Below the pieces are notes generated by a model. It did no database searches, was not told where the DNA came from, and worked only from the letters and a program-made list of their open reading frames with translations. A stretch of DNA of 64,000 nt, from positions 62,001 to 126,000 of the forward strand of contig JAEUOT010000046.1 in NCBI GenBank assembly GCA_016790705.1, in the 5' to 3' direction. Source of the stretch: Hydrogenophaga sp. GTDB lineage: Bacteria > Pseudomonadota > Gammaproteobacteria > Burkholderiales > Burkholderiaceae_C. Positions 1-64,000 of the stretch are shown in pieces. Numbering within the stretch: the first letter of the stretch is position 1; every line of letters starts with the position of its first letter. The translations under genes were made by a program, and so were the position numbers.

Positions 1-1
1 G

Positions 2-694
2 GCGACGGCCGACACCGTGATCGCCTTCAAGCCGCAGATCGCCTATTTCGCCGCCCACCGCGCCGAAGACCAGCTCGAAAAGCTGATGCGGCACATGAAG
101 GCGGTGGCGCCGCAGGTGCCAGTGATCCTGGACGCCAAGCGCGGCGACATCGGCAGCACCGCCGAACAGTACGCCGTCGAGGCCTTCGAGCGCTACGGCG
201 CCGATGCGGTGACGCTGTCGCCCTTCATGGGCTGGGATTCGGTCCAGCCTTACCTGAAATACGAGGGCAAGGGCGCGTTCCTGCTGTGCCGCACCTCCAA
301 CCCTGGCGGAGACGATCTGCAGAACCAGCGGCTGGCCTCGGTCGAGGGACAGCCGCGCGTCTACGAACACATCGCCCGGCTGGCGCAGGGCCCCTGGAAC
401 CTCAACGGCCAACTCGGCCTGGTGGTGGGGGCGACCTACCCGGCGGAAATCGAGCGCGTGCGCGCACTGGCGCCCACGCTGCCGCTGCTGATCCCCGGCG
501 TCGGCGCCCAGGGCGGTGACGCGGTGGCCACCATCCGTGCGGGCTACCGCAGCGAAGGCGGCATCACGCACGGCCCGGTGATCGTCAACAGCTCGCGCGC
601 CGTGCTCTACGCCGCCTCGGGCGCCGATTTCGCTGTGGCCGCGCGTGCCGAGGCGCTGCGCACGCGTGACCTGCTGAACGCTGCCAAGGCATGA
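2..694 (+). CDS. pyrF: Orotidine 5'-phosphate decarboxylase (5' end cut by window)
   Basis: Decarboxylates OMP to UMP, the last step of de novo pyrimidine synthesis, in the cytoplasm. The open frame runs in from the window edge, so the N-terminus is missing. The visible part reads [17 protein letters not shown] and then has the catalytic stretch [15 protein letters not shown], with the Asp-Lys pair of the family. A late GVGAQGGD phosphate-binding stretch and a C-terminal NSSRAVLYA are typical of the long type 2 bacterial enzymes. Its stop overlaps the next start (ATGA), so the glutathione transferase gene is probably co-translated. Confidence 0.95.
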
Positions 695-1323
695 AGCTCT
701 ACGTCGCACCGCGCGCACCCAACCCGCGTCGCGTGCGGATGTTCCTGGCCGAAAAAGGCATCGACCTGGTGGCCGCGGGCATTGCGCTGGTGGACGTGGA
801 CCTCAACGCGCAAGAGCACAAGTCCGAGGCCTTCCGCGCCAAAAGCCCGCTGGCGCGCATCCCGGCGCTGGAGTTCGACGATGGTAGGGTGCTGACCGAG
901 ACGCGGGCCATCTGCACCTGGCTCGAAGGCTTCTGTCCGACGCCCAACCTGATGGGCGTCGACGCCACCGAGCGCGCCTTCATCGAAATGGCCGACCGAC
1001 GCGTGGAGTGGTACTTCATGCTGCCGATCGGTCATTGCATTCGCCACACCCACCCCGGCCTGGCGCCGCTGGAGCAGCCGCAGTTTCCCGACTTCGGGCG
1101 TTCGCAGGGCGAAAAAATGCTGGAAACCGCTGCCTGGCTCGACCGCGAGCTGCAGCACCAGCCCTGGATCGCGGGCGAGCGCTTCACGATTGCCGACATC
1201 ACGGCCTTCTGTGCCCTGGAGTTCGCGAAACTGATGCGCTTCAGCGCTGGGGAAAAGGGGTTCTTCGCCCTGCAGGCCTGGCGGGATCGGGTGGCAGGCC
1301 GTGCGTCCGCAGGGGTCGCATAG
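691..1323 (+). CDS. Glutathione S-transferase family protein
   Basis: A 210-residue cytosolic protein with an N-terminal thioredoxin-fold GST domain ([24 protein letters not shown]) and the cis-proline region [20 protein letters not shown]. An all-helical C-terminal domain contains the [19 protein letters not shown] motif. The likely role is conjugation or thiol transfer with glutathione; the substrate cannot be read from sequence. The ATG overlaps the pyrF stop by four bases, indicating translational coupling. GSTs of this size are common single genes in Burkholderiales. Confidence 0.9.
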
Positions 1324-1357
1324 TCCGCGTAGTCCGGTGTGGCTATGATGGCCCCCC

Positions 1358-2182
1358 ATGTTGTCCACGAAACATCAATGGGTGGCCGCACTGGTGGCCG
1401 GGAGTGTCGTGACGCCGTTGTGGGCGGCCGACCGTGACTGGCTGACCATCGAGGGCGACTACCTCATCGGCGCCTCGGTGGTGTCGGGCAATGGCCACGT
1501 CGGCGATGCGCCGGTCAGCCGCGACTTCAAGCCCATGTGGGCCTTCCAGCTCGGGCCGTTTCGTGTGTCGCGTTCGCGCGCAGCCAGCCTCATGCAGGCG
1601 GGGCGGGAAAAACTCGAAACCGGCGTCAGCGCCGACTTCGGCATCTTCGAAGACTGGCGGGCCAGCGTGTCGCTGCGGGTGGACAACGGGCGCGATTTTG
1701 GCGACGACCCCCGTTACGCGGGACTGCCCGATGTGCGGTCCACGCTGCGCTGGCGCGTGTCGACCGGTTTCAGCTTCGGCGACAACTGGAGCTGGAGCAG
1801 CAGCTACGACCGCGATTTCCTCGGGCGCAACGGCGGCTCCCGGCTCTCGGCGGGGCTGAACTACCGCTACCCGATCAACGAGATGCGCTACTGGGATCTC
1901 GGCGTGGGCACGACCTGGGGCGACCGCACCTATCTGCAGACCACCTACGGCATCACGCCGCAGACCGCCGCCGCCACCGGACGGGCGCCGTACCGGCTGG
2001 GCAGCGGACTGGAGAACCTGCGCCTGGGCGCGCAGTACACCCATGTGCTCAGCGACCACTGGGTGCTGTTCGGCGGTCTGGACCTCTCGCGCATGGTGTC
2101 CGCACCGGCCGGCAGCCCGCTGGTGGGGCGCAAGACGACGCACACGCTCAGCGCTGGCATCGCTTTCCGCGGTAAGCGGTAA
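1358..2182 (+). CDS. MipA/OmpV family outer-membrane protein
   Basis: A 274-residue exported protein. A signal peptide of about 24 residues ends in TPLWA-AD. The rest alternates polar and aromatic residues as in a beta-barrel (for example FSFGDNWSWSSSYDRDF, LSAGLNYRYP, HTLSAGIAFRGKR at the C-terminus) and fits the MipA/OmpV scaffold family. Relatives are outer-membrane proteins linked to murein-synthesis complexes or to antibiotic and peptide uptake; the specific role here is unknown. It lies 34 bases after the GST gene and ends before a small DUF3800-linked gene. Confidence 0.85.
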   Translation: MLSTKHQWVAALVAGSVVTPLWAADRDWLTIEGDYLIGASVVSGNGHVGDAPVSRDFKPMWAFQLGPFRVSRSRAASLMQAGREKLETGVSADFGIFEDWRASVSLRVDNGRDFGDDPRYAGLPDVRSTLRWRVSTGFSFGDNWSWSSSYDRDFLGRNGGSRLSAGLNYRYPINEMRYWDLGVGTTWGDRTYLQTTYGITPQTAAATGRAPYRLGSGLENLRLGAQYTHVLSDHWVLFGGLDLSRMVSAPAGSPLVGRKTTHTLSAGIAFRGKR

Positions 2183-2254
2183 TCGGCCCACCCAAGGGCG
2201 GCAGACATAATCCCGCAGACCCCGGCCGATAGCGCCGGGGCGTGCAGGGAATCC

Positions 2255-2395
2255 ATGAGCCAGCTCCTCATCCACTCCGCCGTTGACTGGGTGCTCGACC
2301 AGCACAAGGAAAAGGTCATCGACCTGCTTCAACGCGTGACCATGGTGAGTGCGCAGATGGAGCAGATCGCCGAGGCGATGAAGGGGGTGGTGTGA
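2255..2395 (+). CDS. Small 46-residue protein coupled to DUF3800 protein
   Basis: A short frame, ATG to TGA, encoding 46 residues with mixed charged and hydrophobic helical character (MSQLLIHSAVDWVLDQHKEK, then VIDLLQRVTM and QMEQIAEAMKGVV). A ribosome-binding-like AGGGA sits just upstream. Its stop overlaps the next ATG (TGATG), and an AAGGGGG Shine-Dalgarno for the next gene lies inside its 3' end. That arrangement argues it is really translated as the upstream partner of the DUF3800 gene. No family is recognised. It could be an antitoxin- or adaptor-like partner, but that is inference only. Confidence 0.6.
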   Translation: MSQLLIHSAVDWVLDQHKEKVIDLLQRVTMVSAQMEQIAEAMKGVV

Positions 2396-3207
2396 TGAGT
2401 GACGCGGTGCTGGTACAGCGCCACTACTTCGTGGACGAGGCCGGCGATCCGGTGCTGTTTGATGCCAAGGGCCGTGCGCTGCCGGGGCAGGAAGGGTGCT
2501 CGCGGCACTTCATTCTGGGGGTGCTGGACGTGGCCGACCCGGTGGCGCTGGGCGCCGAACTCAATGCCTTGCGGTCCGAGTTGCTGGCCGATCCGTATTT
2601 CCGGGACGTGCCGTCGATGCAACCCGAACGGCGTAAGACCGCCCATATGTTCCACGCCAAAGACGATGTGCCCGAGGTGCGGCGCGAGGTGTTCCGGGTG
2701 CTGATGCGTCACCCTGTGCAGTTTTTTGCCGTGGTGCGCGACAAGCACACCGTGCTGGACTACGTGCGCCAGCGCAACCGGCTGGATGAACGCTACCGCT
2801 ACCACCCGAACGAGCTGTACGACACCATGGTGGCGCGCCTGTTCAAGAACCGGCTGCACCTGACGCCGGAGGTGCATGTCTGTTTTGCGGAGCGGGGCCA
2901 GTCGGACCGGACGGCGGCCCTCGGCCAGGCGCTGGAGACGGCCCGCAAACGCTTTGAAACCCAATGGCAGCGCAGCAACGCAGCGGTGATCAGGGCGCGT
3001 CAGTCCTCGCCCCGGCGTGAGGTGCCTTTGCAGGCAACCGACTATTTCCTGTGGGCCTTGCAGCGCCACTTCGAGCGCGGCGAGTCGCGCTACATCGAGA
3101 TGCTCTGGTCCCAGGTCGGGTTGGTGCATGCGGTCGATGAGACCGACGTCGCGCCCTACGGCGTGTACTACACCAAGAAAAAACCGCTGCCCAAGGGCAG
3201 CGGTTGA
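2395..3207 (+). CDS. DUF3800 domain-containing protein
   Basis: A 270-residue protein opening with HYFVDEAGD (residues 10-18), the acidic N-terminal motif of the DUF3800 family, whose members have a predicted RNase H-like fold. Further acidic and basic residues are scattered through the middle (DKHTVLDYVRQRNRLDERY). The function of the family is not settled; members turn up near mobile or defence-type genes. It is coupled to the 46-residue gene upstream. The last codons (KPLPKGSG-stop) lie inside a near-perfect hairpin that acts as a terminator candidate for the opposite strand. Confidence 0.8.
   Translation: MSDAVLVQRHYFVDEAGDPVLFDAKGRALPGQEGCSRHFILGVLDVADPVALGAELNALRSELLADPYFRDVPSMQPERRKTAHMFHAKDDVPEVRREVFRVLMRHPVQFFAVVRDKHTVLDYVRQRNRLDERYRYHPNELYDTMVARLFKNRLHLTPEVHVCFAERGQSDRTAALGQALETARKRFETQWQRSNAAVIRARQSSPRREVPLQATDYFLWALQRHFERGESRYIEMLWSQVGLVHAVDETDVAPYGVYYTKKKPLPKGSG
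3177..3205 (-). terminator. Distal intrinsic terminator for uvrA, inside the DUF3800 gene
   Basis: An 11-bp perfect stem (AACCGCTGCCC / GGGCAGCGGTT, 3182-3192 and 3195-3205) with a two-base spacer. Read on the minus strand it is followed by six Ts (3183 down to 3178). There is no T-run on the plus-strand side, so it is directional for minus-strand transcripts coming from uvrA. Confidence 0.6.
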
Positions 3208-3511
3208 AAGAAGGCGTCGGAGGTATAGGTGTCGGGCACCAAGGCCTGAATCACACACGGCATGGAGCCGAATTTCGTCTCCGAACGGGCCAAATTGTAC
3301 ACAGTGCCTGCACCGGATATCAACAGGTTGTTCACATTTGGAAGCCGCGCGCTACCTCAAGCGTGATCGGCGTCAAAAACGGCGTATCAAGTCTGGTTTA
3401 GCCAATTCCCAGACAATTCAAGATAAAAAGTCTTTGTAAAACAAAGACTTGAATTGGATGCCCTGTGTCGGCGAACCGATATCGGATATCCAATCTGGGC
3501 TGTATCCGGGC
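3208..3511. other. 304-bp gene-free stretch between convergent genes
   Basis: No supported gene. Locally AT-richer than its neighbours, with a long interrupted palindrome at 3414-3456 and one terminator-like hairpin for uvrA. The possible short frames on the plus strand lack good starts and family signatures. Confidence 0.7.
3424..3450 (-). terminator. Proximal intrinsic terminator for uvrA
   Basis: A 10-bp stem AAGTCTTTGT / ACAAAGACTT (arms 3428/3429-3437 and 3441-3450). On the minus strand it is followed by a TTTTT-containing tract, about 60 bases after the uvrA stop. The stem is AU-rich, so the stronger hairpin further on may serve as back-up. Confidence 0.6.
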
Positions 3512-6500
3512 TCAGCGCCGCAGCAGCCGCGCCAGATACCGTCCCGTATGGCTGGCCTCGCAGGCCGCCACATCCTCGGGCGTGCCCTGCACCACCACCG
3601 TGCCGCCGCCCGAGCCGCCTTCGGGGCCCATGTCGATCAGCCAGTCGGCGGTCTTGATCACGTCCAGGTTGTGCTCGATCACGACGATGGTGTTGCCCGC
3701 GTCGCGCAACTGGTGCAGCACCTTGAGCAGCAGCTCGATGTCGGCGAAGTGCAGGCCGGTGGTGGGCTCGTCGAGGATGTAGAGCGTGCGGCCGGTGTCG
3801 CGTTTGCTCAGTTCCTGCGCCAGCTTGACGCGCTGCGCCTCGCCGCCCGACAGGGTGGTCGCGCTCTGGCCCAGGCGCACGTAGGACAGGCCCACGTCCA
3901 GCAGGGTCTGCAGCTTGCGGTGCAGCGTGGGCACGGCGCTGAAGAACTCGGCCGCGTGCTCCACCGTCATGTCCAGGATCTGCGCGATGTTGCGGCCCTT
4001 GTACTGGACCTCCAGCGTCTCGCGGTTGTAGCGCTGACCGTGGCAGACCTCGCAGGGCACATACACGTCGGGCAGGAAATGCATCTCGACCTTGACCACG
4101 CCGTCGCCCTGGCAGGCCTCGCAGCGGCCGCCCGCCACGTTGAAGCTGAAGCGCCCCGGACCATAGCCACGCTCGCGCGCGGTCGGCACCTCGGCCATCA
4201 GCTCGCGGATGCCGGTGAACAGCCCGGTGTAGGTGGCCGGGTTGCTGCGCGGCGTGCGGCCGATGGGGCTTTGGTCGACGTTGATGACCTTGTCGAAGTG
4301 CTCGATGCCCTCGATCGCCTCATGCTCGGCCGGTTCGTCGTGCGAGCGGTAGAGCGTGCGCGCCACGGCGGCGTACAGCGTGTCGTTGACCAGCGTCGAC
4401 TTGCCCGAGCCCGAGACGCCGGTCACGCAGGTCAGCAGGCCGACCGGGAAGGCCACGCTGACGTCCTTGAGGTTGTGGCCCTTGGCGCCGCGCACGCGGA
4501 TTTCCTGCAGTTCGCCCAGCGTGGCTTCATGCGCGGCCTGGCGCTCGGCGCGGCGCTCGGCGGCCGGGCTCATCGGGAAGCGCGATTTGACGGGGGCCGC
4601 TTTCACCTCGGGCTTGATGACCGGCAGCCAGGGCGTGCGCCGCGCCGGCACGGCGATTTCTTTCACGCCGCTGAGGTACTGGCCGGTCAGCGAGTTCGGG
4701 TCGGCCATCACCGCCGCAGGGGTACCCTGCGCCATCACGCGGCCACCGTGCACGCCGGCACCGGGACCGATGTCGATCACGTGGTCGGCGGTGCGGATCA
4801 TGTCCTCGTCGTGCTCCACCACCAGCACCGTGTTGCCCAGGTCGCGCAGGTGCTGCAGCGTGCCGATCAGGCGGTCGTTGTCGCGCTGGTGCAGGCCGAT
4901 GCTGGGCTCGTCGAGCACGTACATCACGCCGCTCAACCCACTGCCGATCTGGCTCGCCAGACGGATGCGCTGGGCCTCGCCGCCGCTGAGCGTGTCGGCG
5001 CTGCGGTCCAGGCTGAGGTAGTTCAGGCCCACGTCGTTGAGGAACTTCAGCCGCTGGCGGATTTCGTTGACCACGCGCGCCGCGATGTCGGCCTTCGCGC
5101 CCTGCAGTTCGAGGCGGCGGAAGTAGTCCAGCGCCTCGCCCAGCGTGATGTGGCTGACCTTGAAGATCGGCTGCCGCTGCTCGCCCTCGCCGACGAACAC
5201 ATGCCGCGCCTCCTTGCGCAGCCGCGTGCCGCCGCATTCGGGGCAGGGCTGGGTGCTGCGGTAGCGCGCCAGTTCCTCGCGCACCGCGACCGAGTCGGTC
5301 TCGCGGTAGCGGCGCTCGAAGTTGCGGATGATGCCCTCGAAGGGGTGTTTCTTCGCGATCTTCTTGCCCGCGCGTTCGCCCGACTCCAGCGCGTAGCTGA
5401 ACTTGATCTCTTCGTCGCCCGAGCCGTAGAGCAGCACCTGCTGCACCTTCTCGGGCAGGCTTTCCCACGGCGCCTCGGCGTCGAAGCCGTAGTGCGCCGC
5501 GATGCTCTCGATCATCGCGAAGTAGTAGCCGTTGCGGCGGTCCCAGCCCTTGATGGCGCCGCTGGCCAGGCTCAGGGACGGGAAGGCCACCACGCGCTCG
5601 GCGTCGAACACCTCGGTGCTGCCGATGCCGTCGCAGGCCGGGCAGGCGCCCATCGGGGAGTTGAAGGAGAACAGCCGCGGCTCCAGTTCGCCCACGGTGT
5701 GCGAGCAGACCGGGCAGGCGAACTTGGCGGAAAACGCCAGCTCGGCGCCGGTGTCCATGTCCACCGTCAGCGCGCGGCCTTCGGCCAGGCGCAGCGCGGC
5801 CTCGAAGCTTTCCGCCAATCTTTGTCTTTGGGGATTCGTGCCCTCTTCGTCGGCCGAGCGCACCTTGATGCGGTCGATCACCACGTCGATGTTGTGCTTC
5901 TCGGTCTTCTTCAGCGCCGGCAGGGCCTCGGCCTCGACCACCTCGCCGTTGAGCCGGAAGCGCACATAACCCTGGGCCTGCATCTCGGCGAAAAGCTCGG
6001 CGAACTCGCCCTTCTTCTCGCGCGCCACCGGCGCCAGGATCATCAGCTTCGTGCCCTCGGGCAGCGCCAGCACGGTGTCCACCATCTGCGCCACGCTCTG
6101 CGAGGCCAGCGGCAGGTCGTGGTCGGGGCAGTAGGGCGTGCCGGCGCGGGCGTACAGGAGGCGCAGGTAGTCGTGGATCTCCGTCACCGTGCCCACGGTC
6201 GAGCGCGGGTTGTGGCTGGTGGCCTTCTGCTCGATGGCGATCGCGGGCGACAGGCCTTCGATCAGGTCCACGTCGGGCTTGTCCATCAGTTGCAGGAACT
6301 GGCGCGCGTAGGCCGACAGGCTCTCCACATAGCGGCGCTGGCCTTCCGCGTACAGCGTGTCGAAGGCCAGGCTGGACTTGCCCGAGCCCGACAGCCCGGT
6401 GATCACCACCAGCGACTGCTTGGGGATGTCCAGGTCGATGTTCTTGAGGTTGTGCGTGCGCGCGCCGCGCACCGACAGTGTGGTGGCGGTGGGGTGGGCG

Positions 6501-6526
6501 GCGGGAACGGAGAGCTTGGAATCCAC
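3512..6526 (-). CDS. uvrA: UvrABC excinuclease subunit A
   Basis: DNA-damage recognition ATPase of nucleotide excision repair; a dimer that loads UvrB. Both ABC halves are visible: Walker [17 protein letters not shown] and [16 protein letters not shown], and signatures [14 protein letters not shown] and [14 protein letters not shown] followed by [13 protein letters not shown] and [12 protein letters not shown]. Zinc-finger Cys pairs are CPVC/CPAC and CEAC/CEVC. The frame stays open upstream to 6700, but E. coli homology begins at [12 protein letters not shown], so I place the start at a GTG just before it (about 1004 residues). The exact start is uncertain. It is divergent from the MFS gene; no clear LexA box was seen. 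Confidence 0.95.
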
Positions 6527-6689
6527 AGGGCAGGGCGTCAAAAGGGCAACCCGCCATGATAAGTGGCCCCCACGCTCCACCGCTAGTGCGGGTCGCTGCC
6601 CCAGAACCGGGAAGGGACCCGGTGCCAGCCGGGTCCGGGGGGCGCGATTCGGCTTGGGGCGGCCCGGCGCCGAAACCCTTTTGTCGGTC

Positions 6690-7967
6690 ATGCCCGACAA
6701 TCACGCCTTTGTCCCGACCGCTCCTTCCGCCGTGTCCACGACCACCGCTTCCCCGGATACCACCGACTCCAACCGCATGACGCCCGACGAGCGCCGCGCC
6801 AGTGCCGCGCTGGCCCTGGTGTTCGCGCTGCGCATGCTCGGCCTGTTCATCGTGTTGCCCGTGTTCGCGCTCGAAGCCGCGCGCCTGCCCGGCGGTGACG
6901 ACCCGGCCCGCGTCGGCTTCGCCATGGGGCTGTACGGCCTGACCCAGGCCTTTCTGCAGATTCCCTTCGGCATCGCCTCCGACCGATTCGGTCGCAAGCG
7001 CACCATCGTTGCCGGCCTGCTCATGTTCGCGGCCGGCAGCGCCATCGCCGCCTGGGCGCCCGACCTGACCTGGCTGTCCGTCGGCCGCGCGGTGCAGGGC
7101 GCGGGCGCCATCTCCGCTGCGGTCACGGCCTTCCTGGCCGACGTCACGCGCGACACGGTGCGCACCAAGGCCATGGCCTTGGTCGGCGCCAGCATCGCGC
7201 TGATGTTTGCGCTCTCGCTGGTGATCGCGCCGCTGCTGGCCGGCTGGGTCGGCCTCTCGGGCATCTTCGCCATGACCTGCACGCTGGCCCTGCTGGGCAT
7301 CGCCGTGGTGCTGTGGGTGGCGCCGCCCGAGCCGGTGGTGCACAAACCGTCCGACATGCAGCAGGTGCGCGGTGGCATGGCCGAGGTGCTGCGCCACGCA
7401 GGGTTGCTGCGCCTGAACCTGGGCGTGTTCGTGCTGCACGCGGTGCAACTGGCGATGTGGATGGCGCTGCCGGCGCTGCTGGTGGCGGCCGGTCTGGCCA
7501 AACCCGACCACTGGAAGATCTACCTGCCCGCCGTCGCGGCCTCGCTGCTGGTCATGGGCGGCGTGCTGTTTCCGATGGAGCGCAAGGGCAAGCTGCGCGC
7601 GGCCTTCCTGATCTCCATCGGGCTGATTTTCGCGGTGCAGTTGGGCCTGTGGGCCGTGGCGGGCGCGGCGCCGGGCCTGTGGACCCTGGGCGGCCTGCTG
7701 TTCGTGTTCTTCATTGGCTTCAACATGATGGAAGCCAGCCAGCCCAGCCTCGTTTCGAAGCTGGCGCCGGCCCACGCGCGCGGTGCCGCGCTGGGCATCT
7801 ACAACACGCTGCAGTCGGTCGGCTTTTTCGTCGGTGGTGCTGTGGGTGGATGGTTGTCCCGCGCGCACGGCCCGACCGGTCTGTTTGCGGCCTGTGCGGT
7901 GGCGACCCTGGTCTGGTTCGTGGTCGCCTGGCCGATGAAAGCGCCCGCGCCGGTTTCCCGCCGCTGA
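6690..7967 (+). CDS. MFS transporter (drug/metabolite exporter type)
   Basis: An integral inner-membrane protein of about 425 residues with roughly twelve hydrophobic helices. The loop motif [12 protein letters not shown] between helices 2 and 3 is the major facilitator signature (G-x-x-x-D-R-x-G-R-K/R). [21 protein letters not shown] matches the helix 4-5 region of proton-driven exporters. The substrate is unknown. The N-terminal 30 residues are polar and Ser/Thr-rich; an alternative start at 6777 (MTPDERRAS) would remove them. Neither site has a strong ribosome-binding sequence. It converges with the ClC gene. Confidence 0.85.
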
Positions 7968-7983
7968 GCGGGAGGGCTGGACG

Positions 7984-9291
7984 CTACTTCAGCCGTTCGG
8001 CCATCGTCGAGTACAGCGGGCGGCTGATCATGCGCGAAATGCCGGAGGCCAGCAGGGCGCAGGTGATCAGGCTGAGCACCATGCTGTGACCGTCGGTCAT
8101 CTCCATCACGATGATCATGGCCGTGATCGGGGTCTGGGTCACGCCGGCAAGGAAACCGCACATGCCCAGCGCGATCAGGGCGGCCGTGTGCGGTGAGCCG
8201 AACAGCCAGGCCACGTCCGCACCCAGCCCGGCGCCGATCGACAGCGAGGGGCCGAACATGCCCATGGGCACGCCGGCCCAGGACGAGAGCCACGAAGCCA
8301 GGAACTTCAGACCGGTGAACACGAAGGGCGGCTGCTCAAGTTTGCCGTCAGCGGCCAGCAGCGCGTGGGTGTGGTGATGGCCGATGCCCACCGCGTCGCC
8401 ATCGGTCACGACGGCGATCACCGCGACCACGAAACCGCAGGCGGCCGCAAACGCCACCGGCCGCTTGCGACGGTAGGCGCAGAAGCGGTCGGGCAGGCCA
8501 GTGAACGAGGCCAGCAGCAGGCGCGACATCAGGCCGCCCAGCAACCCGGCGAACACCGATACCACCAGCGCCGGGCCGATCAGCGTCCACCAGGTCAGGT
8601 TCTCCGCCTTGACCCGCCCGAAGTACGACAGGCTGCCGAACGCCGACACCGACACCAGGCCACCGACCACGATGGCCGCCAGCATCAGGCCGCTGCTGCG
8701 GTCCTGCAGCTTGCGCGACAGCTCCTCGATGGCGAACACGATGCCGCCCAGCGGCGTGTTGAACGCGGCCGCCAGGCCCACGGCGCCGCCGGCCACCAGC
8801 AGTTCGCGGGCGCTGATGCCGCTGTTCGGGGACAACCAGCGCCGGGCCGCCAGCATCACGCCCGCCCCGATCTGCACCGAAGGCCCTTGTCGACCGACCG
8901 AGAGCCCGGCCAGCAGGCTGCCCGACACCCCCAGGATCTTGAGCATCGACAGCCGCAGGGAGGCGAAGCGATTGCGCGAGGCCAGCGGCGTCTCCGGCGC
9001 CAGTGCCACCAGCACCTGCGGCACGCCCGAGCCGGCGATGCCCGGCGCCCAGCGCCGCACTGCCCAGACGATGAGCGCGGTCATCGCCGGCGTCCAGACC
9101 AGCGGCGCCCACCACAGCGCGGAGCGCCCCGCCAGGTACAGGCCGAAGGTGGCGTCGGCCAGCAGGGTGAAGCCGACGATGGAGAGCCCGGCCAGCACCG
9201 CGAAGACGATCACGACGCCGCGGTCCACCCATTGCCGGCCATCGGCGAACTCGGCGCGCAGGTTCTGCAGGAAGTCCGGCTGTCGTTTCAT
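7984..9291 (-). CDS. ClC-family chloride channel/transporter
   Basis: A 435-residue membrane protein of the ClC family, moving Cl- (often in exchange for H+) across the inner membrane. The family motifs are GSGVPQ (87-92), GRQGPSVQ (133-140), and GMFGPSLSIGAG near the C-terminus. The internal proton-relay position keeps its glutamates (FAIEELSRKL). The motif normally written GREGP has Gln at 135, so the external gating glutamate is absent; this should alter H+ coupling. No C-terminal CBS domains. A start at 9318 (nine residues longer) is also possible; neither has an obvious ribosome-binding site. Confidence 0.9.
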   Translation of the reverse strand: MKRQPDFLQNLRAEFADGRQWVDRGVVIVFAVLAGLSIVGFTLLADATFGLYLAGRSALWWAPLVWTPAMTALIVWAVRRWAPGIAGSGVPQVLVALAPETPLASRNRFASLRLSMLKILGVSGSLLAGLSVGRQGPSVQIGAGVMLAARRWLSPNSGISARELLVAGGAVGLAAAFNTPLGGIVFAIEELSRKLQDRSSGLMLAAIVVGGLVSVSAFGSLSYFGRVKAENLTWWTLIGPALVVSVFAGLLGGLMSRLLLASFTGLPDRFCAYRRKRPVAFAAACGFVVAVIAVVTDGDAVGIGHHHTHALLAADGKLEQPPFVFTGLKFLASWLSSWAGVPMGMFGPSLSIGAGLGADVAWLFGSPHTAALIALGMCGFLAGVTQTPITAMIIVMEMTDGHSMVLSLITCALLASGISRMISRPLYSTMAERLK

Positions 9292-9432
9292 CGGCGCAAA
9301 GTGTAGGGCCGGGTGCATGGCGCCACCAGCGCCGGGTGGCGGATTGGGCGACCGGGCCGATTGCGGCACAATGGTCGACCGACCGGCGGCCGGGCTCTCC
9401 GCGCTGCACCCCCATTCCTCAGGGCACACCTC

Positions 9433-9933
9433 ATGGCATCCGTCAACAAAGTCATCCTCGTCGGCAACTGCGGCCGCGATCCCGAAATCCGTTACCTGCC
9501 CTCGGGCCAGGCCGTCGCCAATGTGAGCGTGGCCACCTCCAGCCGCCGCAAGGACCGCAACAGCGGCGAGACCATCGAGGACACCCAGTGGCATCGCGTC
9601 ACCTTCTACGACCGCCTGGCCGAAATCGCCGGCGAGTACGTCAAGAAGGGCCGCCCGATCTACGTCGAAGGCCGCCTGAAATACGGCACCTACACCGACA
9701 AGGCCACCGGCGTCGAGAAGAACACCGTCGACATCATTGCCACCGAGCTGCAGTTGCTCGGCGGCCGCGAAGGCATGGGCGGCGGTGACGAAGGCGGCGG
9801 TGGTGGCGGTGGCTACAGCCGCCCGGCCGCCGCGCCGCGCGCCGCCGCGCCGGCTGCGCGTCCCGCGCCCGCGCCGGTCGCGGCCAAGCCGTCCAGCGGC
9901 TTCGACGACATGGACGACGACATTCCGTTCTGA
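9433..9933 (+). CDS. ssb: Single-stranded DNA-binding protein
   Basis: Coats single-stranded DNA in replication, repair and recombination. The 166 residues start MASVNKVILVGNCGRDPEIR, the conserved OB-fold entry. EDTQWHRVTFYDRLAEIAGEYVKKG and YVEGRLKYGTYTDK follow. A flexible Gly- then Ala/Pro-rich linker (about 115-155) leads to the acidic tail DDMDDDIPF that recruits partner proteins. An upstream extension of the frame to 9313 lacks homology and is ignored. It is a single gene, followed by its own terminator. Confidence 0.97.
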   Translation: MASVNKVILVGNCGRDPEIRYLPSGQAVANVSVATSSRRKDRNSGETIEDTQWHRVTFYDRLAEIAGEYVKKGRPIYVEGRLKYGTYTDKATGVEKNTVDIIATELQLLGGREGMGGGDEGGGGGGGYSRPAAAPRAAAPAARPAPAPVAAKPSSGFDDMDDDIPF

Positions 9934-9969
9934 TGCCCCGTGGCGCGCGTTCCGCGTGGCACGACACAG

Positions 9970-10002
9970 CCCGCCCGGCAAGTGCCCGGCGGGTTTTCTT
10001 TT
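9970..10002 (+). terminator. Intrinsic terminator of ssb
   Basis: Hairpin CCCGCC-c-GGC-AAGT-GCC-c-GGCGGG (9970-9993) followed by TTTTCTTTT. It lies about 40 bases after the ssb stop. Confidence 0.85.
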
Positions 10003-10023
10003 GCTGTCTGAAGGATGAGTCGC

Positions 10024-10626
10024 ATGAACTTCTGGGACCAGAACTACGCCGTCGCTGGCTACAAGTACGGCACCGCCCCCAACGCCTTCCTGGTGTCCGA
10101 GGCGCACCGCCTGCGCCCGGCCTCCGAGGTGCTGGTGCCGGGGGACGGTGAGGGCCGCAACAGCGTCTGGCTGGCGCAGCAGGGTCATCGCGTCATCGCG
10201 ATGGACGGCTCGGTCGTCGGTCTGCAGAAGGCGCAGGCGCTGGCGACCGAACGCGGCGTCGTCATCACGACTGCGCACGGCGACCTGGCCGACTGGGCGC
10301 CCGCGCCCGCCAGCGTCGACGCCGTGGTGCTGACCTTTGTCCACCTGCCGCCGGCGATCCGTGCTGCAGCGCATCGCCGCCTGGTGGCCGGGCTGCGTCC
10401 CGGCGGCCTGCTGCTGCTGGAGGCGTTCCACCCCGACCAGTTGCAGCACAGCAGCGGCGGGCCGAAAGACCCCGCCATGCTCTACACGCCCGAGCTGCTG
10501 CGCGAGGACTTCGGCGCGTCCCTGGACACCTTGCTGGCCTGGCAGGGCGAGGTCATGCTCGACGAAGGGCCTGGCCACCAGGGCCGGGCGCATGTGACGC
10601 GCTACCTCGGACGGACCATCGCCTGA
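10024..10626 (+). CDS. Class I SAM-dependent methyltransferase (TehB-like)
   Basis: A cytosolic protein of about 200 residues opening MNFWDQNYAVAGYKYGTAPN, as in the TehB/thiol methyltransferase-like group. Motif I, normally E/D-x-G-x-G-x-G, reads VLVPGDGEGRNSVWLA. Acidic VIAMDGS follows, then HGDLADW and LRPGGLLLLEAF. The substrate is unknown. I prefer the ATG at 10024 because GAAGGA sits eight bases upstream; an in-frame ATG at 10015 would overlap that site. It lies 19 bases before the DUF3422 gene and probably shares its transcript. Confidence 0.85.
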   Translation: MNFWDQNYAVAGYKYGTAPNAFLVSEAHRLRPASEVLVPGDGEGRNSVWLAQQGHRVIAMDGSVVGLQKAQALATERGVVITTAHGDLADWAPAPASVDAVVLTFVHLPPAIRAAAHRRLVAGLRPGGLLLLEAFHPDQLQHSSGGPKDPAMLYTPELLREDFGASLDTLLAWQGEVMLDEGPGHQGRAHVTRYLGRTIA

Positions 10627-10645
10627 CCTGCCTGACAATCGCCCC

Positions 10646-11974
10646 ATGAGCCCGACCGAGACGCCATCCGCCCTGCTGCCACCCGACGATCCGCAGCGGG
10701 AACTGCTGCACAACGAGGTGCATGCGCGCCCGCCGGCGCGCATCCGGCTGCCGGCGCTGGTGAGCTATGTGGCGGTGTTCCACGACGGGCTGACACGCGA
10801 ACAGGAGTGCGCGCACCTGCGCCACCTGCCGGGGCAGCAGGCGCTGGGCGTCGACGACCTGCAAGGCAATTTCCTGCGCATCCGTGCGCCCGGCTACACC
10901 CTCAAGTGGGAGCGTCACACCGAGTTCACGCGCTACTCCATCGTGCAGCCGCTGCCCGAAGGCGCGTCGCTTGACGCGCCCGAGCCCGGGCTCTCGGACT
11001 CCATCGCCACGCCGCCCGGCTGGCTGGCCGGCATACCGGGGCGAACCTTTGCCGCGATCCAGCTGGTGATGGTCGAGGCCGACCTCGAAACGCCCGCCAA
11101 CGTGCTGGCGCAGGCCCGTCGCTGGTTTGGGGACCACACCATCGTGGCCTCGTTCATGGGCAACAACGCGCACTCGCTGGCGGCCACCGACTTCCTGCTG
11201 CGGCCGGACGGCTTCGAGCGCATGCTGGTGGTCGGCCGGCCGGGGACCTCGCAGACCCGTGCCGGCCGCATCGCTGCGCGGCTTCTGGAGCTGGAGACCT
11301 ACCGGCTGATGGCCCTGCGCGGTCTGCCGGTGGTCAAGGCGCTGGCGCCACGGCTGGCGCAGTCCGAGCGCCAGTTGGCGGACATCACGGCCCAACTGGA
11401 GAACAAGAGCGCCTCGGACCAGGCGCTGCTGGACACGCTGGTTTCGCTCGCCGCCGGCGTCGAGCGCGCCACCGCCGAACACGTGTTCCGCTTCTCGGCC
11501 ACCCGCGCCTACGACACCCTGGTCGGCCAGCGCATCGCCGAACTGCGCGAGCAACCGATCCCGGGGACCCAGACCATCGGCGAGTTCATGCAGCGGCGCC
11601 TGTCACCGGCCATGGCCACGGTCGAGTCGACCCACCAGCGGCTGGCCTCGCTGTCCGACCGCGTCACGCGCACCAGCGCCCTGCTGCGCACGCGGGTGGA
11701 CATCGCCACCGAGGAGCAGAACCAGCAACTGCTGGCCAAGCTCACCAAGGGCCAGGAACTGCAACTACGCCTGCAGAGCACGGTGGAAGGGCTGTCGATC
11801 GCCGCCATCTCGTACTACGTGATCAGCCTGATCCTGTACCTGGGCAAGGCCGGCAAGGAGATCGGCCTGCCGGTCAAGCCGGAGCTGCTGGCCGGCGCGC
11901 TGATTCCGCTGGTGCTGTGGAGCGTCTGGCGGACGACCAAGAAGATCCACGAGAAGCTGCACGCGGACCACTGA
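10646..11974 (+). CDS. DUF3422 family membrane protein
   Basis: A 442-residue protein of the DUF3422 family, function unknown. The family hallmark is the N-terminal LLHNEVHARPPARIRLPALVSY. The long middle region is helical and coiled-coil-like (residues about 250-370). Two C-terminal hydrophobic segments (ISYYVISLILYLGKA and LLAGALIPLVLWSVW) should anchor it in the inner membrane, with a basic tail. Family members are restricted largely to proteobacteria. It converges with the DUF4395 gene, the two stops being only about three bases apart. Confidence 0.85.
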   Translation: MSPTETPSALLPPDDPQRELLHNEVHARPPARIRLPALVSYVAVFHDGLTREQECAHLRHLPGQQALGVDDLQGNFLRIRAPGYTLKWERHTEFTRYSIVQPLPEGASLDAPEPGLSDSIATPPGWLAGIPGRTFAAIQLVMVEADLETPANVLAQARRWFGDHTIVASFMGNNAHSLAATDFLLRPDGFERMLVVGRPGTSQTRAGRIAARLLELETYRLMALRGLPVVKALAPRLAQSERQLADITAQLENKSASDQALLDTLVSLAAGVERATAEHVFRFSATRAYDTLVGQRIAELREQPIPGTQTIGEFMQRRLSPAMATVESTHQRLASLSDRVTRTSALLRTRVDIATEEQNQQLLAKLTKGQELQLRLQSTVEGLSIAAISYYVISLILYLGKAGKEIGLPVKPELLAGALIPLVLWSVWRTTKKIHEKLHADH

Positions 11975-11977
11975 GCC

Positions 11978-12757
11978 TCAGTTGCAGCCGTTGTGCTGCT
12001 TCCACTGCTGCTCGTGGCCGATCGCCTTCGCGAACGCCGGCACCTTGCAGCGGTCCTCGTCGGCCTTGTTCGCGTCGCCGGAGACCATGGTGATGCCCAT
12101 CTCCTCGGGCGAGGCCATTTCGTCGAAGCCTTGCAACGGTCCTGTCCGGTCGACCCAGCCCTTGGCCAGGATGCCGACACCGACGAAGGCGACCAGCACC
12201 GCCAGTTGCGGCAGCGGCAGGCCCCAGGACACCCGCTGCGCCGGCACCTCGCACACCCCGCCGGGGCAGAACTGCGCCTGCTCGCGGGAGAACAGGTTGT
12301 AGAGCTTGCAGCCCAGGCAGATGCCGAAGGCGGTCTCGAAGAACATCAGCAGCAGGCAACTGCCGCAGATCAGCATGTTCAGCGGGCCCATCGTCCGGTG
12401 CATCACCATCAGGTAGAACATGCCCAGCCCCAGCAGCAGGCCCAGCCCCCAGGCGAAGCGCTTCTGGGGCGCGCCGACCCAGTCCGGCGTCTGGTGGCGC
12501 ACGATCCAGCCGCCCACGATCATGCTGGGCGCGTAGCGCGGGTTGAGCATGCGCAGCGTCATGTCGACCAGGAACACGATCACGAACAGGCGCGTGTACT
12601 GGTAGTTGGCCAGCAGGAACGAGTGCATGAAGGACAGCACCGCCGGGAAAAACAGCAGCCCGGCCGCCGCGCGCACGGTGCGTTCGTTGACCACGCGGAT
12701 CGGATAGCCCTCGACCCGCTCGCCGAACGCGAACAGGTTGTCTCCAGTGTTATTCAT
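11978..12757 (-). CDS. DUF4395 family integral membrane protein
   Basis: A 259-residue protein with about five hydrophobic segments, matching the DUF4395 family. Several Cys pairs lie at the membrane: ICGSC, GICLGC and CPGGVC; the C-terminus ends HNGCN. The C-terminal ~80 residues are soluble (GFDEMASPEEMGITMVSG). DUF4395 proteins elsewhere often accompany sulfurtransferases, which makes a thiol or sulfur role conceivable but unproven. It is the last gene of the minus-strand run after pbpC (45-bp gap), with CAGGA upstream of the start and a possible operator overlapping the start codon. Confidence 0.75.
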   Translation of the reverse strand: MNNTGDNLFAFGERVEGYPIRVVNERTVRAAAGLLFFPAVLSFMHSFLLANYQYTRLFVIVFLVDMTLRMLNPRYAPSMIVGGWIVRHQTPDWVGAPQKRFAWGLGLLLGLGMFYLMVMHRTMGPLNMLICGSCLLLMFFETAFGICLGCKLYNLFSREQAQFCPGGVCEVPAQRVSWGLPLPQLAVLVAFVGVGILAKGWVDRTGPLQGFDEMASPEEMGITMVSGDANKADEDRCKVPAFAKAIGHEQQWKQHNGCN

Positions 12758-12784
12758 CCGTATATCCTGATATTTGAATAGATA
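12753..12784. promoter_or_regulatory. AT-rich inverted repeats at the DUF4395 start
   Basis: TATTCA and TGAATA face each other across 18 bases and enclose the nearer pair ATATC-CT-GATAT. The block overlaps the DUF4395 start codon in otherwise GC-rich DNA, as a repressor site or an extra promoter would. The regulator is unknown. Confidence 0.35.
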
Positions 12785-12802
12785 CTGGGAAATATAGACC
12801 GC

Positions 12803-15034
12803 TCAGGAAGTTCCCGCCACCGGGGGGGCCGCCCGGGTTCGCGCGGGGGCGGTCCGTGTGCGCACACCGGCCCCGCGCACCTCGATGCGCACGCGGTCGA
12901 GCACTTCGCCGCGGGCGTTGACCAGTTCGATCTGGTGTTTGCCGGGCCAGGGCATCCACTGCACTTCCTTGCCCTTGCCCAGCGGCTTGCCGTCGAGCCG
13001 CCAGCGCACGTCGGCGGCTTCGGCCTTGAGGCTCAGGCGCTGGTGGGCCGGCGGGATGTCGGGGTCGATGGCGAGGATGGTGCCGGTGGTCGGGCTGACG
13101 ATGCGCGGGCGCGGGTCGCCCTGCACGCCGTCGTCGGCCGGGCCGAGTGCGAACACCGGTTGCGCGGTGCCGGCCACGAACCACTCGCGCCGCGCCGGTT
13201 CGAGCTGCTGGCCAAAGCGCACGGTCTGCGCCACCACGCCGGCCGGCGGCGCGGGCGCGCGGCTGGGCTGGCGTTCGTGCAGCCAGCGCATCAGGCCGGC
13301 CCAGACCGGCGCCGCACCGGTGGTGCCGCTGACGTCGCCCATGGGCGCACCGCTGGCGTTGCCGACCCAGACGCCGACTGTGTAGCGCTGCGACCAGCCC
13401 ACGGCCCAGTTGTCGCGCATGTCCTTGCTGGTGCCGGTTTTCACGGCGGTCCAGAAGCGGGTGGCCAGCAGGCTGTCGGTGCCGAAGGTGGCGGCGCGGG
13501 CGTTGGCGTCCGACAGGATGTCGCCCACGATGAAGGCCGCGCCGGGGTCGAGCACGGTCTCGCCGCGCACCGCGGCGCGCGGGCCGGCCAGCAGTGGCGC
13601 GACCGGCGCGTGGCGGCCCTGGTTGGCCAGCGTGCGGTAGGCGTTGCTCAGCGAGAGCAGGGTGACCTCGGCGCTGCCCAGCGCGAGGCCCAGGCCATAG
13701 TAGTCGCCGCTCTGGCGCAGCGGCAGGTCCAGCCGCACCAGTTGGGCCGCGAAGTCCTCGGGCGAGACCATGGCCAGCGTGCGCACGGCGGGGATGTTGA
13801 GCGAGGAGGCCAGCGCGGTGCGCACCGAGACCCAGCCGCGGAAGTTGTGGTCGTAGTTCTGCGGGATGTAGAGGCCGCCGGCGGTCGGGATGTGGGTCGG
13901 CGCGTCCTCGATCAGCGAGGCCGCGCTCAGGCGTTTTTCGGCAATGGCCTGCGCGTAGAGAAAGGGCTTGAGCGTGGAGCCGGGCTGGCGCAGCGCGGTC
14001 ACGCCGTCGACCTCGGCCGCCTGGCTCAGCAGGCCCGACGACCCGACCCAGGCCAGCACCTCGCCGCTGGCGTTGTCGAGCACGACCACCGCGCCGTCCT
14101 CCACGCGCCGGCCCAGCAGCGAGCGCAGCTGGCGCTGCAACAAAGTCTGCGCCTCGCGCTGCAACGGCGCCCAGATCGTGGTGCGGATCTGCGCCGGCAC
14201 CATCGCCTGGCTGCCCGCCTGCTGGCGCCACTCGGCCAGCACACGGCGCGCCGCGTGGGGTGCGTCGCCCTCGCTGGTGGCCCAGCGGCGGTCGCGCAGC
14301 ACGGTGCCGGTCAGCAGCCGCACCGACAGGCAGTCGGCCTTCGAGCCCTGCGCGCGCGCCATCGCCTGCTGCACTTCACAGGCGCGCTCGGCCACGCGCT
14401 CGGGCGCCGCGTTGGGCGCGCGCACCAGGGCCGCGGTGATCGCGGCCTCGTCGGCATCCAGCCCGTGCGGCGCCTTGCCGAACAGGCTGCGCGAGAGCGC
14501 ATCGATGCCCACGATCTCGCTGCGGAACGGCACGCGGTTGAGGTAGGCCTCCAGGATCTGGTCCTTGCGCCAGCGCGTCTCCAGCCACTGCGCCCAGACC
14601 GCCTGTCCCGCCTTCTGTGTCCAGCTGCGGCCCTGCGCGCCGGCCTTGAGGTCGCCGTCCAGCAGGCCGGCCAACTGCATGGTCAGCGTCGAGGCGCCGC
14701 GCGTGCGCGTATTCCAGAGGTTGCCCCAGGCGGCGGCCGCGACGGCCTGCCAGTCGACCCCGCTGTGTTCGTAGAAGCGCTGGTCCTCGCTGTAGACCAG
14801 GGCGCCGCGCAGCGCGGGCGAGACCTCGGGCAGCGTGACCCAGGCGCCCTGGCGCACCGTCGGGTCGGTGCGCTGGCGCTGCAGCAGCTCGCCGTGGCGG
14901 TCGAGGAAGCGGGTCTCCGACGTCGGGTGCGCCGCCTTCACCTCGGCGAAGCCGGGCAGGGCCCAGGCCGGCAGCGCGAAGCCCCCGGACAGAACGCCGA
15001 CCAGAACCCCGACCAGCAGCGCCCGGCGTCTCAC
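12803..15034 (-). CDS. pbpC: Penicillin-binding protein 1C
   Basis: Bifunctional peptidoglycan synthase in the periplasm, inner-membrane anchored by its N-terminal hydrophobic segment. The GT51 glycosyltransferase domain has catalytic Glu83 in SEDQRFYEHSG. The transpeptidase domain has nucleophile Ser353 in PGSTLKPF, SLN at 411-413 and KTGTS at 532-536. A C-terminal BiPBP-type domain follows (about 640-720). The 743 residues fit PBP1C. The GTG start overlaps the alpha-2-macroglobulin stop (GTGA), so the pair is translationally coupled, as in the E. coli yfhM-pbpC order. Confidence 0.95.
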   Translation of the reverse strand: MRRRALLVGVLVGVLSGGFALPAWALPGFAEVKAAHPTSETRFLDRHGELLQRQRTDPTVRQGAWVTLPEVSPALRGALVYSEDQRFYEHSGVDWQAVAAAAWGNLWNTRTRGASTLTMQLAGLLDGDLKAGAQGRSWTQKAGQAVWAQWLETRWRKDQILEAYLNRVPFRSEIVGIDALSRSLFGKAPHGLDADEAAITAALVRAPNAAPERVAERACEVQQAMARAQGSKADCLSVRLLTGTVLRDRRWATSEGDAPHAARRVLAEWRQQAGSQAMVPAQIRTTIWAPLQREAQTLLQRQLRSLLGRRVEDGAVVVLDNASGEVLAWVGSSGLLSQAAEVDGVTALRQPGSTLKPFLYAQAIAEKRLSAASLIEDAPTHIPTAGGLYIPQNYDHNFRGWVSVRTALASSLNIPAVRTLAMVSPEDFAAQLVRLDLPLRQSGDYYGLGLALGSAEVTLLSLSNAYRTLANQGRHAPVAPLLAGPRAAVRGETVLDPGAAFIVGDILSDANARAATFGTDSLLATRFWTAVKTGTSKDMRDNWAVGWSQRYTVGVWVGNASGAPMGDVSGTTGAAPVWAGLMRWLHERQPSRAPAPPAGVVAQTVRFGQQLEPARREWFVAGTAQPVFALGPADDGVQGDPRPRIVSPTTGTILAIDPDIPPAHQRLSLKAEAADVRWRLDGKPLGKGKEVQWMPWPGKHQIELVNARGEVLDRVRIEVRGAGVRTRTAPARTRAAPPVAGTS

Positions 15035-18000
15035 TTCGCCTCAACCTTCACCGGCGCGTTGGGCAGTTCGCCGAACACCTCGGGCGCGTACATCGCCTCG
15101 ATGCGCGTCGGCGGCAGCGCGAACGTGCCCACATTGTTGAGCCGCACCGTGTACTCGGTCTTGAAGCTGCCGGCCGAGAGGTGGTCGTAGTAGCTGCGGA
15201 AGGCCTCGAAACTGCGCTCCTCGAACACCGGCCAGCCGTTGCCCGAGCGCTTCTCGCCGCTGGTGGCGATCTCCGAGTCGCGGCCCAGGCCGCTGCCCAG
15301 CAGGGTCGCGCCGCCCGGAATCGGGTCGCTGAGCACGACCCAGGTCATGTCGGTGCTGGCGTTGACCTCGATGGTGATGCGCAGCACGTCGCCCTTGCTG
15401 TAGCGGCCGGCGACGGCCTGTTCGACCGGGGTGATGGTTTTCTTCACCGTGTAGCCGGCCGACATCGGCGCCTTCAGCGGCGTGGCCGCCAGCGCCTGCA
15501 GCGTGACCCAGGGCTTGCCGTTGCCCTGGTGCTGCACCGCGAGCGACGACGCGCCGTCCTTGGGCCAGGCGAGGGTGACGCTGTTGTTGCGCCACGGGCC
15601 GGTGGCCACGTTGGGGTCGGCCTTGGTGGTGCCGACGGTGGCAAAGCCCGCGGCCACGGGGGCCTTGGGATCGACGCGGGACACCTTGCTCCAGTCGACC
15701 GCGGCGCTGGTGGCGCCCAGCGCGGCGCGGGTGCTGCCGGTCACTGGCACGGCCTCGAAGCGCGCCGAGAACTTCTGCAGCGCCAGCCCGCCCCAGAGGT
15801 TGGCGGTCGTGGTCGACCAGGTGCCGCGCTGCTGGCGGCCGATGAAGCCGCTGGCGATGCGGCCCATGTCATCCTTCCAGGCCGGGTCGTCCATCACCGC
15901 GAGCATCAGGCGCGCGGTGTTGGTGTCGCCGTTCTGCATCAGCCACCACCACTGGTCGTCGGCCTCGGTGCTGAAGACCAGCTTGGTGCCCTGGTACGAC
16001 AGCCGCGCGCGCAGGATCTGGTTGGCCTCGGCCAGCTTCTCGTCGCGCTTGGGGATGTCGGTCACGCGGCGCAGCACGTTGAGCCAGTCGATCACCGCGT
16101 GCGTCGGCCAGCGGTTGGGCGCGATCTCGATCGACTGCAGCAGGCGCGCATTGGCCTTGCCGTAGCGCGAGAGGGCCTCGACGGCGGCGAGCTTGCGCAG
16201 GTTCAGGTCCTGGCGCGGGCTCCAGAAACCGCGCTCGACCTTGCCGGTGACGAAGTTCTCCAGCCCGCGCAGCATGGCCGCGCGCGACGCGTCGGGCAGG
16301 GTCCAGGCCGGGTCCAGCGCCGCTGCCTCGTGCGTGGCCGACAGCAGGTAGGCCGTCAGCGTGTCGCTGCCCGAGGGGCGGTCGCCGTCGCGCGGCGGGA
16401 AGTAGTTCGCCAGGCCGTCGCTGTCCAGGTAGGTGGGCAACTGCGCCAGCACCGTCTGCCAGAGCTTGGCGTCGCGCAGGCCGATGGACTTGGAGGTCTT
16501 CTGCTCCAGGCAGGCAAACGGGTAGTTCACGAACCACTCGCGCACCGCCGGCAGGCCCTCGGCCAGCGTCGGCTGCAGGCTCATGCGGATGCCGCCGCGC
16601 AGCGCGCCCTGGGCGTCGGTCAGCGCGTCCGACGGGGTGGCCAACGGGACCGTCAGCGGGCCGTCGAGCTGGGACAGCGTGGCCTGTCGCACGGTCAGCG
16701 GCACGGCCGGCAGCACGCGCTGGCTGAACTTGGCGGCGTCGCGCGCCTTGCCGTTCTGGTCCTGCGCCGTGACTTCCCACAGCAGCGCCTCGAAGCGGCC
16801 CAGACCCAGCGGCACCGGGGCCGTCACGTCCCAGGCCACCTCGCGGGTTTCGCCGGCCGGAATTTCGACCGTCTGCGCGGGCGTCTCGACCAGGGTCGCG
16901 CGCGCGCTCACGTTGACCTTCATCGGCTGCGCCGTGGTGTTGCGCAGGCTGAACTGCGCCATGAAGCGGTCGCCCTCGCGCACCAGCGGCGGCAGGCCGC
17001 TGATGATCTGCAGGTCCTGGGTGGCGCGGAACTTGGTCTGGCCGCTGCCGAACAGGCCCGGGCCCGAGTCGGCGATGGCGACCACCTGGAAGCTGCTGAT
17101 CGCGTCGTTCAGCGGCACGCTCACCGTGGCGCGGCCCTGGGCATCGAGCACCACCGACGGCTTCCACAACAGCAGCGTGTCAAACAGCTCGCGCGTCGGG
17201 CTGTGGCCACCGCCGCCACCGGCCGAGATGGCCTTGCGGCCGTAGTGGCGCCGGCCGATGATTTCCATCTGCGCGGTCGACGTCTCAACGGCCCAGTTCC
17301 GCCGCTGCCACATGCCGGCCAGCAGGTCCCAACTGTCGTTCGGCCCCAGCTCCAGCAGGGCCTGGTCGACCACCGCCAGCGCCACCTCGGCGTTGGCCGC
17401 GGGCTGGCCGTTGGGTAGCTTGGCCTGGATGGTGACTTGTGCGGTGCCGCGCACCGGGTAGGCCTCGCGGTCGGTGGCGACGCTGACCTGGATCTCGTGC
17501 GCCGCCGTGCCGACCTTCAGTTCGGCCACGCCCAGCCGGTAGGCCGGCTTGCTCAGGTCGACCAGCGCGGTCGGCGCGACGTATTCCTTGCCTTCGTACC
17601 AGAACGCGGTCCACCACTCGCGCGGCGCCTGGTAGCCCCAGGTGAAGAAGCTGTACCAGGGCACCTCGCGCAGCCGCCCGCGCAACGCCATCACGCTCAC
17701 GTACACGTTCGGTCCCCAGCCGGGCTCGACCTTGAGGTCGATGGTCGGGTCTTCGCCGTTGAGCTGCACCACCTTCGTGTCGATGATGCCCTCGCGCTCG
17801 ATGCTGACCAGGGCGGTCGCGAAGCGGAACGGCATGCGCACCTGCAGCCGCGCGGTCTCGCCCGGCTCGTAGCGCTTCTTCTCGGGCACCACGTCCATGC
17901 GGTCGTGGTCCTCGCCGCCGAACCAGAGTTCGCCCTGGCGCGTGACGTAGACCGAGGCGGCGCTCTGGTGCGCGTGGCCTTCGCCGTCCTTGGCCACCAC

Positions 18001-21000
18001 GGTCAGTTCGACCTCGCCGGCGTCGTCGAGCTTGGCCTCGCACAGCAGCAGGCCGCGCGCGTCGCTCTTGCCCGAGCAGATGCTGCCCAGGTCTTTCGAT
18101 TCGGTCTTGTTGTCGTAGGTGTAGAAGCCACCGACCATGCGCTTGCGCGTGGTGGTCGTGGTCTTGACCGAGGCGCGCACCTCCAGCGGCACGTTGGCCG
18201 CCGGCTTGCCGTCCAGCGTGAGCGCCAGCGCCTGGAAGCGCGCCTGCTGCCGGGTCGAGACCCAGCCTTCGGTCTTGATGCCCGCGACCACGGCGGCGGG
18301 CCAGAGCGTGGTGACGTGGCGCAGGGTCTGGGTCTCGCCGTTGGGGTCGGCGTAGCTGGCCTCGATCAGCAACTGCTGCGGCGCGGTCACGGCCGGCAGG
18401 TCCTTGATCTCAGTGCGGCCGCGGCCGTTCTTGTCCAGCGTCAGCGGCAGCTTGTCGGCGACCAGCTTCTGCGCGGCATCGGCGCCGTCCTCGCCGTCGT
18501 CGTGTTCCTCATGCGCCCGGCTGGCGGCGCGCGGCGGGTCGAAGCTGAAACCTTCGTAGCCGGGGAAGGACAGCGACTTGCGGCGCATCAGCGCCGAGAC
18601 CTGGGTCGCGAGGTTGCCCGCACCGCCGCCCGAGAGGTAGCTCACCTGCAGGTCGACCGGCGTCGCCGTCGCCGCCACCAGCGGCTTCTTGTCGTTGGCG
18701 CTGAGCTGGCCCTGCAGCACCGGCAGCCGGAACTCCTCGACCCGGAACTGCGCGCTGTCCAGGATCTCGGTGCCCTGGCGGCCCAGCGACTGCGAGAGCT
18801 GCACGGTGTAGACGCCCAGCCGCGCCGAGGGCGGTATGGCGAATTCATTGGTCGCGCTCAGGCCGCCGGTCGGCGTCTTGCGCCAGGCCACGGGCTGGCG
18901 GAACTCCTGGCCGCTGCCCTGGTGGGTGATGATCAGTTCGCCGCTCTTGAGGTCGGGCACATGGAAGCCCTTCATGTCCTCGGTGCGCAGGAAGTGCTTC
19001 ATCGACAGCGTTTCGCCCGCGCGCAGCAGGGCACGGTCCAGCACCGTGTGGGCGCGCTGCGTGGCGCTGGAGAGGTCGCCGTTCGGCAGGTCGAAGCGCC
19101 AGGCCTCAATGCCGCGGTTCCAGTCGCTCCAGGTGAAGGCCAGGTCGTCGATGCCGTCGGGTGACTTCGCGCGCGCGCTGACGAACCAGGCGCCGCCGTA
19201 GTCGCCTTCGTCGGGTTCACCGTTCTGGCACACCGGCGCGCGGCCGGGGATGCCGTCGAGCTTCACGACCCCCTGCGCGTCGGTCTGGCCCTTGGCGACC
19301 AGCTTGCCGCGGCAGTCGGACACCTGCACCGCGGCGCCCGCGACCGGCTTGCCCTTGTCCAGCGTGGTGACCCAGGCCAGCGCGTTCTCGCGCCCGAGCT
19401 TGAAGTGCACGCCCAGGTTGGTCACCAGCGCCGAGCTGCGCACGTACATCGTGCGGCCCTCGCCGTGGCGCTCGTCGAGCAGCGAGCGGCCCAGCCGCGG
19501 CGAGGCGATCTCGACCACGTGGAAGCCCGGCTGCAGCGGAATGCCCACCACCTCCATCGGCCGCGGATCGCCCGCGGGCGCCTTGGGCAGGTCCAGCGGC
19601 TTCACGCCCGGCAGGCCCTGCAGCAGGCCGAGCATGCGCGACTCGACCCAGTCCTTGTTGTCCTTGTCGATCACCTTGGGCAGCGGCGTTTTGGTCCATT
19701 GCGCCGCCAGCTTGCGTTCGACCGTGCCCTCGTGGAAGGTGGTCACGCGCTGGTACCAGGCAATGATCTCGGCGTCGCTGGAGAGCTTGAGATCGCTGAC
19801 CTTGCTGCCGGACACCGCCAGGCCCAGGGCCTTGAGCTCGGGTTCGACGTTGCGCACCGTGATCGGCAGCAGTGCCGCGCCACCAGGTTCGGCCAGCCGC
19901 TCGACCACACCGAAGGGCGCGGCCGCGAACTTCACCAGCGGCGGCATCAGGCCGGTCGCCACCTTGAGCGGGAACTGGCCGACATTGGCCGGTGCGCGGC
20001 CCGAGGCGTCGACCAGGCCCTTGGGCAGCTCGACCGTGTAGCTGGCTTTCTCGGTCAGCGTGGGCGCGAAGTCCACGCCGTCGACCGCATCCTCGCCCTG
20101 CGCATCGTCTTCCAGCTTGGGCTTGAGCGCCTCGCCGCCGGCGGCGGGCTTGAGCCGGATCTCCAGCGCCTGCTTCGCGGTGACCGGGGCGTTGAAGCGC
20201 AGCGACATGCCACGCAGCGGCAGGCACGGCGACTGCGCGTTCTCGCGCTCGCAACTGAAGGTCACCTTGAAGGGTTCGCGCACGGTGAAGTTCAGGCGCT
20301 GGTCCTGCCGCGTCACCACGCCGCTGGGCGTGGCCACGCCCTTGCCCAGCACCAGCTTCACCTTGGCGGCGGGCGTGAGCTGGCGCTGGCAGGCCAGGGC
20401 CACGACCTGGTCGGCGGGCACATCCTTGCGGTCCCAGCCGCGCGCCTTGACCAACTGCTCACGCTCGGCGCCGGTGATCAGCCGGACCGCGATGCGTTCG
20501 CCCAGTCCGTCCATGCCGCACCAGGCGCTGGCCTGGACGCTCTCGGGCGCGACCGCGCCGTTGAAGCGCAGCAGGAAGTACTGGCCTTCCTCGATCGTCT
20601 GGCCGTCGGAGGGCGCGCTGTAGCGCACCGTCGGGCCGCCGGTCTCGAAGGCGAAGCGCTGCTTGCCGACCAGCGGTTTGCCGTCCAGCGCCACAAAACC
20701 CGGCGCCACCTGCACGCTGCACTTCACGCCCGGCGGCAGCGGCTGCTGGAAGTCGTAGACCCAGGAACGGTCGTTGACCCAGCGGCCCGTGCCGGCCGAG
20801 GCCTGGGGTTCGTTGCAGGTGAGTTGCAGTGGCGCCGCCGCGTTGGGGCTGCCGAAATTCACGGCGGAGGCGTCGAACTTCGCGACCACCTGCCGCACCT
20901 TGGCGACCTCGCCCTGCGGGCTCAGGTCGGTGATCTGGACCGCCATCGCCGTGCCGGTGGCCGCCAGCCAGACACCCGCGACCGCCATCGCCTTGCGCAC

Positions 21001-21012
21001 TCGGAACAACAT
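15031..21012 (-). CDS. Bacterial alpha-2-macroglobulin (YfhM-like protease trap)
   Basis: A 1993-residue periplasmic protein thought to trap foreign proteases that breach the outer membrane. The thioester motif CLEQ is intact (Cys about 1501, in YPFACLEQKTSKSIG). Before it are the MG-type domains and the bait region, with DREAYPVRGTAQVTIQAKLP at the start of a conserved MG segment; after it come the thioester helical domain and C-terminal receptor-like domain. A signal peptide ends GTAMA-VQ but has no lipobox Cys, unlike lipoprotein YfhM, so the protein may be soluble. GGAGGGGGA precedes the start. Confidence 0.93.
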   Translation of the reverse strand: MLFRVRKAMAVAGVWLAATGTAMAVQITDLSPQGEVAKVRQVVAKFDASAVNFGSPNAAAPLQLTCNEPQASAGTGRWVNDRSWVYDFQQPLPPGVKCSVQVAPGFVALDGKPLVGKQRFAFETGGPTVRYSAPSDGQTIEEGQYFLLRFNGAVAPESVQASAWCGMDGLGERIAVRLITGAEREQLVKARGWDRKDVPADQVVALACQRQLTPAAKVKLVLGKGVATPSGVVTRQDQRLNFTVREPFKVTFSCERENAQSPCLPLRGMSLRFNAPVTAKQALEIRLKPAAGGEALKPKLEDDAQGEDAVDGVDFAPTLTEKASYTVELPKGLVDASGRAPANVGQFPLKVATGLMPPLVKFAAAPFGVVERLAEPGGAALLPITVRNVEPELKALGLAVSGSKVSDLKLSSDAEIIAWYQRVTTFHEGTVERKLAAQWTKTPLPKVIDKDNKDWVESRMLGLLQGLPGVKPLDLPKAPAGDPRPMEVVGIPLQPGFHVVEIASPRLGRSLLDERHGEGRTMYVRSSALVTNLGVHFKLGRENALAWVTTLDKGKPVAGAAVQVSDCRGKLVAKGQTDAQGVVKLDGIPGRAPVCQNGEPDEGDYGGAWFVSARAKSPDGIDDLAFTWSDWNRGIEAWRFDLPNGDLSSATQRAHTVLDRALLRAGETLSMKHFLRTEDMKGFHVPDLKSGELIITHQGSGQEFRQPVAWRKTPTGGLSATNEFAIPPSARLGVYTVQLSQSLGRQGTEILDSAQFRVEEFRLPVLQGQLSANDKKPLVAATATPVDLQVSYLSGGGAGNLATQVSALMRRKSLSFPGYEGFSFDPPRAASRAHEEHDDGEDGADAAQKLVADKLPLTLDKNGRGRTEIKDLPAVTAPQQLLIEASYADPNGETQTLRHVTTLWPAAVVAGIKTEGWVSTRQQARFQALALTLDGKPAANVPLEVRASVKTTTTTRKRMVGGFYTYDNKTESKDLGSICSGKSDARGLLLCEAKLDDAGEVELTVVAKDGEGHAHQSAASVYVTRQGELWFGGEDHDRMDVVPEKKRYEPGETARLQVRMPFRFATALVSIEREGIIDTKVVQLNGEDPTIDLKVEPGWGPNVYVSVMALRGRLREVPWYSFFTWGYQAPREWWTAFWYEGKEYVAPTALVDLSKPAYRLGVAELKVGTAAHEIQVSVATDREAYPVRGTAQVTIQAKLPNGQPAANAEVALAVVDQALLELGPNDSWDLLAGMWQRRNWAVETSTAQMEIIGRRHYGRKAISAGGGGGHSPTRELFDTLLLWKPSVVLDAQGRATVSVPLNDAISSFQVVAIADSGPGLFGSGQTKFRATQDLQIISGLPPLVREGDRFMAQFSLRNTTAQPMKVNVSARATLVETPAQTVEIPAGETREVAWDVTAPVPLGLGRFEALLWEVTAQDQNGKARDAAKFSQRVLPAVPLTVRQATLSQLDGPLTVPLATPSDALTDAQGALRGGIRMSLQPTLAEGLPAVREWFVNYPFACLEQKTSKSIGLRDAKLWQTVLAQLPTYLDSDGLANYFPPRDGDRPSGSDTLTAYLLSATHEAAALDPAWTLPDASRAAMLRGLENFVTGKVERGFWSPRQDLNLRKLAAVEALSRYGKANARLLQSIEIAPNRWPTHAVIDWLNVLRRVTDIPKRDEKLAEANQILRARLSYQGTKLVFSTEADDQWWWLMQNGDTNTARLMLAVMDDPAWKDDMGRIASGFIGRQQRGTWSTTTANLWGGLALQKFSARFEAVPVTGSTRAALGATSAAVDWSKVSRVDPKAPVAAGFATVGTTKADPNVATGPWRNNSVTLAWPKDGASSLAVQHQGNGKPWVTLQALAATPLKAPMSAGYTVKKTITPVEQAVAGRYSKGDVLRITIEVNASTDMTWVVLSDPIPGGATLLGSGLGRDSEIATSGEKRSGNGWPVFEERSFEAFRSYYDHLSAGSFKTEYTVRLNNVGTFALPPTRIEAMYAPEVFGELPNAPVKVEAK

Positions 21013-21074
21013 GCCGATTCCCCCTCCGGATTGGAAGCGGAAAGCCTACCGCAGATGCGTGACCGCGGACAGGC

Positions 21075-22424
21075 TCATTCGAGCGACTTGAGCTTGCGGT
21101 AAAGCGAGCGTTCGCTGATGCCCAGTCTCGCGGCCAGTGCGGCGCGGTTGCCCTGGTGCGCGGCCACGACCGCGCGCAGCGCCTCGCGCTCGGCGGCGCG
21201 CAGGACGTCGCCCGTCGGCAGGGGCGTACCCGGCGCCGGCAGGGAGGCCGGCACCAGCGCGCCGGGCAGGCCCGCCCGTCCCGCCCGGGACGGCACGCGG
21301 CCGGTGGCGATCGCGTCCTCCACCTGCTGCTCGTCGATGAGATCCCCGTCACACAACAGTGCGGTGCGCTCCAGCAGGTTGCGCAGTTCGCGCACATTGC
21401 CCGGGAACGGCTGCGCTTCGAGCCGCGCCAACGCGGCCGGCGACAGGCTCAGTCGCCGTGGCGCCGCGACCCGCTCCAGCAGGGCCGGGGCGAGCAGGGC
21501 CATGTCGCCCTGCCGCTCGCGCAGCGGGGGCAACAGGATCGGGAAGGTCGAGAGCCGGTGGTAGAGGTCTTCGCGGAACCTGCCCTCCGCGATCAGGTGG
21601 TCCAGGTCGCGGTGCGTGGCGGAGACGACGCGGATGTCGGCGTGGCGCAGTTCGGTGCTGCCCACGCGCCGGTAGGTCCCCGTCTCCAGCAGGCGCAGCA
21701 GCTTGACCTGCATCGGCAGCGGAATGTCGCCGACCTCGTCGAGAAACAGCGTGCCACCGCTGGCGGCTTCGACCAGACCCCCTTTGGCGGCGGTCGCGCC
21801 GGTGAAGGCGCCGCGCTCGTGGCCGAACAGTTCCGACTCGAACAGGGTCTCGGGCAGGCTGGAGCAGTCCACCGCCACCAGCGGCTTGGTGGCTCTCGGA
21901 CTGGCTTCGTGGATGGCGCGGGCCACCAGTTCCTTGCCGGTGCCCGACTCGCCCAGCAGCAGCACGGTGGCGCGCGAGGGCGCGACACGGGCCACCAGCG
22001 AGAGCATGCGCTTGAAGGCCGGCGACCGGCCGATCAGCCCCTGGGCGGCGGGCTGGCCCTGTGCGACGCGCAAGGGCTCCATCTTCTCGACGTAGAACGC
22101 CGGTTCGCCGTCGTCGCCCGGCAGCGGGGACAGCTCGATGTTCACGTATTCCTCGCCCTGGCGCGTGTGGTGCAGGTGCAGCACGCGCTCGCGCTGGCCG
22201 GACAGGCGCGATTGCGCCAGGGGACACGACTCGCCCGCCTGGTCGCAGGGCACGGCGAAGTGGTGCGAGACCTCGTAGCAGCGCCGGCCGACCACGCTGC
22301 GTTCCGGGCTGAACTGGCGCCGGTAGGCCGCGTTGGCTGCCAGGATCCGGTACTGGGCGTCGAACAGGATGTGCGGCTCGGGCAGGCCTTCGAGGAAGGC
22401 GGTGAGTTCGGGCAGGGGTTTCAT
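21075..22424 (-). CDS. Sigma-54-dependent transcriptional activator with Cys-containing PAS domain
   Basis: A 449-residue enhancer-binding protein. It has an N-terminal PAS-type sensor (about 5-115) carrying three cysteines, C49-x10-C60-x6-C67. An AAA+ core follows with Walker A GESGTGKE (158-165), the sigma-54 contact loop GAFTGA (205-210) and Walker B GGTLFLDEVGD. The C-terminal Fis-type helix-turn-helix contains GNRAALAARLGISERSLYRKL. The start at 22424 has CAGGAG five bases upstream. It is divergent from cydP, whose sigma-54 promoter it most likely activates. Redox, NO or a metal cofactor could be sensed by the Cys cluster (inference). Confidence 0.9.
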   Translation of the reverse strand: MKPLPELTAFLEGLPEPHILFDAQYRILAANAAYRRQFSPERSVVGRRCYEVSHHFAVPCDQAGESCPLAQSRLSGQRERVLHLHHTRQGEEYVNIELSPLPGDDGEPAFYVEKMEPLRVAQGQPAAQGLIGRSPAFKRMLSLVARVAPSRATVLLLGESGTGKELVARAIHEASPRATKPLVAVDCSSLPETLFESELFGHERGAFTGATAAKGGLVEAASGGTLFLDEVGDIPLPMQVKLLRLLETGTYRRVGSTELRHADIRVVSATHRDLDHLIAEGRFREDLYHRLSTFPILLPPLRERQGDMALLAPALLERVAAPRRLSLSPAALARLEAQPFPGNVRELRNLLERTALLCDGDLIDEQQVEDAIATGRVPSRAGRAGLPGALVPASLPAPGTPLPTGDVLRAAEREALRAVVAAHQGNRAALAARLGISERSLYRKLKSLE

Positions 22425-22444
22425 GCGGACTCCTGTGGCCATCG

Positions 22445-22478
22445 GGCAGAGACTGACATTCTCTGCCATTTTTGGCAG
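22445..22478. promoter_or_regulatory. Probable activator-binding (UAS) sites upstream of cyd locus
   Basis: Three half-sites form overlapping inverted repeats: GGCAGAG (22445-22451) faces CTCTGCC (22461-22467), and CTGCCA (22463-22468) faces TGGCAG (22473-22478) across TTTT. They lie 85-120 bases upstream of the -24 element, the usual distance for a sigma-54 enhancer. Confidence 0.55.
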
Positions 22479-22561
22479 TGCCTGTCCGGTGGTCGTAGCT
22501 GCCGCCTTGCCTGTTGCGCGTCAGATGTTTGATTTGCAAAGACTTTTCCCTGCATTGCGCA

Positions 22562-22578
22562 CTGGCACGGTTCTTGGG
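22562..22578 (+). promoter_or_regulatory. Sigma-54 (-24/-12) promoter of the cyd/octaheme locus
   Basis: CTGGCACGGTTCTTGGG fits the YTGGCACG-N4-TTGCW consensus: the -24 half is perfect and the -12 half has TTGGG in place of TTGCA. The predicted transcript would start near 22590, at or just before the first candidate cydP start, which favours the internal ATG at 22605. Confidence 0.65.
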
Positions 22579-22604
22579 AAAGCAGGCCCATGCCGCCCGC
22601 CGCG

Positions 22605-22784
22605 ATGACACGCCCAACCCTTTCCCTGCCACGCAAGCTGGCCATCGTGTTGGTGATCAAGACGGTTTTTCTGGTTGGTCTGTGGTGGGGCTTCGTGCGG
22701 GACCTGCGTGCGCCGGTGGACACCGACAGCGCTGCCGCCCGCCTGCTGGGCCCGCCGCCAGCCTCCAACCCTTCCGAGGAGTGA
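22605..22784 (+). CDS. cydP: Cytochrome bd small subunit, CydP type
   Basis: A 59-residue single-span membrane protein (MTRPTLSLPRKLAIVLVIKT then VFLVGLWWGFVRDL). It has basic residues before one hydrophobic helix with a WWGF end, then a short Pro/Ala-rich tail. This shape and its position immediately before cydA match the CydP-type small subunit annotated with proteobacterial cytochrome bd oxidases. A start at 22590 would add five residues but sits at the predicted transcription start. The cydA Shine-Dalgarno (GAGGAG) lies in its last codons. Confidence 0.7.
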   Translation: MTRPTLSLPRKLAIVLVIKTVFLVGLWWGFVRDLRAPVDTDSAAARLLGPPPASNPSEE

Positions 22785-22790
22785 CCCTTG

Positions 22791-24353
22791 ATGTCTGACC
22801 AACTGGTTGACCTGTCGCGGCTGCAGTTCGCGGCGACGGCCCTGTACCACTTCCTCTTCGTGCCACTCACGCTGGGCATGGTCTGGCTGCTGGTCATCAT
22901 GGAGAGCGTCTACGTGATGACGGGCAACGTGGTCTGGAAGGACATGACCCGTTTCTGGGGCAAGCTTTTCGGCATCAACTTCGCGCTGGGCGTGACCACC
23001 GGCATCACGCTGGAATTCCAGTTCGGCACCAACTGGGCCTACTACTCGCACTACGTGGGCGACATCTTCGGGGCCCCGCTGGCCATCGAAGGCCTGATGG
23101 CCTTCTTCCTCGAATCGACCATGATCGGGCTGTTCTTCTTCGGCTGGGACCGCCTCTCGAAGACGCAGCACCTGATGGTGACGGTGCTGATGGCGCTGGG
23201 CACCAATCTGTCCGCGCTGTGGATCCTGATTGCCAACGGCTGGATGCAGAACCCGGTGGGCGCCGAGTTCAGCTTCCAGACCATGCGCATGGAAATGGTG
23301 AGCTTCTGGGCGGTGCTGTTCAACCCGGACGCTCAGGCCAAGTTTGTCCACACCGTCTCGGCCGGGTATGTCACCGGTGCGATGTTTGTGCTGTCGATTT
23401 CGAGCTGGTACCTGCTCAAGGGACGCGACATCGAGTTTGCCCGCCGCAGCTTCCGGGTGTCTGCCGCCTTCGGTCTGGCCTCGGTACTCAGCGTGATCGT
23501 GCTGGGGGACGAATCAGGCTACACCGTCGGTGAGGCGCAGCAGACCAAGATGGCCGCGCTCGAAGCCATGTGGGAGACCAAGCCTGCGCCGGCCGGGCTG
23601 ACGCTGATCGCCGGCATCAACGAAGCGGAACAGAAGAACGACTGGGAAATCGAGATTCCCTGGGTGATGGGTCTGATCGGCACGCGCTCGATCAGCCAGG
23701 AGATTCCGGGCATCCATGAGATCAAGCAGAAGAACCGTGTGCGCATCGAGAGCGGCATCCGCGCCGTGACTGCCCTCGAAGCCTTGCGCGCCAACCGCGA
23801 GGACGCAGCAGCCAAGGCTGTGTTCGAACAGCACAAGGCCGATCTCGGCTTTGGCCTCCTGCTCAAGAAATATGTGGTGGACGTGCGCCAGGCCACGCCG
23901 GAAATGATCCGGCAGGCGGTCGACAGCACGGTGCCGCGTGTGACGCCGATGTTCTGGGGCTTTCGCGTCATGGTCGGGCTTGGGTTTGCCATGTTGTTCC
24001 TGTTTGCTGCGTCCTTCTGGTGCACGCTTCAGTTGCAGTGCGGGCACCGTCGCTGGCTGCATCGATGGGCGTTGTGGATGCTGCCCGCCCCCTGGATCGC
24101 CTGCGAGCTGGGCTGGTTCGTGGCCGAGTACGGCCGCCAGCCCTGGACCATCTATGGCGTTCTGCCGACGCACCTGTCGGTCTCCACGCTCAGTGTGAAC
24201 AGCCTCTATGGCTCGCTGGCCGGTTTCATCGGCTTCTACACCGTGCTGCTGGTGGTCGAGATGGTCCTGATGGTCAAGTTCGCCCGCATGGGCCCCGGCA
24301 GTCTGGGTACCGGGCGCTATGCCAACGAGCCCGTTCACCTCGCACACGCCTGA
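22791..24353 (+). CDS. cydA: Cytochrome bd quinol oxidase subunit I
   Basis: Haem-bearing subunit of the high-affinity quinol:oxygen oxidoreductase in the inner membrane. At 520 residues it is E. coli-like, with a long Q-loop. Haem ligands are visible: His20 in ALYHFLFVPLT (b595), His in FVHTVSAGY (b558), and Met in FRVMVGLG. GDESGYTVGEAQQTK and MWETKPAPAG mark the quinol-binding Q-loop. The start at ATG 22791 has GAGGAG nine bases upstream. It lies 15 bases before cydB and is predicted to belong to the sigma-54-driven transcript. Confidence 0.97.
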   Translation: MSDQLVDLSRLQFAATALYHFLFVPLTLGMVWLLVIMESVYVMTGNVVWKDMTRFWGKLFGINFALGVTTGITLEFQFGTNWAYYSHYVGDIFGAPLAIEGLMAFFLESTMIGLFFFGWDRLSKTQHLMVTVLMALGTNLSALWILIANGWMQNPVGAEFSFQTMRMEMVSFWAVLFNPDAQAKFVHTVSAGYVTGAMFVLSISSWYLLKGRDIEFARRSFRVSAAFGLASVLSVIVLGDESGYTVGEAQQTKMAALEAMWETKPAPAGLTLIAGINEAEQKNDWEIEIPWVMGLIGTRSISQEIPGIHEIKQKNRVRIESGIRAVTALEALRANREDAAAKAVFEQHKADLGFGLLLKKYVVDVRQATPEMIRQAVDSTVPRVTPMFWGFRVMVGLGFAMLFLFAASFWCTLQLQCGHRRWLHRWALWMLPAPWIACELGWFVAEYGRQPWTIYGVLPTHLSVSTLSVNSLYGSLAGFIGFYTVLLVVEMVLMVKFARMGPGSLGTGRYANEPVHLAHA

Positions 24354-24368
24354 TCAACGGAGCGCAAC

Positions 24369-25505
24369 ATGTTCGACTACGAAACCCTCAAACTGGTCTG
24401 GTGGCTGCTGGTGGGCGTGCTGCTCGTCGGCTTTGCCGTGATGGACGGCCACGACATGGGCGTAGGCACGCTGCTGCCCTTCGTCGGTCGCAACGACGTC
24501 GAACGCCGCGTGGTGATCAACACCGTCGGCCCGCACTGGGACGGCAACCAGGTCTGGTTCATCACCGGCGGCGGCGCCATCTTCGCCGCTTGGCCGCTGG
24601 TCTATGCCACCGCGTTCAGCGGTTTCTACTGGGCCATGCTCGCCGTGCTGTGGGCGCTGTTCTTCCGTCCGGTGGGGTTCGACTACCGCAGCAAGATCCA
24701 CAACGCCACTTGGCGAAGCACCTGGGACTGGGGCCTGTTCGTCGGCGGCTTCGTGCCCCCTGTGATCTTCGGTGTGGCCTTCGGCAACCTGTTCCAGGGC
24801 GTTCCCTTCCAGTTCGACGCCTTCCTGGTGCCCACCTACACCGGCAGCTTCTGGGCCCTGCTCAACCCGTTCGCCCTGCTGGCCGGTGTGGTCAGCAGCA
24901 CCATGATCACGCTGCAGGGCGCGACCTATCTGGCGCACCGCACCGAAGGCATGGTGCAGGCGCGCACGATCAAGGCAGGAACCGGCGCGGCACTGGTCAT
25001 GGTGCTCGGCTTCATTGCGGCCGGTGTCTGGCTGCAGTCCATCGACGGTTACCGCATGGCGTCGGTGGTGAACCCTGCAGCCCTTCCGGATCCGCTGGCC
25101 AAGACCGTGGTGCGCGAGGCCGGTGCCTGGATGGCGAACTACGCCGCGTTGCCCGCGCTGTGGCTGCTGCCTGTCCTGGGTGTGCTCGGCGCGCTGAGCG
25201 CTGTGGGCCTGATGCGCGCAGGCCGCACGCTCAGCGCCTTCGTCGCATCCTCGCTGGCCACCACCGGTGTCATCGGCACCGCGGGCGTAAGCCTGTTCCC
25301 CTTTGTCATGCCGTCGAGCACCCAGTTGCAGGCCAGCCTGACGGTGTGGGACAGCGTTTCCAGCCACCTGACCCTGGCCATCATGTTCTGGGCCACGCTG
25401 ATCTTCATGCCCCTGATCGTGCTGTACACGTCCTGGGCCTACCGGGTGATGCGCGGCAAGGTGACGGCCGCCTACATCCGCGAGAACGAACACGGCGCGT
25501 ATTGA
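24369..25505 (+). CDS. cydB: Cytochrome bd quinol oxidase subunit II
   Basis: A 378-residue polytopic partner of CydA, stabilising the haem-containing oxidase in the inner membrane. The start MFDYETLKLVWWLLVGVLL and the early motif GFAVMDGHDMGVG are diagnostic of CydB. GPHWDGNQVWFITGGGAIFAAWP follows, and the C-terminus ends YIRENEHGAY. CGGAG precedes the start. Its own cydX is not next to it: the expected small subunit gene lies about 3.1 kb further on, after a cytochrome c/cytochrome b/Rieske module. Confidence 0.97.
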   Translation: MFDYETLKLVWWLLVGVLLVGFAVMDGHDMGVGTLLPFVGRNDVERRVVINTVGPHWDGNQVWFITGGGAIFAAWPLVYATAFSGFYWAMLAVLWALFFRPVGFDYRSKIHNATWRSTWDWGLFVGGFVPPVIFGVAFGNLFQGVPFQFDAFLVPTYTGSFWALLNPFALLAGVVSSTMITLQGATYLAHRTEGMVQARTIKAGTGAALVMVLGFIAAGVWLQSIDGYRMASVVNPAALPDPLAKTVVREAGAWMANYAALPALWLLPVLGVLGALSAVGLMRAGRTLSAFVASSLATTGVIGTAGVSLFPFVMPSSTQLQASLTVWDSVSSHLTLAIMFWATLIFMPLIVLYTSWAYRVMRGKVTAAYIRENEHGAY

Positions 25506-25581
25506 CAGGCGTCGCCTGATCCCTTTGCACGCGAGAGACCGGAACACGCATTCCATCCACCCGAGAGCAGGAGACAAGCCA

Positions 25582-27291
25582 ATGACCCGTCCCACAAACA
25601 AGCCACCGCCGATGTCCATGCGAAGCTTGTCCGTCACGCTGGGTGTTGCCGTGTGGATGGCGAGCGTGTGTGTGCCGGTGACGGCGCAGCCACAGGCAGC
25701 GCAGCCCACGTCATCTTCACCGGCCGCGCCAGGCGTGTGGAACAAATCGACGGCCGACCACAGCAAGTTCAAGGAACTGCAAGGCCGGTTCGCAAGCGGT
25801 TCAGAGGTGACCAAGGCCTGCCTGAGCTGCCACACCGAGGCCGGCAAACAGGTCATGGGGACGCGCCATTGGACCTGGGAATACACGAATCCGGACACCG
25901 GGCAGACGCTGGGCAAGAAGACCATGATCAACAGCTTCTGCATCGGAGACCGGTCCAATGAGGCGTTCTGCCAGTCGTGCCACATCGGGTACGGATGGAA
26001 AGACAACAAGTTCGATTTTCACGACGAAACCAAGGTCGACTGTCTGGCGTGTCACAACACCGGTGGCTACAAAAAGCCGCCCGGCATGGCCGGAGAGGTG
26101 CCCACCACGCGCATGGAACGGCCCGACCTGCCGGCGGGTTCGGGTCAGTTCCTCGACCCCGTCGACCTGGCCAATGTGGCCCAGCATGTGAGCAGGACCC
26201 GCAGTGCCAACTGCGGAACCTGCCACTACAACGGCGGTGGTGGTGACGGGGTGAAGCACGGCGACCTTGACTCGTCGCTGAACAAGGCCGAGAAGTCGCT
26301 GGACGTGCACATGGCCGCCAAGGACAAGGGTGGCGCAGGCTTCACCTGTTCGACCTGTCACCAGTCGGACGGCCATAAACTGGCGGGCAGCCGGATCAGC
26401 ATGACAGCCTCCGACCCGCACGGCCCCATCATGCGCGGCGACACCGTGCATGCCGGCCGGAACGCCGCCACCTGCCAGAGCTGTCACGGCGACAAACCCC
26501 ACAAGCAACCCGCTCTTGCCGTGGGGCTGCTGAACAACCACACCAGCAAGCTGGCCTGCCAGAGTTGCCATATCCCCGCCTTCGCGCGTGGCGGGGTGTC
26601 GACCAAGATGGCCTGGGACTGGTCGGCGGCCGGCAAGCTTACCTCGGAGGGCAAGCCCATTCAGACCAAGGACGAGCACGGTCACGTGGTCTATGACAGT
26701 CGCAAAGGGGCCTTCACCCTGGGGCAGAACGTTGTGCCCGAGTACATCTGGTTCAACGGGAAGGTCCGCTACACGACGCAGGACATGAAGATCGATCCGG
26801 CCCAGGTGCTCAAGATCAACGAGTTTCTGGGCAGCCCCGACGACCCGAAGGCACGCATCTGGCCAGTCAAGCGCTTTCACAGCACCCAGCCTTATGACAC
26901 GGTGAATCGCCAGCTGCTGGTGCCGCACACCGCGACGCCCGACGACTCGGCGTTCTGGTTCAACTTCGACTGGGACAAGGCGCTCCAGGCGGGCGCCACC
27001 GCAACCGGTCAGCCCTACAGCGGTCAGCACGGCTTCGTGAAGAGCGAGATGCTCTGGCCGATCACCCATATGGTCGCGCCTGCAAAGGACGCCGTGGCGT
27101 GCGCGTCCTGCCACAGCGCCTCCGACAAGAGCCGTCTGGGCACATTGCCCGGAGTCTATCTCCCCGGGCGGGATCACAACCCCTGGCTGGATCGCCTGGG
27201 GTGGCTGGCTGTCGGCGGTGCGCTGCTGGGGGTGCTGGTGCACGCCACCGCTCGCCTGGTCACCCGCCGTCGCAACACCGGAGCGCACTGA
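25582..27291 (+). CDS. Octaheme c-type cytochrome, tetrathionate reductase (Otr) family
   Basis: A 569-residue exported multihaem protein. Eight CxxCH haem sites are at residues 80, 130, 154, 211, 256, 298, 326 and 507. The long gap before the last haem, the many non-motif His and Lys, and the overall length fit the Otr family; the Shewanella member reduces tetrathionate, nitrite and hydroxylamine in vitro. A signal peptide is at about 12-35, and one C-terminal helix (about 539-558) plus basic RLVTRRR would anchor it to the membrane facing the periplasm. CAGGAG lies upstream of the start. The cytochrome b gene follows after one base. Confidence 0.88.
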   Translation: MTRPTNKPPPMSMRSLSVTLGVAVWMASVCVPVTAQPQAAQPTSSSPAAPGVWNKSTADHSKFKELQGRFASGSEVTKACLSCHTEAGKQVMGTRHWTWEYTNPDTGQTLGKKTMINSFCIGDRSNEAFCQSCHIGYGWKDNKFDFHDETKVDCLACHNTGGYKKPPGMAGEVPTTRMERPDLPAGSGQFLDPVDLANVAQHVSRTRSANCGTCHYNGGGGDGVKHGDLDSSLNKAEKSLDVHMAAKDKGGAGFTCSTCHQSDGHKLAGSRISMTASDPHGPIMRGDTVHAGRNAATCQSCHGDKPHKQPALAVGLLNNHTSKLACQSCHIPAFARGGVSTKMAWDWSAAGKLTSEGKPIQTKDEHGHVVYDSRKGAFTLGQNVVPEYIWFNGKVRYTTQDMKIDPAQVLKINEFLGSPDDPKARIWPVKRFHSTQPYDTVNRQLLVPHTATPDDSAFWFNFDWDKALQAGATATGQPYSGQHGFVKSEMLWPITHMVAPAKDAVACASCHSASDKSRLGTLPGVYLPGRDHNPWLDRLGWLAVGGALLGVLVHATARLVTRRRNTGAH

Positions 27292-27292
27292 C

Positions 27293-27985
27293 ATGGAACA
27301 AACCACCACTGTTCCGGCCGCCGACGCAAAGCAGCCCGGCCGCATTTATATCTACAAGCGGTACGAGCGCTTCTGGCACTGGTCACAGGCCCTGTTGATC
27401 ATCACCATGCTGATCAGCGGCTTCGAGGTGCACGGCAGCTACCACCTGCTGGGTTTCGAAGTCGCGGTCCGGCTCCATACGCTTGCGGCCTGGGCGTTGC
27501 TCACGCTATGGGCGTTCACCATCTTCTGGCAGTTCACCACTGGCGAGTGGCGCCAGTACCTGCCCACCCACAAGAAGGTGGTGGCCATGGCGCTTTACTA
27601 CGGCTGGGGCATGTTTCGTGGCGCACCCCACCCGTTCAGGAAGACGGTGCAGAAGAAGCACAACCCGCTGCAGCGCCTGGCCTATCTGGCCTTGCTGGCA
27701 ATGATCTCGCCACTGATTTGGGGCTCGGGCCTGCTCTATCTGTTTCGTGCGTTCTGGCCAGCCCTTGGGATCGACCGCTGGCTGGCGCTCGAATGGGTGG
27801 CCTGGGCACACACCGGGGGTGCCTTCCTGATGCTTGCCTTCTTCTTTGTGCACGTTTACCTGACGACAACCGGTCATACGCTCACGGCCCACATCAAGGC
27901 CATGCTCACTGGCTGGGAAGATGAGCATGAAGGAGACGAACCGGTATCGCCCGTCGCCTCTGCCTCAAACAGGGTCGCCCACTGA
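27293..27985 (+). CDS. Membrane cytochrome b (thiosulfate/formate-type quinol subunit)
   Basis: A 230-residue protein with four hydrophobic helices (about 31-50, 58-80, 127-150, 168-192). Candidate haem b ligands are His29 (RFWHWSQ), His62 (RLHTLAAW), His173 (WAHTGG) and His187 (FVHVYLTTTGHT). This is the Ni/Fe-hydrogenase, formate dehydrogenase and thiosulfate reductase b-type family, which exchanges electrons with the quinone pool. It starts one base after the octaheme gene, so it is the obvious membrane electron donor or acceptor for that protein. The C-terminus is an acidic cytoplasmic tail. Confidence 0.85.
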   Translation: MEQTTTVPAADAKQPGRIYIYKRYERFWHWSQALLIITMLISGFEVHGSYHLLGFEVAVRLHTLAAWALLTLWAFTIFWQFTTGEWRQYLPTHKKVVAMALYYGWGMFRGAPHPFRKTVQKKHNPLQRLAYLALLAMISPLIWGSGLLYLFRAFWPALGIDRWLALEWVAWAHTGGAFLMLAFFFVHVYLTTTGHTLTAHIKAMLTGWEDEHEGDEPVSPVASASNRVAH

Positions 27986-27996
27986 AGGAGTCTGAA

Positions 27997-28617
27997 ATGT
28001 CCGCTGAATCGCTCCTGCCCGTTCCCGCTGAATGCGACATCGATCCCGAGCGTCGCACCTGGCTACTGGCCACGGGAGCCATGGGCGCCGCGGCGGTCAC
28101 TGCCGTGGCGGTCCCACTGGTGTCCAGCTTTGCGCCAAGCGAGCGGGCCAAGGCACTTGGTGCTGCCGTGTCCATGGACCCGCTCACGGTGGCGCCCGGC
28201 GAGATCAAGACCGTGGAGTGGCGTGGTCAGCCGGTCTGGGTGATGCGCCGCACACCCGACATGCTGGCGGCACTTGAGCACGTGGAGGGCCTGGCCGATC
28301 CGGCATCCGAGGTCAAACAGCAGCCGCCGTATGCCACCAACCCCCATCGCTCGATCAAGCCTGAGCTGCTGGTGGCCGTGGGCATCTGCACCCACCTGGG
28401 CTGCTCGCCAGTGAACCTGCCACAGGGAACGACCAACACCAGCGTGCCGGCCGACTGGAAAGGGGGCTTTTTCTGCCCTTGTCACGGCTCCACCTTCGAT
28501 CTCGCGGGCCGTGTGTTCAAGAACAAACCGGCACCCACCAACCTGGTCGTGCCGCCCCACCAGTACCTTGCCGACGGCACGCTGCTGATCGGTGAGGACG
28601 GGAGCGGAGCGACCTGA
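27997..28617 (+). CDS. Rieske [2Fe-2S] protein, bc1-type, without bc1 partners
   Basis: A 206-residue Rieske protein with cluster-binding loops CTHLGC (131-136) and CPCHGS (160-165), both complete with the disulfide Cys, like the ubiquinol-cytochrome c reductase subunit. The N-terminus carries ERRTWLLATG (twin Arg 19-20) and one helix, as in a Tat-inserted anchor. TGAAGGAG precedes the start. No petB or petC is nearby; it sits between cytochrome b and cydX. It probably passes electrons from quinol to the octaheme protein, in place of a classical bc1 complex (inference). Confidence 0.9.
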   Translation: MSAESLLPVPAECDIDPERRTWLLATGAMGAAAVTAVAVPLVSSFAPSERAKALGAAVSMDPLTVAPGEIKTVEWRGQPVWVMRRTPDMLAALEHVEGLADPASEVKQQPPYATNPHRSIKPELLVAVGICTHLGCSPVNLPQGTTNTSVPADWKGGFFCPCHGSTFDLAGRVFKNKPAPTNLVVPPHQYLADGTLLIGEDGSGAT

Positions 28618-28643
28618 GCGTCTTTTTGCAACAGGAGAACATC

Positions 28644-28760
28644 ATGTGGTATTTCGCCTGGGTCCTCGGCGTCGGCTTTGCCGTGCTGCTGGCCATCCTC
28701 AACGCCATGTGGGGCGAAACCGAAGAGGGCCGCAAGGCAGCGCACGGAGGCACGAAGTGA
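28644..28760 (+). CDS. cydX: Cytochrome bd small subunit CydX
   Basis: A 38-residue single-helix protein (MWYFAWVLGVGFAVLLAILN, AMWGETEEG...). The MWYFAW start and LNAMW are the CydX hallmarks; CydX is required for stable, active cytochrome bd. CAGGAG is placed eight bases before the ATG. Too short for most gene finders. It is displaced from cydAB by three genes. Its stop overlaps the next start (GTGA). Confidence 0.9.
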   Translation: MWYFAWVLGVGFAVLLAILNAMWGETEEGRKAAHGGTK

Positions 28761-29053
28761 GCGCGACACCTGTCAGTGTCCCGGCTGCGCCGGGTCGCGT
28801 GAGCCTGCCGAGCCTGACGGTCGCCGTTGCCATCATGCTGACTGGCAGTGTCTACCCGCTGCTGTTCGCCGATGCGCACGGCCGTGCCGACCATGGTCTG
28901 GCCATGGCCCTGTTCTGGGCTATGAGCGCGGGACTGGTGCGCGGCGTGGGCTTCGTGCCGCACATGGCGCTGTGGCGGATGCTGTTCTCCGGCCCTGCCT
29001 GCGCAGTGGCCCTGGGTCTGGCCGCGGCCATCCGTTGGGGAGGGCTGGACTGA
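28757..29053 (+). CDS. Cyd operon YbgE-like membrane protein
   Basis: A 98-residue protein with about three hydrophobic helices (VAVAIMLTGSVYPLLF, LAMALFWAMSAGLV, MLFSGPACAVALGLAAA). Size, helix pattern and position right after cydX match the YbgE family found at the end of cyd operons, whose function is unknown. The GTG start overlaps the cydX stop, and its own stop overlaps the next ATG (TGATG), so all three are coupled. GVGFVPHMALWRML is the most family-like stretch. Confidence 0.75.
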   Translation: MSATPVSVPAAPGRVSLPSLTVAVAIMLTGSVYPLLFADAHGRADHGLAMALFWAMSAGLVRGVGFVPHMALWRMLFSGPACAVALGLAAAIRWGGLD

Positions 29054-29691
29054 TGTTGCACATGCTCAACGACGAATGCAGTGGCGAGCTGAGCTACCTG
29101 CTGGCCGACCCAGATGCGCGCGAGGCTGTGTTGGTGGATCCGCATGGACGCGATGTGCCTGTGTGGCAGGCCCTTCTCGATGAGCGCCAGCTGCGCCTGC
29201 GCTGGGTGCTGCGCACCCATCAGCACGACGCGCTACTGCCTGGCGAGTTCGCTCGCATCGCCCGTCTGGGTGTCCCGGTGGTGCAGGGCCAGGCGTGCGT
29301 CGGAGTACAGACTGTTGCCGATGGTGACTTGCTGCCCTTCGGCAACGAGTTCCTGCGAACGCTGCGCACCCCCGGCCATACCGCAGACTGCCTTAGCTTC
29401 GCCTGGCGCGACCGGGTGTTCTGTGGAGGCCTGCTGGCGGTGGACGCGTGCCCGCACCAGCCGTGTCCGGCCGATGCCGCTGCGCTGTGGGACAGCGTCA
29501 CCCAGCGCATCTTCATCCTGTCCGACGAGACACTTCTCTACAACGGTCACGACCCGCGGGCGCGGGCGGTCAGTACGGTGATGGAGCAGCGTCGGTGGCA
29601 CCCCTATTTCAGTCGACTGACTCGCGACGAGTTTCTTGCGCGCATGTCGGCGCTTCAGTCTGCGGCGGTCGATCACGATGCCACCGTTTGA
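29053..29691 (+). CDS. Metallo-beta-lactamase-fold protein with degenerate metal site
   Basis: A 212-residue protein resembling the ETHE1/persulfide dioxygenase branch of the MBL fold. Some ligands remain: His56 and His58 (RTHQHDAL), His109 (TPGHTADC) and His166 (YNGHDPRA). However, the usual H-x-H-x-D-H reads H-Q-H-D-A-L, and the Asp of the GDTL-type motif is Gly126 (FCGGLL). The iron ligand set expected for persulfide dioxygenase is therefore incomplete. It may bind metal differently, or be a non-catalytic relative. The start overlaps the YbgE-like stop. A sulfur role is suggested only by family and neighbours. Confidence 0.75.
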   Translation: MLHMLNDECSGELSYLLADPDAREAVLVDPHGRDVPVWQALLDERQLRLRWVLRTHQHDALLPGEFARIARLGVPVVQGQACVGVQTVADGDLLPFGNEFLRTLRTPGHTADCLSFAWRDRVFCGGLLAVDACPHQPCPADAAALWDSVTQRIFILSDETLLYNGHDPRARAVSTVMEQRRWHPYFSRLTRDEFLARMSALQSAAVDHDATV

Positions 29692-29730
29692 CGACAGTGG
29701 TCGGCACCCCGACATGACCAAGGAGGTTCC

Positions 29731-30867
29731 ATGAGCAACCCCGTACGCATCACCATCATCGGCGCCGGCTTTGGCGCGCTGTCGGCCGTGCGCGAGCTGC
29801 GCGCGCGTGACCGGGACGCCGAGATCACGCTGATCGCTCCGCGTGCCGAACTGCACTACCTTCCCGGCATCATCTGGATTCCCTCGGGCTTGCGCTCTCG
29901 CGAACAACTGGTCGTGCCGCTGACCAACTTCTTTGCGCGCATGCGGGTGCGACATGTGGCGGCGGAAGTGACGGGCGTGAGCGAAAACGGGCGTCTGGTG
30001 CAGACCACGTCTGGCGAGGTGGCCAATGATGCACTGGTCATCGCCAGCGGTGGTCGCTTCATCAAGAAGCTGCCGGGCATCGAGCACGCCATCACGCCCT
30101 GCGAAGGCATTGCCGCTGCCGAAAAAATCCGCGACCGACTGCGCGCCATGACGGGCGGCACCATCGCGGTCGGGTTCGCCGGAAACCCCAACGAACCCAG
30201 TGCGGTGCGCGGCGGACCCATGTTCGAATTTCTGTTCGGCATCGACGAGCAGCTCAGGCGCGAAGGCCGGCGCCACCGCTTCAAACTGGTGTTTTTCAAT
30301 CCGTCAAAAGAGCCTGGAAACCGGTTGGGGCCCAAGGCGGTGAAGCACCTGTTGGCCGAGATGGAGCGGCGCGGCATCCACACCCACCTGGGCCACAAGA
30401 TGCAGCGCTTCGAGGCCGACAAGGTTGTCACCGAAGGGGGCGAGATTCCGGCCGACCTGATCCTGTTCATGCCCGGCATGACCGGCAATGCCTGGTTCGA
30501 CCAGACCGCGCTGGCCCGCTCCCCTGGCGGTCTGCTGCAGGCGGACGCGCAGTGTCGCGTGACCGGCAGCGAGCACGTTTACGTGGTGGGCGACTCGGGC
30601 AGCTTCCCGGGGCCTGACTGGATGCCCAAGCAGGCACACATGGCCGACCTGCAGGCCGCTGCCGCTGCGGAGAACCTGCTGGCGGGCCTGCGCGGCCAGA
30701 CGCCGCAAGCGAGCTTCAAGGTCGAGCTCGTTTGCATCATTGACGCGATCGACCACGGCACGCTGGTGTTCCGCAACCCCCGACGGCAGATCATCCTGCC
30801 GTCCACGCGCCTGTTTCACTGGGCCAAGCGCATGTTTGAAAAACATTACCTGAAGCAGTACCGATGA
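29731..30867 (+). CDS. SQR-like FAD-dependent oxidoreductase
   Basis: A 378-residue flavoprotein of the sulfide:quinone oxidoreductase/flavocytochrome c sulfide dehydrogenase-like family. The N-terminal dinucleotide site is IIGAGFGALSAVREL, with a second FAD motif at HVYVVGDSG. The cysteines are 124 (TPCEGIAAAE), 275 and 335 (ELVCIIDAIDHG); 124 and 335 sit where the redox disulfide Cys of SQR are expected. The C-terminus ends with an amphipathic, basic segment (FHWAKRMFEKHYLKQYR) of the kind that touches the membrane. AAGGAGG precedes the ATG. Sulfide oxidation into the quinone pool is plausible. Confidence 0.82.
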   Translation: MSNPVRITIIGAGFGALSAVRELRARDRDAEITLIAPRAELHYLPGIIWIPSGLRSREQLVVPLTNFFARMRVRHVAAEVTGVSENGRLVQTTSGEVANDALVIASGGRFIKKLPGIEHAITPCEGIAAAEKIRDRLRAMTGGTIAVGFAGNPNEPSAVRGGPMFEFLFGIDEQLRREGRRHRFKLVFFNPSKEPGNRLGPKAVKHLLAEMERRGIHTHLGHKMQRFEADKVVTEGGEIPADLILFMPGMTGNAWFDQTALARSPGGLLQADAQCRVTGSEHVYVVGDSGSFPGPDWMPKQAHMADLQAAAAAENLLAGLRGQTPQASFKVELVCIIDAIDHGTLVFRNPRRQIILPSTRLFHWAKRMFEKHYLKQYR

Positions 30868-31316
30868 CATCCGACACCGCAACCCCCTCCGTCTACGAAG
30901 CCCTGGGCGGCGCCGATGGCCTGCACCGCCTGGTGGACCGCTTTTACGAACTCATGGACGAGCTGCCCGAGGCCTATGCCGCGCGGCGCATCCACCCCGA
31001 AAGCCTGGCGGGCGCCAATGAGAGCCTGTTCGAATACCTCTCGGGCTGGTTCGGCGGACCCAACCTCTACATCGAGAAAAGGGGCCACCCGCGCCTGCGC
31101 ATGCGCCACCTGCCCTACACCATCGGTACCGCCGAGCGGGACGAGTGGATGCTGTGCATGCGCACCGCGCTGACGGAACAGGTGGCAGACGAGTCCCTTC
31201 GCGCCGGCCTGCTGCAGGCGTTCACGCAGATGGCCGATCACATGGTCAACACAGACGGTCGCGCCGGCTGTGGCCACGACCACACAGACCGAACCCGCAA
31301 CTGCGAGACCGCATGA
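30864..31316 (+). CDS. Group II truncated haemoglobin
   Basis: A 150-residue globin of the trHbO-like group II type. YEALGGADGLHRLVDRFYEL gives the first helices; LSGWFGGPNLYIEKRGHPRLRMRH supplies the proximal haem His (H75 by comparison with trHbO numbering); and RDEWMLCM carries the Trp typical of group II. The C-terminal tail is His/Cys-rich (GCGHDH). Such globins bind O2 and NO; some protect respiration from NO. It overlaps the flavoprotein gene at its start and the next gene at its stop (ATGA both times). Confidence 0.88.
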   Translation: MTSDTATPSVYEALGGADGLHRLVDRFYELMDELPEAYAARRIHPESLAGANESLFEYLSGWFGGPNLYIEKRGHPRLRMRHLPYTIGTAERDEWMLCMRTALTEQVADESLRAGLLQAFTQMADHMVNTDGRAGCGHDHTDRTRNCETA

Positions 31317-31777
31317 ACAGGATCCTTCTGGCCCTTGCCCTGGCCTGTCCGCTCTGGGCCCTGGCCGGCCCGGTCGAACCCGGTCAGCCACTGCCGGCCC
31401 TGTCACTGAAGAACCAGCACGACCAGGAGTGGTACGTCCACGCTGACACCCGGCTGGTGATATTTGCTGCCGGACGCAAGGCATCCAACCTCGCCATGGC
31501 CGTGCTCGGGCCTCAGCCCAAGGGCTTTCTGGCCGCCCGCCATGCCCTGTATCTGGCCGACATGAGCCGGATGCCTGGCTTCATCACCCGCACCTTCGCG
31601 CTGCCTTCGCTGAAGGAACAGCCCTTCGAGGTCGGTGTGGTGCTGGACGACAAGACCCTGGCCGGCTGGCCGCGCCAGGACGATGCCCTTACGCTCATCC
31701 GGCTGGACAACGGCCGCGTGGTCAGCCACGAATACGCCACCACCGAAGTTCAGCTCAAGGCCGCGCTCGGCCTTTGA
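31313..31777 (+). CDS. Exported thioredoxin-fold-like protein
   Basis: A 154-residue protein with a signal peptide ending LWALA-GP. The mature start PGQPLPALSLKNQHDQEWYV is like that of peroxiredoxin, TlpA and YtfJ-type thioredoxin folds, and LVIFAAGRKASN occupies the place of the usual CxxC, so no redox Cys pair remains. The periplasmic function is unknown. It is translationally coupled to the globin gene (ATGA) and lies 18 bases before the thioesterase gene. Confidence 0.6.
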   Translation: MNRILLALALACPLWALAGPVEPGQPLPALSLKNQHDQEWYVHADTRLVIFAAGRKASNLAMAVLGPQPKGFLAARHALYLADMSRMPGFITRTFALPSLKEQPFEVGVVLDDKTLAGWPRQDDALTLIRLDNGRVVSHEYATTEVQLKAALGL

Positions 31778-31795
31778 TTCCCAAAGGAAAACCCC

Positions 31796-32257
31796 ATGGA
31801 CGCCTTTCAAGACCACTACCCCGACAACGTCGCGCACTGCTACGGTTGCGGCAACCGGAACGAGCATGGTCACCAGATCAAGACCGCTTGGGAGGGCGAC
31901 GAGACCGTCACGCGCTTCCGCCCCGAACCTTTCCACACCTCGGTGCCCGGCTTTGCTTACGGCGGCCTGATCGCCTCGCTGATCGACTGCCACAGCACGG
32001 GCACCGCCGCGGCGGCCATGTACCGACAGGCTGGACGTGGCATGGATTCGCTGCCGGCGTTCCGTTTTGTGACCGGCTCGTTGCACGTGGACTTTCTCAA
32101 GCCGACGCCCATTGATGTCGAACTGGTGATCCGCGGCCGCGTGAAGGAGATCAAGGGCCGCAAGGTGATCGTCGAGACGGCGGTGTGGGCCGGTGAGTTG
32201 GTCACCGCTCGTGGCGAGGTTGTCGCCGTGCAGATGCCTGAAAGTTTCGGCGCCTGA
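31796..32257 (+). CDS. PaaI-family hotdog thioesterase
   Basis: A 153-residue hotdog-fold protein. An N-terminal CYGCGNRNEHGHQIK is seen in PaaI-like thioesterases, with GFAYGGLIASLIDCHSTGTAA forming the hotdog helix and LHVDFLKPTPIDVEL the following strand. The expected activity is hydrolysis of acyl-CoA thioesters. AAAGGA precedes the start. It is the last gene of the cyd/octaheme run; its link to respiration is unclear. Confidence 0.85.
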   Translation: MDAFQDHYPDNVAHCYGCGNRNEHGHQIKTAWEGDETVTRFRPEPFHTSVPGFAYGGLIASLIDCHSTGTAAAAMYRQAGRGMDSLPAFRFVTGSLHVDFLKPTPIDVELVIRGRVKEIKGRKVIVETAVWAGELVTARGEVVAVQMPESFGA

Positions 32258-32439
32258 GAATCGAAGCGGACCTTGTCGCACAGAACGCTGGCCTTCTGCT
32301 CCAGCGCCAGGCCGGCGAGCAGCAGACCAGCGCCCTGCGCCATGGCGTTGCCGCTGTGGATGTTGACGAACAGTTCCTCTGCGTGGGCGATGTCCAAGGC
32401 AAGTAGCATGAGAGCGGAAACAGCGCAGTGGGATTTCAT
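32258..32439 (-). pseudogene. Remnant of an exported DsrE-like gene
   Basis: On the minus strand an ATG with GGAG upstream opens MKSHCAVSALMLLALDIAHA (signal peptide), then EELFVNIHSGNAMAQGAGLL and LAGLALEQKASVLCDK, which resembles the N-terminal half of periplasmic DsrE/DsrF-like proteins. Similarity stops at LCDK, and a few residues seem missing just before it. The frame continues without homology antisense through the thioesterase gene. I read it as a truncated, decayed gene. DsrE proteins handle sulfur, so it fits the locus. Confidence 0.5.
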
Positions 32440-32501
32440 GGAGACTCCGTTGTTTGACGGCAGCCATCTGCGGCACGCCCGGAGTGACATCATTTTTCTT
32501 G

Positions 32502-32515
32502 TACTCTATGGAGTA
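32502..32515. promoter_or_regulatory. Small palindrome upstream of methyltransferase
   Basis: TACTC-TATG-GAGTA in a locally AT-rich patch between the DsrE remnant and the methyltransferase gene. A possible repressor site or -10 region; no regulator can be named. Confidence 0.25.
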
Positions 32516-32559
32516 TCAATGACAAATCACAAAAGCACGGGTATTGCCGGAGATAAGCA

Positions 32560-33288
32560 ATGAGTACAGAGCCCAACCGCCTGTCCGACCCCGACACGCT
32601 GCCCCTGATCCGAGACGAGCTGGATCTGCTGGGCGAACTGGTGAGCCTGACCGAGCAACGCATCATCGAACTGGGCTGCGGCAACGCGCGGCTGGCGCGT
32701 GCGCTGGTGTTGCGCCATGCCGGCAGCGAGCTGGTGGGGCTGGAGGTCGATTCGGTCCAGCACCAGAAGAACCTGTCGGTGCCGCAGGAGCGGCTGCTGT
32801 TCATGGCGGCCAGTGCGGAAGCGGTGCCGTTTCCCCGCCAGAGCTTTGACGGCGCCATGATGCTCAAGTCGCTGCACCATGTGCCCATCCCGGCGATGGA
32901 CGCCGCGCTGGCCGAGATCGCGCGCGTGCTGCGACCCGGCGGCTGGTTCTACGTGAGCGAACCGATCTACGGCGGCGCGCTCAACGAGATCGTCAGGCTC
33001 TACAACGATGAAGGGGTGGTGCGGGCGGCGGCGCAGTCCGCGCTGGACAGGGCGCTGGCCGCCGGCCGCGACTGGGAGGCCGTCGGCGAGCGCCACTTCG
33101 CGCAGGAGGCGCAGTTCGCGGACTGGAACGACTTCGCCCAGCGCATGCTCTTCCCGACCTTCGCGGACCACCAGATCACGCCGGCCATCGAGGCCCGCGT
33201 GAAGGCCGCGTTCGATCCGCATTGCGGGCCGGACGGCGCACGTTTCGTGCGGCCGATGCACGTGCGGCTGTTGCGCCGCAAGCGCTGA
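32560..33288 (+). CDS. Class I SAM-dependent methyltransferase
   Basis: A 242-residue protein with motif I IIELGCGNARLARAL (36-50), an acidic LVGLEVD after the second strand, and SFDGAMMLKSLHHVP with LRPGGWFYVSEP as motifs II-III. This is the Methyltransf_11-type fold; the substrate is unknown. CGGAG lies before the ATG. A 14-codon frame at 32519-32563 overlaps the start (ATGA) and might be a leader peptide, but nothing else supports it. Confidence 0.85.
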   Translation: MSTEPNRLSDPDTLPLIRDELDLLGELVSLTEQRIIELGCGNARLARALVLRHAGSELVGLEVDSVQHQKNLSVPQERLLFMAASAEAVPFPRQSFDGAMMLKSLHHVPIPAMDAALAEIARVLRPGGWFYVSEPIYGGALNEIVRLYNDEGVVRAAAQSALDRALAAGRDWEAVGERHFAQEAQFADWNDFAQRMLFPTFADHQITPAIEARVKAAFDPHCGPDGARFVRPMHVRLLRRKR

Positions 33289-33303
33289 AGCCGGACGGTG
33301 CGG

Positions 33304-34428
33304 TCAGGCCGGGGCGTTCGCCGCCTCGGTGTGGATCACGCCACCGCCCAGGCAGACCTCGCCGTCGTACAGCACCGCGCTCTGGCCGGGCGTGACCGCC
33401 CACTGCGGCTCGGCGAAACGCAGCGTGAAGCCGGTGTCGTCCAGCGCCAGTGCGCAGGGCGCGTCGCTCTGGCGGTAGCGCGTCTTGGCGGCGATCTCTG
33501 TGGCGCCCGGCGCCTCGCCCGCGACCCAGCTCAGGTCTTCGGCGCGCAGCGACGGCGACATCAGCCAGGGGTGCTCGTGGCCCTGCACCACCCAGAGGAT
33601 GTTCTTCTCGATGTCCTTGCGCGCGACGAACCAGGGTGCGTGATCGTTGCCGCCCTTTTGTGCGCCCTTGGCCTTGACCCCGCCGATGCCCAGGCCCTGG
33701 CGCTGGCCCAGCGTGTAGAACGACAGGCCGACGTGCTGGCCGATGGTGCGGCCGCTGGGGTCCTTGATTGGCCCCGGCTCCTTGGAGATGTAGCGGTTGA
33801 GGAAGTCGCGAAACGGCCGCTCGCCGATGAAGCAGATGCCGGTGCTGTCCTTTTTCTTGGCGTTGGGCAGCTTGATCTCGGCGGCGATGCGGCGCACCTC
33901 GGTCTTGGGCAGCTCGCCGACCGGGAACATGGTTTTCGAGAGCTGGGCCTGGTTCAGTCGGTGCAGGAAGTAGCTCTGGTCCTTCAGCGGGTCCAGGCCC
34001 TTGAGCAGTTCGTGCTTTCCGGTCTGTTCGTTCAGCCGCACGCGGGCGTAGTGGCCGGTCGCGATCTTCTCGGCACCCAGCCGCATCGCGTGGTCGAGGA
34101 ATGCCTTGAACTTGATCTCCGCGTTGCAGAGGATGTCGGGGTTGGGCGTGCGGCCGGCCGAGTACTCGCGCAGGAACTCGGCGAACACGCGGTCCTTGTA
34201 CTCGGCGGCGAAGTTGACGTGTTCGATGTCGATGCCGATCACGTCGGCGACCGAGGCGGCGTCGAGGAAGTCCTGGCGCGTCGAGCAGTACCCGTCGTCG
34301 TCATCGTCTTCCCAGTTCTTCATGAAGATGCCGATGACTTCGTAGCCCTGCTGCTTGAGCAGGTACGCGCTCACCGCGGAGTCCACGCCCCCGCTCAATC
34401 CCACCACGACACGTTGCTTGTTGCCCAT
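33304..34428 (-). CDS. mnmA: tRNA-specific 2-thiouridylase
   Basis: Transfers sulfur to U34 of tRNA Lys, Glu and Gln. The PP-loop is [18 protein letters not shown], with [12 protein letters not shown] carrying the first catalytic Cys and [13 protein letters not shown] the second. [14 protein letters not shown] and [21 protein letters not shown] are characteristic. The 374 residues are the normal length. I place the start at [14 protein letters not shown]; the open frame upstream has no homology. It converges with the methyltransferase gene, 15 bases apart. Confidence 0.97.
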
Positions 34429-34576
34429 GGTTCGATTATCCCAGCCGATGTGATCGGGGGCGTTTGCTTCAAAAAATTGGAACGCAGCCGGCGAGGCCAT
34501 CGAACGATGGCGAAGGGCCTGCGCCGTACAGTGCGTTCCATGCCGGCACACCCGGCGCACTCAAGAGGAATCCGCC

Positions 34577-35383
34577 ATGTCCCGCCTGCCCACGCTCTTC
34601 ATCTCCCACGGCTCACCCACCTTCGCCATCGATCCCGGCAAGGCCGGCCCGGCGCTGACGGCGCTGGGCAAGACCCTGCCGCGGCCCCGGGCCATCCTGG
34701 TCGTCTCGCCGCACTGGATGACGCGTGAACCGCGCGTGGCCACCACGCCGCGCCCGCAGACCATCCACGACTTCGGCGGCTTCCCGCCCGCGCTCTACCA
34801 GTTGCAGTACCCAGCGCCCGGCGCGCCCGACGTGGCACAGCGCGCGATCGAGGTGCTGCGCGCCGCCGGCTATGCCGCCGAGGCCGACCCGCAGTGGGGC
34901 CTGGACCACGGCGCCTGGGTGCCGCTGATGCACCTGCTGCCGAATGCCGACGTGCCGGTGTTCCAGGTCTCGCTGCCCGCGCGACTGAACGGCGAAAGCG
35001 CCTACGCCTACGGGCAGGCGCTGGCACCGCTGGCCGACGAAGGGGTGCTGGTGATCGGCTCGGGCAGCCTGACGCACAACCTGTACGAGGTGCGCTTCGA
35101 TGCGCCCGACGCGGCCGGCGAGACCTACGCGGTCGAGTTCGCGCACTGGGTCGACACCGTGGTCACCGGTCGCGACCACGCGCGCCTTCAGCAGACCATG
35201 GCGATCGCGCCGCACGCGCAGCGCGCCCACCCGACCGCCGAACACCTGTGGCCGCTGATGGTGGCCGCCGGGGCGGCGGGCGCGTCGGCGCCGGCCACGC
35301 GCATCGACGGCGGCATCACCCATGGCGTGCTGTCGATGGACGCGTACCGCTTCGGCGAGATTCCCGAGGCCGCGGCGGTCTGA
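34577..35383 (+). CDS. Extradiol ring-cleavage dioxygenase-like protein (YgiD/DODA family)
   Basis: A 268-residue LigB-type protein. The start TLFISHGSPTFAID carries the first metal His; VVSPHWMT, HDFGGFPPALYQLQYPAPG, GLDHGAWVPLMHLLP and GSGSLTHNL are the family's conserved His-containing blocks. Relatives cleave DOPA at the 4,5 position using a mononuclear metal; the natural substrate in bacteria is not known. It is followed three bases later by an esterase gene, so the two are probably co-transcribed. Confidence 0.9.
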   Translation: MSRLPTLFISHGSPTFAIDPGKAGPALTALGKTLPRPRAILVVSPHWMTREPRVATTPRPQTIHDFGGFPPALYQLQYPAPGAPDVAQRAIEVLRAAGYAAEADPQWGLDHGAWVPLMHLLPNADVPVFQVSLPARLNGESAYAYGQALAPLADEGVLVIGSGSLTHNLYEVRFDAPDAAGETYAVEFAHWVDTVVTGRDHARLQQTMAIAPHAQRAHPTAEHLWPLMVAAGAAGASAPATRIDGGITHGVLSMDAYRFGEIPEAAAV

Positions 35384-35385
35384 GC

Positions 35386-36030
35386 ATGGACGCGCGTCTC
35401 TCCGATCTCGACGGCGACATCGTCCTGCACCGGCCGACAGCGCCCGCGCGCCAGCTGGTGCTGCTGTTCCACGGCGTGGGTGCCAGTCCCGAGGGCTTCG
35501 CGCCGCTGGGTCCGGCGCTGGCGCGCGACGACCGCTGGGTGGTCGCGGTGCGTTCGCCGTTCGAATCCGGCTTTGGAGCCGGCTGGCAATGGTTCTCGGT
35601 GCAGGGCGTGACCGAAGCCAACCGCGCCGACCGCATCGCGGCCGTGATGCCGCGTTTTGCCGACACCGTGCGGCGCTGGCAGGCGCACACCAGGCTGACG
35701 CCGGCGCAGACCGTGCTTGCGGGCTTCTCGCAGGGGTCGATCATGTCGCTCGAATCGACGCAGGTGGGCGAGCCGCTGGCCGCCCGTGTGGTCGCGATGT
35801 CCGGACGGTTTGCGGTGCTGCCCGCGAAGGCGCCCGCCGGCCTGGTCTGGCGCTTCATTCATGGCGGCCAGGACCCGGTGATCGACGCCGCGCACAGCAC
35901 GCAGGCCGCCGCGCGGCTGCAGGCACTGGGCGCCGATGCGCGGGCCGATGTGCTGCCAGGCCTGGGTCACGGTATCGACCCGCGCGCCCTGGCGCTGCTG
36001 GCCGGTGCGCTGGACGAGGGGTTGGCGTGA
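35386..36030 (+). CDS. Alpha/beta-hydrolase esterase (YpfH-like)
   Basis: A 214-residue cytosolic esterase of the carboxylesterase/phospholipase type. The oxyanion region is LLFHGVGASPEGF; the nucleophile elbow is GFSQGS; Asp is in HGGQDPVI and His in GLGHGID, completing the catalytic triad. It probably hydrolyses short acyl esters. It lies directly after the dioxygenase-like gene and overlaps (GTGA) a frameshifted small gene. Confidence 0.9.
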   Translation: MDARLSDLDGDIVLHRPTAPARQLVLLFHGVGASPEGFAPLGPALARDDRWVVAVRSPFESGFGAGWQWFSVQGVTEANRADRIAAVMPRFADTVRRWQAHTRLTPAQTVLAGFSQGSIMSLESTQVGEPLAARVVAMSGRFAVLPAKAPAGLVWRFIHGGQDPVIDAAHSTQAAARLQALGADARADVLPGLGHGIDPRALALLAGALDEGLA

Positions 36031-36309
36031 GCGAAATCCCTCGCGTCCCCAACCTGTGGCTGGACGCTGCGGCTGAGCGACGGCACGTGGGCGCCGTTGC
36101 AACGGGGCGGTGCCATTGCGGCGCTGGAGCAAGGGTCCATCGGGCTTGATGGCATCGAGCGCGAGTACCAGTCGCTGGCCGCGCGTGCGGTGGGCGCGCC
36201 GTCGGCGAGGGGAAGCGGCTTTGACGATCCTGCCGGGGACGCGCTGGTGCTGATCCTGCGCGAGCTGGTGCACCACCTGGGTGTGTCCGCGTTGCAGCGG
36301 CGGGATTGA
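36027..36309 (+). pseudogene. Frameshifted small conserved-looking gene (~93 residues)
   Basis: A GTG overlapping the esterase stop opens MSEIPRVPNLWL. Coding character then jumps to the next frame near 36063: TLRLSDGTWAPLQRGGAI, EYQSLAARAV and DALVLILRELVHHLGVS, ending at a TGA at 36307-36309. Dropping one G in CTGTGGCTGGACGCTG joins them into one plausible protein. Either a genuine frameshift or a sequencing or assembly error. No family is recognised. Coupling to the esterase argues the intact gene belonged to this unit. Confidence 0.5.
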
Positions 36310-36330
36310 AGCGGGCCTCAAGCGGGCCAG

Positions 36331-36389
36331 GTGACTGTCTGTCACGGGACTTTCACGTGCTTGACATACGCTGGGCTTTGCCGGATTCT
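36331..36389 (+). promoter_or_regulatory. Promoter and operator-like repeat of the polyamine transporter operon
   Basis: TTGACA (36361-36366), 17 bases, then GATTCT (36384-36389) resembles a sigma-70 promoter with a weak -10. Just upstream lies GTGAC-TGTCT-GTCAC (36331-36345), a 5-5-5 inverted repeat placed as a regulator site. An AAAGAG ribosome-binding site follows before the binding-protein start. Confidence 0.4.
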
Positions 36390-36469
36390 GCTTCCGGCTT
36401 GAGTCCATTCGGCCTACCGCGCTGCGGCGGCCGGTCCCTTCAGTCCCTCCTCCCTGAAAGAGAACATCC

Positions 36470-37534
36470 ATGAAGAGCAAGATCTCCCGCGTGGCCCTGG
36501 CCGCGCTGATGCTGGTGGCCGGTGCTGCCCATGCCCAAGACAAAGTGCTGCGTCTGCTGACCTGGTCCGACTACGCGCCCAAGGACGTGGTGGAGCAGTT
36601 CACCAAGGAAACCGGCATCAAGGTCGAGATCACGCTGTCGAACAACGAGGAAATGATTTCCAAGCTGCGCGCCACGGCCGGCGCCGGCTTTGACCTGGCC
36701 CAGCCCAGCCAGGACCGCATCGCCGGCCCGCAGACCGAGTTCGGCATCTACAAGCCGATGGACCTCAGCAAGATCAAGGGCGAGCAGTTCATCTCCTCGA
36801 TGCTCGAAGCCACCCGCATCAACACCACGGTGGGCGGCAAGGTCTACGCCGTGCCGCACATCTGGGGCACCGACGGTCTGGTGGTCAACACCAAGACCTC
36901 CAAGGCCGCCGACTACACCGATCTGTGCGCCGCCGAGAACGCCGGCAAGGTCAGCATGCGCCTGAAGCGCCCGACCCTGATCGCCTTTGCCTTCGCCGCC
37001 GGCAAGAACCCGTTCGCTCTGTACAGCGACGCCAAGGCCTACGCGGCCCTGATGGACGACGTGGGCAAGACGCTGACCGATTGCAAGAAGAACGTGAAGT
37101 TCTACTGGGACGGCAAGGACCAGCTGCTGGCCGGCATGCGCGCGGGTGAGCTGACGACGGCCATGATGTGGGACACCGGCGGCTGGGGCCTGAACAAGAC
37201 CCACCCGGACATCAAGTTCGTGGCGCCCAAGTCGGGCGCGCTGGGCTGGGTCGACACCTTCGCCCTGCCGGCCAAGGGCAAGAACGACGAGGCCGCCTAC
37301 GCCTGGATCAACTTCAACATGCGCCCGGACATCGCGGCCAAGGTCGCCACCTCCGCCGGCAACTTCACCGCCGCCAAGGGCGGTGACGCGGGCATGGACC
37401 CGGTGCTCAAGAAGCAGTTCGCCGACAGCTTCCCCGAGGCCGCGTTGAAGAACATCAAGTGGTACCCGGCCGTGCCCGCCGGCATCGAGGACATCGAAGG
37501 CCGCGTGCTCGACCGCGTCAAGGCCGCCAAGTAA
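36470..37534 (+). CDS. Spermidine/putrescine-type ABC substrate-binding protein
   Basis: A 354-residue periplasmic binding protein of the PotD/PotF type. The signal peptide ends GAAHA-QD; the mature start KVLRLLTWSDYAPKDVVEQF matches the family. PHIWGTDGLVVNT and GWVDTFALPAKGKN are typical lobes. It should deliver polyamine, or a related cationic or amino-acid-like solute, to the permease encoded just downstream. First gene of a four-gene operon in the order binding protein, ATPase, permease, permease. Confidence 0.92.
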   Translation: MKSKISRVALAALMLVAGAAHAQDKVLRLLTWSDYAPKDVVEQFTKETGIKVEITLSNNEEMISKLRATAGAGFDLAQPSQDRIAGPQTEFGIYKPMDLSKIKGEQFISSMLEATRINTTVGGKVYAVPHIWGTDGLVVNTKTSKAADYTDLCAAENAGKVSMRLKRPTLIAFAFAAGKNPFALYSDAKAYAALMDDVGKTLTDCKKNVKFYWDGKDQLLAGMRAGELTTAMMWDTGGWGLNKTHPDIKFVAPKSGALGWVDTFALPAKGKNDEAAYAWINFNMRPDIAAKVATSAGNFTAAKGGDAGMDPVLKKQFADSFPEAALKNIKWYPAVPAGIEDIEGRVLDRVKAAK

Positions 37535-37538
37535 GCCG

Positions 37539-38672
37539 ATGCCTGTTGCTCCCGCCGTGACCGCTTCGCCAGCGGACCGTGCGGGCGCCTTCGATCTCGA
37601 GATCCAGACCGTCCGCAAGCGCTACGGCGCGTTTGCGGCGGTCGACGACCTGAGCTTCGGCGTCCGTTCCGGTTCTTTCTTCTCCATCCTCGGGCCCTCG
37701 GGCTGTGGCAAGACCACGCTGCTGCGCATGATCGCGGGCTTCATCGCCCCCGACGCCGGCGACATCGTGATCAAGGGCCGGTCGATGCAGGGCGTGCCGC
37801 CGAACCGGCGGCCGGTGAACATGGTGTTCCAGCACCTGGCGCTGTTCCCGATGATGACCGTGGGCGAGAACATCGCCTACGGGCTGGAGCGGCGCGGCGT
37901 GAAGGGGTCGACGGCGAAGGCCAAGGTCACCGACATGCTGCGGCGGGTCGGCCTGCCGGGCAGCGAGGGCAAGCGCATCGACCAGCTCTCGGGCGGGCAA
38001 AAGCAGCGCGTGGCGATCGCTCGCTCGCTGGTGCTGGAACCCGCGCTGCTGCTGCTGGATGAGCCGCTGGGCGCGCTCGACCTCAAGCTGCGCGAGCACA
38101 TGAAGGTCGAGCTCAAACAACTGCAGGCCGAGGTCGGCACCACCTTCGTCTACATCACGCACGACCAGTCGGAAGCGCTGGTCATGTCGGACCAGGTCGC
38201 GGTGATGAACCACGGGCGTTTCGAGCAGCTCGGCTCGCCGCAGGACCTCTACTACCAGCCGAGGACCGCCTTTGTCGCCGGCTTTGTCGGTCACAACAAC
38301 CGCGTCGAGGGTCAGATCGAGAGCCGCAATGGCGAACAGGTGTTGCTGCGCACGGCCGGTGGCCTGGCGCTCTGGTCGCAGCGCGTGGGCGCGGTCGACG
38401 TGGGGCAGTCGGCCCTGCTGTTCATCCGTCCCGAGGCGATCGAGATCGGGCGCAGCGCGCGCGATCTGCCGGCGGGTGAGCCGGCCTGGAGCGCGACGGT
38501 GCAGAGCGTGCTGTTCGATGGCGGCAATTCCACCGTGCAGGTGCGCGAGGACAAGAGCGGCACCACGCTGCAGATCGCGCTGCCGCTGACCGGGCGCCTG
38601 GCCGACCTGCGCCACGGCGAGACGGTGCAGTTTGCCTACCAGCCGTCGCAGGCCTGGTGTTTTGCGGCCTGA
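37539..38672 (+). CDS. Polyamine-type ABC transporter ATPase (PotA-like)
   Basis: A 377-residue ATP-binding subunit driving import. Walker A is GPSGCGKTTLLRM, the signature LSGGQKQRVAIARS, Walker B LLLLDEPLGALD, and the switch His is in YITHDQSEAL. A C-terminal TOBE-type domain (about 280-375) completes the MalK/PotA layout. A polar N-terminal extension of about 20 residues precedes the domain. It lies four bases after the binding-protein gene and four before the permease. Confidence 0.95.
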   Translation: MPVAPAVTASPADRAGAFDLEIQTVRKRYGAFAAVDDLSFGVRSGSFFSILGPSGCGKTTLLRMIAGFIAPDAGDIVIKGRSMQGVPPNRRPVNMVFQHLALFPMMTVGENIAYGLERRGVKGSTAKAKVTDMLRRVGLPGSEGKRIDQLSGGQKQRVAIARSLVLEPALLLLDEPLGALDLKLREHMKVELKQLQAEVGTTFVYITHDQSEALVMSDQVAVMNHGRFEQLGSPQDLYYQPRTAFVAGFVGHNNRVEGQIESRNGEQVLLRTAGGLALWSQRVGAVDVGQSALLFIRPEAIEIGRSARDLPAGEPAWSATVQSVLFDGGNSTVQVREDKSGTTLQIALPLTGRLADLRHGETVQFAYQPSQAWCFAA

Positions 38673-38676
38673 GCCG

Positions 38677-39549
38677 ATGAACGACATCGCCTCCCACCGC
38701 CGCTGGATGCTGGCCTTCCTGCTCGCGCCCGCCTTGTTGTGGCTGGGCGGGCTGGTGGTGCTGCCACACGTCGAGCTGGCGTTGTTGTCGCTGCAGGCGC
38801 GCACCGGCCCCGGCGAGTACGCGTTCAGCCTGAACCAGTTCCGCACCTTCGTCGACGAGCCGCTGTACTGGAACACCTTCGTGCGCACGGCGGTGATGTC
38901 GGTGCTCGCGACCGTGTTCACGTTGCTGCTGGCGTTTCCCGCCGCCTGGTACATCGCCAAGGTCGCCAAGGGGCGGCTCAAGATGGTGCTGCTGGTGCTG
39001 TGTCTGCTGCCGTTCTGGGTCAGCGAGATGGTGCGCACCCTGGGCTGGCTGATCCTGCTGCGCGAAACCGGCGTGGTCTCGCGCCTGCTGCAGGCGACCG
39101 GACTGGCGAACCAGCCGGTCGAGCTGCTGTACCACGACGCCACCATCCTGGTCGGGCTCGTCTACGCCTCGCTGCTGTTCATGGTGATCCCGCTGGTCAA
39201 CAGCCTGGAGAGCCTGGACGACAGCCTGATCGAAGCCGCCTACGACCTCGGCGGCAGCACCGCCAACATCGTGCGCCGCATCGTGATCCCGCACGCGGCG
39301 CCCGGCATCGCCGCCGGGTCCATCGTGGTCTTCATGCTGTGCCTGGGCAATTACCTCACGCCCACGCTGCTGGGTGGCAAGGATTCGCTCTGGTTCACCG
39401 AGCAGATCTACACCCAGTTCATCACCCGCTTCAACTGGAACCAGGGCGCAGCCTTCGGCTTCCTGCTGCTGTTCCTCTCCAGCCTGCTGGTGTGGGCGGG
39501 CCTGAAGCTGACGGGGCAGCGCTTCGGCGCGGTCATGAAGGCGAGCTGA
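38677..39549 (+). CDS. Polyamine-type ABC transporter permease (PotB-like)
   Basis: A 290-residue inner-membrane permease with six predicted helices. The EAA coupling loop is visible as SLIEAAYDLGGSTANIVRRIVIPHAAPGI. The LLAPALLWLGGLVVLPHVEL start and SEMVRTLGWLILL fit PotB. I place the start at MNDIASHRR (ATG 38677), four bases after the ATPase stop. It forms a heterodimer with the next permease. Confidence 0.93.
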   Translation: MNDIASHRRWMLAFLLAPALLWLGGLVVLPHVELALLSLQARTGPGEYAFSLNQFRTFVDEPLYWNTFVRTAVMSVLATVFTLLLAFPAAWYIAKVAKGRLKMVLLVLCLLPFWVSEMVRTLGWLILLRETGVVSRLLQATGLANQPVELLYHDATILVGLVYASLLFMVIPLVNSLESLDDSLIEAAYDLGGSTANIVRRIVIPHAAPGIAAGSIVVFMLCLGNYLTPTLLGGKDSLWFTEQIYTQFITRFNWNQGAAFGFLLLFLSSLLVWAGLKLTGQRFGAVMKAS

Positions 39550-39554
39550 ACCAG

Positions 39555-40424
39555 ATGATTCCCAGTCTTCCCCGCCCTGCGATCCAGCGCTTCGGCCTCG
39601 CTGCCTTCGTCGGCACCTTCTTCGTCTTCCTGTTCGTGCCGCTGGTCGTGGTGGCGGTGTTCGCGTTCAACAACGCCGACTACCCGACGCCGCCCTGGAT
39701 GGGCTTCACGCTGGACTGGTTCTTCGCCGACAGCGACAGCCGTACCGGTCTGCTGCACGACGCCGAACTGATCAAGGCGATCGGCGTCAGCGCCTGGGTC
39801 GCCGTCTGGGTGACCCTGCTGTCGGTGCTGGTTGGCACCTGCAACGCCTTCCTGCTGGAGCGCTTCGAGTTCCCGGGCAAGAACGCGGTGGCGCTGCTGT
39901 CGATGGTGCCGCTGGTGATCCCGGGCGTGATCCTGGGCATCTCCATCCTGGCCTTCGCCAGCCGCATCGCCAACTTCGCCGACGCGACCTGGGGGCTCGA
40001 ACTCGACTTCCTGCGCCCCGGCCTGCCGCTGGTGATCCTGGGGCAGTTCAGCTACATCGTGACCATCGCCACGCTGACCATCTCGGCCAGCCTGCGCCGC
40101 TTCGACCGCACGCTGGAGGAAGCCGCGCTCAACCTCGGCGCCAGCCGCACCGCCGTGCTCTGGACCATCACGCTGCCCTACCTGCGCCCGAGCATGATCG
40201 GCGCGGCGGCCATGGCCTTCCTGATGTCGTTCGAGAACTTCAACACCACGCTGATGCTGGTCGGTTCGGACGCACCGCTGACGGTGCTGATGTACGGCCG
40301 CATGCGCGAGGGCGCGACGCCGGTGCTCAACGCGGTCAGCCTGTTCCTGATGGTGGCCTCGGCGCTGCTGGCGGTGCTGTTGATGTGGCGCAGCGGCCGC
40401 GAGCGCCGGCCCGAGGCGGTCTGA
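39555..40424 (+). CDS. Polyamine-type ABC transporter permease (PotC-like)
   Basis: A 289-residue second permease of the transporter. Six helices are predicted, with the EAA loop TLEEAALNLGASRTAVLWTITLPYLRPSM and GNAFLLERF-like CNAFLLERFEFPG. The start MIPSLPRPAIQRFG lies five bases after the partner permease. It ends the operon; about 117 bases separate it from the PepSY gene. Confidence 0.93.
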   Translation: MIPSLPRPAIQRFGLAAFVGTFFVFLFVPLVVVAVFAFNNADYPTPPWMGFTLDWFFADSDSRTGLLHDAELIKAIGVSAWVAVWVTLLSVLVGTCNAFLLERFEFPGKNAVALLSMVPLVIPGVILGISILAFASRIANFADATWGLELDFLRPGLPLVILGQFSYIVTIATLTISASLRRFDRTLEEAALNLGASRTAVLWTITLPYLRPSMIGAAAMAFLMSFENFNTTLMLVGSDAPLTVLMYGRMREGATPVLNAVSLFLMVASALLAVLLMWRSGRERRPEAV

Positions 40425-40504
40425 TCGCGCTCCCTCACAGACCGAAACAACTTCTCACAGGCCGCTTAAGGTCCACTTCATGTGGGCCCCGTTCAATACA
40501 CCCA

Positions 40505-40518
40505 CCAGCAGTTGCTGG
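40505..40518. repeat. Palindrome upstream of the PepSY gene
   Basis: CCAGCA-GT-TGCTGG, a 6-2-6 inverted repeat 23 bases before the PepSY start. It could be an operator or a leader hairpin. No T-run follows, so it is not an intrinsic terminator for the upstream operon. Confidence 0.35.
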
Positions 40519-40541
40519 GATGTCATTGAAAGGGATATTTC

Positions 40542-40793
40542 ATGAAGTCGATCGTTGTTTCCGCCGCCCTCCTGGCCGTTGCCGGCATGGCCTTTGCCGA
40601 ACCCTCCTGCAGCGTGCCCAAGGAAAAGTGGATGCCCGAAGCCCAGTTCAAGAAGCAGGCCGAAGAGCAGGGCTACAAGATCAAGACCTTCAAGGTCAAC
40701 AAGGGCAACTGCTACGAAATCTACGGCGAGAAGGACGGCAAGAAGGTCGAGCACTGGTTCTCCCCCGACACCGGCGCCCAGGTGACCAAGTAA
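40542..40793 (+). CDS. Small exported PepSY-domain protein
   Basis: An 83-residue protein. The signal peptide ends GMAFA-EP; the mature part (MPEAQFKKQAEEQGYKI, KGNCYEIYGEKDGKKVEHWF) is a single PepSY domain with two Cys likely disulfide-bonded in the periplasm. PepSY proteins are often paired with membrane cytochromes, and here a b561 gene follows after 13 bases. The role is unknown. Confidence 0.88.
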   Translation: MKSIVVSAALLAVAGMAFAEPSCSVPKEKWMPEAQFKKQAEEQGYKIKTFKVNKGNCYEIYGEKDGKKVEHWFSPDTGAQVTK

Positions 40794-40806
40794 GGCCCGC
40801 ACGCCG

Positions 40807-41346
40807 ATGAGCCCCATGTCTTCGACCGAAACCAGCCGTCCCGTCTGGGACCGCTTTGTCCGGGTCTTTCACTGGACCCTGGTGAGTTGCGTGCTGCTCA
40901 ACTACTTCGTGCTCGAAGAGGGCGATCCGCCGCACGAGTGGGCCGGCTACCTGGCCGCCGCACTCGTGGTCGCGCGCTTCGTCTGGGGCTTCATCGGTTC
41001 GCGCCACGCGCGCTTTTCGGATTTTTTCCCGACGCCCTCTCGCCTGAAGCACCACCTGCAGGCCATGCGATCGGGACAGCCGGAACACCATTGGGGCCAC
41101 AACCCGCTGGGTGCCCTGATGATGTTCCTGCTCATGGGGCTGGTGATCGCCCTGGGCATCACCGGCTGGATGCAAGGCACCGACGCCTATTTCGGCGAAG
41201 AGTGGCTGCAGGAGCTGCACGAGCTGCTGGCCCATGCGCTGCTGATCTCGGCCGGCCTGCATGCCGCGTCCGCCATCGTCATGGGGCGCATCGTGCGCAC
41301 CCGCCTGGTCAAGGCGATGGTCACTGGAACGAAAGAGAGATACTGA
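40807..41346 (+). CDS. Cytochrome b561/b6-domain membrane protein
   Basis: A 179-residue protein with four helices. RVFHWTLVSC, a central GLVIALGITGWMQGTDAYFG, and ELHELLAHALLISAGLHAAS provide His pairs for b haems, as in the prokaryotic b561/Ni-Fe hydrogenase b-type family. It probably transfers electrons between the quinone pool and a periplasmic partner such as the PepSY protein (inference). The neighbouring starts (MSPMSSTE) have two ATGs; either could be used. Confidence 0.88.
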   Translation: MSPMSSTETSRPVWDRFVRVFHWTLVSCVLLNYFVLEEGDPPHEWAGYLAAALVVARFVWGFIGSRHARFSDFFPTPSRLKHHLQAMRSGQPEHHWGHNPLGALMMFLLMGLVIALGITGWMQGTDAYFGEEWLQELHELLAHALLISAGLHAASAIVMGRIVRTRLVKAMVTGTKERY

Positions 41347-41374
41347 CCGGCGGCGTGGCACACTGCCGCGCACC

Positions 41375-41776
41375 ATGGTCCGCATCGATCCCGCCGACGT
41401 CGAATTCACCGCCATCCGCGCGCAAGGCGCGGGCGGGCAGAACGTCAACAAGGTCTCCAACGCCGTGCACCTGCGGTTCGCGGTGCACGCGTCTTCGCTG
41501 CCCGACACGGTGAAGCAGCGTCTGCTGGCCACCAGCGACCACCGCATCACGACCGAGGGCGTGATCGTCGTCAAGGCCCAGACCAGCCGCAGCCTCGAAC
41601 AGAACAAGGCAGAGGCGCTGGCCCGGTTGCAGGCCATGGTCGATGCCGCGTGTCATGTGCCCGTTGCCCGCAAACCGACCAAGCCCACCCGTGCCTCGCG
41701 CGAGCGCCGGCTCGGAGCCAAGGCGGGCCGTTCTGCGGTCAAGCAGCTTCGGGGCGCGGTGCGCGGACTCGACTGA
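41375..41776 (+). CDS. arfB: Alternative ribosome-rescue peptidyl-tRNA hydrolase
   Basis: A 133-residue stalled-ribosome rescue factor. The catalytic GGQ lies in RAQGAGGQNVNKVSNAVHLRF; a basic C-terminal tail (KPTKPTRASRERRLGAKAGRS) would enter the empty mRNA channel. The upstream in-frame extension overlaps the cytochrome gene and lacks homology, so I start at MVRIDPADVEF. Confidence 0.93.
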   Translation: MVRIDPADVEFTAIRAQGAGGQNVNKVSNAVHLRFAVHASSLPDTVKQRLLATSDHRITTEGVIVVKAQTSRSLEQNKAEALARLQAMVDAACHVPVARKPTKPTRASRERRLGAKAGRSAVKQLRGAVRGLD

Positions 41777-41788
41777 GCGCAGCGGCAG

Positions 41789-42280
41789 TCAGCGGGCCCG
41801 GAACACCGTCAGGTCGGTGGTGACCGCGTCCAGCGGCAGGCGCCGCCCCGCGAGATGGTCCTCGATGCAGCGCAGCACCAGCGGGCTGCGGTGGCGGTCG
41901 GCGCTGGCGCGCAGCTCATCGGGTGTCATCCACAGCGTGCGCACGATGCCGGTGTCCAGTCTCCGTTCCGGGTCGAACGCCCCCAGTTCGCCGCAGAACG
42001 CGAAGCGCAGGTAGGTCACGTCTTCGCCGGTGCTTTCGCGCAGGAAGCGCGAGAGGTAGATGCCCACCAGCGCGGTCGGCGCGAAGGCGTGCGCGGTTTC
42101 CTCCAGCGTTTCACGCACAACGCCCTGCGCCGGGCTCTCGCCAGGATCGAGGTGGCCGGCCGGGTTGTTCAGTCGCAGGCCTTCGGGCGTCTCTTCCTCG
42201 ACCAGCAGGTAGCGGCCGTCGCGCTCGATGATCGCGGCCACGGTGACGCTGGGTTTCCATCGGGTGTTCATGATTTGCAT
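41789..42280 (-). CDS. NUDIX hydrolase (NudJ-like)
   Basis: A 163-residue NUDIX pyrophosphohydrolase. The NUDIX box GHLDPGESPAQGVVRETLEE is nearly canonical (G-x5-E-x7-R-E-x2-E-E). The start WKPSVTVAAIIERDGRYLLVEE and RLNNPAGHL fit the NudJ (YmfB) group, active on thiamine pyrophosphate and nucleoside triphosphates. GAGGA ten bases before ATG 42280 supports this start over one nine bases further in. Divergent from pntA. Confidence 0.88.
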   Translation of the reverse strand: MQIMNTRWKPSVTVAAIIERDGRYLLVEEETPEGLRLNNPAGHLDPGESPAQGVVRETLEETAHAFAPTALVGIYLSRFLRESTGEDVTYLRFAFCGELGAFDPERRLDTGIVRTLWMTPDELRASADRHRSPLVLRCIEDHLAGRRLPLDAVTTDLTVFRAR

Positions 42281-42310
42281 TATCTGAAATTCCTCACAAT
42301 AAGATCAAAC

Positions 42311-42326
42311 ATCAGTAATTGCTGAT
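42311..42326. promoter_or_regulatory. AT-rich palindrome between nudJ-like gene and pntA
   Basis: ATCAG-TAATTG-CTGAT, nearly self-complementary over 16 bases, in an AT-rich patch of the divergent intergenic region. A candidate operator or overlapping promoter for pntAB; the regulator is unknown. Confidence 0.35.
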
Positions 42327-42456
42327 ATTTCTGAAAGCCAGCAACGATGCGGGTTTGCAAGCGATTTGGCACCTGAGGGGTGGCAACGGAGGGTCCGGTG
42401 CATGGGTTAAGCTGGCGGCCTGTCAGAGACATCCCATACCGAGCGAGGAGACATTC

Positions 42457-44091
42457 ATGCAGACAGGCGTTTCAGCCGAACCCGCCGCAACGGTCGCCGC
42501 GCAGGCCGCGCAGCGCATCGGCATCCCCCGCGAAATCTTCCCCGGCGAAAAACGCGTGGCCACCGTGCCCGACGTGGTGACCAAGCTGGTCAAGCTGGGC
42601 TTTGGTGTGGTGGTGGAGGCCGGGGCCGGTGAGCTGGCCGATGTGAGCGACGAGGCCTTCCGCGATGCGGGCGCAGGCATCGCCGGTTCGACCGCCGAGC
42701 TGTGGAACAGCGCCGACATCGTCTTCAAGGTGCGTCCGCCGACCGCCGACGAGGTGGCGCTGATGCACGCGGGCCAGACCCTGATCGGTTTTGTCTGGCC
42801 GGCGCAGAACCCGGACCTGATGCAGCAACTGGCGGCGAAGAAGGTCACGGTGCTGGCCATCGACTGCCTGCCGCGCACGCTCAGCCGCGCCCAGAAGATG
42901 GACGCGCTGACCTCGATGGCCGGCGTCAGCGGCTACCGTGCCGTGGTCGAGGCGGCCAATGCCTTCGGCCGCTTCTTCAACGGCCAGATCACGGCTGCGG
43001 GCAAGGTGCCGCCGGCCAAGGTGTTCATCGCCGGTGCCGGTGTGGCCGGTCTGGCCGCCATCGGCGCGGCCGCCAGCCTGGGCGCCATCGTGCGCGCCAA
43101 CGACACGCGCGCCGAGGTGGCCGACCAGGTCGTTTCGCTGGGCGGCGAGTTCGTCAAGGTGGACTACGAGGAAGAGGGCTCGGGCGGCGGCGGCTACGCC
43201 AAGGTCATGAGCGAAGGCTTCCAGGCCGCGCAGCGCGCGATGTACGCGCAGCAGGCCAAGGAGTGCGACATCATCATCACGACCGCGCTGATCCCCGGCA
43301 AACCCGCGCCGCGCCTGATCACGGCCGAGATGGTGCGGTCCATGAAGCCCGGCAGCGTGATCGTCGACATGGCGGCCGAGCAGGGCGGCAACTGCGAGCT
43401 CACCGAACCCGGCAAGGCCGTCGTGAAGCACGGCGTGACCATCGTCGGCTACACCGACCTGGCCTCGCGCATGGCGCGCCAGTCGTCCACGCTCTACGGC
43501 ACCAACCTGTTCCGCCTGACGGAAGAGCTGTGCAAGACCAAGGACGGCGTGATCAACGTCAACATGGCCGACGACGCGATCCGCGGCCTGACCGTGATTA
43601 AGGACGGCGAGGTCACCTGGCCCGCGCCGCCCATCGCGGCCGCGCCCAAGCCGCCGGCCAAACCCGCTGCAGCCATGCCCAAGGCGTCGGCCCACGGTCA
43701 TGGCGCGGGCGAACCGATGTCGGCCCAGAGTCTGGCCATCGTGTTCGGCGTCGGCGCGGTGCTGTTCGCGCTGGTCGGCCTGTATGCGCCGGCCGCCTTC
43801 CTGTCGCACTTCACCGTGTTCGTGCTGGCCTGCTTCGTGGGCTACATGGTGGTGTGGAACGTCACGCCCTCGCTGCACACGCCGCTGATGAGCGTGACCA
43901 ACGCGATCTCTTCGATCATCGCCATCGGCGCGCTGATCCAGGTCGCGCCACCGCTGGACGCGGCCGGGGTGACCGACCGGCCCAACGCACTGATCCTGGG
44001 CTGTGCGGTGTTCGCGCTGGTGCTCACCGCCGTCAACATGTTCGGCGGCTTTGCCGTCACGCGCCGCATGCTGGCGATGTTCCGCAAATAA
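42457..44091 (+). CDS. pntA: NAD(P) transhydrogenase subunit alpha
   Basis: Proton-translocating transhydrogenase, NAD(H)-binding subunit plus membrane helices; makes NADPH from NADH using the proton gradient. The 544 residues open [19 protein letters not shown], with the NAD site [19 protein letters not shown] and [13 protein letters not shown]. The C-terminal part (about 420-540) holds four helices ([20 protein letters not shown] onward), so alpha-1 and alpha-2 are fused as in E. coli. An Ala/Pro-rich linker joins the two. CGAGGAG precedes the start. Sixteen bases separate it from pntB. Confidence 0.97.
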
Positions 44092-44107
44092 GAAGAGGAC
44101 GCACCCC

Positions 44108-45526
44108 ATGACTTCCAGCCTGGCCACCGTCTCCTACATCGGCGCCACCATCCTCTTCATCCTCAGCCTGGGCGGCCTCTCGAACCCCGAGACCGCCCGC
44201 CGCGGCAACCTGTTCGGCATGGTCGGCATGGCCATCGCCGTGCTGGCCACCGTGCTCGGCCCGCGCGTCACGGCGGCCGGCATTCCCTACATCGTCGGCG
44301 CGCTCGTCGTCGGTGGTGCCATCGGCCTCTTCGCGGCGAAGAAGGTGCAGATGACGCAGATGCCCGAGCTGGTCGCGCTGATGCACAGCTTGGTGGGCCT
44401 GGCCGCCTGCCTGGTCGGCTTCGCGAGCTACGTCGACACCTCGACCGTGTTCCCGAGCGAAGCCGAGAAGGCCATCCACGAGGTCGAGATCTACATCGGC
44501 ATCCTGATCGGTGCGGTCACCTTCTCGGGTTCGCTGATCGCCTTCGGCAAGCTCTCCGGCCGCATCGGCGGCAAGCCGCTGCTGCTGCCGGCACGCCACT
44601 GGCTCAACCTGGCCGGGCTGCTGGTCGTGCTCTGGTTCGGCCGCGCCTTCCTGCACGCGCCGGACATCCAGGCCGGCATGACGCCGCTGCTGGTGATGAC
44701 GGTGATCGCGCTGCTGTTCGGCATTCACATGGTCATGGCCATCGGCGGCGCCGACATGCCGGTGGTGGTCTCGATGCTCAACAGCTACTCCGGCTGGGCC
44801 GCTGCGGCCACCGGCTTCATGCTCAGCAACGACCTGCTGATCGTGGTCGGCGCGCTGGTCGGGTCCTCGGGCGCGATCCTGAGCTACATCATGTGCCGCG
44901 CGATGAACCGCAACTTCATCAGCGTGATCGCGGGCGGCTTCGGTGGCGGTGCGCCGGCGCCGAAGGCCGAGGGTGGCGCGGCGGCGCAGCCGCAGGGCGA
45001 GGTCTCGCCGGTCAGCTCGGCCGAGACGGCCGAAATGCTGCGCGAGGCCAAGAGCGTGATCATCGTGCCGGGTTACGGCATGGCCGTCGCCCAGGCCCAG
45101 CACACCGTGTACGAGATCACCAGGCAGCTGCGCGAGAAGGGCGTCAATGTGCGCTTCGCGATCCACCCGGTGGCGGGCCGCATGCCGGGCCACATGAACG
45201 TGCTGCTCGCCGAGGCCAAGGTGCCCTACGACATCGTGATGGAAATGGACGAGATCAACGAGGACTTCCCCGACGCCGATGTGTCCATGGTCATCGGCGC
45301 CAACGACATCGTGAACCCGGCCGCCCAGGACGACCCGACCAGCCCGATCGCCGGCATGCCGGTGCTCGAGGTCTGGAAGGCCCGCACCAGCATCGTGATG
45401 AAGCGCTCGATGGCCAGCGGCTATGCCGGGGTCGACAACCCGCTGTTCTACAAGGACAACAACCGCATGCTGTTCGGCGACGCCAAGAAGATGCTCGACG
45501 AGGTGCTGGTGGCGCTGAAGACCTGA
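44108..45526 (+). CDS. pntB: NAD(P) transhydrogenase subunit beta
   Basis: The 472-residue partner of PntA, with about nine membrane helices and a C-terminal NADP(H) domain. [25 protein letters not shown] is the diagnostic membrane block, and [20 protein letters not shown] with [14 protein letters not shown] and [13 protein letters not shown] mark the nucleotide domain. GAAGAGGA lies upstream. A strong terminator follows. Confidence 0.97.
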
Positions 45527-45555
45527 ATCGCGAAACGTCCGCCCTCCCAGGCCAG

Positions 45556-45580
45556 AGGCCCGGCATGTCCGGGCCTTTTT
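45556..45580 (+). terminator. Intrinsic terminator of pntAB
   Basis: Stem AGGCCCGG-CATGT-CCGGGCCT followed by TTTTT, 30 bases after the pntB stop. Confidence 0.9.
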
Positions 45581-45662
45581 GCGTCGGGGCACAGCCGCAG
45601 GCGGGCTCAGTTTTGATAGCGGAAACCTCGCAAAAATTGGCGCTTTAGAGAGATGCGTCAGA

Positions 45663-45686
45663 ATCACGTCAGGGAAAACACGTGAT
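45663..45686. promoter_or_regulatory. Inverted repeat upstream of acyl-CoA ligase gene
   Basis: ATCACGT, ten bases, ACGTGAT: a perfect 7-bp inverted repeat about 65 bases before the fadD start, in the only room available for its promoter. A candidate operator for control of fatty-acid activation; it does not look like the GAAAC-type PsrA site. Confidence 0.35.
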
Positions 45687-45750
45687 CGGCTTACGGGCCG
45701 GATCGGGAGAATGCATGCTGCACAAAAACACCGATGCTGGAGACCCTTTC

Positions 45751-47448
45751 ATGACTGAAACGACGCAGGCGTCCGCCGCCCGTCCCTGGCTGGGCGCGTA
45801 CCCGCAGGGCGTTCCGGCCGACATCGATGTCGCGCAATACCCCTCGCTGGTCCATCTCATCGAGGCAGCTTTCCAGCAATACGCCAGCCGTCCCGCATAC
45901 AGCTTCATGGGCAAGGATCTGAGCTACGCGCAGATCGACAGCCTGTCGCAGGCGCTTGCGGCTTATCTGCAGGGGCTGGGGCTGGTCAAGGGTGACCGTG
46001 TGGCGATCATGATGCCCAACGTGCCGCAGTACCCGGTCGCGGTCGCGGCGATCCTTCGCGCGGGCTTCGTCGTGGTCAATGTCAACCCGCTCTACACCGC
46101 GCGCGAACTGGAGCACCAGCTCAAGGACTCCGGTGCCAAGGCCATCGTCATCGTCGAGAACTTCGCGGCCACGCTGGAGCAGTGCATCGGCTCGACGCCG
46201 GTCAAGCATGTGGTGCTCGCGGCCATGGGCGATCTGCTGGGCCTGATCAAGGGCGGCATCGTCAATTACGTCGTGCGCAACGTCAAGAAGATGGTGCCGG
46301 ACTACGATCTGCCGCAGGCGGTTCGTTTCAACGAGGCGATTGCGCGGGGGACGCGGGGAACGCTCAAGCGCGCCGAGATCCAGGCCGACGATGTCGCCGT
46401 GTTGCAGTACACCGGCGGCACCACCGGCGTGTCCAAGGGCGCGGTGCTGCTGCACCGCAATGTGCTGGCCAATGTGCTGCAGTCCGAGGCCTGGAACGAT
46501 CCCGTGATGAAAAAGGTGCCGGCCGGGGAGCAGCCCACCAGCGTGTGCGCCCTGCCGCTCTATCACATCTTCGCGTTCACCGTGAACATGATGCTGGGGC
46601 TTCGCACCGGGGGCAAGGTGATCCTGATCCCCAACCCGCGCGACCTGCCTGCGGTGCTCAAGGAGCTGTCCAGGCATACGTTTCACAGCTTCCCTGCGGT
46701 CAACACGCTGTTCAACGGTCTGGCCAATCACCCCGACTTCGGCACCGTCAACTGGCGCAACCTCAAGGTGTCGGTGGGGGGCGGCATGGCGGTGCAGGGC
46801 GCGGTCGCCAAGCTCTGGCTGGAGAAGACCGGATGCCCGATCTGTGAGGGCTACGGTCTGTCGGAAACCAGTCCGTCGGCCACCTGCAACCCGGTGACCA
46901 ACACGGAGTTCACCGGCACCATCGGCGTGCCCCTGCCCAACACCTGGCTCAAGTGCCTGGACGATGAGGGGCGCGAGGTGCCGCAGGGTCAACCCGGCGA
47001 GATCGCGATCAAGGGGCCTCAGGTCATGGCCGGCTACTGGCAGCGGCCCGACGAGACGGCCAAGGTCATGACCGCCGACGGTTTCTTCAAGACCGGCGAC
47101 GTCGGGATCATGGACGAGCGCGGCTATTTCAAGATCGTGGACCGCAAGAAGGACATGGTGCTGGTCAGCGGCTTCAACGTGTATCCCAACGAGATCGAGG
47201 ATGTGGTGGCGCAGTTGCCCGGGGTGATGGAGTGCGCGGTGGTCGGTGTGCCCGATGAAAAGTCCGGCGAGGCGGTCAAGCTGGTCATCGTGAAGAAGGA
47301 CCCGGCCTTGACCGAGACGCAGGTCCGTGAGTTCTGCAAGGCCAATCTCACCGGTTACAAGCAGCCCAAGGTGGTCGAGTTCCGCGAAGAGATGCCCAAG
47401 ACCCCCGTCGGCAAGATCCTCCGCCGGGAACTCCGGGACAAGAAGTAG
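45751..47448 (+). CDS. fadD: Long-chain fatty acid-CoA ligase
   Basis: Activates fatty acids to acyl-CoA using ATP, at the inner face of the membrane. The 565 residues contain the AMP-binding motif LQYTGGTTGVSKGAVLLH, CEGYGLSETSP, TGDVGIMDERGYFKIVDRKKDM and the catalytic Lys region KTPVGKILRRELR. GGAG lies nine bases before ATG 45751; an extension upstream to 45682 lacks homology. Single gene with its own terminator. Confidence 0.93.
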   Translation: MTETTQASAARPWLGAYPQGVPADIDVAQYPSLVHLIEAAFQQYASRPAYSFMGKDLSYAQIDSLSQALAAYLQGLGLVKGDRVAIMMPNVPQYPVAVAAILRAGFVVVNVNPLYTARELEHQLKDSGAKAIVIVENFAATLEQCIGSTPVKHVVLAAMGDLLGLIKGGIVNYVVRNVKKMVPDYDLPQAVRFNEAIARGTRGTLKRAEIQADDVAVLQYTGGTTGVSKGAVLLHRNVLANVLQSEAWNDPVMKKVPAGEQPTSVCALPLYHIFAFTVNMMLGLRTGGKVILIPNPRDLPAVLKELSRHTFHSFPAVNTLFNGLANHPDFGTVNWRNLKVSVGGGMAVQGAVAKLWLEKTGCPICEGYGLSETSPSATCNPVTNTEFTGTIGVPLPNTWLKCLDDEGREVPQGQPGEIAIKGPQVMAGYWQRPDETAKVMTADGFFKTGDVGIMDERGYFKIVDRKKDMVLVSGFNVYPNEIEDVVAQLPGVMECAVVGVPDEKSGEAVKLVIVKKDPALTETQVREFCKANLTGYKQPKVVEFREEMPKTPVGKILRRELRDKK

Positions 47449-47474
47449 CCGCTGCGGCTGCGACACAATGACGG

Positions 47475-47500
47475 GGCGGCTTCGGCCGCCTTTGTCTTTT
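47475..47500 (+). terminator. Intrinsic terminator after fadD
   Basis: GGCGGC-TTCG-GCCGCC, a stable UUCG tetraloop hairpin, then TTTGTCTTTT. It ends only about 13 bases before the mtnN start, so mtnN transcription must begin inside or just after it, or depend on read-through. Confidence 0.8.
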
Positions 47501-47513
47501 CCGGAGCCTTTGC

Positions 47514-48263
47514 ATGACCCGTACCGCCATCGTCGCCGCGCTGCACGACGAACTCGCCAGCGTGCTGGCGCTGATGCCCGACGAACACCGGGAGCGGGTG
47601 GGCGGACGCGATGTCTGGGTCGGGCATTTGCACGGACACGATGTGGTGGCTGTGCTCTGCGGCATCGGCAAGGTGGCGGCCGCCACGACCGCCACGCTGC
47701 TGATCGAGCGCTTCGGCGTGACGCGCATCGTGTTCACCGGTGTGGCGGGCGGGCTCGGCCAGCAAGTGAAGGTCGGCGATGTGGTGCTGGCGCGCAGCTT
47801 CCTGCAGCACGACATGGATGCCTCGCCGCTGTTCCCGCGCCATGAGGTGCCGCTCTACGGCCGCTCACGGTTCGAGGCAGATGCTGCGCTGGCCGATGCG
47901 CTGGAGCTGGCCTGCGAGCGCATGCTGCACACCCTGCCCCGGCAACTCGACGCCGCGACCGTCGACGCGTTCGGACTGCAGGCTCCGAAGCTGCACCAAG
48001 GCCTGCTCATCAGCGGCGACCGTTTCGTGGCCACCACGGCGGAGAGCGTGGCGCTGCAGCGCGAACTGCCCGAGGCGCTGGCGGTGGAAATGGAGGGCGC
48101 GGCCTTCGCCCAGGTCTGCCACGACTTCGGCGTGCCGCTGGCGGTGGTGCGCACCATCTCCGACCGCGCCGACGATGCGGCCCACGTCGACTTCCCGAAG
48201 TTCCTGCGCGAGGTCGCCAGCCGCTACAGCGGCGCGGTGATCGAAGCCTTGTTTTCGAACTGA
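47514..48263 (+). CDS. mtnN: 5'-Methylthioadenosine/S-adenosylhomocysteine nucleosidase
   Basis: Cleaves the glycosidic bond of methylthioadenosine and S-adenosylhomocysteine, in methionine salvage and SAM recycling. The 249 residues carry GIGKVAAATTATLLIERFGV, FTGVAGGLG and VEMEGAAFAQVCHDFGVP, with the catalytic Asp in RTISDRADD. CCGGAG lies upstream. Its promoter is not obvious because the fadD terminator is so close. Confidence 0.92.
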   Translation: MTRTAIVAALHDELASVLALMPDEHRERVGGRDVWVGHLHGHDVVAVLCGIGKVAAATTATLLIERFGVTRIVFTGVAGGLGQQVKVGDVVLARSFLQHDMDASPLFPRHEVPLYGRSRFEADAALADALELACERMLHTLPRQLDAATVDAFGLQAPKLHQGLLISGDRFVATTAESVALQRELPEALAVEMEGAAFAQVCHDFGVPLAVVRTISDRADDAAHVDFPKFLREVASRYSGAVIEALFSN

Positions 48264-48329
48264 GACGTCCGGCGCGAAGGTGTCGATCGAGAACGCGGCG
48301 GAACTGGCTCTGCCAGGCCGCACGCGTTG

Positions 48330-48369
48330 CCCCTTGAGGGGCGGAGCCCGCTACACGCAGTGAGCGGGC
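48330..48369. repeat. Double-hairpin intergenic repeat, copy 1
   Basis: CCCC-TTGA-GGGG followed by GCCCGCT, ten bases, AGCGGGC, then a G-rich stretch. It lies between the stops of mtnN and corA, in the layout of a REP-like element. A second, similarly organised copy lies before gshA. Confidence 0.45.
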
Positions 48370-48382
48370 GATGGGGGTGAAC

Positions 48383-49369
48383 CTACTTCAACCAGCCACG
48401 CTTGCGGAAGTACAGCATCGGCACCACGGCCGACAGGACCATCAGGCCCAGCGCGTAGGGGTAGCCCCACTTCTGGCTCAGCTCGGGCATGTACTGGAAG
48501 TTCATGCCGTAGAGGCTGGCGATCAGCGTCGGCGGCAGCAGCGCGACGCTGGCCACCGAGAAGATCTTGATGATCTTGTTCTGGTTGATGTTGATGAAAC
48601 CGACCGTCGCATCCATCAGGAAGTTGATCTTGTCGAACAGGAAGGCGGTGTGGCCGTCCAGTGAGTCGAGGTCGCGCAGGATCTGGCGCGCCTCCTCGAA
48701 CTGCTCGCCGTTGAGCATGCGGCTGCGCATGAGGAAGCTGACCGCGCGCCGCGTGTCCATCACGTTGCGGCGGATGCGACCGCTCATGTCCTCATGGCGG
48801 GCGATGGCGGCCAGCACTTCGCCGGCCTTGTTGTCGGTCACGTCGCCTGCGAGCACCTGCTTGCTCACGACTTCAAGGTCGTCGTAGATGTCTTCGAGCG
48901 TGTCGGCGCAGTACTCGGCGTCCGCGTCGAACAGCATCAGCAGCACGTCCTTGGCGTTCTCGATCAGGCCCGGCATGCGGCGCGCGCGCATGCGCAGCAG
49001 ACGGAACACCGGCACATCCTCGTCGTGGATCGAGAACAGCACGCCCTGGCTCTTGAGCTCCGCGTTGTGCTGGTTCAGGATGAAGGCCACGCGGATCGCG
49101 CGGGGGTCTTCGTCGTCGTCGATCAGGAAGTCCGAGCGGATGTGCAGGTCCCCGTTGTCCTCCTCGAAGAAGCGGGCCGACTCCTCGATGTCCTCGTCCA
49201 TCGCGTCTTCCGGGATGGACAGTCCGAAGTGCTGCTTGACCCAGCGCCGTTCCTCGGTGGTGGGGTTTTCAAGGTCGACCCAGATGGGTTTGAAACGGGT
49301 CAGCTCTTCGAGCGACTCGATCTCTTCCTGGAACAGGCGGCCATTGGCCAGGGTGAAGACGTTGAGCAT
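48383..49369 (-). CDS. corA: Magnesium/cobalt transport protein CorA
   Basis: A 328-residue pentameric Mg2+ channel of the inner membrane. A long acidic cytoplasmic domain (IDDDEDPRAIRV) precedes two C-terminal helices; the signature YGMNF and the MPEL loop lie between them. The C-terminus RKRGWLK is basic. CGGGAG is close to the start. The 5' leader (49370-49544) can form a stem-loop of possible regulatory interest. Confidence 0.95.
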   Translation of the reverse strand: MLNVFTLANGRLFQEEIESLEELTRFKPIWVDLENPTTEERRWVKQHFGLSIPEDAMDEDIEESARFFEEDNGDLHIRSDFLIDDDEDPRAIRVAFILNQHNAELKSQGVLFSIHDEDVPVFRLLRMRARRMPGLIENAKDVLLMLFDADAEYCADTLEDIYDDLEVVSKQVLAGDVTDNKAGEVLAAIARHEDMSGRIRRNVMDTRRAVSFLMRSRMLNGEQFEEARQILRDLDSLDGHTAFLFDKINFLMDATVGFININQNKIIKIFSVASVALLPPTLIASLYGMNFQYMPELSQKWGYPYALGLMVLSAVVPMLYFRKRGWLK

Positions 49370-49483
49370 GGGGGCTCCCGGGCGAGTTCTGGCGGGGCCG
49401 ACGCTGCGGGGCGCCGGCGGGCGGTTCGGGCGGCGCTTTCAGCCGGCCGGCCGCCTGGCTGTCAGACGGTCTCGGGGAGGGCT

Positions 49484-49512
49484 GAAAGCACACAACTGGG
49501 GGGTGTGCTTTC
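49484..49512. repeat. Stem-loop in the corA leader region
   Basis: GAAAGCACAC (49484-49493), nine bases, GTGTGCTTTC (49503-49512): a perfect 10-bp stem 115-145 bases upstream of the corA start. No T-run on either side, so it is not a clear terminator. It lies between patatin (its 3' end) and corA. Confidence 0.4.
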
Positions 49513-49544
49513 CATGAGGCTCTCTTGAAATGGGAACGCCCGGA

Positions 49545-50813
49545 TTATGGCACCGCCTCCTGGTGAAGCGTCGTCGCTGGAGGGGCGAAAAAGGCCCGCA
49601 ATTCCTCCTGCCGTCGCCACGCGTCGTGCTCCCCCAGCTCAATCAGTGCGGTCACGAAGGACGGCTCGAACATCAGGTAGCTCGCGAGTGCGGCCCCGCT
49701 GCCTTCGGCCCCCCGTCCGGTGTCCAGGGCGCCCAGTCCGATCAGGGTGTTGCGCGTGGCCGCCGGCAGGCTGTTGATGTGCTTGCGCGTCAACTCGTCA
49801 AGGGAGAAGCTGGGCTGTATCGCCAGCACCTGCACCGGGTGGTAGGGCAGCGCGGCCGCCAGACCTGCGGGCAGTTGGGCCAGCGTCTGGCTCACGCGCA
49901 GCGTCTGTTCGACGTCGGCCTGCAGCGTGTCGTGGAACACGCTGGCCATGGCATGGCCTGCAATGGTGCCCGCCGTCGGCTCGCCGGCCACCCGTGCGGC
50001 CAGTCCGGCGCGCTGGGGTTGCCCGACGCCAATCGTCAGGATGCGTCGTGCGCCGAACTGGATGGCAGGCGAGAGCGGCGACAGTTGCCGCATCGAGCCG
50101 TCGCCGAAATGTTCGCGATGGCCGTCGACCCACAGGGGCACAGCGGGGAAGAGAAAAGGTATGGCGGCCGACGCCATCAGGTGTTCGATCGACACCGGCT
50201 GGAAATCGGCGCGCCGGCCGGGTCGGTGCCAGGGTCGCACCGGGTACCCGTTGCGGGTCTGGCAGAAGGTCCAATGCTCGCCGGTGGTGTAGCTGGAGGC
50301 CGTCACACCCAGCACGTCGATGATGCGGTCCTGCAAGGCCTGTTCGAGCGCCTGCAGGCTGATGGCTCTGTGCAGCGTGTCCACCAGCGGCAGTGTGTCG
50401 AGCAGCGCCCTGTGGCGGCGGACCTGGCGCGCCAGGGTCAGTCCCGCGACGATGCGGTTGGCCCGCACCCAGCCCGGCGCCTCCAGCCGGTACACATGGT
50501 GCGAATGCAGCGCCGACCAGAAGGCGGTCAGGGCGTGGAAGGCCTGCAGGCCCTGGGCGGCATGGCTGGCAAGGAATGCGGCATTGAGCGCGCCGGCCGA
50601 GGTGCCAAACAGCCAGCGGAAGGGAAATGCACTCCCGGACACCAGGCCCTCGCTGTGCCAATGGGTATGCATCACGGCCAGCGCCTTGAGCACGCCGGCC
50701 TGGTAGGCGGTTCGGGCGCCGCCCCCCATGAGCACCAGTGCGCAGGCCTGCGGGTCGCTGCGGGCCTCGGCGGGGGCCAGCAGGTTGTGCGTGATCAGGG
50801 TATCAAGGGACAC
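49545..50813 (-). CDS. Patatin-like phospholipase
   Basis: A protein of about 422 residues of the patatin family, likely a lipid acyl hydrolase. The oxyanion loop is ALVLMGGGARTAYQAGVLKA; the nucleophile is in FGTSAGALNAAFL and the catalytic Asp in FGDGSMRQLSP. A C-terminal extension (about 250-420) lies beyond the catalytic domain. I place the start at a GTG (50813) because AAGGAG sits six bases upstream; an ATG at 50852 would add 13 residues. No signal peptide is evident, so it is presumably cytoplasmic. Confidence 0.9.
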   Translation of the reverse strand: MSLDTLITHNLLAPAEARSDPQACALVLMGGGARTAYQAGVLKALAVMHTHWHSEGLVSGSAFPFRWLFGTSAGALNAAFLASHAAQGLQAFHALTAFWSALHSHHVYRLEAPGWVRANRIVAGLTLARQVRRHRALLDTLPLVDTLHRAISLQALEQALQDRIIDVLGVTASSYTTGEHWTFCQTRNGYPVRPWHRPGRRADFQPVSIEHLMASAAIPFLFPAVPLWVDGHREHFGDGSMRQLSPLSPAIQFGARRILTIGVGQPQRAGLAARVAGEPTAGTIAGHAMASVFHDTLQADVEQTLRVSQTLAQLPAGLAAALPYHPVQVLAIQPSFSLDELTRKHINSLPAATRNTLIGLGALDTGRGAEGSGAALASYLMFEPSFVTALIELGEHDAWRRQEELRAFFAPPATTLHQEAVP

Positions 50814-51080
50814 CTGGGCTCCTTGCCGAGGACGCGTATGGTCGGAAATCATGACACATCGCCTGACCCTGGCGCAGCCGCCGCAGGCACGGCGTTCCCC
50901 CGTTGGACCTCATCCATCGGCGGGGCGTGAATGCCTTGGTTCGCGTTTATCGCCCTTGTTGCAGTGCAGGCTTGCGCACTCGCAGATTCACCGGCATAGT
51001 GGGCTCAAGACTTCCCCGAGGCCGCAGGGGGTCCGCCCTCTGGCGGCTTGTGTCAACCCGGAGCATAAGGAGGCTCTTGT

Positions 51081-51410
51081 ATGAACTTGACGATCAGCGG
51101 TCACCATCTCGAAGTCACGCCCGCCTTGCGCGGATACGTCACGTCGAAGCTCGAACGCATCTCCCGACACTTCGACCAGGTGGTCGACATCAAGGTGCTG
51201 CTGACGGTGGACAACCTGAAGGAAAAAGACCTGCGGCAAAAGGCCGAATGCAACATTCACGTCAAGGGAAAGGACCTGTTTGCTGAAAGCGCCCACTCCG
51301 ATCTGTACGCGGCGGTGGATGAGCTGGCCGACAAGCTCGATCGTCAGGTGCTGCGTTACAAGGACAAGGCGCAGGACCACCACCACGATGCGGCCAAGCG
51401 CCTCATGTGA
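51081..51410 (+). CDS. hpf: Ribosome hibernation-promoting factor
   Basis: A 109-residue short-type HPF, promoting 100S ribosome dimers in stationary phase. The start [19 protein letters not shown] and the basic/acidic pattern ending [19 protein letters not shown] are typical. AAGGAGG precedes the ATG. It heads the hpf-ptsN-hprK cluster; the rpoN that often precedes it is absent here. A strong terminator follows. Confidence 0.95.
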
Positions 51411-51459
51411 TCCTGGACAGGCGCTGTTGCTTCGGTGACAGGCCTGTTGCAAATGCGAT

Positions 51460-51489
51460 AAGCCGCTTGACATGTCAAGCGGCTTTTTT
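51460..51489 (+). terminator. Intrinsic terminator of hpf
   Basis: A perfect 26-base palindrome (51460-51485, arms AAGCCGCTTGACA and TGTCAAGCGGCTT) running into TTTTTT. The arms can form a 13-bp stem, or the DNA may serve as a protein-binding palindrome. Confidence 0.85.
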
Positions 51490-51507
51490 GTGACCCCTGA
51501 CTAGTCA
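51468..51507. promoter_or_regulatory. Two TGAC-N2-GTCA palindromes before ptsN
   Basis: TGACATGTCA (51468-51477, inside the terminator) and TGACTAGTCA (51498-51507) are exactly 30 bases apart centre to centre, about three helical turns. They lie 45-80 bases upstream of the ptsN start. CATAAT at 51524-51529 could be its -10 element. No regulator is known for them. Confidence 0.4.
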
Positions 51508-51550
51508 AGGACCTCCAACTCGGCATAATTTGCGCTCCGAAGAGGACCAA

Positions 51551-52021
51551 ATGAACCGTTTATCCGTGATTTTGCCCGCCACGCAAGTACTCGTCGGCGT
51601 GGATGCGACCAGCAAGAAGCGTGCTTTTGAAGAAGCGGGCCTGCTGTTCGAAACCCTGCACGGGCTCAACCGAGCCCTCATCACGGACAGCCTGTTCGCC
51701 CGCGAGCGCCTGGGGTCGACCGGTCTGGGTCATGGGGTGGCGATTCCCCACGGCCGCATCAAGGGCCTCAAGCAGCCGCTCGCCGCCGTGTTCCAACTGG
51801 CCAACCCCATTGGATTTGATGCGCCGGATGAACAGCCGGTGCAATTGATGATCTTCCTGCTGGTTCCCGAGGCCGCGACCCAGAAGCACCTGGAGATTCT
51901 TTCCGAGATTGCCGAGTTGCTGAGCGACAGCCCGTTGCGCGAACAAATGAAGGCGTCCAACGATGCGGCTGCGCTGCACGCGCTGATCTCCGGCTGGCAG
52001 TCCGCCCACGCGGCCGCATGA
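51551..52021 (+). CDS. ptsN: PTS IIA-like nitrogen regulatory protein
   Basis: A 156-residue IIA-Ntr protein, phosphoryl acceptor of the nitrogen-related PTS branch that modulates K+ and nitrogen responses. The phospho-site His is in [20 protein letters not shown] precedes the start. It overlaps hprK (ATGA). It fits with hprK, the HPr-modifying kinase, as the classical beta-proteobacterial PTS-regulation pair. Confidence 0.96.
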
Positions 52022-52968
52022 AGCCAACCGTTGTCAGTGCCGACGTTCTTTTCGAAGACCACCGCGATGCGTTGAAATGGCAGTGGGTGGCGGGCCTTGG
52101 GGCGTCCGAGCGCCGCTTTGACGAGGTTGCCATCCGTGAAGCCCGTTCGGGCGCCGACCTGGTCGGTTATCTCAACTACATCCACCCCTACCGCGTGCAG
52201 GTGTTCGGCGAGCGGGAGATGGCCTACCTCACGAGCCCGAGCGACGAGGACAACCGCCGCCGCATCGCCCGCATCGTGACGCTGGAGCCGCCGGTGCTGA
52301 TCGTCGCCGATGGCCAGGCCGTGCCCGATCCGTTGATGGCGATGGCAGAGCGGGCGCAGATTCCGATGTTCGCTACGCCCGAGCCGGCCGCGTTCGTCAT
52401 CGATGTGCTGCGGGCCTATCTGTCCCGGCATTTCGCCGACCGGTCGTCCATGCACGGTGTGTTCATGGACATTCTGGGCATGGGCGTGATGATCACCGGC
52501 GAGTCCGGGCTGGGCAAGAGCGAACTGGGGCTGGAACTGATCTCTCGCGGCCACGGCTTGGTGGCCGACGACGCGGTCGACCTCTACCGGATCAACCAGA
52601 CCAGCGTGGAGGGGCGCTGCCCCGAGCTGCTCCAGAACCTGCTGGAGGTGCGCGGCATCGGCTTGCTGGACATCAAGGCGATCTTTGGCGAGACAGCGGT
52701 GCGCCGCAAGATGCGACTGCAGTTGATCGTCCATCTCGTGCGCAAGGAAACCATGGAGCGCGACTACGATCGCATGCCCCATGAGCCCTTGTATCAGGAC
52801 GTGCTCGGTGTGCCGGTGCGCAAGGCGGTGATCCAGGTGGTGGCCGGTCGCAACATCGCCGTGCTGGTTGAAGCGGCGGTGCGCAATACCATCTTGCAGA
52901 TGCGCGGCATCGACACCTACCAGGAGTTCGTCTCGCGCCACCGCGCGGCCATGCTGCGCGGGGAGTAG
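52018..52968 (+). CDS. hprK: HPr kinase/phosphorylase
   Basis: Phosphorylates HPr on Ser and can reverse the reaction, linking carbon supply to regulation. The 316 residues have Walker [30 protein letters not shown] and the family signature [20 protein letters not shown]. It starts inside the ptsN stop (ATGA), so it is translationally coupled. It converges with fur, with only seven bases between the stops. Confidence 0.97.
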
Positions 52969-52975
52969 TCGACGC

Positions 52976-53410
52976 TCAGCCTTTGCCGCTGCGGTGCGGG
53001 CAGTCGGTCTTGCTGCAGGTCGCGTAGAGCGACAGCGCATGCTCCTGCAGCACGAAACCGCGCGCCTTGGCGATCTGCTGCTGACGCTTCTCGATTTCCG
53101 GATCGAAGAATTCCTCGACCCGCCCGCAGTCCACACACACCAGATGGTCGTGGTGCTGCCCCTCGTTGAGTTCGTAGACCGCTTTGCCCGACTCGAAGTT
53201 GCTGCGCGAGAGCAGCCCGGCCTGCTCGAACTGCATCAGCACGCGATACACCGTCGCCAGGCCGATGTCGGAGTGATCCTCAAGCAGCACGCGATACACG
53301 TCCTCGGCCGTCATGTGGCGACGCTTGGCGTTCTGGAACACCTCAAGGATCTTCAGCCGCGGCAGCGTGGCCTTCAGGCCGGTGCTCTTGAGTTCGTCGA
53401 TGTTGGACAT
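52976..53410 (-). CDS. fur: Ferric uptake regulator
   Basis: A 144-residue iron-responsive repressor. The winged-helix DNA-binding half contains [16 protein letters not shown] and [19 protein letters not shown]; metal sites include [16 protein letters not shown] and CSKTDC. The start [13 protein letters not shown] matches family convention; a further upstream Met would add eight residues. Divergent from bamE. Confidence 0.96.
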
Positions 53411-53561
53411 GGGCGGATGGACGGATCGGGCCACTCGGGGAGTGGGGGGCTTTCCTTGACCCCCGAGGCTACAATGACCGGATCATATCGTCAGCGCGCA
53501 CCTGCGGCAGTCATACCCTGAAGGGTTCTGCGGTCGGACGCACCCTACCAGCGTGGCATCC

Positions 53562-54155
53562 ATGCGCCTTCTCTCACCCGATTTCGTGAAGCAGCCACTC
53601 CCGTCGCGTCGCGCGCGCTGGTGGCGGGTTCCCCTGATTTCACTGGTCGCCGGCCTGCTGGGCGCGTGTGCCAGCGTGACCGACAAGCTGCCCAGCGTGA
53701 GCGGGCTGGTGACGCCCTACCGCATCGACATCCTGCAGGGCAACGTGGTGACCAAGGAGCAGGCGCAGGCGCTGCAGACGGGCATGCGCCGCGAACAGGT
53801 CAAGGCCCAGTTGGGTTCGCCCCTGCTGACCAGCGTGTTCCACGGCGACCGCTGGGACTACGTGTTCACTTTCAAGCGCCAGGGGCAACCGCCCCAGCAG
53901 CGGCGTCTGACCGTGTTCTTCAAGGGCGAGGAACTCGAACGCGTGGAGTCCGATGAACTGCCCAGCGAGTCCGAATTCGTGTCGTCGCTGGACGCACGGC
54001 ACAAGAGCGACAAGGTTCCGCCACTGGAAGCGACCGAAGAACAGCTGAAGAACTTCCGTGCCGGCGGTGCTGCGTCGGCGCCCGCGGAGCCGGCGCCTGC
54101 CGCGCCGTCGGGCAATGCCTACCCGCCACTGGAGAGCCCGGGGGCCACCCGATGA
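53562..54155 (+). CDS. bamE: Outer-membrane assembly lipoprotein BamE
   Basis: A component of the BAM complex that inserts beta-barrels. A lipobox LLGAC follows a basic hydrophobic signal; the mature SmpA/OmlA domain has [38 protein letters not shown] and [16 protein letters not shown]. The 197-residue product is much longer than E. coli BamE because of a Pro/Ala-rich C-terminal tail. It overlaps dapB by four bases. Confidence 0.94.
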
Positions 54156-54964
54156 GCGCCGCCGCTCACCGGGTGTGCGTGGCCGGCGCCAGCGGCCGCA
54201 TGGGGCAGATGCTGGTCGAGGCCGTGCAAGGCAGTGGCGACTGCGTGCTGTCGGGCGCGCTGGACATCGCGTCGAGCCCGGCCATCGGTCTGGATGCCGG
54301 GGCCTTTGCCGGGCGCAACACCGGCGCCAAGATCACCGCAGACCTGGCGGCCGGACTGTCCACAAGCCAGGTGCTGATCGACTTCACCCGCCCCGAAGGC
54401 ACGATGGCGCATTTGAGGGCCTGTGTGGCCCACAAAGTCAACCTGGTGATCGGGACCACGGGTTTCAGCGAGACCCAGAAAGCCGAGATTGCCGAGGCCT
54501 CGAAATCGATCGCCATCATGATGGCGCCGAACATGAGCGTGGGCGTGAACGTCACGCTCAAGTTGCTGGAGATGGCGGCCAAGGCGCTGTCGACGGGTTA
54601 TGACATCGAGATCATCGAGGCCCACCACCGCCACAAGGTGGACGCTCCCAGTGGCACCGCGCTCAAGATGGGCGAGGTGATCGCCGACGCGCTGGGCCGT
54701 GACCTCAAGGACTGTGCTGTCTATGCACGCGAAGGCGTGACCGGTGAACGCGATCCGTCGAGCATCGGCTTCGCCACCGTCCGCGGTGGCGACATCGTGG
54801 GTGACCACACGGTGCTCTTCGCTGGCACCGGCGAGCGCATCGAGATTTCGCACAAGTCCAGCAGCCGTGCGACCTACGCACAAGGCAGCCTGCGCGCGGT
54901 GCGTTTCCTGGCCGGCAAGCACAGCGGCCTCTACGACATGTTCGACGTGCTCGGCTTGCGCTGA
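54152..54964 (+). CDS. dapB: 4-Hydroxy-tetrahydrodipicolinate reductase
   Basis: NAD(P)H-dependent enzyme of the lysine/diaminopimelate pathway. The 270 residues have the nucleotide site [29 protein letters not shown], and the catalytic block [24 protein letters not shown] start overlapping bamE (ATGA) implies coupling. It lies about 35 bases before the ExbB-type gene. Confidence 0.97.
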
Positions 54965-54998
54965 GCCACGGTCTGGCGATTCAGGGAGAGGCACACCC

Positions 54999-55661
54999 AT
55001 GGGCGGCGTCTGGCAAACCATCCTGCAAGGCGATGCGGTCAGTCGCAGCGTGGCCATTCTGTTGCTGGCCATGTCGGTGGCGAGCTGGGTGGTCATCCTC
55101 TGGAAGGGCTGGCTGCTGCGCCGTGCCTGGAAAGATGTCCAGACCGCGACCGCCGGCTTCTGGCAGGCTGGTGGGCTGGATGAAGCCCAGCAGCGGCTCA
55201 GGACCTTTGATCCGCGGCGTCTGGTGCTGCCCCTGATCGAAGCGGCGCGCACCATCGAGCAAGCGCCGGCGCACACCCTCGCGGCAGCGGGGGACCGCTC
55301 CCAGCAGCTCACGCGCGTGCTGCGGGACGCGCTGCACCGGGTGCTTCACCGCCTTCAGTACGGCCAGGTGCTGCTCGCCACGGTCGGGTCGACGGCGCCC
55401 TTCGTGGGCCTGCTGGGCACCGTCTGGGGCATCTACCACGCACTGACCGAGATCGGCGTCGACGGCAAGTTCCGCATCGAGCAGGTGTCGGGCCCGGTGG
55501 GCGAGGCGCTGGTGATGACGGCCGCCGGTCTGGCCGTGGCGATCCCGGCCGTGCTGGCCTACAACGTGTTGGGCCGCCAGATTTCCCGGATCGAGGCCGA
55601 CCTGGAAGGCTTTGCCCGCGACCTGCGCGAACTGCTGCTGCACGACGGGGGCTCGAAATGA
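54999..55661 (+). CDS. exbB: MotA/TolQ/ExbB proton-channel protein
   Basis: A 220-residue inner-membrane protein of the energy-coupling motor. An early helix (SRSVAILLLAMSVASWVVIL) and later pore helices STAPFVGLLGTVWGIYHAL and GEALVMTAAGLAVAIPAVLAYN are diagnostic of the family. It is paired (ATGA) with an ExbD-type gene. No tonB or tolA/B lies here, so whether it serves TonB or a Tol-like system is not determined. Confidence 0.88.
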   Translation: MGGVWQTILQGDAVSRSVAILLLAMSVASWVVILWKGWLLRRAWKDVQTATAGFWQAGGLDEAQQRLRTFDPRRLVLPLIEAARTIEQAPAHTLAAAGDRSQQLTRVLRDALHRVLHRLQYGQVLLATVGSTAPFVGLLGTVWGIYHALTEIGVDGKFRIEQVSGPVGEALVMTAAGLAVAIPAVLAYNVLGRQISRIEADLEGFARDLRELLLHDGGSK

Positions 55662-56104
55662 GTTTCGGCCGGCTGGAAAAACCGGCCCGCCATGAGCCGA
55701 TGAGCGACATCAACGTCACGCCGCTGGTCGACGTGATGCTGGTGCTGCTGGTGATCTTCATCATCACTGCGCCGCTGATGTCCAGCCGCCTGGAGCTGGA
55801 GTTGCCCAAGGCCGAAGAATCGGTCACCAAGGCCGAGGAGCCGGCCGCATTCGTCTCGATCAGCGTGGATGCCAAGGGGCAGGTGTTCTGGGACGACAAG
55901 CCCATCGACGCCGCCACCCTCAAGCTGCGGCTGGAGCAGACCGCCCGCCAAGACCCTGAAACCGAGCTGCAGTTGCGCGCCGACACGGCGGTGCCCTACG
56001 GGCGCATGCTGCAACTGATCGGGCAGGCGCAGGCTGCGGGCCTGGGGCGCATCGGCTTTGTGGCGGACCCCGCCACTGGCGCCCCCACGGCACCCGGCCG
56101 CTGA
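55658..56104 (+). CDS. exbD: ExbD/TolR-family biopolymer transport protein
   Basis: A 148-residue single-helix partner of ExbB. The key helix is [22 protein letters not shown], with the conserved proton-carrying Asp in VDVM; a periplasmic domain follows (about 45-140). Overlaps exbB by four bases; leuS begins 85 bases on. Confidence 0.9.
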
Positions 56105-56189
56105 TCCTTCGGGCGCAAGCCCTAAAATCGGGGGCGACGCAGCACGCTGCCTGTCCCCAATCCGCCGGCGTCCCCGGCCCCCAAGTTCC

Positions 56190-58865
56190 ATGCAAGACAA
56201 ATACGCCCACCAGGACGTCGAGCGCGCCGCGCACGCCCACTGGACCGCCACCGACGCCTACCGCGTCACCGAAGACCAGAGCAAGAAGAAGTTCTACGCC
56301 TGCTCGATGCTGCCCTACCCCTCGGGCAAGCTGCACATGGGCCATGTGCGCAACTACACCATCAATGACATGCTCACGCGCTACCTGCGCATGAACGGTC
56401 ACAACGTGCTGATGCCCATGGGTTGGGACGCCTTCGGCCTGCCGGCCGAGAACGCGGCGCTCAAGAACGGCGTGCCGCCGGCGAAGTGGACCTACGAAAA
56501 CATCGCCTACATGAAGCAGCAGATGCAGGCGATGGGGCTGGCCATCGACTGGTCGCGCGAAGTCGCCACCTGCTCGCCGGACTACTACAAATGGAACCAA
56601 TGGCTGTTCCTGAAGATGCTGGACAAGGGCATCGCCTACCGCAAGACCCAGATCGTCAACTGGGACCCGGTGGACCAGACCGTGCTGGCCAACGAGCAGG
56701 TGATCGACGGTCGCGGCTGGCGCACCGGCGCGCTGGTCGAGAAGCGCGAGATTCCCGGCTACTACCTGAACATCACGGCCTACGCCGACGAGCTGCTCAC
56801 GCACGTGCAACTGGGCAATGAGAAGGCCACGCTCAACGGCTGGCCCGACAAGGTCCGCCTGATGCAGGAGAACTGGATCGGCAAGAGCGAGGGCGTGCGC
56901 TTTGCCTTCACGCACGACATCAAGGGTTCTGACGGTGCGCTGATTGGTGACGGCCGCATGTACGTGTTCACCACGCGCGCCGACACCATCATGGGCGTGA
57001 CCTTCTGCGCCGTGGCCGCCGAGCACCCGCTGGCACAACATGCTGCGGCAACGAACGCCAAGCTGGCAGCCTTCATCGAAGACTGCAAGAAGGGCGGCAC
57101 GACCGAGGCCGAACTGGCCACGCAGGAAAAACTGGGCATGGCCACCGGGCTGTTCGTCACCCATCCGCTGACCGGCGCGCAGGTCGAGGTCTGGGTCGGC
57201 AACTACGTGCTGATGAGTTATGGCGACGGTGCCGTGATGGGCGTGCCGGCGCACGACGAGCGTGACTTTGCGTTCGCGCTCAAGTACCAGCTGCCGATCA
57301 AACAGGTCGTGGCGGTCGACGGCGAAACCTTCTCGACCGACGCCTGGGCCGAGTGGTACGGCGACAAGCTCAAGTGCGTGTGCGTCAACTCCGGCGTGCT
57401 CGACGGGCTGAACCAGAAGGCCGCGGTGAACAAGGTCGCCGAGCTGCTGGCCGACAAGGGCCTGGGCGAGAAGAAGACCACCTTCCGCCTGCGCGACTGG
57501 GGCATCAGCCGCCAGCGCTACTGGGGCACGCCGATCCCGATCATCCACTGCGAGTCCTGCGGCCCGGTGCCGGTGCCCGAGAAGGACCTGCCGGTGCGCC
57601 TGCCCGAGGACCTGGTGCCGGACGGCAGCGGCAACCCGCTGAACAAGTGCGAGGCCTTCCTGAAGGTCGACTGCCCCTGCTGCGGCAAGCCCGCGCGGCG
57701 CGAGACCGACACCATGGACACCTTCGTGGACTCGTCCTGGTACTTCATGCGCTACTGCGATCCAACCAACTCTGAAAAGATGGTTGCGGAAGGTGCCGAT
57801 TACTGGATGCCGATGGACCAGTACATCGGCGGCATCGAACACGCGATCCTGCACCTGCTGTACGCGCGTTTCTGGACCAAGGTCATGCGCGACCTGGGCC
57901 TGGTGAAGGTGGACGAGCCTTTCACCAAGCTGCTGACGCAGGGCATGGTGCTCAACCACATCTACTCGCGCCGCACCGAGAAGGGCGGCAAGGAGTATTT
58001 CTGGCCGCACGACGTGGAGCATGTGCTCGACGAAGGCGGCAAGATCGTCGGCGCCAAGCTGAAGAATGCGGTCGGTGAGCTGCCGGTGGGCACGGTCATC
58101 GACTACGAGGGCGTGGGCACCATGTCCAAGTCCAAGAACAACGGCGTCGATCCGCAGGACCTGATCGAGAAGTACGGTGCCGACACCGCGCGTCTGTACA
58201 CCATGTTCACCGCGCCGCCCGAGGCCACGCTGGAGTGGAACGACGCTGCGGTCGAGGGAAGTTACCGCTTCCTGCGCCGCGTCTGGGGCTTCGGCCACAA
58301 GCTCAGCGCCGTGAGCGGACTGGGTGCGCTGGCGGCGGGCGTGTCGGGCCAGAGCCTGTCCAAGGCGGCCAAGGCGCTGCGGCTGGAAATGCACACCGTG
58401 CTCAAGCAGGTGGACTACGACTACCAGCGCATGCAGTACAACACCGTGGTCTCGGGCGCGATGAAGATGCTCAACGCGCTGGACGACTTCAAGTCGGACG
58501 GTTCCGAGGGCGACAACGCCGCGCTGGCCGAAGGCTTCGGCATCCTGCTGCGCGCGCTCTACCCGGCGACGCCGCACATCGCCCACGCGCTGTGGACCGA
58601 ACTGGGCTATGCCGCCACGGCCGGCGACCTGCTGGACGCGCCCTGGCCGAAGGCCGACGAGTCGGCGCTGCAGCGCGACGAGATCGAGCTGGTGCTGCAG
58701 GTCAACGGCAAGCTGCGCGGCAGCGTGACCGTGCCGGCCGGTGCCGACAAGGCCGCCATCGAGGCCGCCGCCCTGGCCAGCGAAGCGTTCCAGAAGGCCG
58801 CCAACGGCGCCGCACCCAAGAAGGTGGTGGTGGTGCCGGGCCGTCTGGTGAACGTGGTGGTATAA
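56190..58865 (+). CDS. leuS: Leucyl-tRNA synthetase
   Basis: A class I aminoacyl-tRNA synthetase, 891 residues. The HIGH motif appears as [21 protein letters not shown] as [15 protein letters not shown]; the editing domain ([20 protein letters not shown]) is present. The start [19 protein letters not shown] matches family convention, with no strong Shine-Dalgarno. Eighteen bases separate it from lptE. Confidence 0.98.
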
Positions 58866-58883
58866 AACTTCGGTTCCGGTCGC

Positions 58884-59462
58884 ATGTCCTTTTCCAATCG
58901 AGCGAGACTTCAAGCCATGGCCCCAGCTGTCCTGAAATCCCCGGCCCGTCGGGCTGTTCTGCGCGGTGTTGTGATGGCGGGTCTGGCCGGTGGCCTGACC
59001 GGTTGCGGTTTTGCGCTTCGCCAGGCACCCACGTTCGCTTTTGATTCGGTGCAGGTGACCGGCTCCGAGAACACCTCGATGTCGCGCGCCCTGCAACAGG
59101 CGATGCTGGCCTCCGGCATCCAGGTGACCAACAGCTCCGCGGCCTCGCAGGCGGGAACGCCGGTGACCCCGCAGGTCGTGCTGGCTGTGCTGGTCGACCA
59201 GCACGAACGGGTGGTCTCCGGACAGAACGAATCGGGTGAGGTGCGCGAACTGACGCTGCGTGCACGCTTTCGCTTCCGGCTGAGCACGCCCGCCGGCAAG
59301 TACCTGCTGGAAGAGACCGAGCTGCTGCTGGAGCGGGACATCAGCTTCAGCGAGACGGCGGCGCTGTCCAAGGCCGCCGAAGAGAACATGATGTTCCGCG
59401 ACATGGACGGTGACATCGTCCAGCAGGTGGTTCGGCGCCTGGCGGCGGTCAAGTCCCTTTGA
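58884..59462 (+). CDS. lptE: LPS-assembly lipoprotein LptE
   Basis: The plug of LptD, delivering LPS to the outer membrane surface. A lipobox GGLTGCGF follows a long N-terminal signal; RQAPTFAFDSVQVTG and VLAVLVDQHERVVSGQN fit the RlpB/LptE fold. A second Met, at 58917, could be the real start and would give a shorter signal peptide. It lies four bases before holA. Confidence 0.9.
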   Translation: MSFSNRARLQAMAPAVLKSPARRAVLRGVVMAGLAGGLTGCGFALRQAPTFAFDSVQVTGSENTSMSRALQQAMLASGIQVTNSSAASQAGTPVTPQVVLAVLVDQHERVVSGQNESGEVRELTLRARFRFRLSTPAGKYLLEETELLLERDISFSETAALSKAAEENMMFRDMDGDIVQQVVRRLAAVKSL

Positions 59463-59466
59463 CACC

Positions 59467-60519
59467 ATGCAGGTAGCCGCCCCGCAGCTGGCCGGGCATC
59501 TGCACAAAGGGCTGCGTTCCCTCTACACGCTGCATGGCGATGAGCCGCTGCTGATCCAGGAAGCGGCCGACGCGATCCGGGCCGCGGCACGGGCACAGGG
59601 CTATACCGAGCGCACGGTGCACACCGTGGCTGGCGCGCACTTCGACTGGAGCGAGGTGCTTGCCAGCGGGGGCTCGATGAGCCTGTTCGCCGACAAGCAA
59701 CTGATCGAGATCCAGATCCCATCTGGCAAGCCGGGCAAGGACGGCTCGCAGGTGCTGCAGCAGATCGCCGAAGCGGCCAAAGACAACGATTCGACGCTCA
59801 CCCTGGTGTTGCTGCCGCGACTGGACATGGCCACGCAGAAAGGCGCCTGGTTCGGCGCACTCGACGGCTTTGGGATCACGGTGCGGGTCGACCCAGTCGA
59901 GCGGCAGGCGCTGCCGGCGTGGATCGCACAGCGGCTGCAGGCCCAGGGCCAGCGCGTGGCAGCCGGCGAAGAAGGTCAGCGCACGCTGCAGTTTTTTGCC
60001 GACCGGGTCGAGGGCAACCTGCTGGCGGCGCACCAGGAAATCCAGAAGCTGGGCCTGCTGTATCCGGCGGGCGAGCTGGGCTTTGCGCAGATCGAGAGCG
60101 CCGTGCTCAACGTGGCGCGCTACACGCCATTCAAGCTCGCCGAGGCGGTGCTGGGCGGGCAGGTGCTACGGATGCAGCGCATGCTGGATGGCCTGCAGGC
60201 CGAGGGCGAGGCGCCGGTGCTGGTGCACTTTGCCCTGTCCGAGGACATTCGCACCCTGCACCGCGTCCGTGGCGCGATGGATGCCGGGCGCCCGTTGCCC
60301 ATGGCGCTGCGCGAGAACCGCGTCTGGGGCGTCAAGGAAAAGCTGATGGAACGGGCGCTGCCGCTGATTCGGCCTTCACAGCTGGCGCAGTGGCTGCAGG
60401 ATGCGCACGTGGTCGACGGCATCGTCAAGGGGATCCGCCAGCCCGACTGGCCGGCCGACCCCTGGGATGCGCTGCACCGCATGGCGCTGCGGGTCGCGCA
60501 GGGCTGCGCCCTGCACTGA
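59467..60519 (+). CDS. holA: DNA polymerase III subunit delta
   Basis: The clamp-loader subunit that opens the sliding clamp. The 350 residues start MQVAAPQLAGHL, with LYTLHGDEPLLIQEAADAIR and QTL-like later helices TLQFFADRVEGNLLAAHQEIQKLGLLYP typical of HolA. Order leuS-lptE-holA-proA is conserved in Burkholderiales. Confidence 0.95.
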   Translation: MQVAAPQLAGHLHKGLRSLYTLHGDEPLLIQEAADAIRAAARAQGYTERTVHTVAGAHFDWSEVLASGGSMSLFADKQLIEIQIPSGKPGKDGSQVLQQIAEAAKDNDSTLTLVLLPRLDMATQKGAWFGALDGFGITVRVDPVERQALPAWIAQRLQAQGQRVAAGEEGQRTLQFFADRVEGNLLAAHQEIQKLGLLYPAGELGFAQIESAVLNVARYTPFKLAEAVLGGQVLRMQRMLDGLQAEGEAPVLVHFALSEDIRTLHRVRGAMDAGRPLPMALRENRVWGVKEKLMERALPLIRPSQLAQWLQDAHVVDGIVKGIRQPDWPADPWDALHRMALRVAQGCALH

Positions 60520-60528
60520 GCCTCGGGA

Positions 60529-60909
60529 TCAGCCAAAGCTGGGCAGTTCGGGCTTGTGCACCGGTTTGCCGGCCGCAACCCAGGCATCGAATCCGCCCGC
60601 GATCGAGCGCACGTTGAGATAGCCCATGTCCTGCATGGCGGCGGCGGCCAGCGCGGCGCGCCCGCTGGTCTTGCAATAGAGCACCACCTTGAGGTCGCGC
60701 GAGGCCAGCGCCGGCGTGCCGCTGAGCTTGAATTCCAGCATGCCGCGCGAGGCGTGAATGGCGCCCGGCAGATGGCCGGCGGTGAATTCTTCGGTTTCAC
60801 GGACGTCGATCAGCACGTCGGCGTCACGGATGGCCGCTTCGGCCTCGGACACGGGGATTTCGGTGACGCGGGCTTTGGCGGCTGCAACGAGGTCGAGTGC
60901 GGTCTTCAT
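60529..60909 (-). CDS. Single-domain rhodanese (sulfurtransferase-like)
   Basis: A 126-residue rhodanese-fold protein. The active-site loop is [15 protein letters not shown] with the persulfide Cys; [21 protein letters not shown] is the family's N-terminal hallmark. AAGGAG precedes the start. It is inserted, on the opposite strand, between holA and proA. Confidence 0.92.
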
Positions 60910-61002
60910 GGGGCTCCTTGGAAACTGGGGGGTGTATATGTGGATTGTGCCTTTGATGGCCGGGAAGCGCTGCCCCGCCGCATGCGGTGCGAAAATTGCG
61001 GC

Positions 61003-62283
61003 ATGAACGCGACCTCCACCTCCGAACTGATGAACACCCTGGGCAGCCAGGCCAAGGCCGCCTCTGCGCTGATGGCCAAGGCCGGCGCCGCGACCAAGGT
61101 CAAGGCGCTGCGCGAGCTGGCGCGGCTGCTGCGTGAGAACGTGGCGCCGCTGCAGGTGGAGAACGCCAAGGACCTGGAGCGCGCCCGCGCGGCCGGCCTG
61201 GCCGAGCCCATGGTAGACCGGCTCAAGCTCACGCCCAAGGTGCTGGAGACCTGCGCCGAGGGCTGCGAGCAGCTGGCCGCGATGGCGGACATCATTGGCG
61301 AGATCTCGGGCATGAAGCAGATGCCCAGCGGCATCCGCGTGGGCCAGATGCGGGTGCCCATCGGCGTCTTCGGCATGATCTACGAGAGCCGGCCGAACGT
61401 GACCATCGAGGCCGCCAGCCTGAGCATCAAGAGTGGCAACGCCTGCATCCTGCGCGGCGGCTCCGAGGCCATTGATTCCAACCGCGCCCTGGCCGCGCTG
61501 GTGCAGCAGGCCCTGGTGGCCGCCGGCCTGCCGGCCGATGCGGTGCAACTGGTGCCCACCACCGACCGCGCCGCCGTGGGCCAGCTCATCACCATGCCGC
61601 AGTACGTGGACGTGATCATCCCGCGCGGCGGCAAGGGCCTGATCGAGCGCATCAGCGCCGAGGCCAAGGTGCCGGTGATCAAGCACCTTGACGGCAACTG
61701 CCACACCTACGTGGACGACCCCTGCGACATCGCGATGGCGGTGAAGGTGGCCGACAACGCCAAGACTCAGAAATACAGCCCCTGCAATGCCACCGAGAGC
61801 CTGCTGGTGGCGCGCGGCGTGGCGAAGGACTTCCTCCCGAAGATCGGTGCCGTCTACGCGGCCAAGGGCGTGGAGATGCGCGGCTGCCCGGAGGCGATGG
61901 CGATCCTGGCCGCGGTGCCGGGCGCCCAGGTCAACGCGGCGACCGAACAGGACTGGAGCGAGGAATACCTGGCGCCCATCGTCAGCGTCAAGCTGGTGGA
62001 CGGCGTGGACGAGGCGATCGCCCACATCAACCGCTACAGCAGCCACCACACCGACGCCATCCTCACCACCGACCACATGCACGCCCAGCGCTTCCTGCGC
62101 GAGGTGGACTCGGCCAGCGTGATGGTGAATGCGAGCACCCGCTTCGCCGATGGCTTCGAGTACGGGCTGGGCGCCGAAATCGGTATCAGCACCGACAAGT
62201 TCCACGCCCGCGGGCCGGTCGGTGTCGAAGGCCTGACCTCGCTGAAATACGTTGTGCTGGGTGAAGGCGAAATCCGCTCCTGA
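61003..62283 (+). CDS. proA: Gamma-glutamyl phosphate reductase
   Basis: Second step of proline synthesis: reduces glutamyl phosphate to the semialdehyde. The 426 residues contain [18 protein letters not shown] and the catalytic Cys region [18 protein letters not shown], and [23 protein letters not shown] near the end. I start at [18 protein letters not shown]. It is followed by a repeat and gshA. Confidence 0.97.
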
Positions 62284-62421
62284 GCGGGGCTTGCAAGCGG
62301 CACCTTCGGCCCCATACTCAACAGGCCTGTGTTTTTCCCAACAACTCCAAACTTCAGCCCGAACGCAACGCCAGAGCGTCCAGGCCAGCGCGGAACCGGC
62401 TTTGCCGGGCCGCTGCTGGCG

Positions 62422-62460
62422 CCCCCCAGTGGGGGGTGACGCCGCAGGCGGCGCGGGGGC
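62422..62460. repeat. Double-hairpin intergenic repeat, copy 2
   Basis: CCCCCC-AGT-GGGGGG (62422-62436) then GCCGC-AG-GCGGC (62441-62452), then CGGGGGC. Same layout as copy 1 near 48.3 kb. It lies directly upstream of gshA and contains the GTG that would be a longer, unlikely gshA start. Confidence 0.5.
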
Positions 62461-62471
62461 GTCCACTACCT

Positions 62472-63755
62472 ATGGTTCCGCATCTCGTGACCGCCCTCAC
62501 GGGCCCCATCAACGAACTCGAACAGCGCATTCTCGAATCCACGCCGGTGATCGAGCGCTGGTTCCGGCTGGAGTGGATGGAGCACACGCCGCCGTTCTAC
62601 AGCTCGGTGGACGTGCGCAACGCCGGCTTCAAGCTCGCGCCGGTCGACACCAACCTGTTCCCGGGCGCCTGGAACCACCTGACGCCCGAGATGATGCCGC
62701 TGGCGGTGCAGGCGGCGATGGCGGCGATCGAGAAGATCTGTCCGGAGGCCAAGAACCTGCTGCTGGTGCCCGAGAACCGCACCGATTCCTTCTACCTCGC
62801 CAACCTCGCGCAACTGCAGCGCGTGTTCTATCAGGCGGGACTGAACGTGCGCCTGGGATCCTTGTCCAACGACATCAAGGCGCCCACGACCTTTGACCTG
62901 CCCGGTGGCGAAACGGTCACGCTGGAACCCCTGATCCGCAGCAAGCGCCGGCTGGGGCTCAAGCACTTCGATCCCTGCACCATCCTGCTCAACAACGACC
63001 TGAGCGCGGGCGCCCCCGGCATCCTCGAAGACCTGCACGAACAGTACCTGCTGCCGCCGCTACACGCGGGCTGGGGCGTGCGCCGCAAGAGCAACCACTT
63101 CAAGGCCTACGAGGAAGTGGCCAAGCGCTTCGGCAAGCTGCTGGGCATGGACCCCTGGCTGATCACGCCGATGTACGGCCAGTGCGGGGAGGTGAATTTC
63201 GCCGACAAGACCGGCCTCGAATGCCTGCGCAGCAACACCGACGCCCTGCTCGCGCGCATCCGCCGCAAGTACAAGGAATACGGCATCAACGAGAAGCCGT
63301 TTGCGGTCATCAAGGCCGACAACAGCCATCAGGCCCTGGGTCAGCTCACGGTCCGCGACGCGAAGGAACTGGACGATGCCTGGTTCAAGGCGCGCGCCAA
63401 GGCGGTGGCCGGGCACAACATCGGCGAGGTCGTCATCCAGGAAGGTGTGCTGACCAACGAACGCATCAACGCGGCGGTGGCCGAACCGGTGGTCTACATG
63501 ATGGACCGCTACGTGGTGGGCGGCTTCTACCGTGTTCACGCCGACCGCGGCACCGACGAGAGCCTGAGCGTGCCGGGATCGAGCTTCGTGCCACTGGCCT
63601 TCGAGCAGAGTGCGCAGCTCCCGCAGCCGGGCGTCAAGCCGGGGGCGAGCGTGCCCAACCGGTTCTACATGTACGGCGTGATCGGACGGTTGGCGATGTT
63701 GTCGGCCGCCTATGAACTGGAAGCGACCGACCCGGAGGCCGAGCAGTACGAATGA
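62472..63755 (+). CDS. gshA: Glutamate-cysteine ligase (proteobacterial GshA type)
   Basis: Makes gamma-glutamylcysteine, the first step to glutathione. The 427 residues match the Thiobacillus-type GshA, not the E. coli enzyme; blocks ITPMYGQCGEVNFADKTGLE, VIKADNSHQALGQLTVRD and GVLTNERINAAVAEPVVYMM are characteristic. I start at MVPHLVTALTGPINELEQ because the upstream alternative lies in the repeat element. Confidence 0.95.
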   Translation: MVPHLVTALTGPINELEQRILESTPVIERWFRLEWMEHTPPFYSSVDVRNAGFKLAPVDTNLFPGAWNHLTPEMMPLAVQAAMAAIEKICPEAKNLLLVPENRTDSFYLANLAQLQRVFYQAGLNVRLGSLSNDIKAPTTFDLPGGETVTLEPLIRSKRRLGLKHFDPCTILLNNDLSAGAPGILEDLHEQYLLPPLHAGWGVRRKSNHFKAYEEVAKRFGKLLGMDPWLITPMYGQCGEVNFADKTGLECLRSNTDALLARIRRKYKEYGINEKPFAVIKADNSHQALGQLTVRDAKELDDAWFKARAKAVAGHNIGEVVIQEGVLTNERINAAVAEPVVYMMDRYVVGGFYRVHADRGTDESLSVPGSSFVPLAFEQSAQLPQPGVKPGASVPNRFYMYGVIGRLAMLSAAYELEATDPEAEQYE

Positions 63756-63899
63756 TGTCAAGGCGTCTTGTTGCATCGCAGCAACGGGCGCCGGGACCTT
63801 CCCTCACTCGCCTTTTCCCTACTGACAGAGCGCAGGGCGCGGGCGCAGAATCGGTGGCTTCAAGATAACGGGCCTGATGCTTCGGGGTCAGGCGGTTTT

Positions 63900-64000
63900 G
63901 TGTCATCGAACAAGTCGTCGCTTGCCGCGCTCACCCTGGGCGCCATCGGAGTGGTCTATGGCGATATCGGCACCAGCGTGCTGTACGCCATCAAGGAAAT
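63900..64000 (+). CDS. kup: Potassium uptake protein Kup (N-terminus only)
   Basis: A GTG opens [20 protein letters not shown], then [13 protein letters not shown], which is the conserved first helix of Kup/Trk-type K+ transporters. The gene runs off the window edge. About 144 bases separate it from gshA, with nothing recognised between. Confidence 0.85.

Follow-up and report, generated by a model that had tools for sequence, protein, structure and literature searches.

A candidate FisR-type sigma-54 regulon linking cytochrome bd, an octaheme cytochrome c and a second Rieske protein in Hydrogenophaga

Introduction

FisR regulons are described from Cupriavidus pinatubonensis and A. baumannii, where fisR lies divergent from pdo-sqr. 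According to the accessible parts of the sources, FisR has three conserved cysteines (PMC9774590), sulfane sulfur produces a Cys53-Cys64 tetrasulfide in Cupriavidus FisR (PMC9495516) and, in A. baumannii, FisR activates pdo1-sqr-tauE while sulfide raises cydAB (PMC7315123). Since the A. baumannii protein is described there as responding to sulfide although it has no cysteine triad, the triad is not decisive for sulfide sensing (PMC7315123, accessible text).

Three respiratory components bear comparison with the locus described here. The Otr octaheme cytochrome of Shewanella is presented, in the text available from PMC4484225, as a periplasmic protein reached from CymA via STC; nitrite, hydroxylamine and tetrathionate are the substrates named for Otr, and in our reading it is unsettled which substrate octaheme cytochromes of the Otr type use physiologically. 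Cytochrome bd-I is encoded in proteobacteria by the cydAB-X-ybgE operon, and the bd oxidases of E. coli resist sulfide, the corresponding IC50 for bo3 being 1.1 uM (PMC4815019, in the part available). Extra, functionally redundant Rieske proteins are reported from Rubrivivax gelatinosus and Rhodospirillum rubrum (PMC6256036, again in the part available). Among the literature matches listed, covering titles and abstract openings with subscription papers mostly outside, none described a combination of octaheme cytochrome, bd oxidase, Rieske protein, sigma-54 control and sulfide.

We analysed a stretch of 64,000 nt (the window) from a Hydrogenophaga assembly of 71 contigs that is 84.75% complete, together with related loci in the genus and beyond. 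Co-regulation of the clustered genes is well supported by comparison of sequences, and on balance we favour a FisR-type sigma-54 regulon serving respiration under sulfide or sulfane-sulfur stress, with signal, substrate and electron path predicted from the nearest described systems.

Results

Layout of the locus

Thirteen co-directional genes occupy positions 22590-32257 of the forward strand, downstream of a single -24/-12 site and spaced from 4-base overlaps up to 76 bases; all stand in the order, cydP through to a thioesterase, that the original prediction gave. The first three are cydP (22590..22784; NF045611, above cut-off), a bd-I-like cydA (22788..24353; PF01654, start TTG at 22788 or ATG at 22791) and cydB (24369..25505; TIGR00203). 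Genes for an octaheme c-type cytochrome of the Otr family (25582..27291), a cytochrome b561-type subunit (27293..27985; PF01292) and a second, bc1-type Rieske protein (27997..28617) follow, and then come cydX (28644..28760; TIGR02106) and a ybgE-like gene (28757..29053; PF09600).

The presence of CydA, CydB and CydX places the oxidase in the cytochrome bd-I class, and apart from cydA nothing in the assembly matches PF01654. The window shares cydP, A, B, X and ybgE with the proteobacterial cydAB-X-ybgE operon but differs in having three genes between cydB and cydX and in its sigma-54/FisR-like control. This division of the bd genes had been predicted and is real; in 19 named relatives that have cydB as well as cydX, however, the genes are split in nine and unsplit in ten, so we dropped it as a main point, and it is probably one of several arrangements without functional meaning of its own.

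Promoter and upstream site

A -24/-12 sigma-54 promoter, TGGCACGGTTCTTGGG (22563..22578, forward strand; pattern TGGCACG-N4-TTGG), precedes cydP. As a lone match it is not significant, since 0.25 are expected by chance in 64 kb, and it was not retained as stand-alone evidence. The palindrome CTGCCATTTTTGGCAG (22463..22478, forward strand; CTGCCA-N4-TGGCAG, expected 0.01) lies 100 bases 5' of the -24 element and is a candidate upstream activator site. Both were found again in relatives. Where the cluster is linked, a -24/-12 site stands before 31 of 49 genes that come first in a unit; for unlinked octaheme loci the count is 2 of 59, and the background rate is 0.0043 per 450 bases, figures to be read knowing that the search pattern was picked after the first sites were seen and that kinship inflates all counts. 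When the octaheme gene itself comes first, no more than 3 of the 13 linked loci have the site; some of these octaheme genes are probably operon-internal. In relatives with a broken-up cluster, the bd, Rieske and octaheme units often retain a -24/-12 site of their own, and these separate promoters are of one kind rather than unrelated.

A divergent FisR-like activator

Divergent from the operon lies a gene on the reverse strand (21075..22424) for a sigma-54 activator with the domain set of FisR: a PAS/R domain (PAS_4), an AAA+ domain with GAFTGA and a Fis-type HTH. Its Cys49, Cys60 and Cys67 have the spacing of Cys53/Cys64/Cys71 in Cupriavidus FisR, compared through the C. metallidurans orthologue (51.7%); we take Cys71 to be the third triad cysteine. 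That orthologue has Cys at 53/64/71, if its start is MDRP, and is divergent from an SQR-type gene and an MBL gene with PDO motifs, the motifs having been read by eye. The triad is present in all 22 full-length regulator orthologues, two further partial matches stopping short of it, and the form CYEVSHH occurs only in the window's regulator among the 10 readable of 12 strong sigma-54 activators in the assembly.

A class-wide sample took in all but one (G646) of the 21 best places found in genomes other than the window's. Every one of these 20 FisR-like loci has the triad, and 15 have an SQR-type or bd-oxidase gene at a distance of 2 kb or less, where in 7 of the 15 the SQR-type call used an NCBIfam SQR_III match below cut-off with the three cysteines read. 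Neither gene type was found at L309, a contig end with globin and SLAC1 genes, or at L313, L317, L318 and L319, which held nothing long enough to test. Because the regulator is FisR-like, its cue is likely to be sulfide or sulfane sulfur.

Recurrence in relatives

Within the genus, the regulator is found in all nine genomes with the octaheme gene and in 13 of 51 without it (P 3e-5, kinship ignored); 13 of the 22 genomes with the regulator therefore have no octaheme gene. Among 80 named octaheme loci, the regulator is present in 20, cydA in 21 and both in 16. The cluster members recur together across genera in highly variable order; comparison with relatives reveals genes reordered and not randomly scattered. 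The split order of the window is seen again in H. taeniospiralis CCUG 15921 (L121), and in Denitromonas and Pseudothauera the cyd, Rieske and octaheme units stand apart from one another.

Octaheme cytochrome and cytochrome b

The octaheme protein scores 580.6 bits against TIGR04315 (cut-off 375), has eight CXXCH motifs and aligns with Shewanella oneidensis Otr (PDB 1SP3) over residues 66-514 of 569 (E 1.2e-95). Its K225 aligns with Otr Lys153, which we take to be the lysine ligand at the active-site heme. Unlike the S. oneidensis protein, with which it shares the eight motifs and this lysine, it has a hydrophobic segment at the C-terminus and a dedicated cytochrome b gene, whose product has His29, 62, 173 and 187 invariant among 10 aligned sequences. 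The pairing of the two genes suggests a quinone-linked oxidoreductase, presumably of sulfur compounds. The original prediction had assigned this branch to N- or S-oxides; with a FisR-like regulator, sulfur-compound chemistry is the better fit and an N-oxide role is less likely. Sulfur-related Pfam matches were seen in only 4 of 10 scanned neighbours of unlinked octaheme genes.

The second Rieske protein

The Rieske protein belongs with the bc1 type (TIGR01416, 199.4 bits, cut-off 97.4; all four ligands), and its gene is flanked by the cytochrome b561-type gene and cydX, not by petB or petC. In the one genus genome examined (L226), the other Rieske gene is followed by petB, by Pfam. The window's own genome, at 84.75% completeness, gave no match to bc1 cytochrome b (PF00032) and no Rieske match other than the window's. 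Eight further genus loci pair a second-type Rieske gene and the regulator without an octaheme gene, and five of these loci also have a bd oxidase of the CIO type; the Rieske protein is therefore not necessarily part of the octaheme branch. Eight of 16 further regulator loci have no Rieske gene, and four second-type Rieske loci have no regulator. A Tyr-to-Phe change was ruled out as a sign of lowered potential, since the genus's other Rieske proteins share the Phe. As in R. gelatinosus and R. rubrum (PMC6256036, available part), a second bc1-type Rieske gene stands outside the bc1 cluster; the window's type differs in that its neighbours often include a bd oxidase as well as a FisR-like regulator.

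The distal genes

The MBL-fold protein (29053..29691) had no Pfam match and only NCBIfam matches below cut-off; by similarity to solved structures, persulfide dioxygenases are nearest. Of the Fe ligands of these enzymes, presumably His79, His135 and Asp154 (ETHE1 numbering), the last is replaced by Gly, and we do not accept the protein as an active persulfide dioxygenase; the same place in 21 relatives holds 11 Asp, nine Gly and one Ala. The SQR-like flavoprotein (29731..30867; Pyr_redox_2) is likewise not accepted as a true SQR, for it has no Cys at the second of the three SQR places, which we take to correspond to C124/C156/C347 in the A. aeolicus enzyme. With both residues absent, the locus holds no intact sulfide-oxidising enzyme. 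Three SQR matches elsewhere in the incomplete assembly are weak (25-29% identity). A truncated globin (30864..31316; Bac_globin), an exported thioredoxin-fold protein without CXXC (31313..31777) and a hotdog thioesterase (31796..32257; 4HBT) complete the operon. The thioredoxin-like protein had no match in Pfam or NCBIfam, but when modelled with AlphaFold2 (mean pLDDT 86.4) it gave structural matches to peroxiredoxin and ResA-like folds.

Discussion

Like the FisR regulons, the locus has a divergent sigma-54 activator, a -24/-12 promoter and an operon that includes PDO-like and SQR-like genes; unlike them, its operon is headed by cytochrome bd and has octaheme, cytochrome b and Rieske genes, and the MBL and SQR-like proteins are without their catalytic residues. 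By analogy with FisR, the activator would sense sulfane sulfur through its cysteine triad and, from the palindrome some 100 bases upstream, would drive sigma-54 transcription from the -24/-12 site. Cytochrome bd (CydPABX) would then take over O2 reduction because sulfide blocks heme-copper oxidases, as is known for E. coli and supposed here. The membrane-anchored octaheme protein and cytochrome b may act as a quinone-linked oxidoreductase on a sulfur compound of the periplasm, for example tetrathionate/thiosulfate or polysulfide, in one direction or the other, and the second Rieske protein may be an alternative (spare) bc1 subunit under the same conditions. The PDO-like, SQR-like, globin, thioredoxin-fold and thioesterase proteins could represent an older FisR-linked accessory set, in which the MBL and SQR-like members appear to have lost catalytic residues in this lineage and probably changed function.

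Other readings account for part of these data. That the genes form a nitrosative-stress or N-oxide module, in which bd oxidase and globin confer NO tolerance, the octaheme protein acts as a reductase of nitrite and hydroxylamine and the regulator responds to NO, would agree with the truncated globin and bd oxidase in the cluster and with the reduction of both compounds by Shewanella OTR (PMC4484225, available text). The regulator, however, scores 306 bits against the NorR model NF003451, below the cut-off of 476, and so falls outside NorR; it has the FisR triad, and its FisR-like relatives have SQR-type or PDO-like genes next to them, all of which makes this reading rather unlikely. We give slightly less credence to a low-O2 or redox-stress operon, with the triad as a general thiol-redox switch and the gene set lowering O2 and keeping electrons moving. 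Oxidases of the bd type are typical of low O2, and some relatives have AhpC/TSA peroxiredoxin genes nearby, but the class-wide pairing of regulator and SQR-type genes is left unexplained.

A neighbourhood without joint function, gathered by chance or transferred as a block, would suit the variable gene order and the octaheme tree (84 loci and the window; L110 and L113 left out), on which the linked state needs 10 changes, at least 5 of them by starred branches. It is nonetheless highly improbable, given that the members recur in differing orders, that many units retain -24/-12 sites and that, within the genus, all nine genomes with the octaheme gene also have the regulator. The same recurrence, retained sites and conserved regulator uphold the earlier proposal of one regulated respiratory module, its meaning changed to a response to sulfide or sulfane sulfur.

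Within the favoured FisR-type regulon, we tentatively offer a bolder and rather doubtful model: that in Burkholderiales and Rhodocyclales a single FisR-like activator governs an alternative respiratory chain inducible by sulfide, in which octaheme-cytochrome b would connect the quinone pool, in either direction, with polythionates or sulfane sulfur in the periplasm, a Rieske protein induced by sulfide would re-tool bc1, and CydAB (CioAB in sister species) would be the sulfide-proof exit. If true, such a chain would show what the Otr family does physiologically. The octaheme gene pair sits in a regulon with a sulfide-type sensor, which makes the question of its substrate testable in cultured H. 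taeniospiralis or Denitromonas. The reach of likely FisR control also widens from sulfide-oxidising enzymes to a terminal oxidase, and perhaps to a Rieske subunit of bc1.

Organisation of the cluster

The original prediction described thirteen genes, and all were found in the window, on a single strand and in the named order from 22590 to 32257: cydP, cydA, cydB, octaheme cytochrome c, cytochrome b, Rieske protein, cydX, ybgE, MBL-fold protein, SQR-like flavoprotein, globin, thioredoxin-like protein and thioesterase. The source is a Hydrogenophaga assembly of 71 contigs, 84.75% complete, and the window lies inside one of them (C69). Eleven of the thirteen names are borne out by a fitting Pfam or NCBIfam match, while the MBL-fold and thioredoxin-like proteins are without one. 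Intergenic spacing, from 4-base overlaps up to 76 bases, is so tight that a single transcript is plausible on sequence grounds. The proposal that these genes constitute one module stands: its parts recur in relatives in shuffled order and with recurring -24/-12 sites, and the divergent regulator (21075..22424, minus strand) is kin to FisR. Just downstream of the regulator gene, a bacterial alpha-2-macroglobulin-like protein of 1993 residues is encoded at 15031-21012 (minus strand). DUF4395 genes occur at 11981-12757 of the window and at 4421-5185 of a relative's locus, L122, where the gene adjoins the regulator.

A FisR-like regulator

The regulator belongs to the sigma-54 activators and combines PAS_4, AAA+ and Fis-type HTH domains; its identification as NorR was rejected (306 bits against an NCBIfam cut-off of 476). 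Cys49, Cys60 and Cys67 have the spacing of the FisR triad and are kept in 22/22 full-length orthologues, two partial matches (37-39% identical) stopping short of them. Three conserved cysteines are described as the sensor of FisR (PMC9774590), and a Cys53-Cys64 tetrasulfide is reported to form in the Cupriavidus protein (PMC9495516). The C. metallidurans orthologue is 51.7% identical, with cysteines 53, 64 and 71 if its start is MDRP; divergent from it are an MBL-fold gene with persulfide dioxygenase (PDO) motifs, recognised by eye, and an SQR-type gene whose match falls below the model's cut-off. Outside the window's genome, class-wide sampling covered 20 of the 21 best places. The triad was kept in all 20 loci, an SQR-type flavoprotein or cydAB/cioAB lay within 2 kb of the regulator in 15 and none in five, and each of the seven flavoproteins checked has all three SQR cysteines. 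In one Pseudoalteromonas record, cydP, a cydB-annotated gene of 903 residues, cydX and ybgE run divergently from the orthologue. According to PMC7315123, FisR of A. baumannii switches on a pdo1/sqr/tauE operon, sulfide also raises cydAB, and the cysteine triad is missing from that FisR. The bd oxidases of E. coli are reported to withstand sulfide, and its bo3 oxidase to be inhibited with an IC50 of 1.1 uM (PMC4815019).

The window's genome has 12 strong sigma-54 activators, and among the 10 that are readable the cysteine motif occurs in this form only in the regulator; a further match (L267) appears to be fortuitous. Within the genus the regulator (E <1e-140) is present in 22 of 60 genomes, that is, in 9/9 with the octaheme gene and 13/51 without it (P 3.4e-5 if genomes are independent, which related genomes are not). 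It lies off the cluster's contig in G002, G047 and G050 (clusters L126, L125 and L127), where a -24/-12 site still stands 24-27 bases 5' of the cydP match, and on a separate short contig in G041.

Promoter and candidate activator site

The -24/-12 element TGGCACG-N4-TTGG at 22563 and the palindrome CTGCCA-N4-TGGCAG at 22463 are each the sole match in 64 kb, where 0.25 and 0.01 respectively are expected. The palindrome was defined from the window and then sought in relatives, where 10 of 28 intergenic stretches had at least 10 of 12 letters with the 4-base spacer at a distance of 99-102 bases upstream of the -24 element; in the other 18 it lies at 82-440 bases, has another spacer, is weak or absent, or the -24 element is unrecognised. 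A terminator-like hairpin at 22445-22467, between the divergent genes, overlaps this candidate activator site.

The -12 element ends mostly in TTGG, TTGA or TTGT, not TTGC. Sites precede the first gene of a unit in 31 of 49 cases in linked loci, where a FisR-like gene, cydA or both lie nearby (cydP 11/11, cydA 7/10, Rieske 6/10, MBL 4/5, octaheme 3/13), against 2/59 in unlinked loci (octaheme 1/55, MBL 1/2, Rieske 0/2) and a background of 0.0043 per 450 bases, although the search pattern was set after the first sites had been viewed and kinship inflates the counts. Unit-first genes account for 33 of the 62 sites found; some of the octaheme 'units' probably lie inside operons. Where the parts are separated, the sites are separate too: L144, L158 and L165 have one 5' of cyd and one 5' of Rieske-octaheme, L149 and L154 one each 5' of Rieske, cyd and MBL-octaheme, and L132 one 5' of cyd and one 5' of octaheme.

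The octaheme cytochrome and its linkage

Like the octaheme tetrathionate reductase (Otr) of Shewanella, the window protein matches TIGR04315 (580.6 bits, cut-off 375), has eight CXXCH motifs and carries a lysine, K225, in the place of Otr Lys153, as counted along the alignment with the Otr structure 1SP3 (E 1.2e-95). Of 78 readable octaheme frames (84 loci), 67 have a strongly hydrophobic stretch beyond their last heme motif. When the best 80 of 389 relatives were taken as octaheme loci in the named-genome scan, a PF01292-type cytochrome b gene followed within 400 bases in 75, and in the remaining five the contig ends 2-130 bases past the octaheme match; four histidines are invariant in an alignment of 10 cytochrome b sequences. 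The pair appears to be a form of Otr anchored in the membrane and linked to quinone.

TIGR04315 is matched in 41 of 399 genomes of the order (35 over the cut-off), and the octaheme gene is found in 9/60 Hydrogenophaga genomes, the window's own included. CydA at least 87% identical occurs in that genome and seven others, all of them octaheme genomes, and beyond these the best CydA match is 61%; the ninth octaheme genome, G041, has only a contig-end octaheme piece and no close CydA. Among the same best 80 of 389 loci, the fetched stretches hold a FisR-like gene in 20, cydA in 21, both in 16 and either in 25, and a Rieske gene in 16 of those 25 against 4 of the 55 others, two of the four (L131 and L135) being contig-cut pieces of the same cluster type; because full flanks are available in 44/80 loci only, these linkage counts are lower bounds. 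The linked state requires 10 changes on an octaheme tree of 85 rows, at least five of them by well supported branches, the tree coming from a quick search with SH-aLRT support only. The octaheme genes of L150 (labelled Propionibacterium) and L168 (labelled Phycisphaerae) sit within Thauera-like and Casimicrobiaceae-like branches, so their contigs may be misbinned.

In 32 unlinked loci cytochrome b is the sole widely shared neighbour. Ten neighbours of unlinked octaheme genes were scanned and four had sulfur-related Pfam matches, namely rhodanese in L176 (Stutzerimonas) and L191, a YeeE/YedE-type transporter in L188 and glutaredoxin in L175, with similar genes in a few more unlinked loci; the other six gave no sulfur pointer (JmjC, YchJ-like, DUF302, TerB-like, a weak c-type cytochrome, no match). 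In L186, L188 and L191 octaheme-cytochrome b is followed by genes clustering with a small c-type cytochrome (weak match), a YeeE/YedE-type transporter and a multi-rhodanese protein, Pfam having been run on one example of each. OTR is reported to reduce nitrite, hydroxylamine and tetrathionate (PMC4484225). The unlinked neighbours weakly favour sulfur chemistry, and the substrate and direction of the octaheme protein are a matter of inference.

The interrupted cyd genes and the second Rieske gene

The octaheme gene lies between cydB and cydX in nine of 19 named loci having both (L121-L125, L127, L130, L133, L136), the other ten being unsplit, and the split by itself appears incidental. In L127, L130, L133 and L136 the gap holds octaheme and cytochrome b with no Rieske match, so the Rieske gene was either a later arrival in the gap or has been lost from it. 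L129 (H. aromaticivorans) has octaheme as the first gene after the regulator, and cyd genes were not found in the fetched stretch.

The cluster Rieske protein is over the TIGR01416 cut-off, and 59/60 genus genomes have at least one Rieske match; in the one genome checked (L226), petB is next downstream of the other type. In the Rieske tree the cluster proteins are placed outside the nine-member group of this other type: those of Burkholderiales form one supported group of 28 rows, including rows without shown linkage, the Rhodocyclales proteins make up a second group, and L141/L143 stand apart. We sampled 20 further genus stretches, each holding the regulator or a Rieske gene of the second type, and all lacking the octaheme gene. 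The regulator is present in 16, eight with Rieske (five of these with a CIO-type bd gene) and eight without, and Rieske stands without the regulator in the other four. Downstream order in L238-L240 resembles that of the window except that octaheme is missing: opposite the regulator run cioA, cioB, Rieske, MBL, SQR-like (or DUF6858 and an SBF transporter), globin, thioredoxin and thioesterase. These counts and this order make Rieske a frequent, non-constant partner that does not need the octaheme gene. In L238-L241, from other Hydrogenophaga, the FisR-like regulator stands next to Rieske and a CIO-type bd oxidase (CydA 33-45% identical in pieces), and octaheme is missing. PMC6256036 describes additional Rieske proteins of Rubrivivax and Rhodospirillum as functionally redundant, and the simplest reading is that the cluster protein would be a spare bc1 subunit.

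Accessory genes and the likely cue

The nearest solved structures to the MBL-fold protein are persulfide dioxygenases, though it has no Pfam match and NCBIfam matches below cut-off only. At the place of the iron ligand Asp154 it has Gly; 21 relatives have Asp (11), Gly (9) or Ala (1). The flavoprotein is closest to SQR, but the second SQR cysteine is missing from it and from three near orthologues. The thioredoxin-like protein (31313-31777), without a Pfam or NCBIfam family match, gave a model of mean pLDDT 86.4 resembling peroxiredoxin and ResA-like structures; it is an exported thioredoxin-fold protein that lacks CXXC and redox cysteines and is kept across cluster relatives. A DUF6858 gene and an SBF/ACR3-like transporter replace the SQR-like gene in many relatives (e.g. 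L122, 13875-15560), and some loci have an additional SLAC1/TehA-type transporter. The residue losses in the MBL-fold protein and flavoprotein speak against a simple sulfide-oxidation operon and would fit an accessory set descended from such an operon and since re-used. For the module as a whole, sulfide or sulfane sulfur is the most likely cue.
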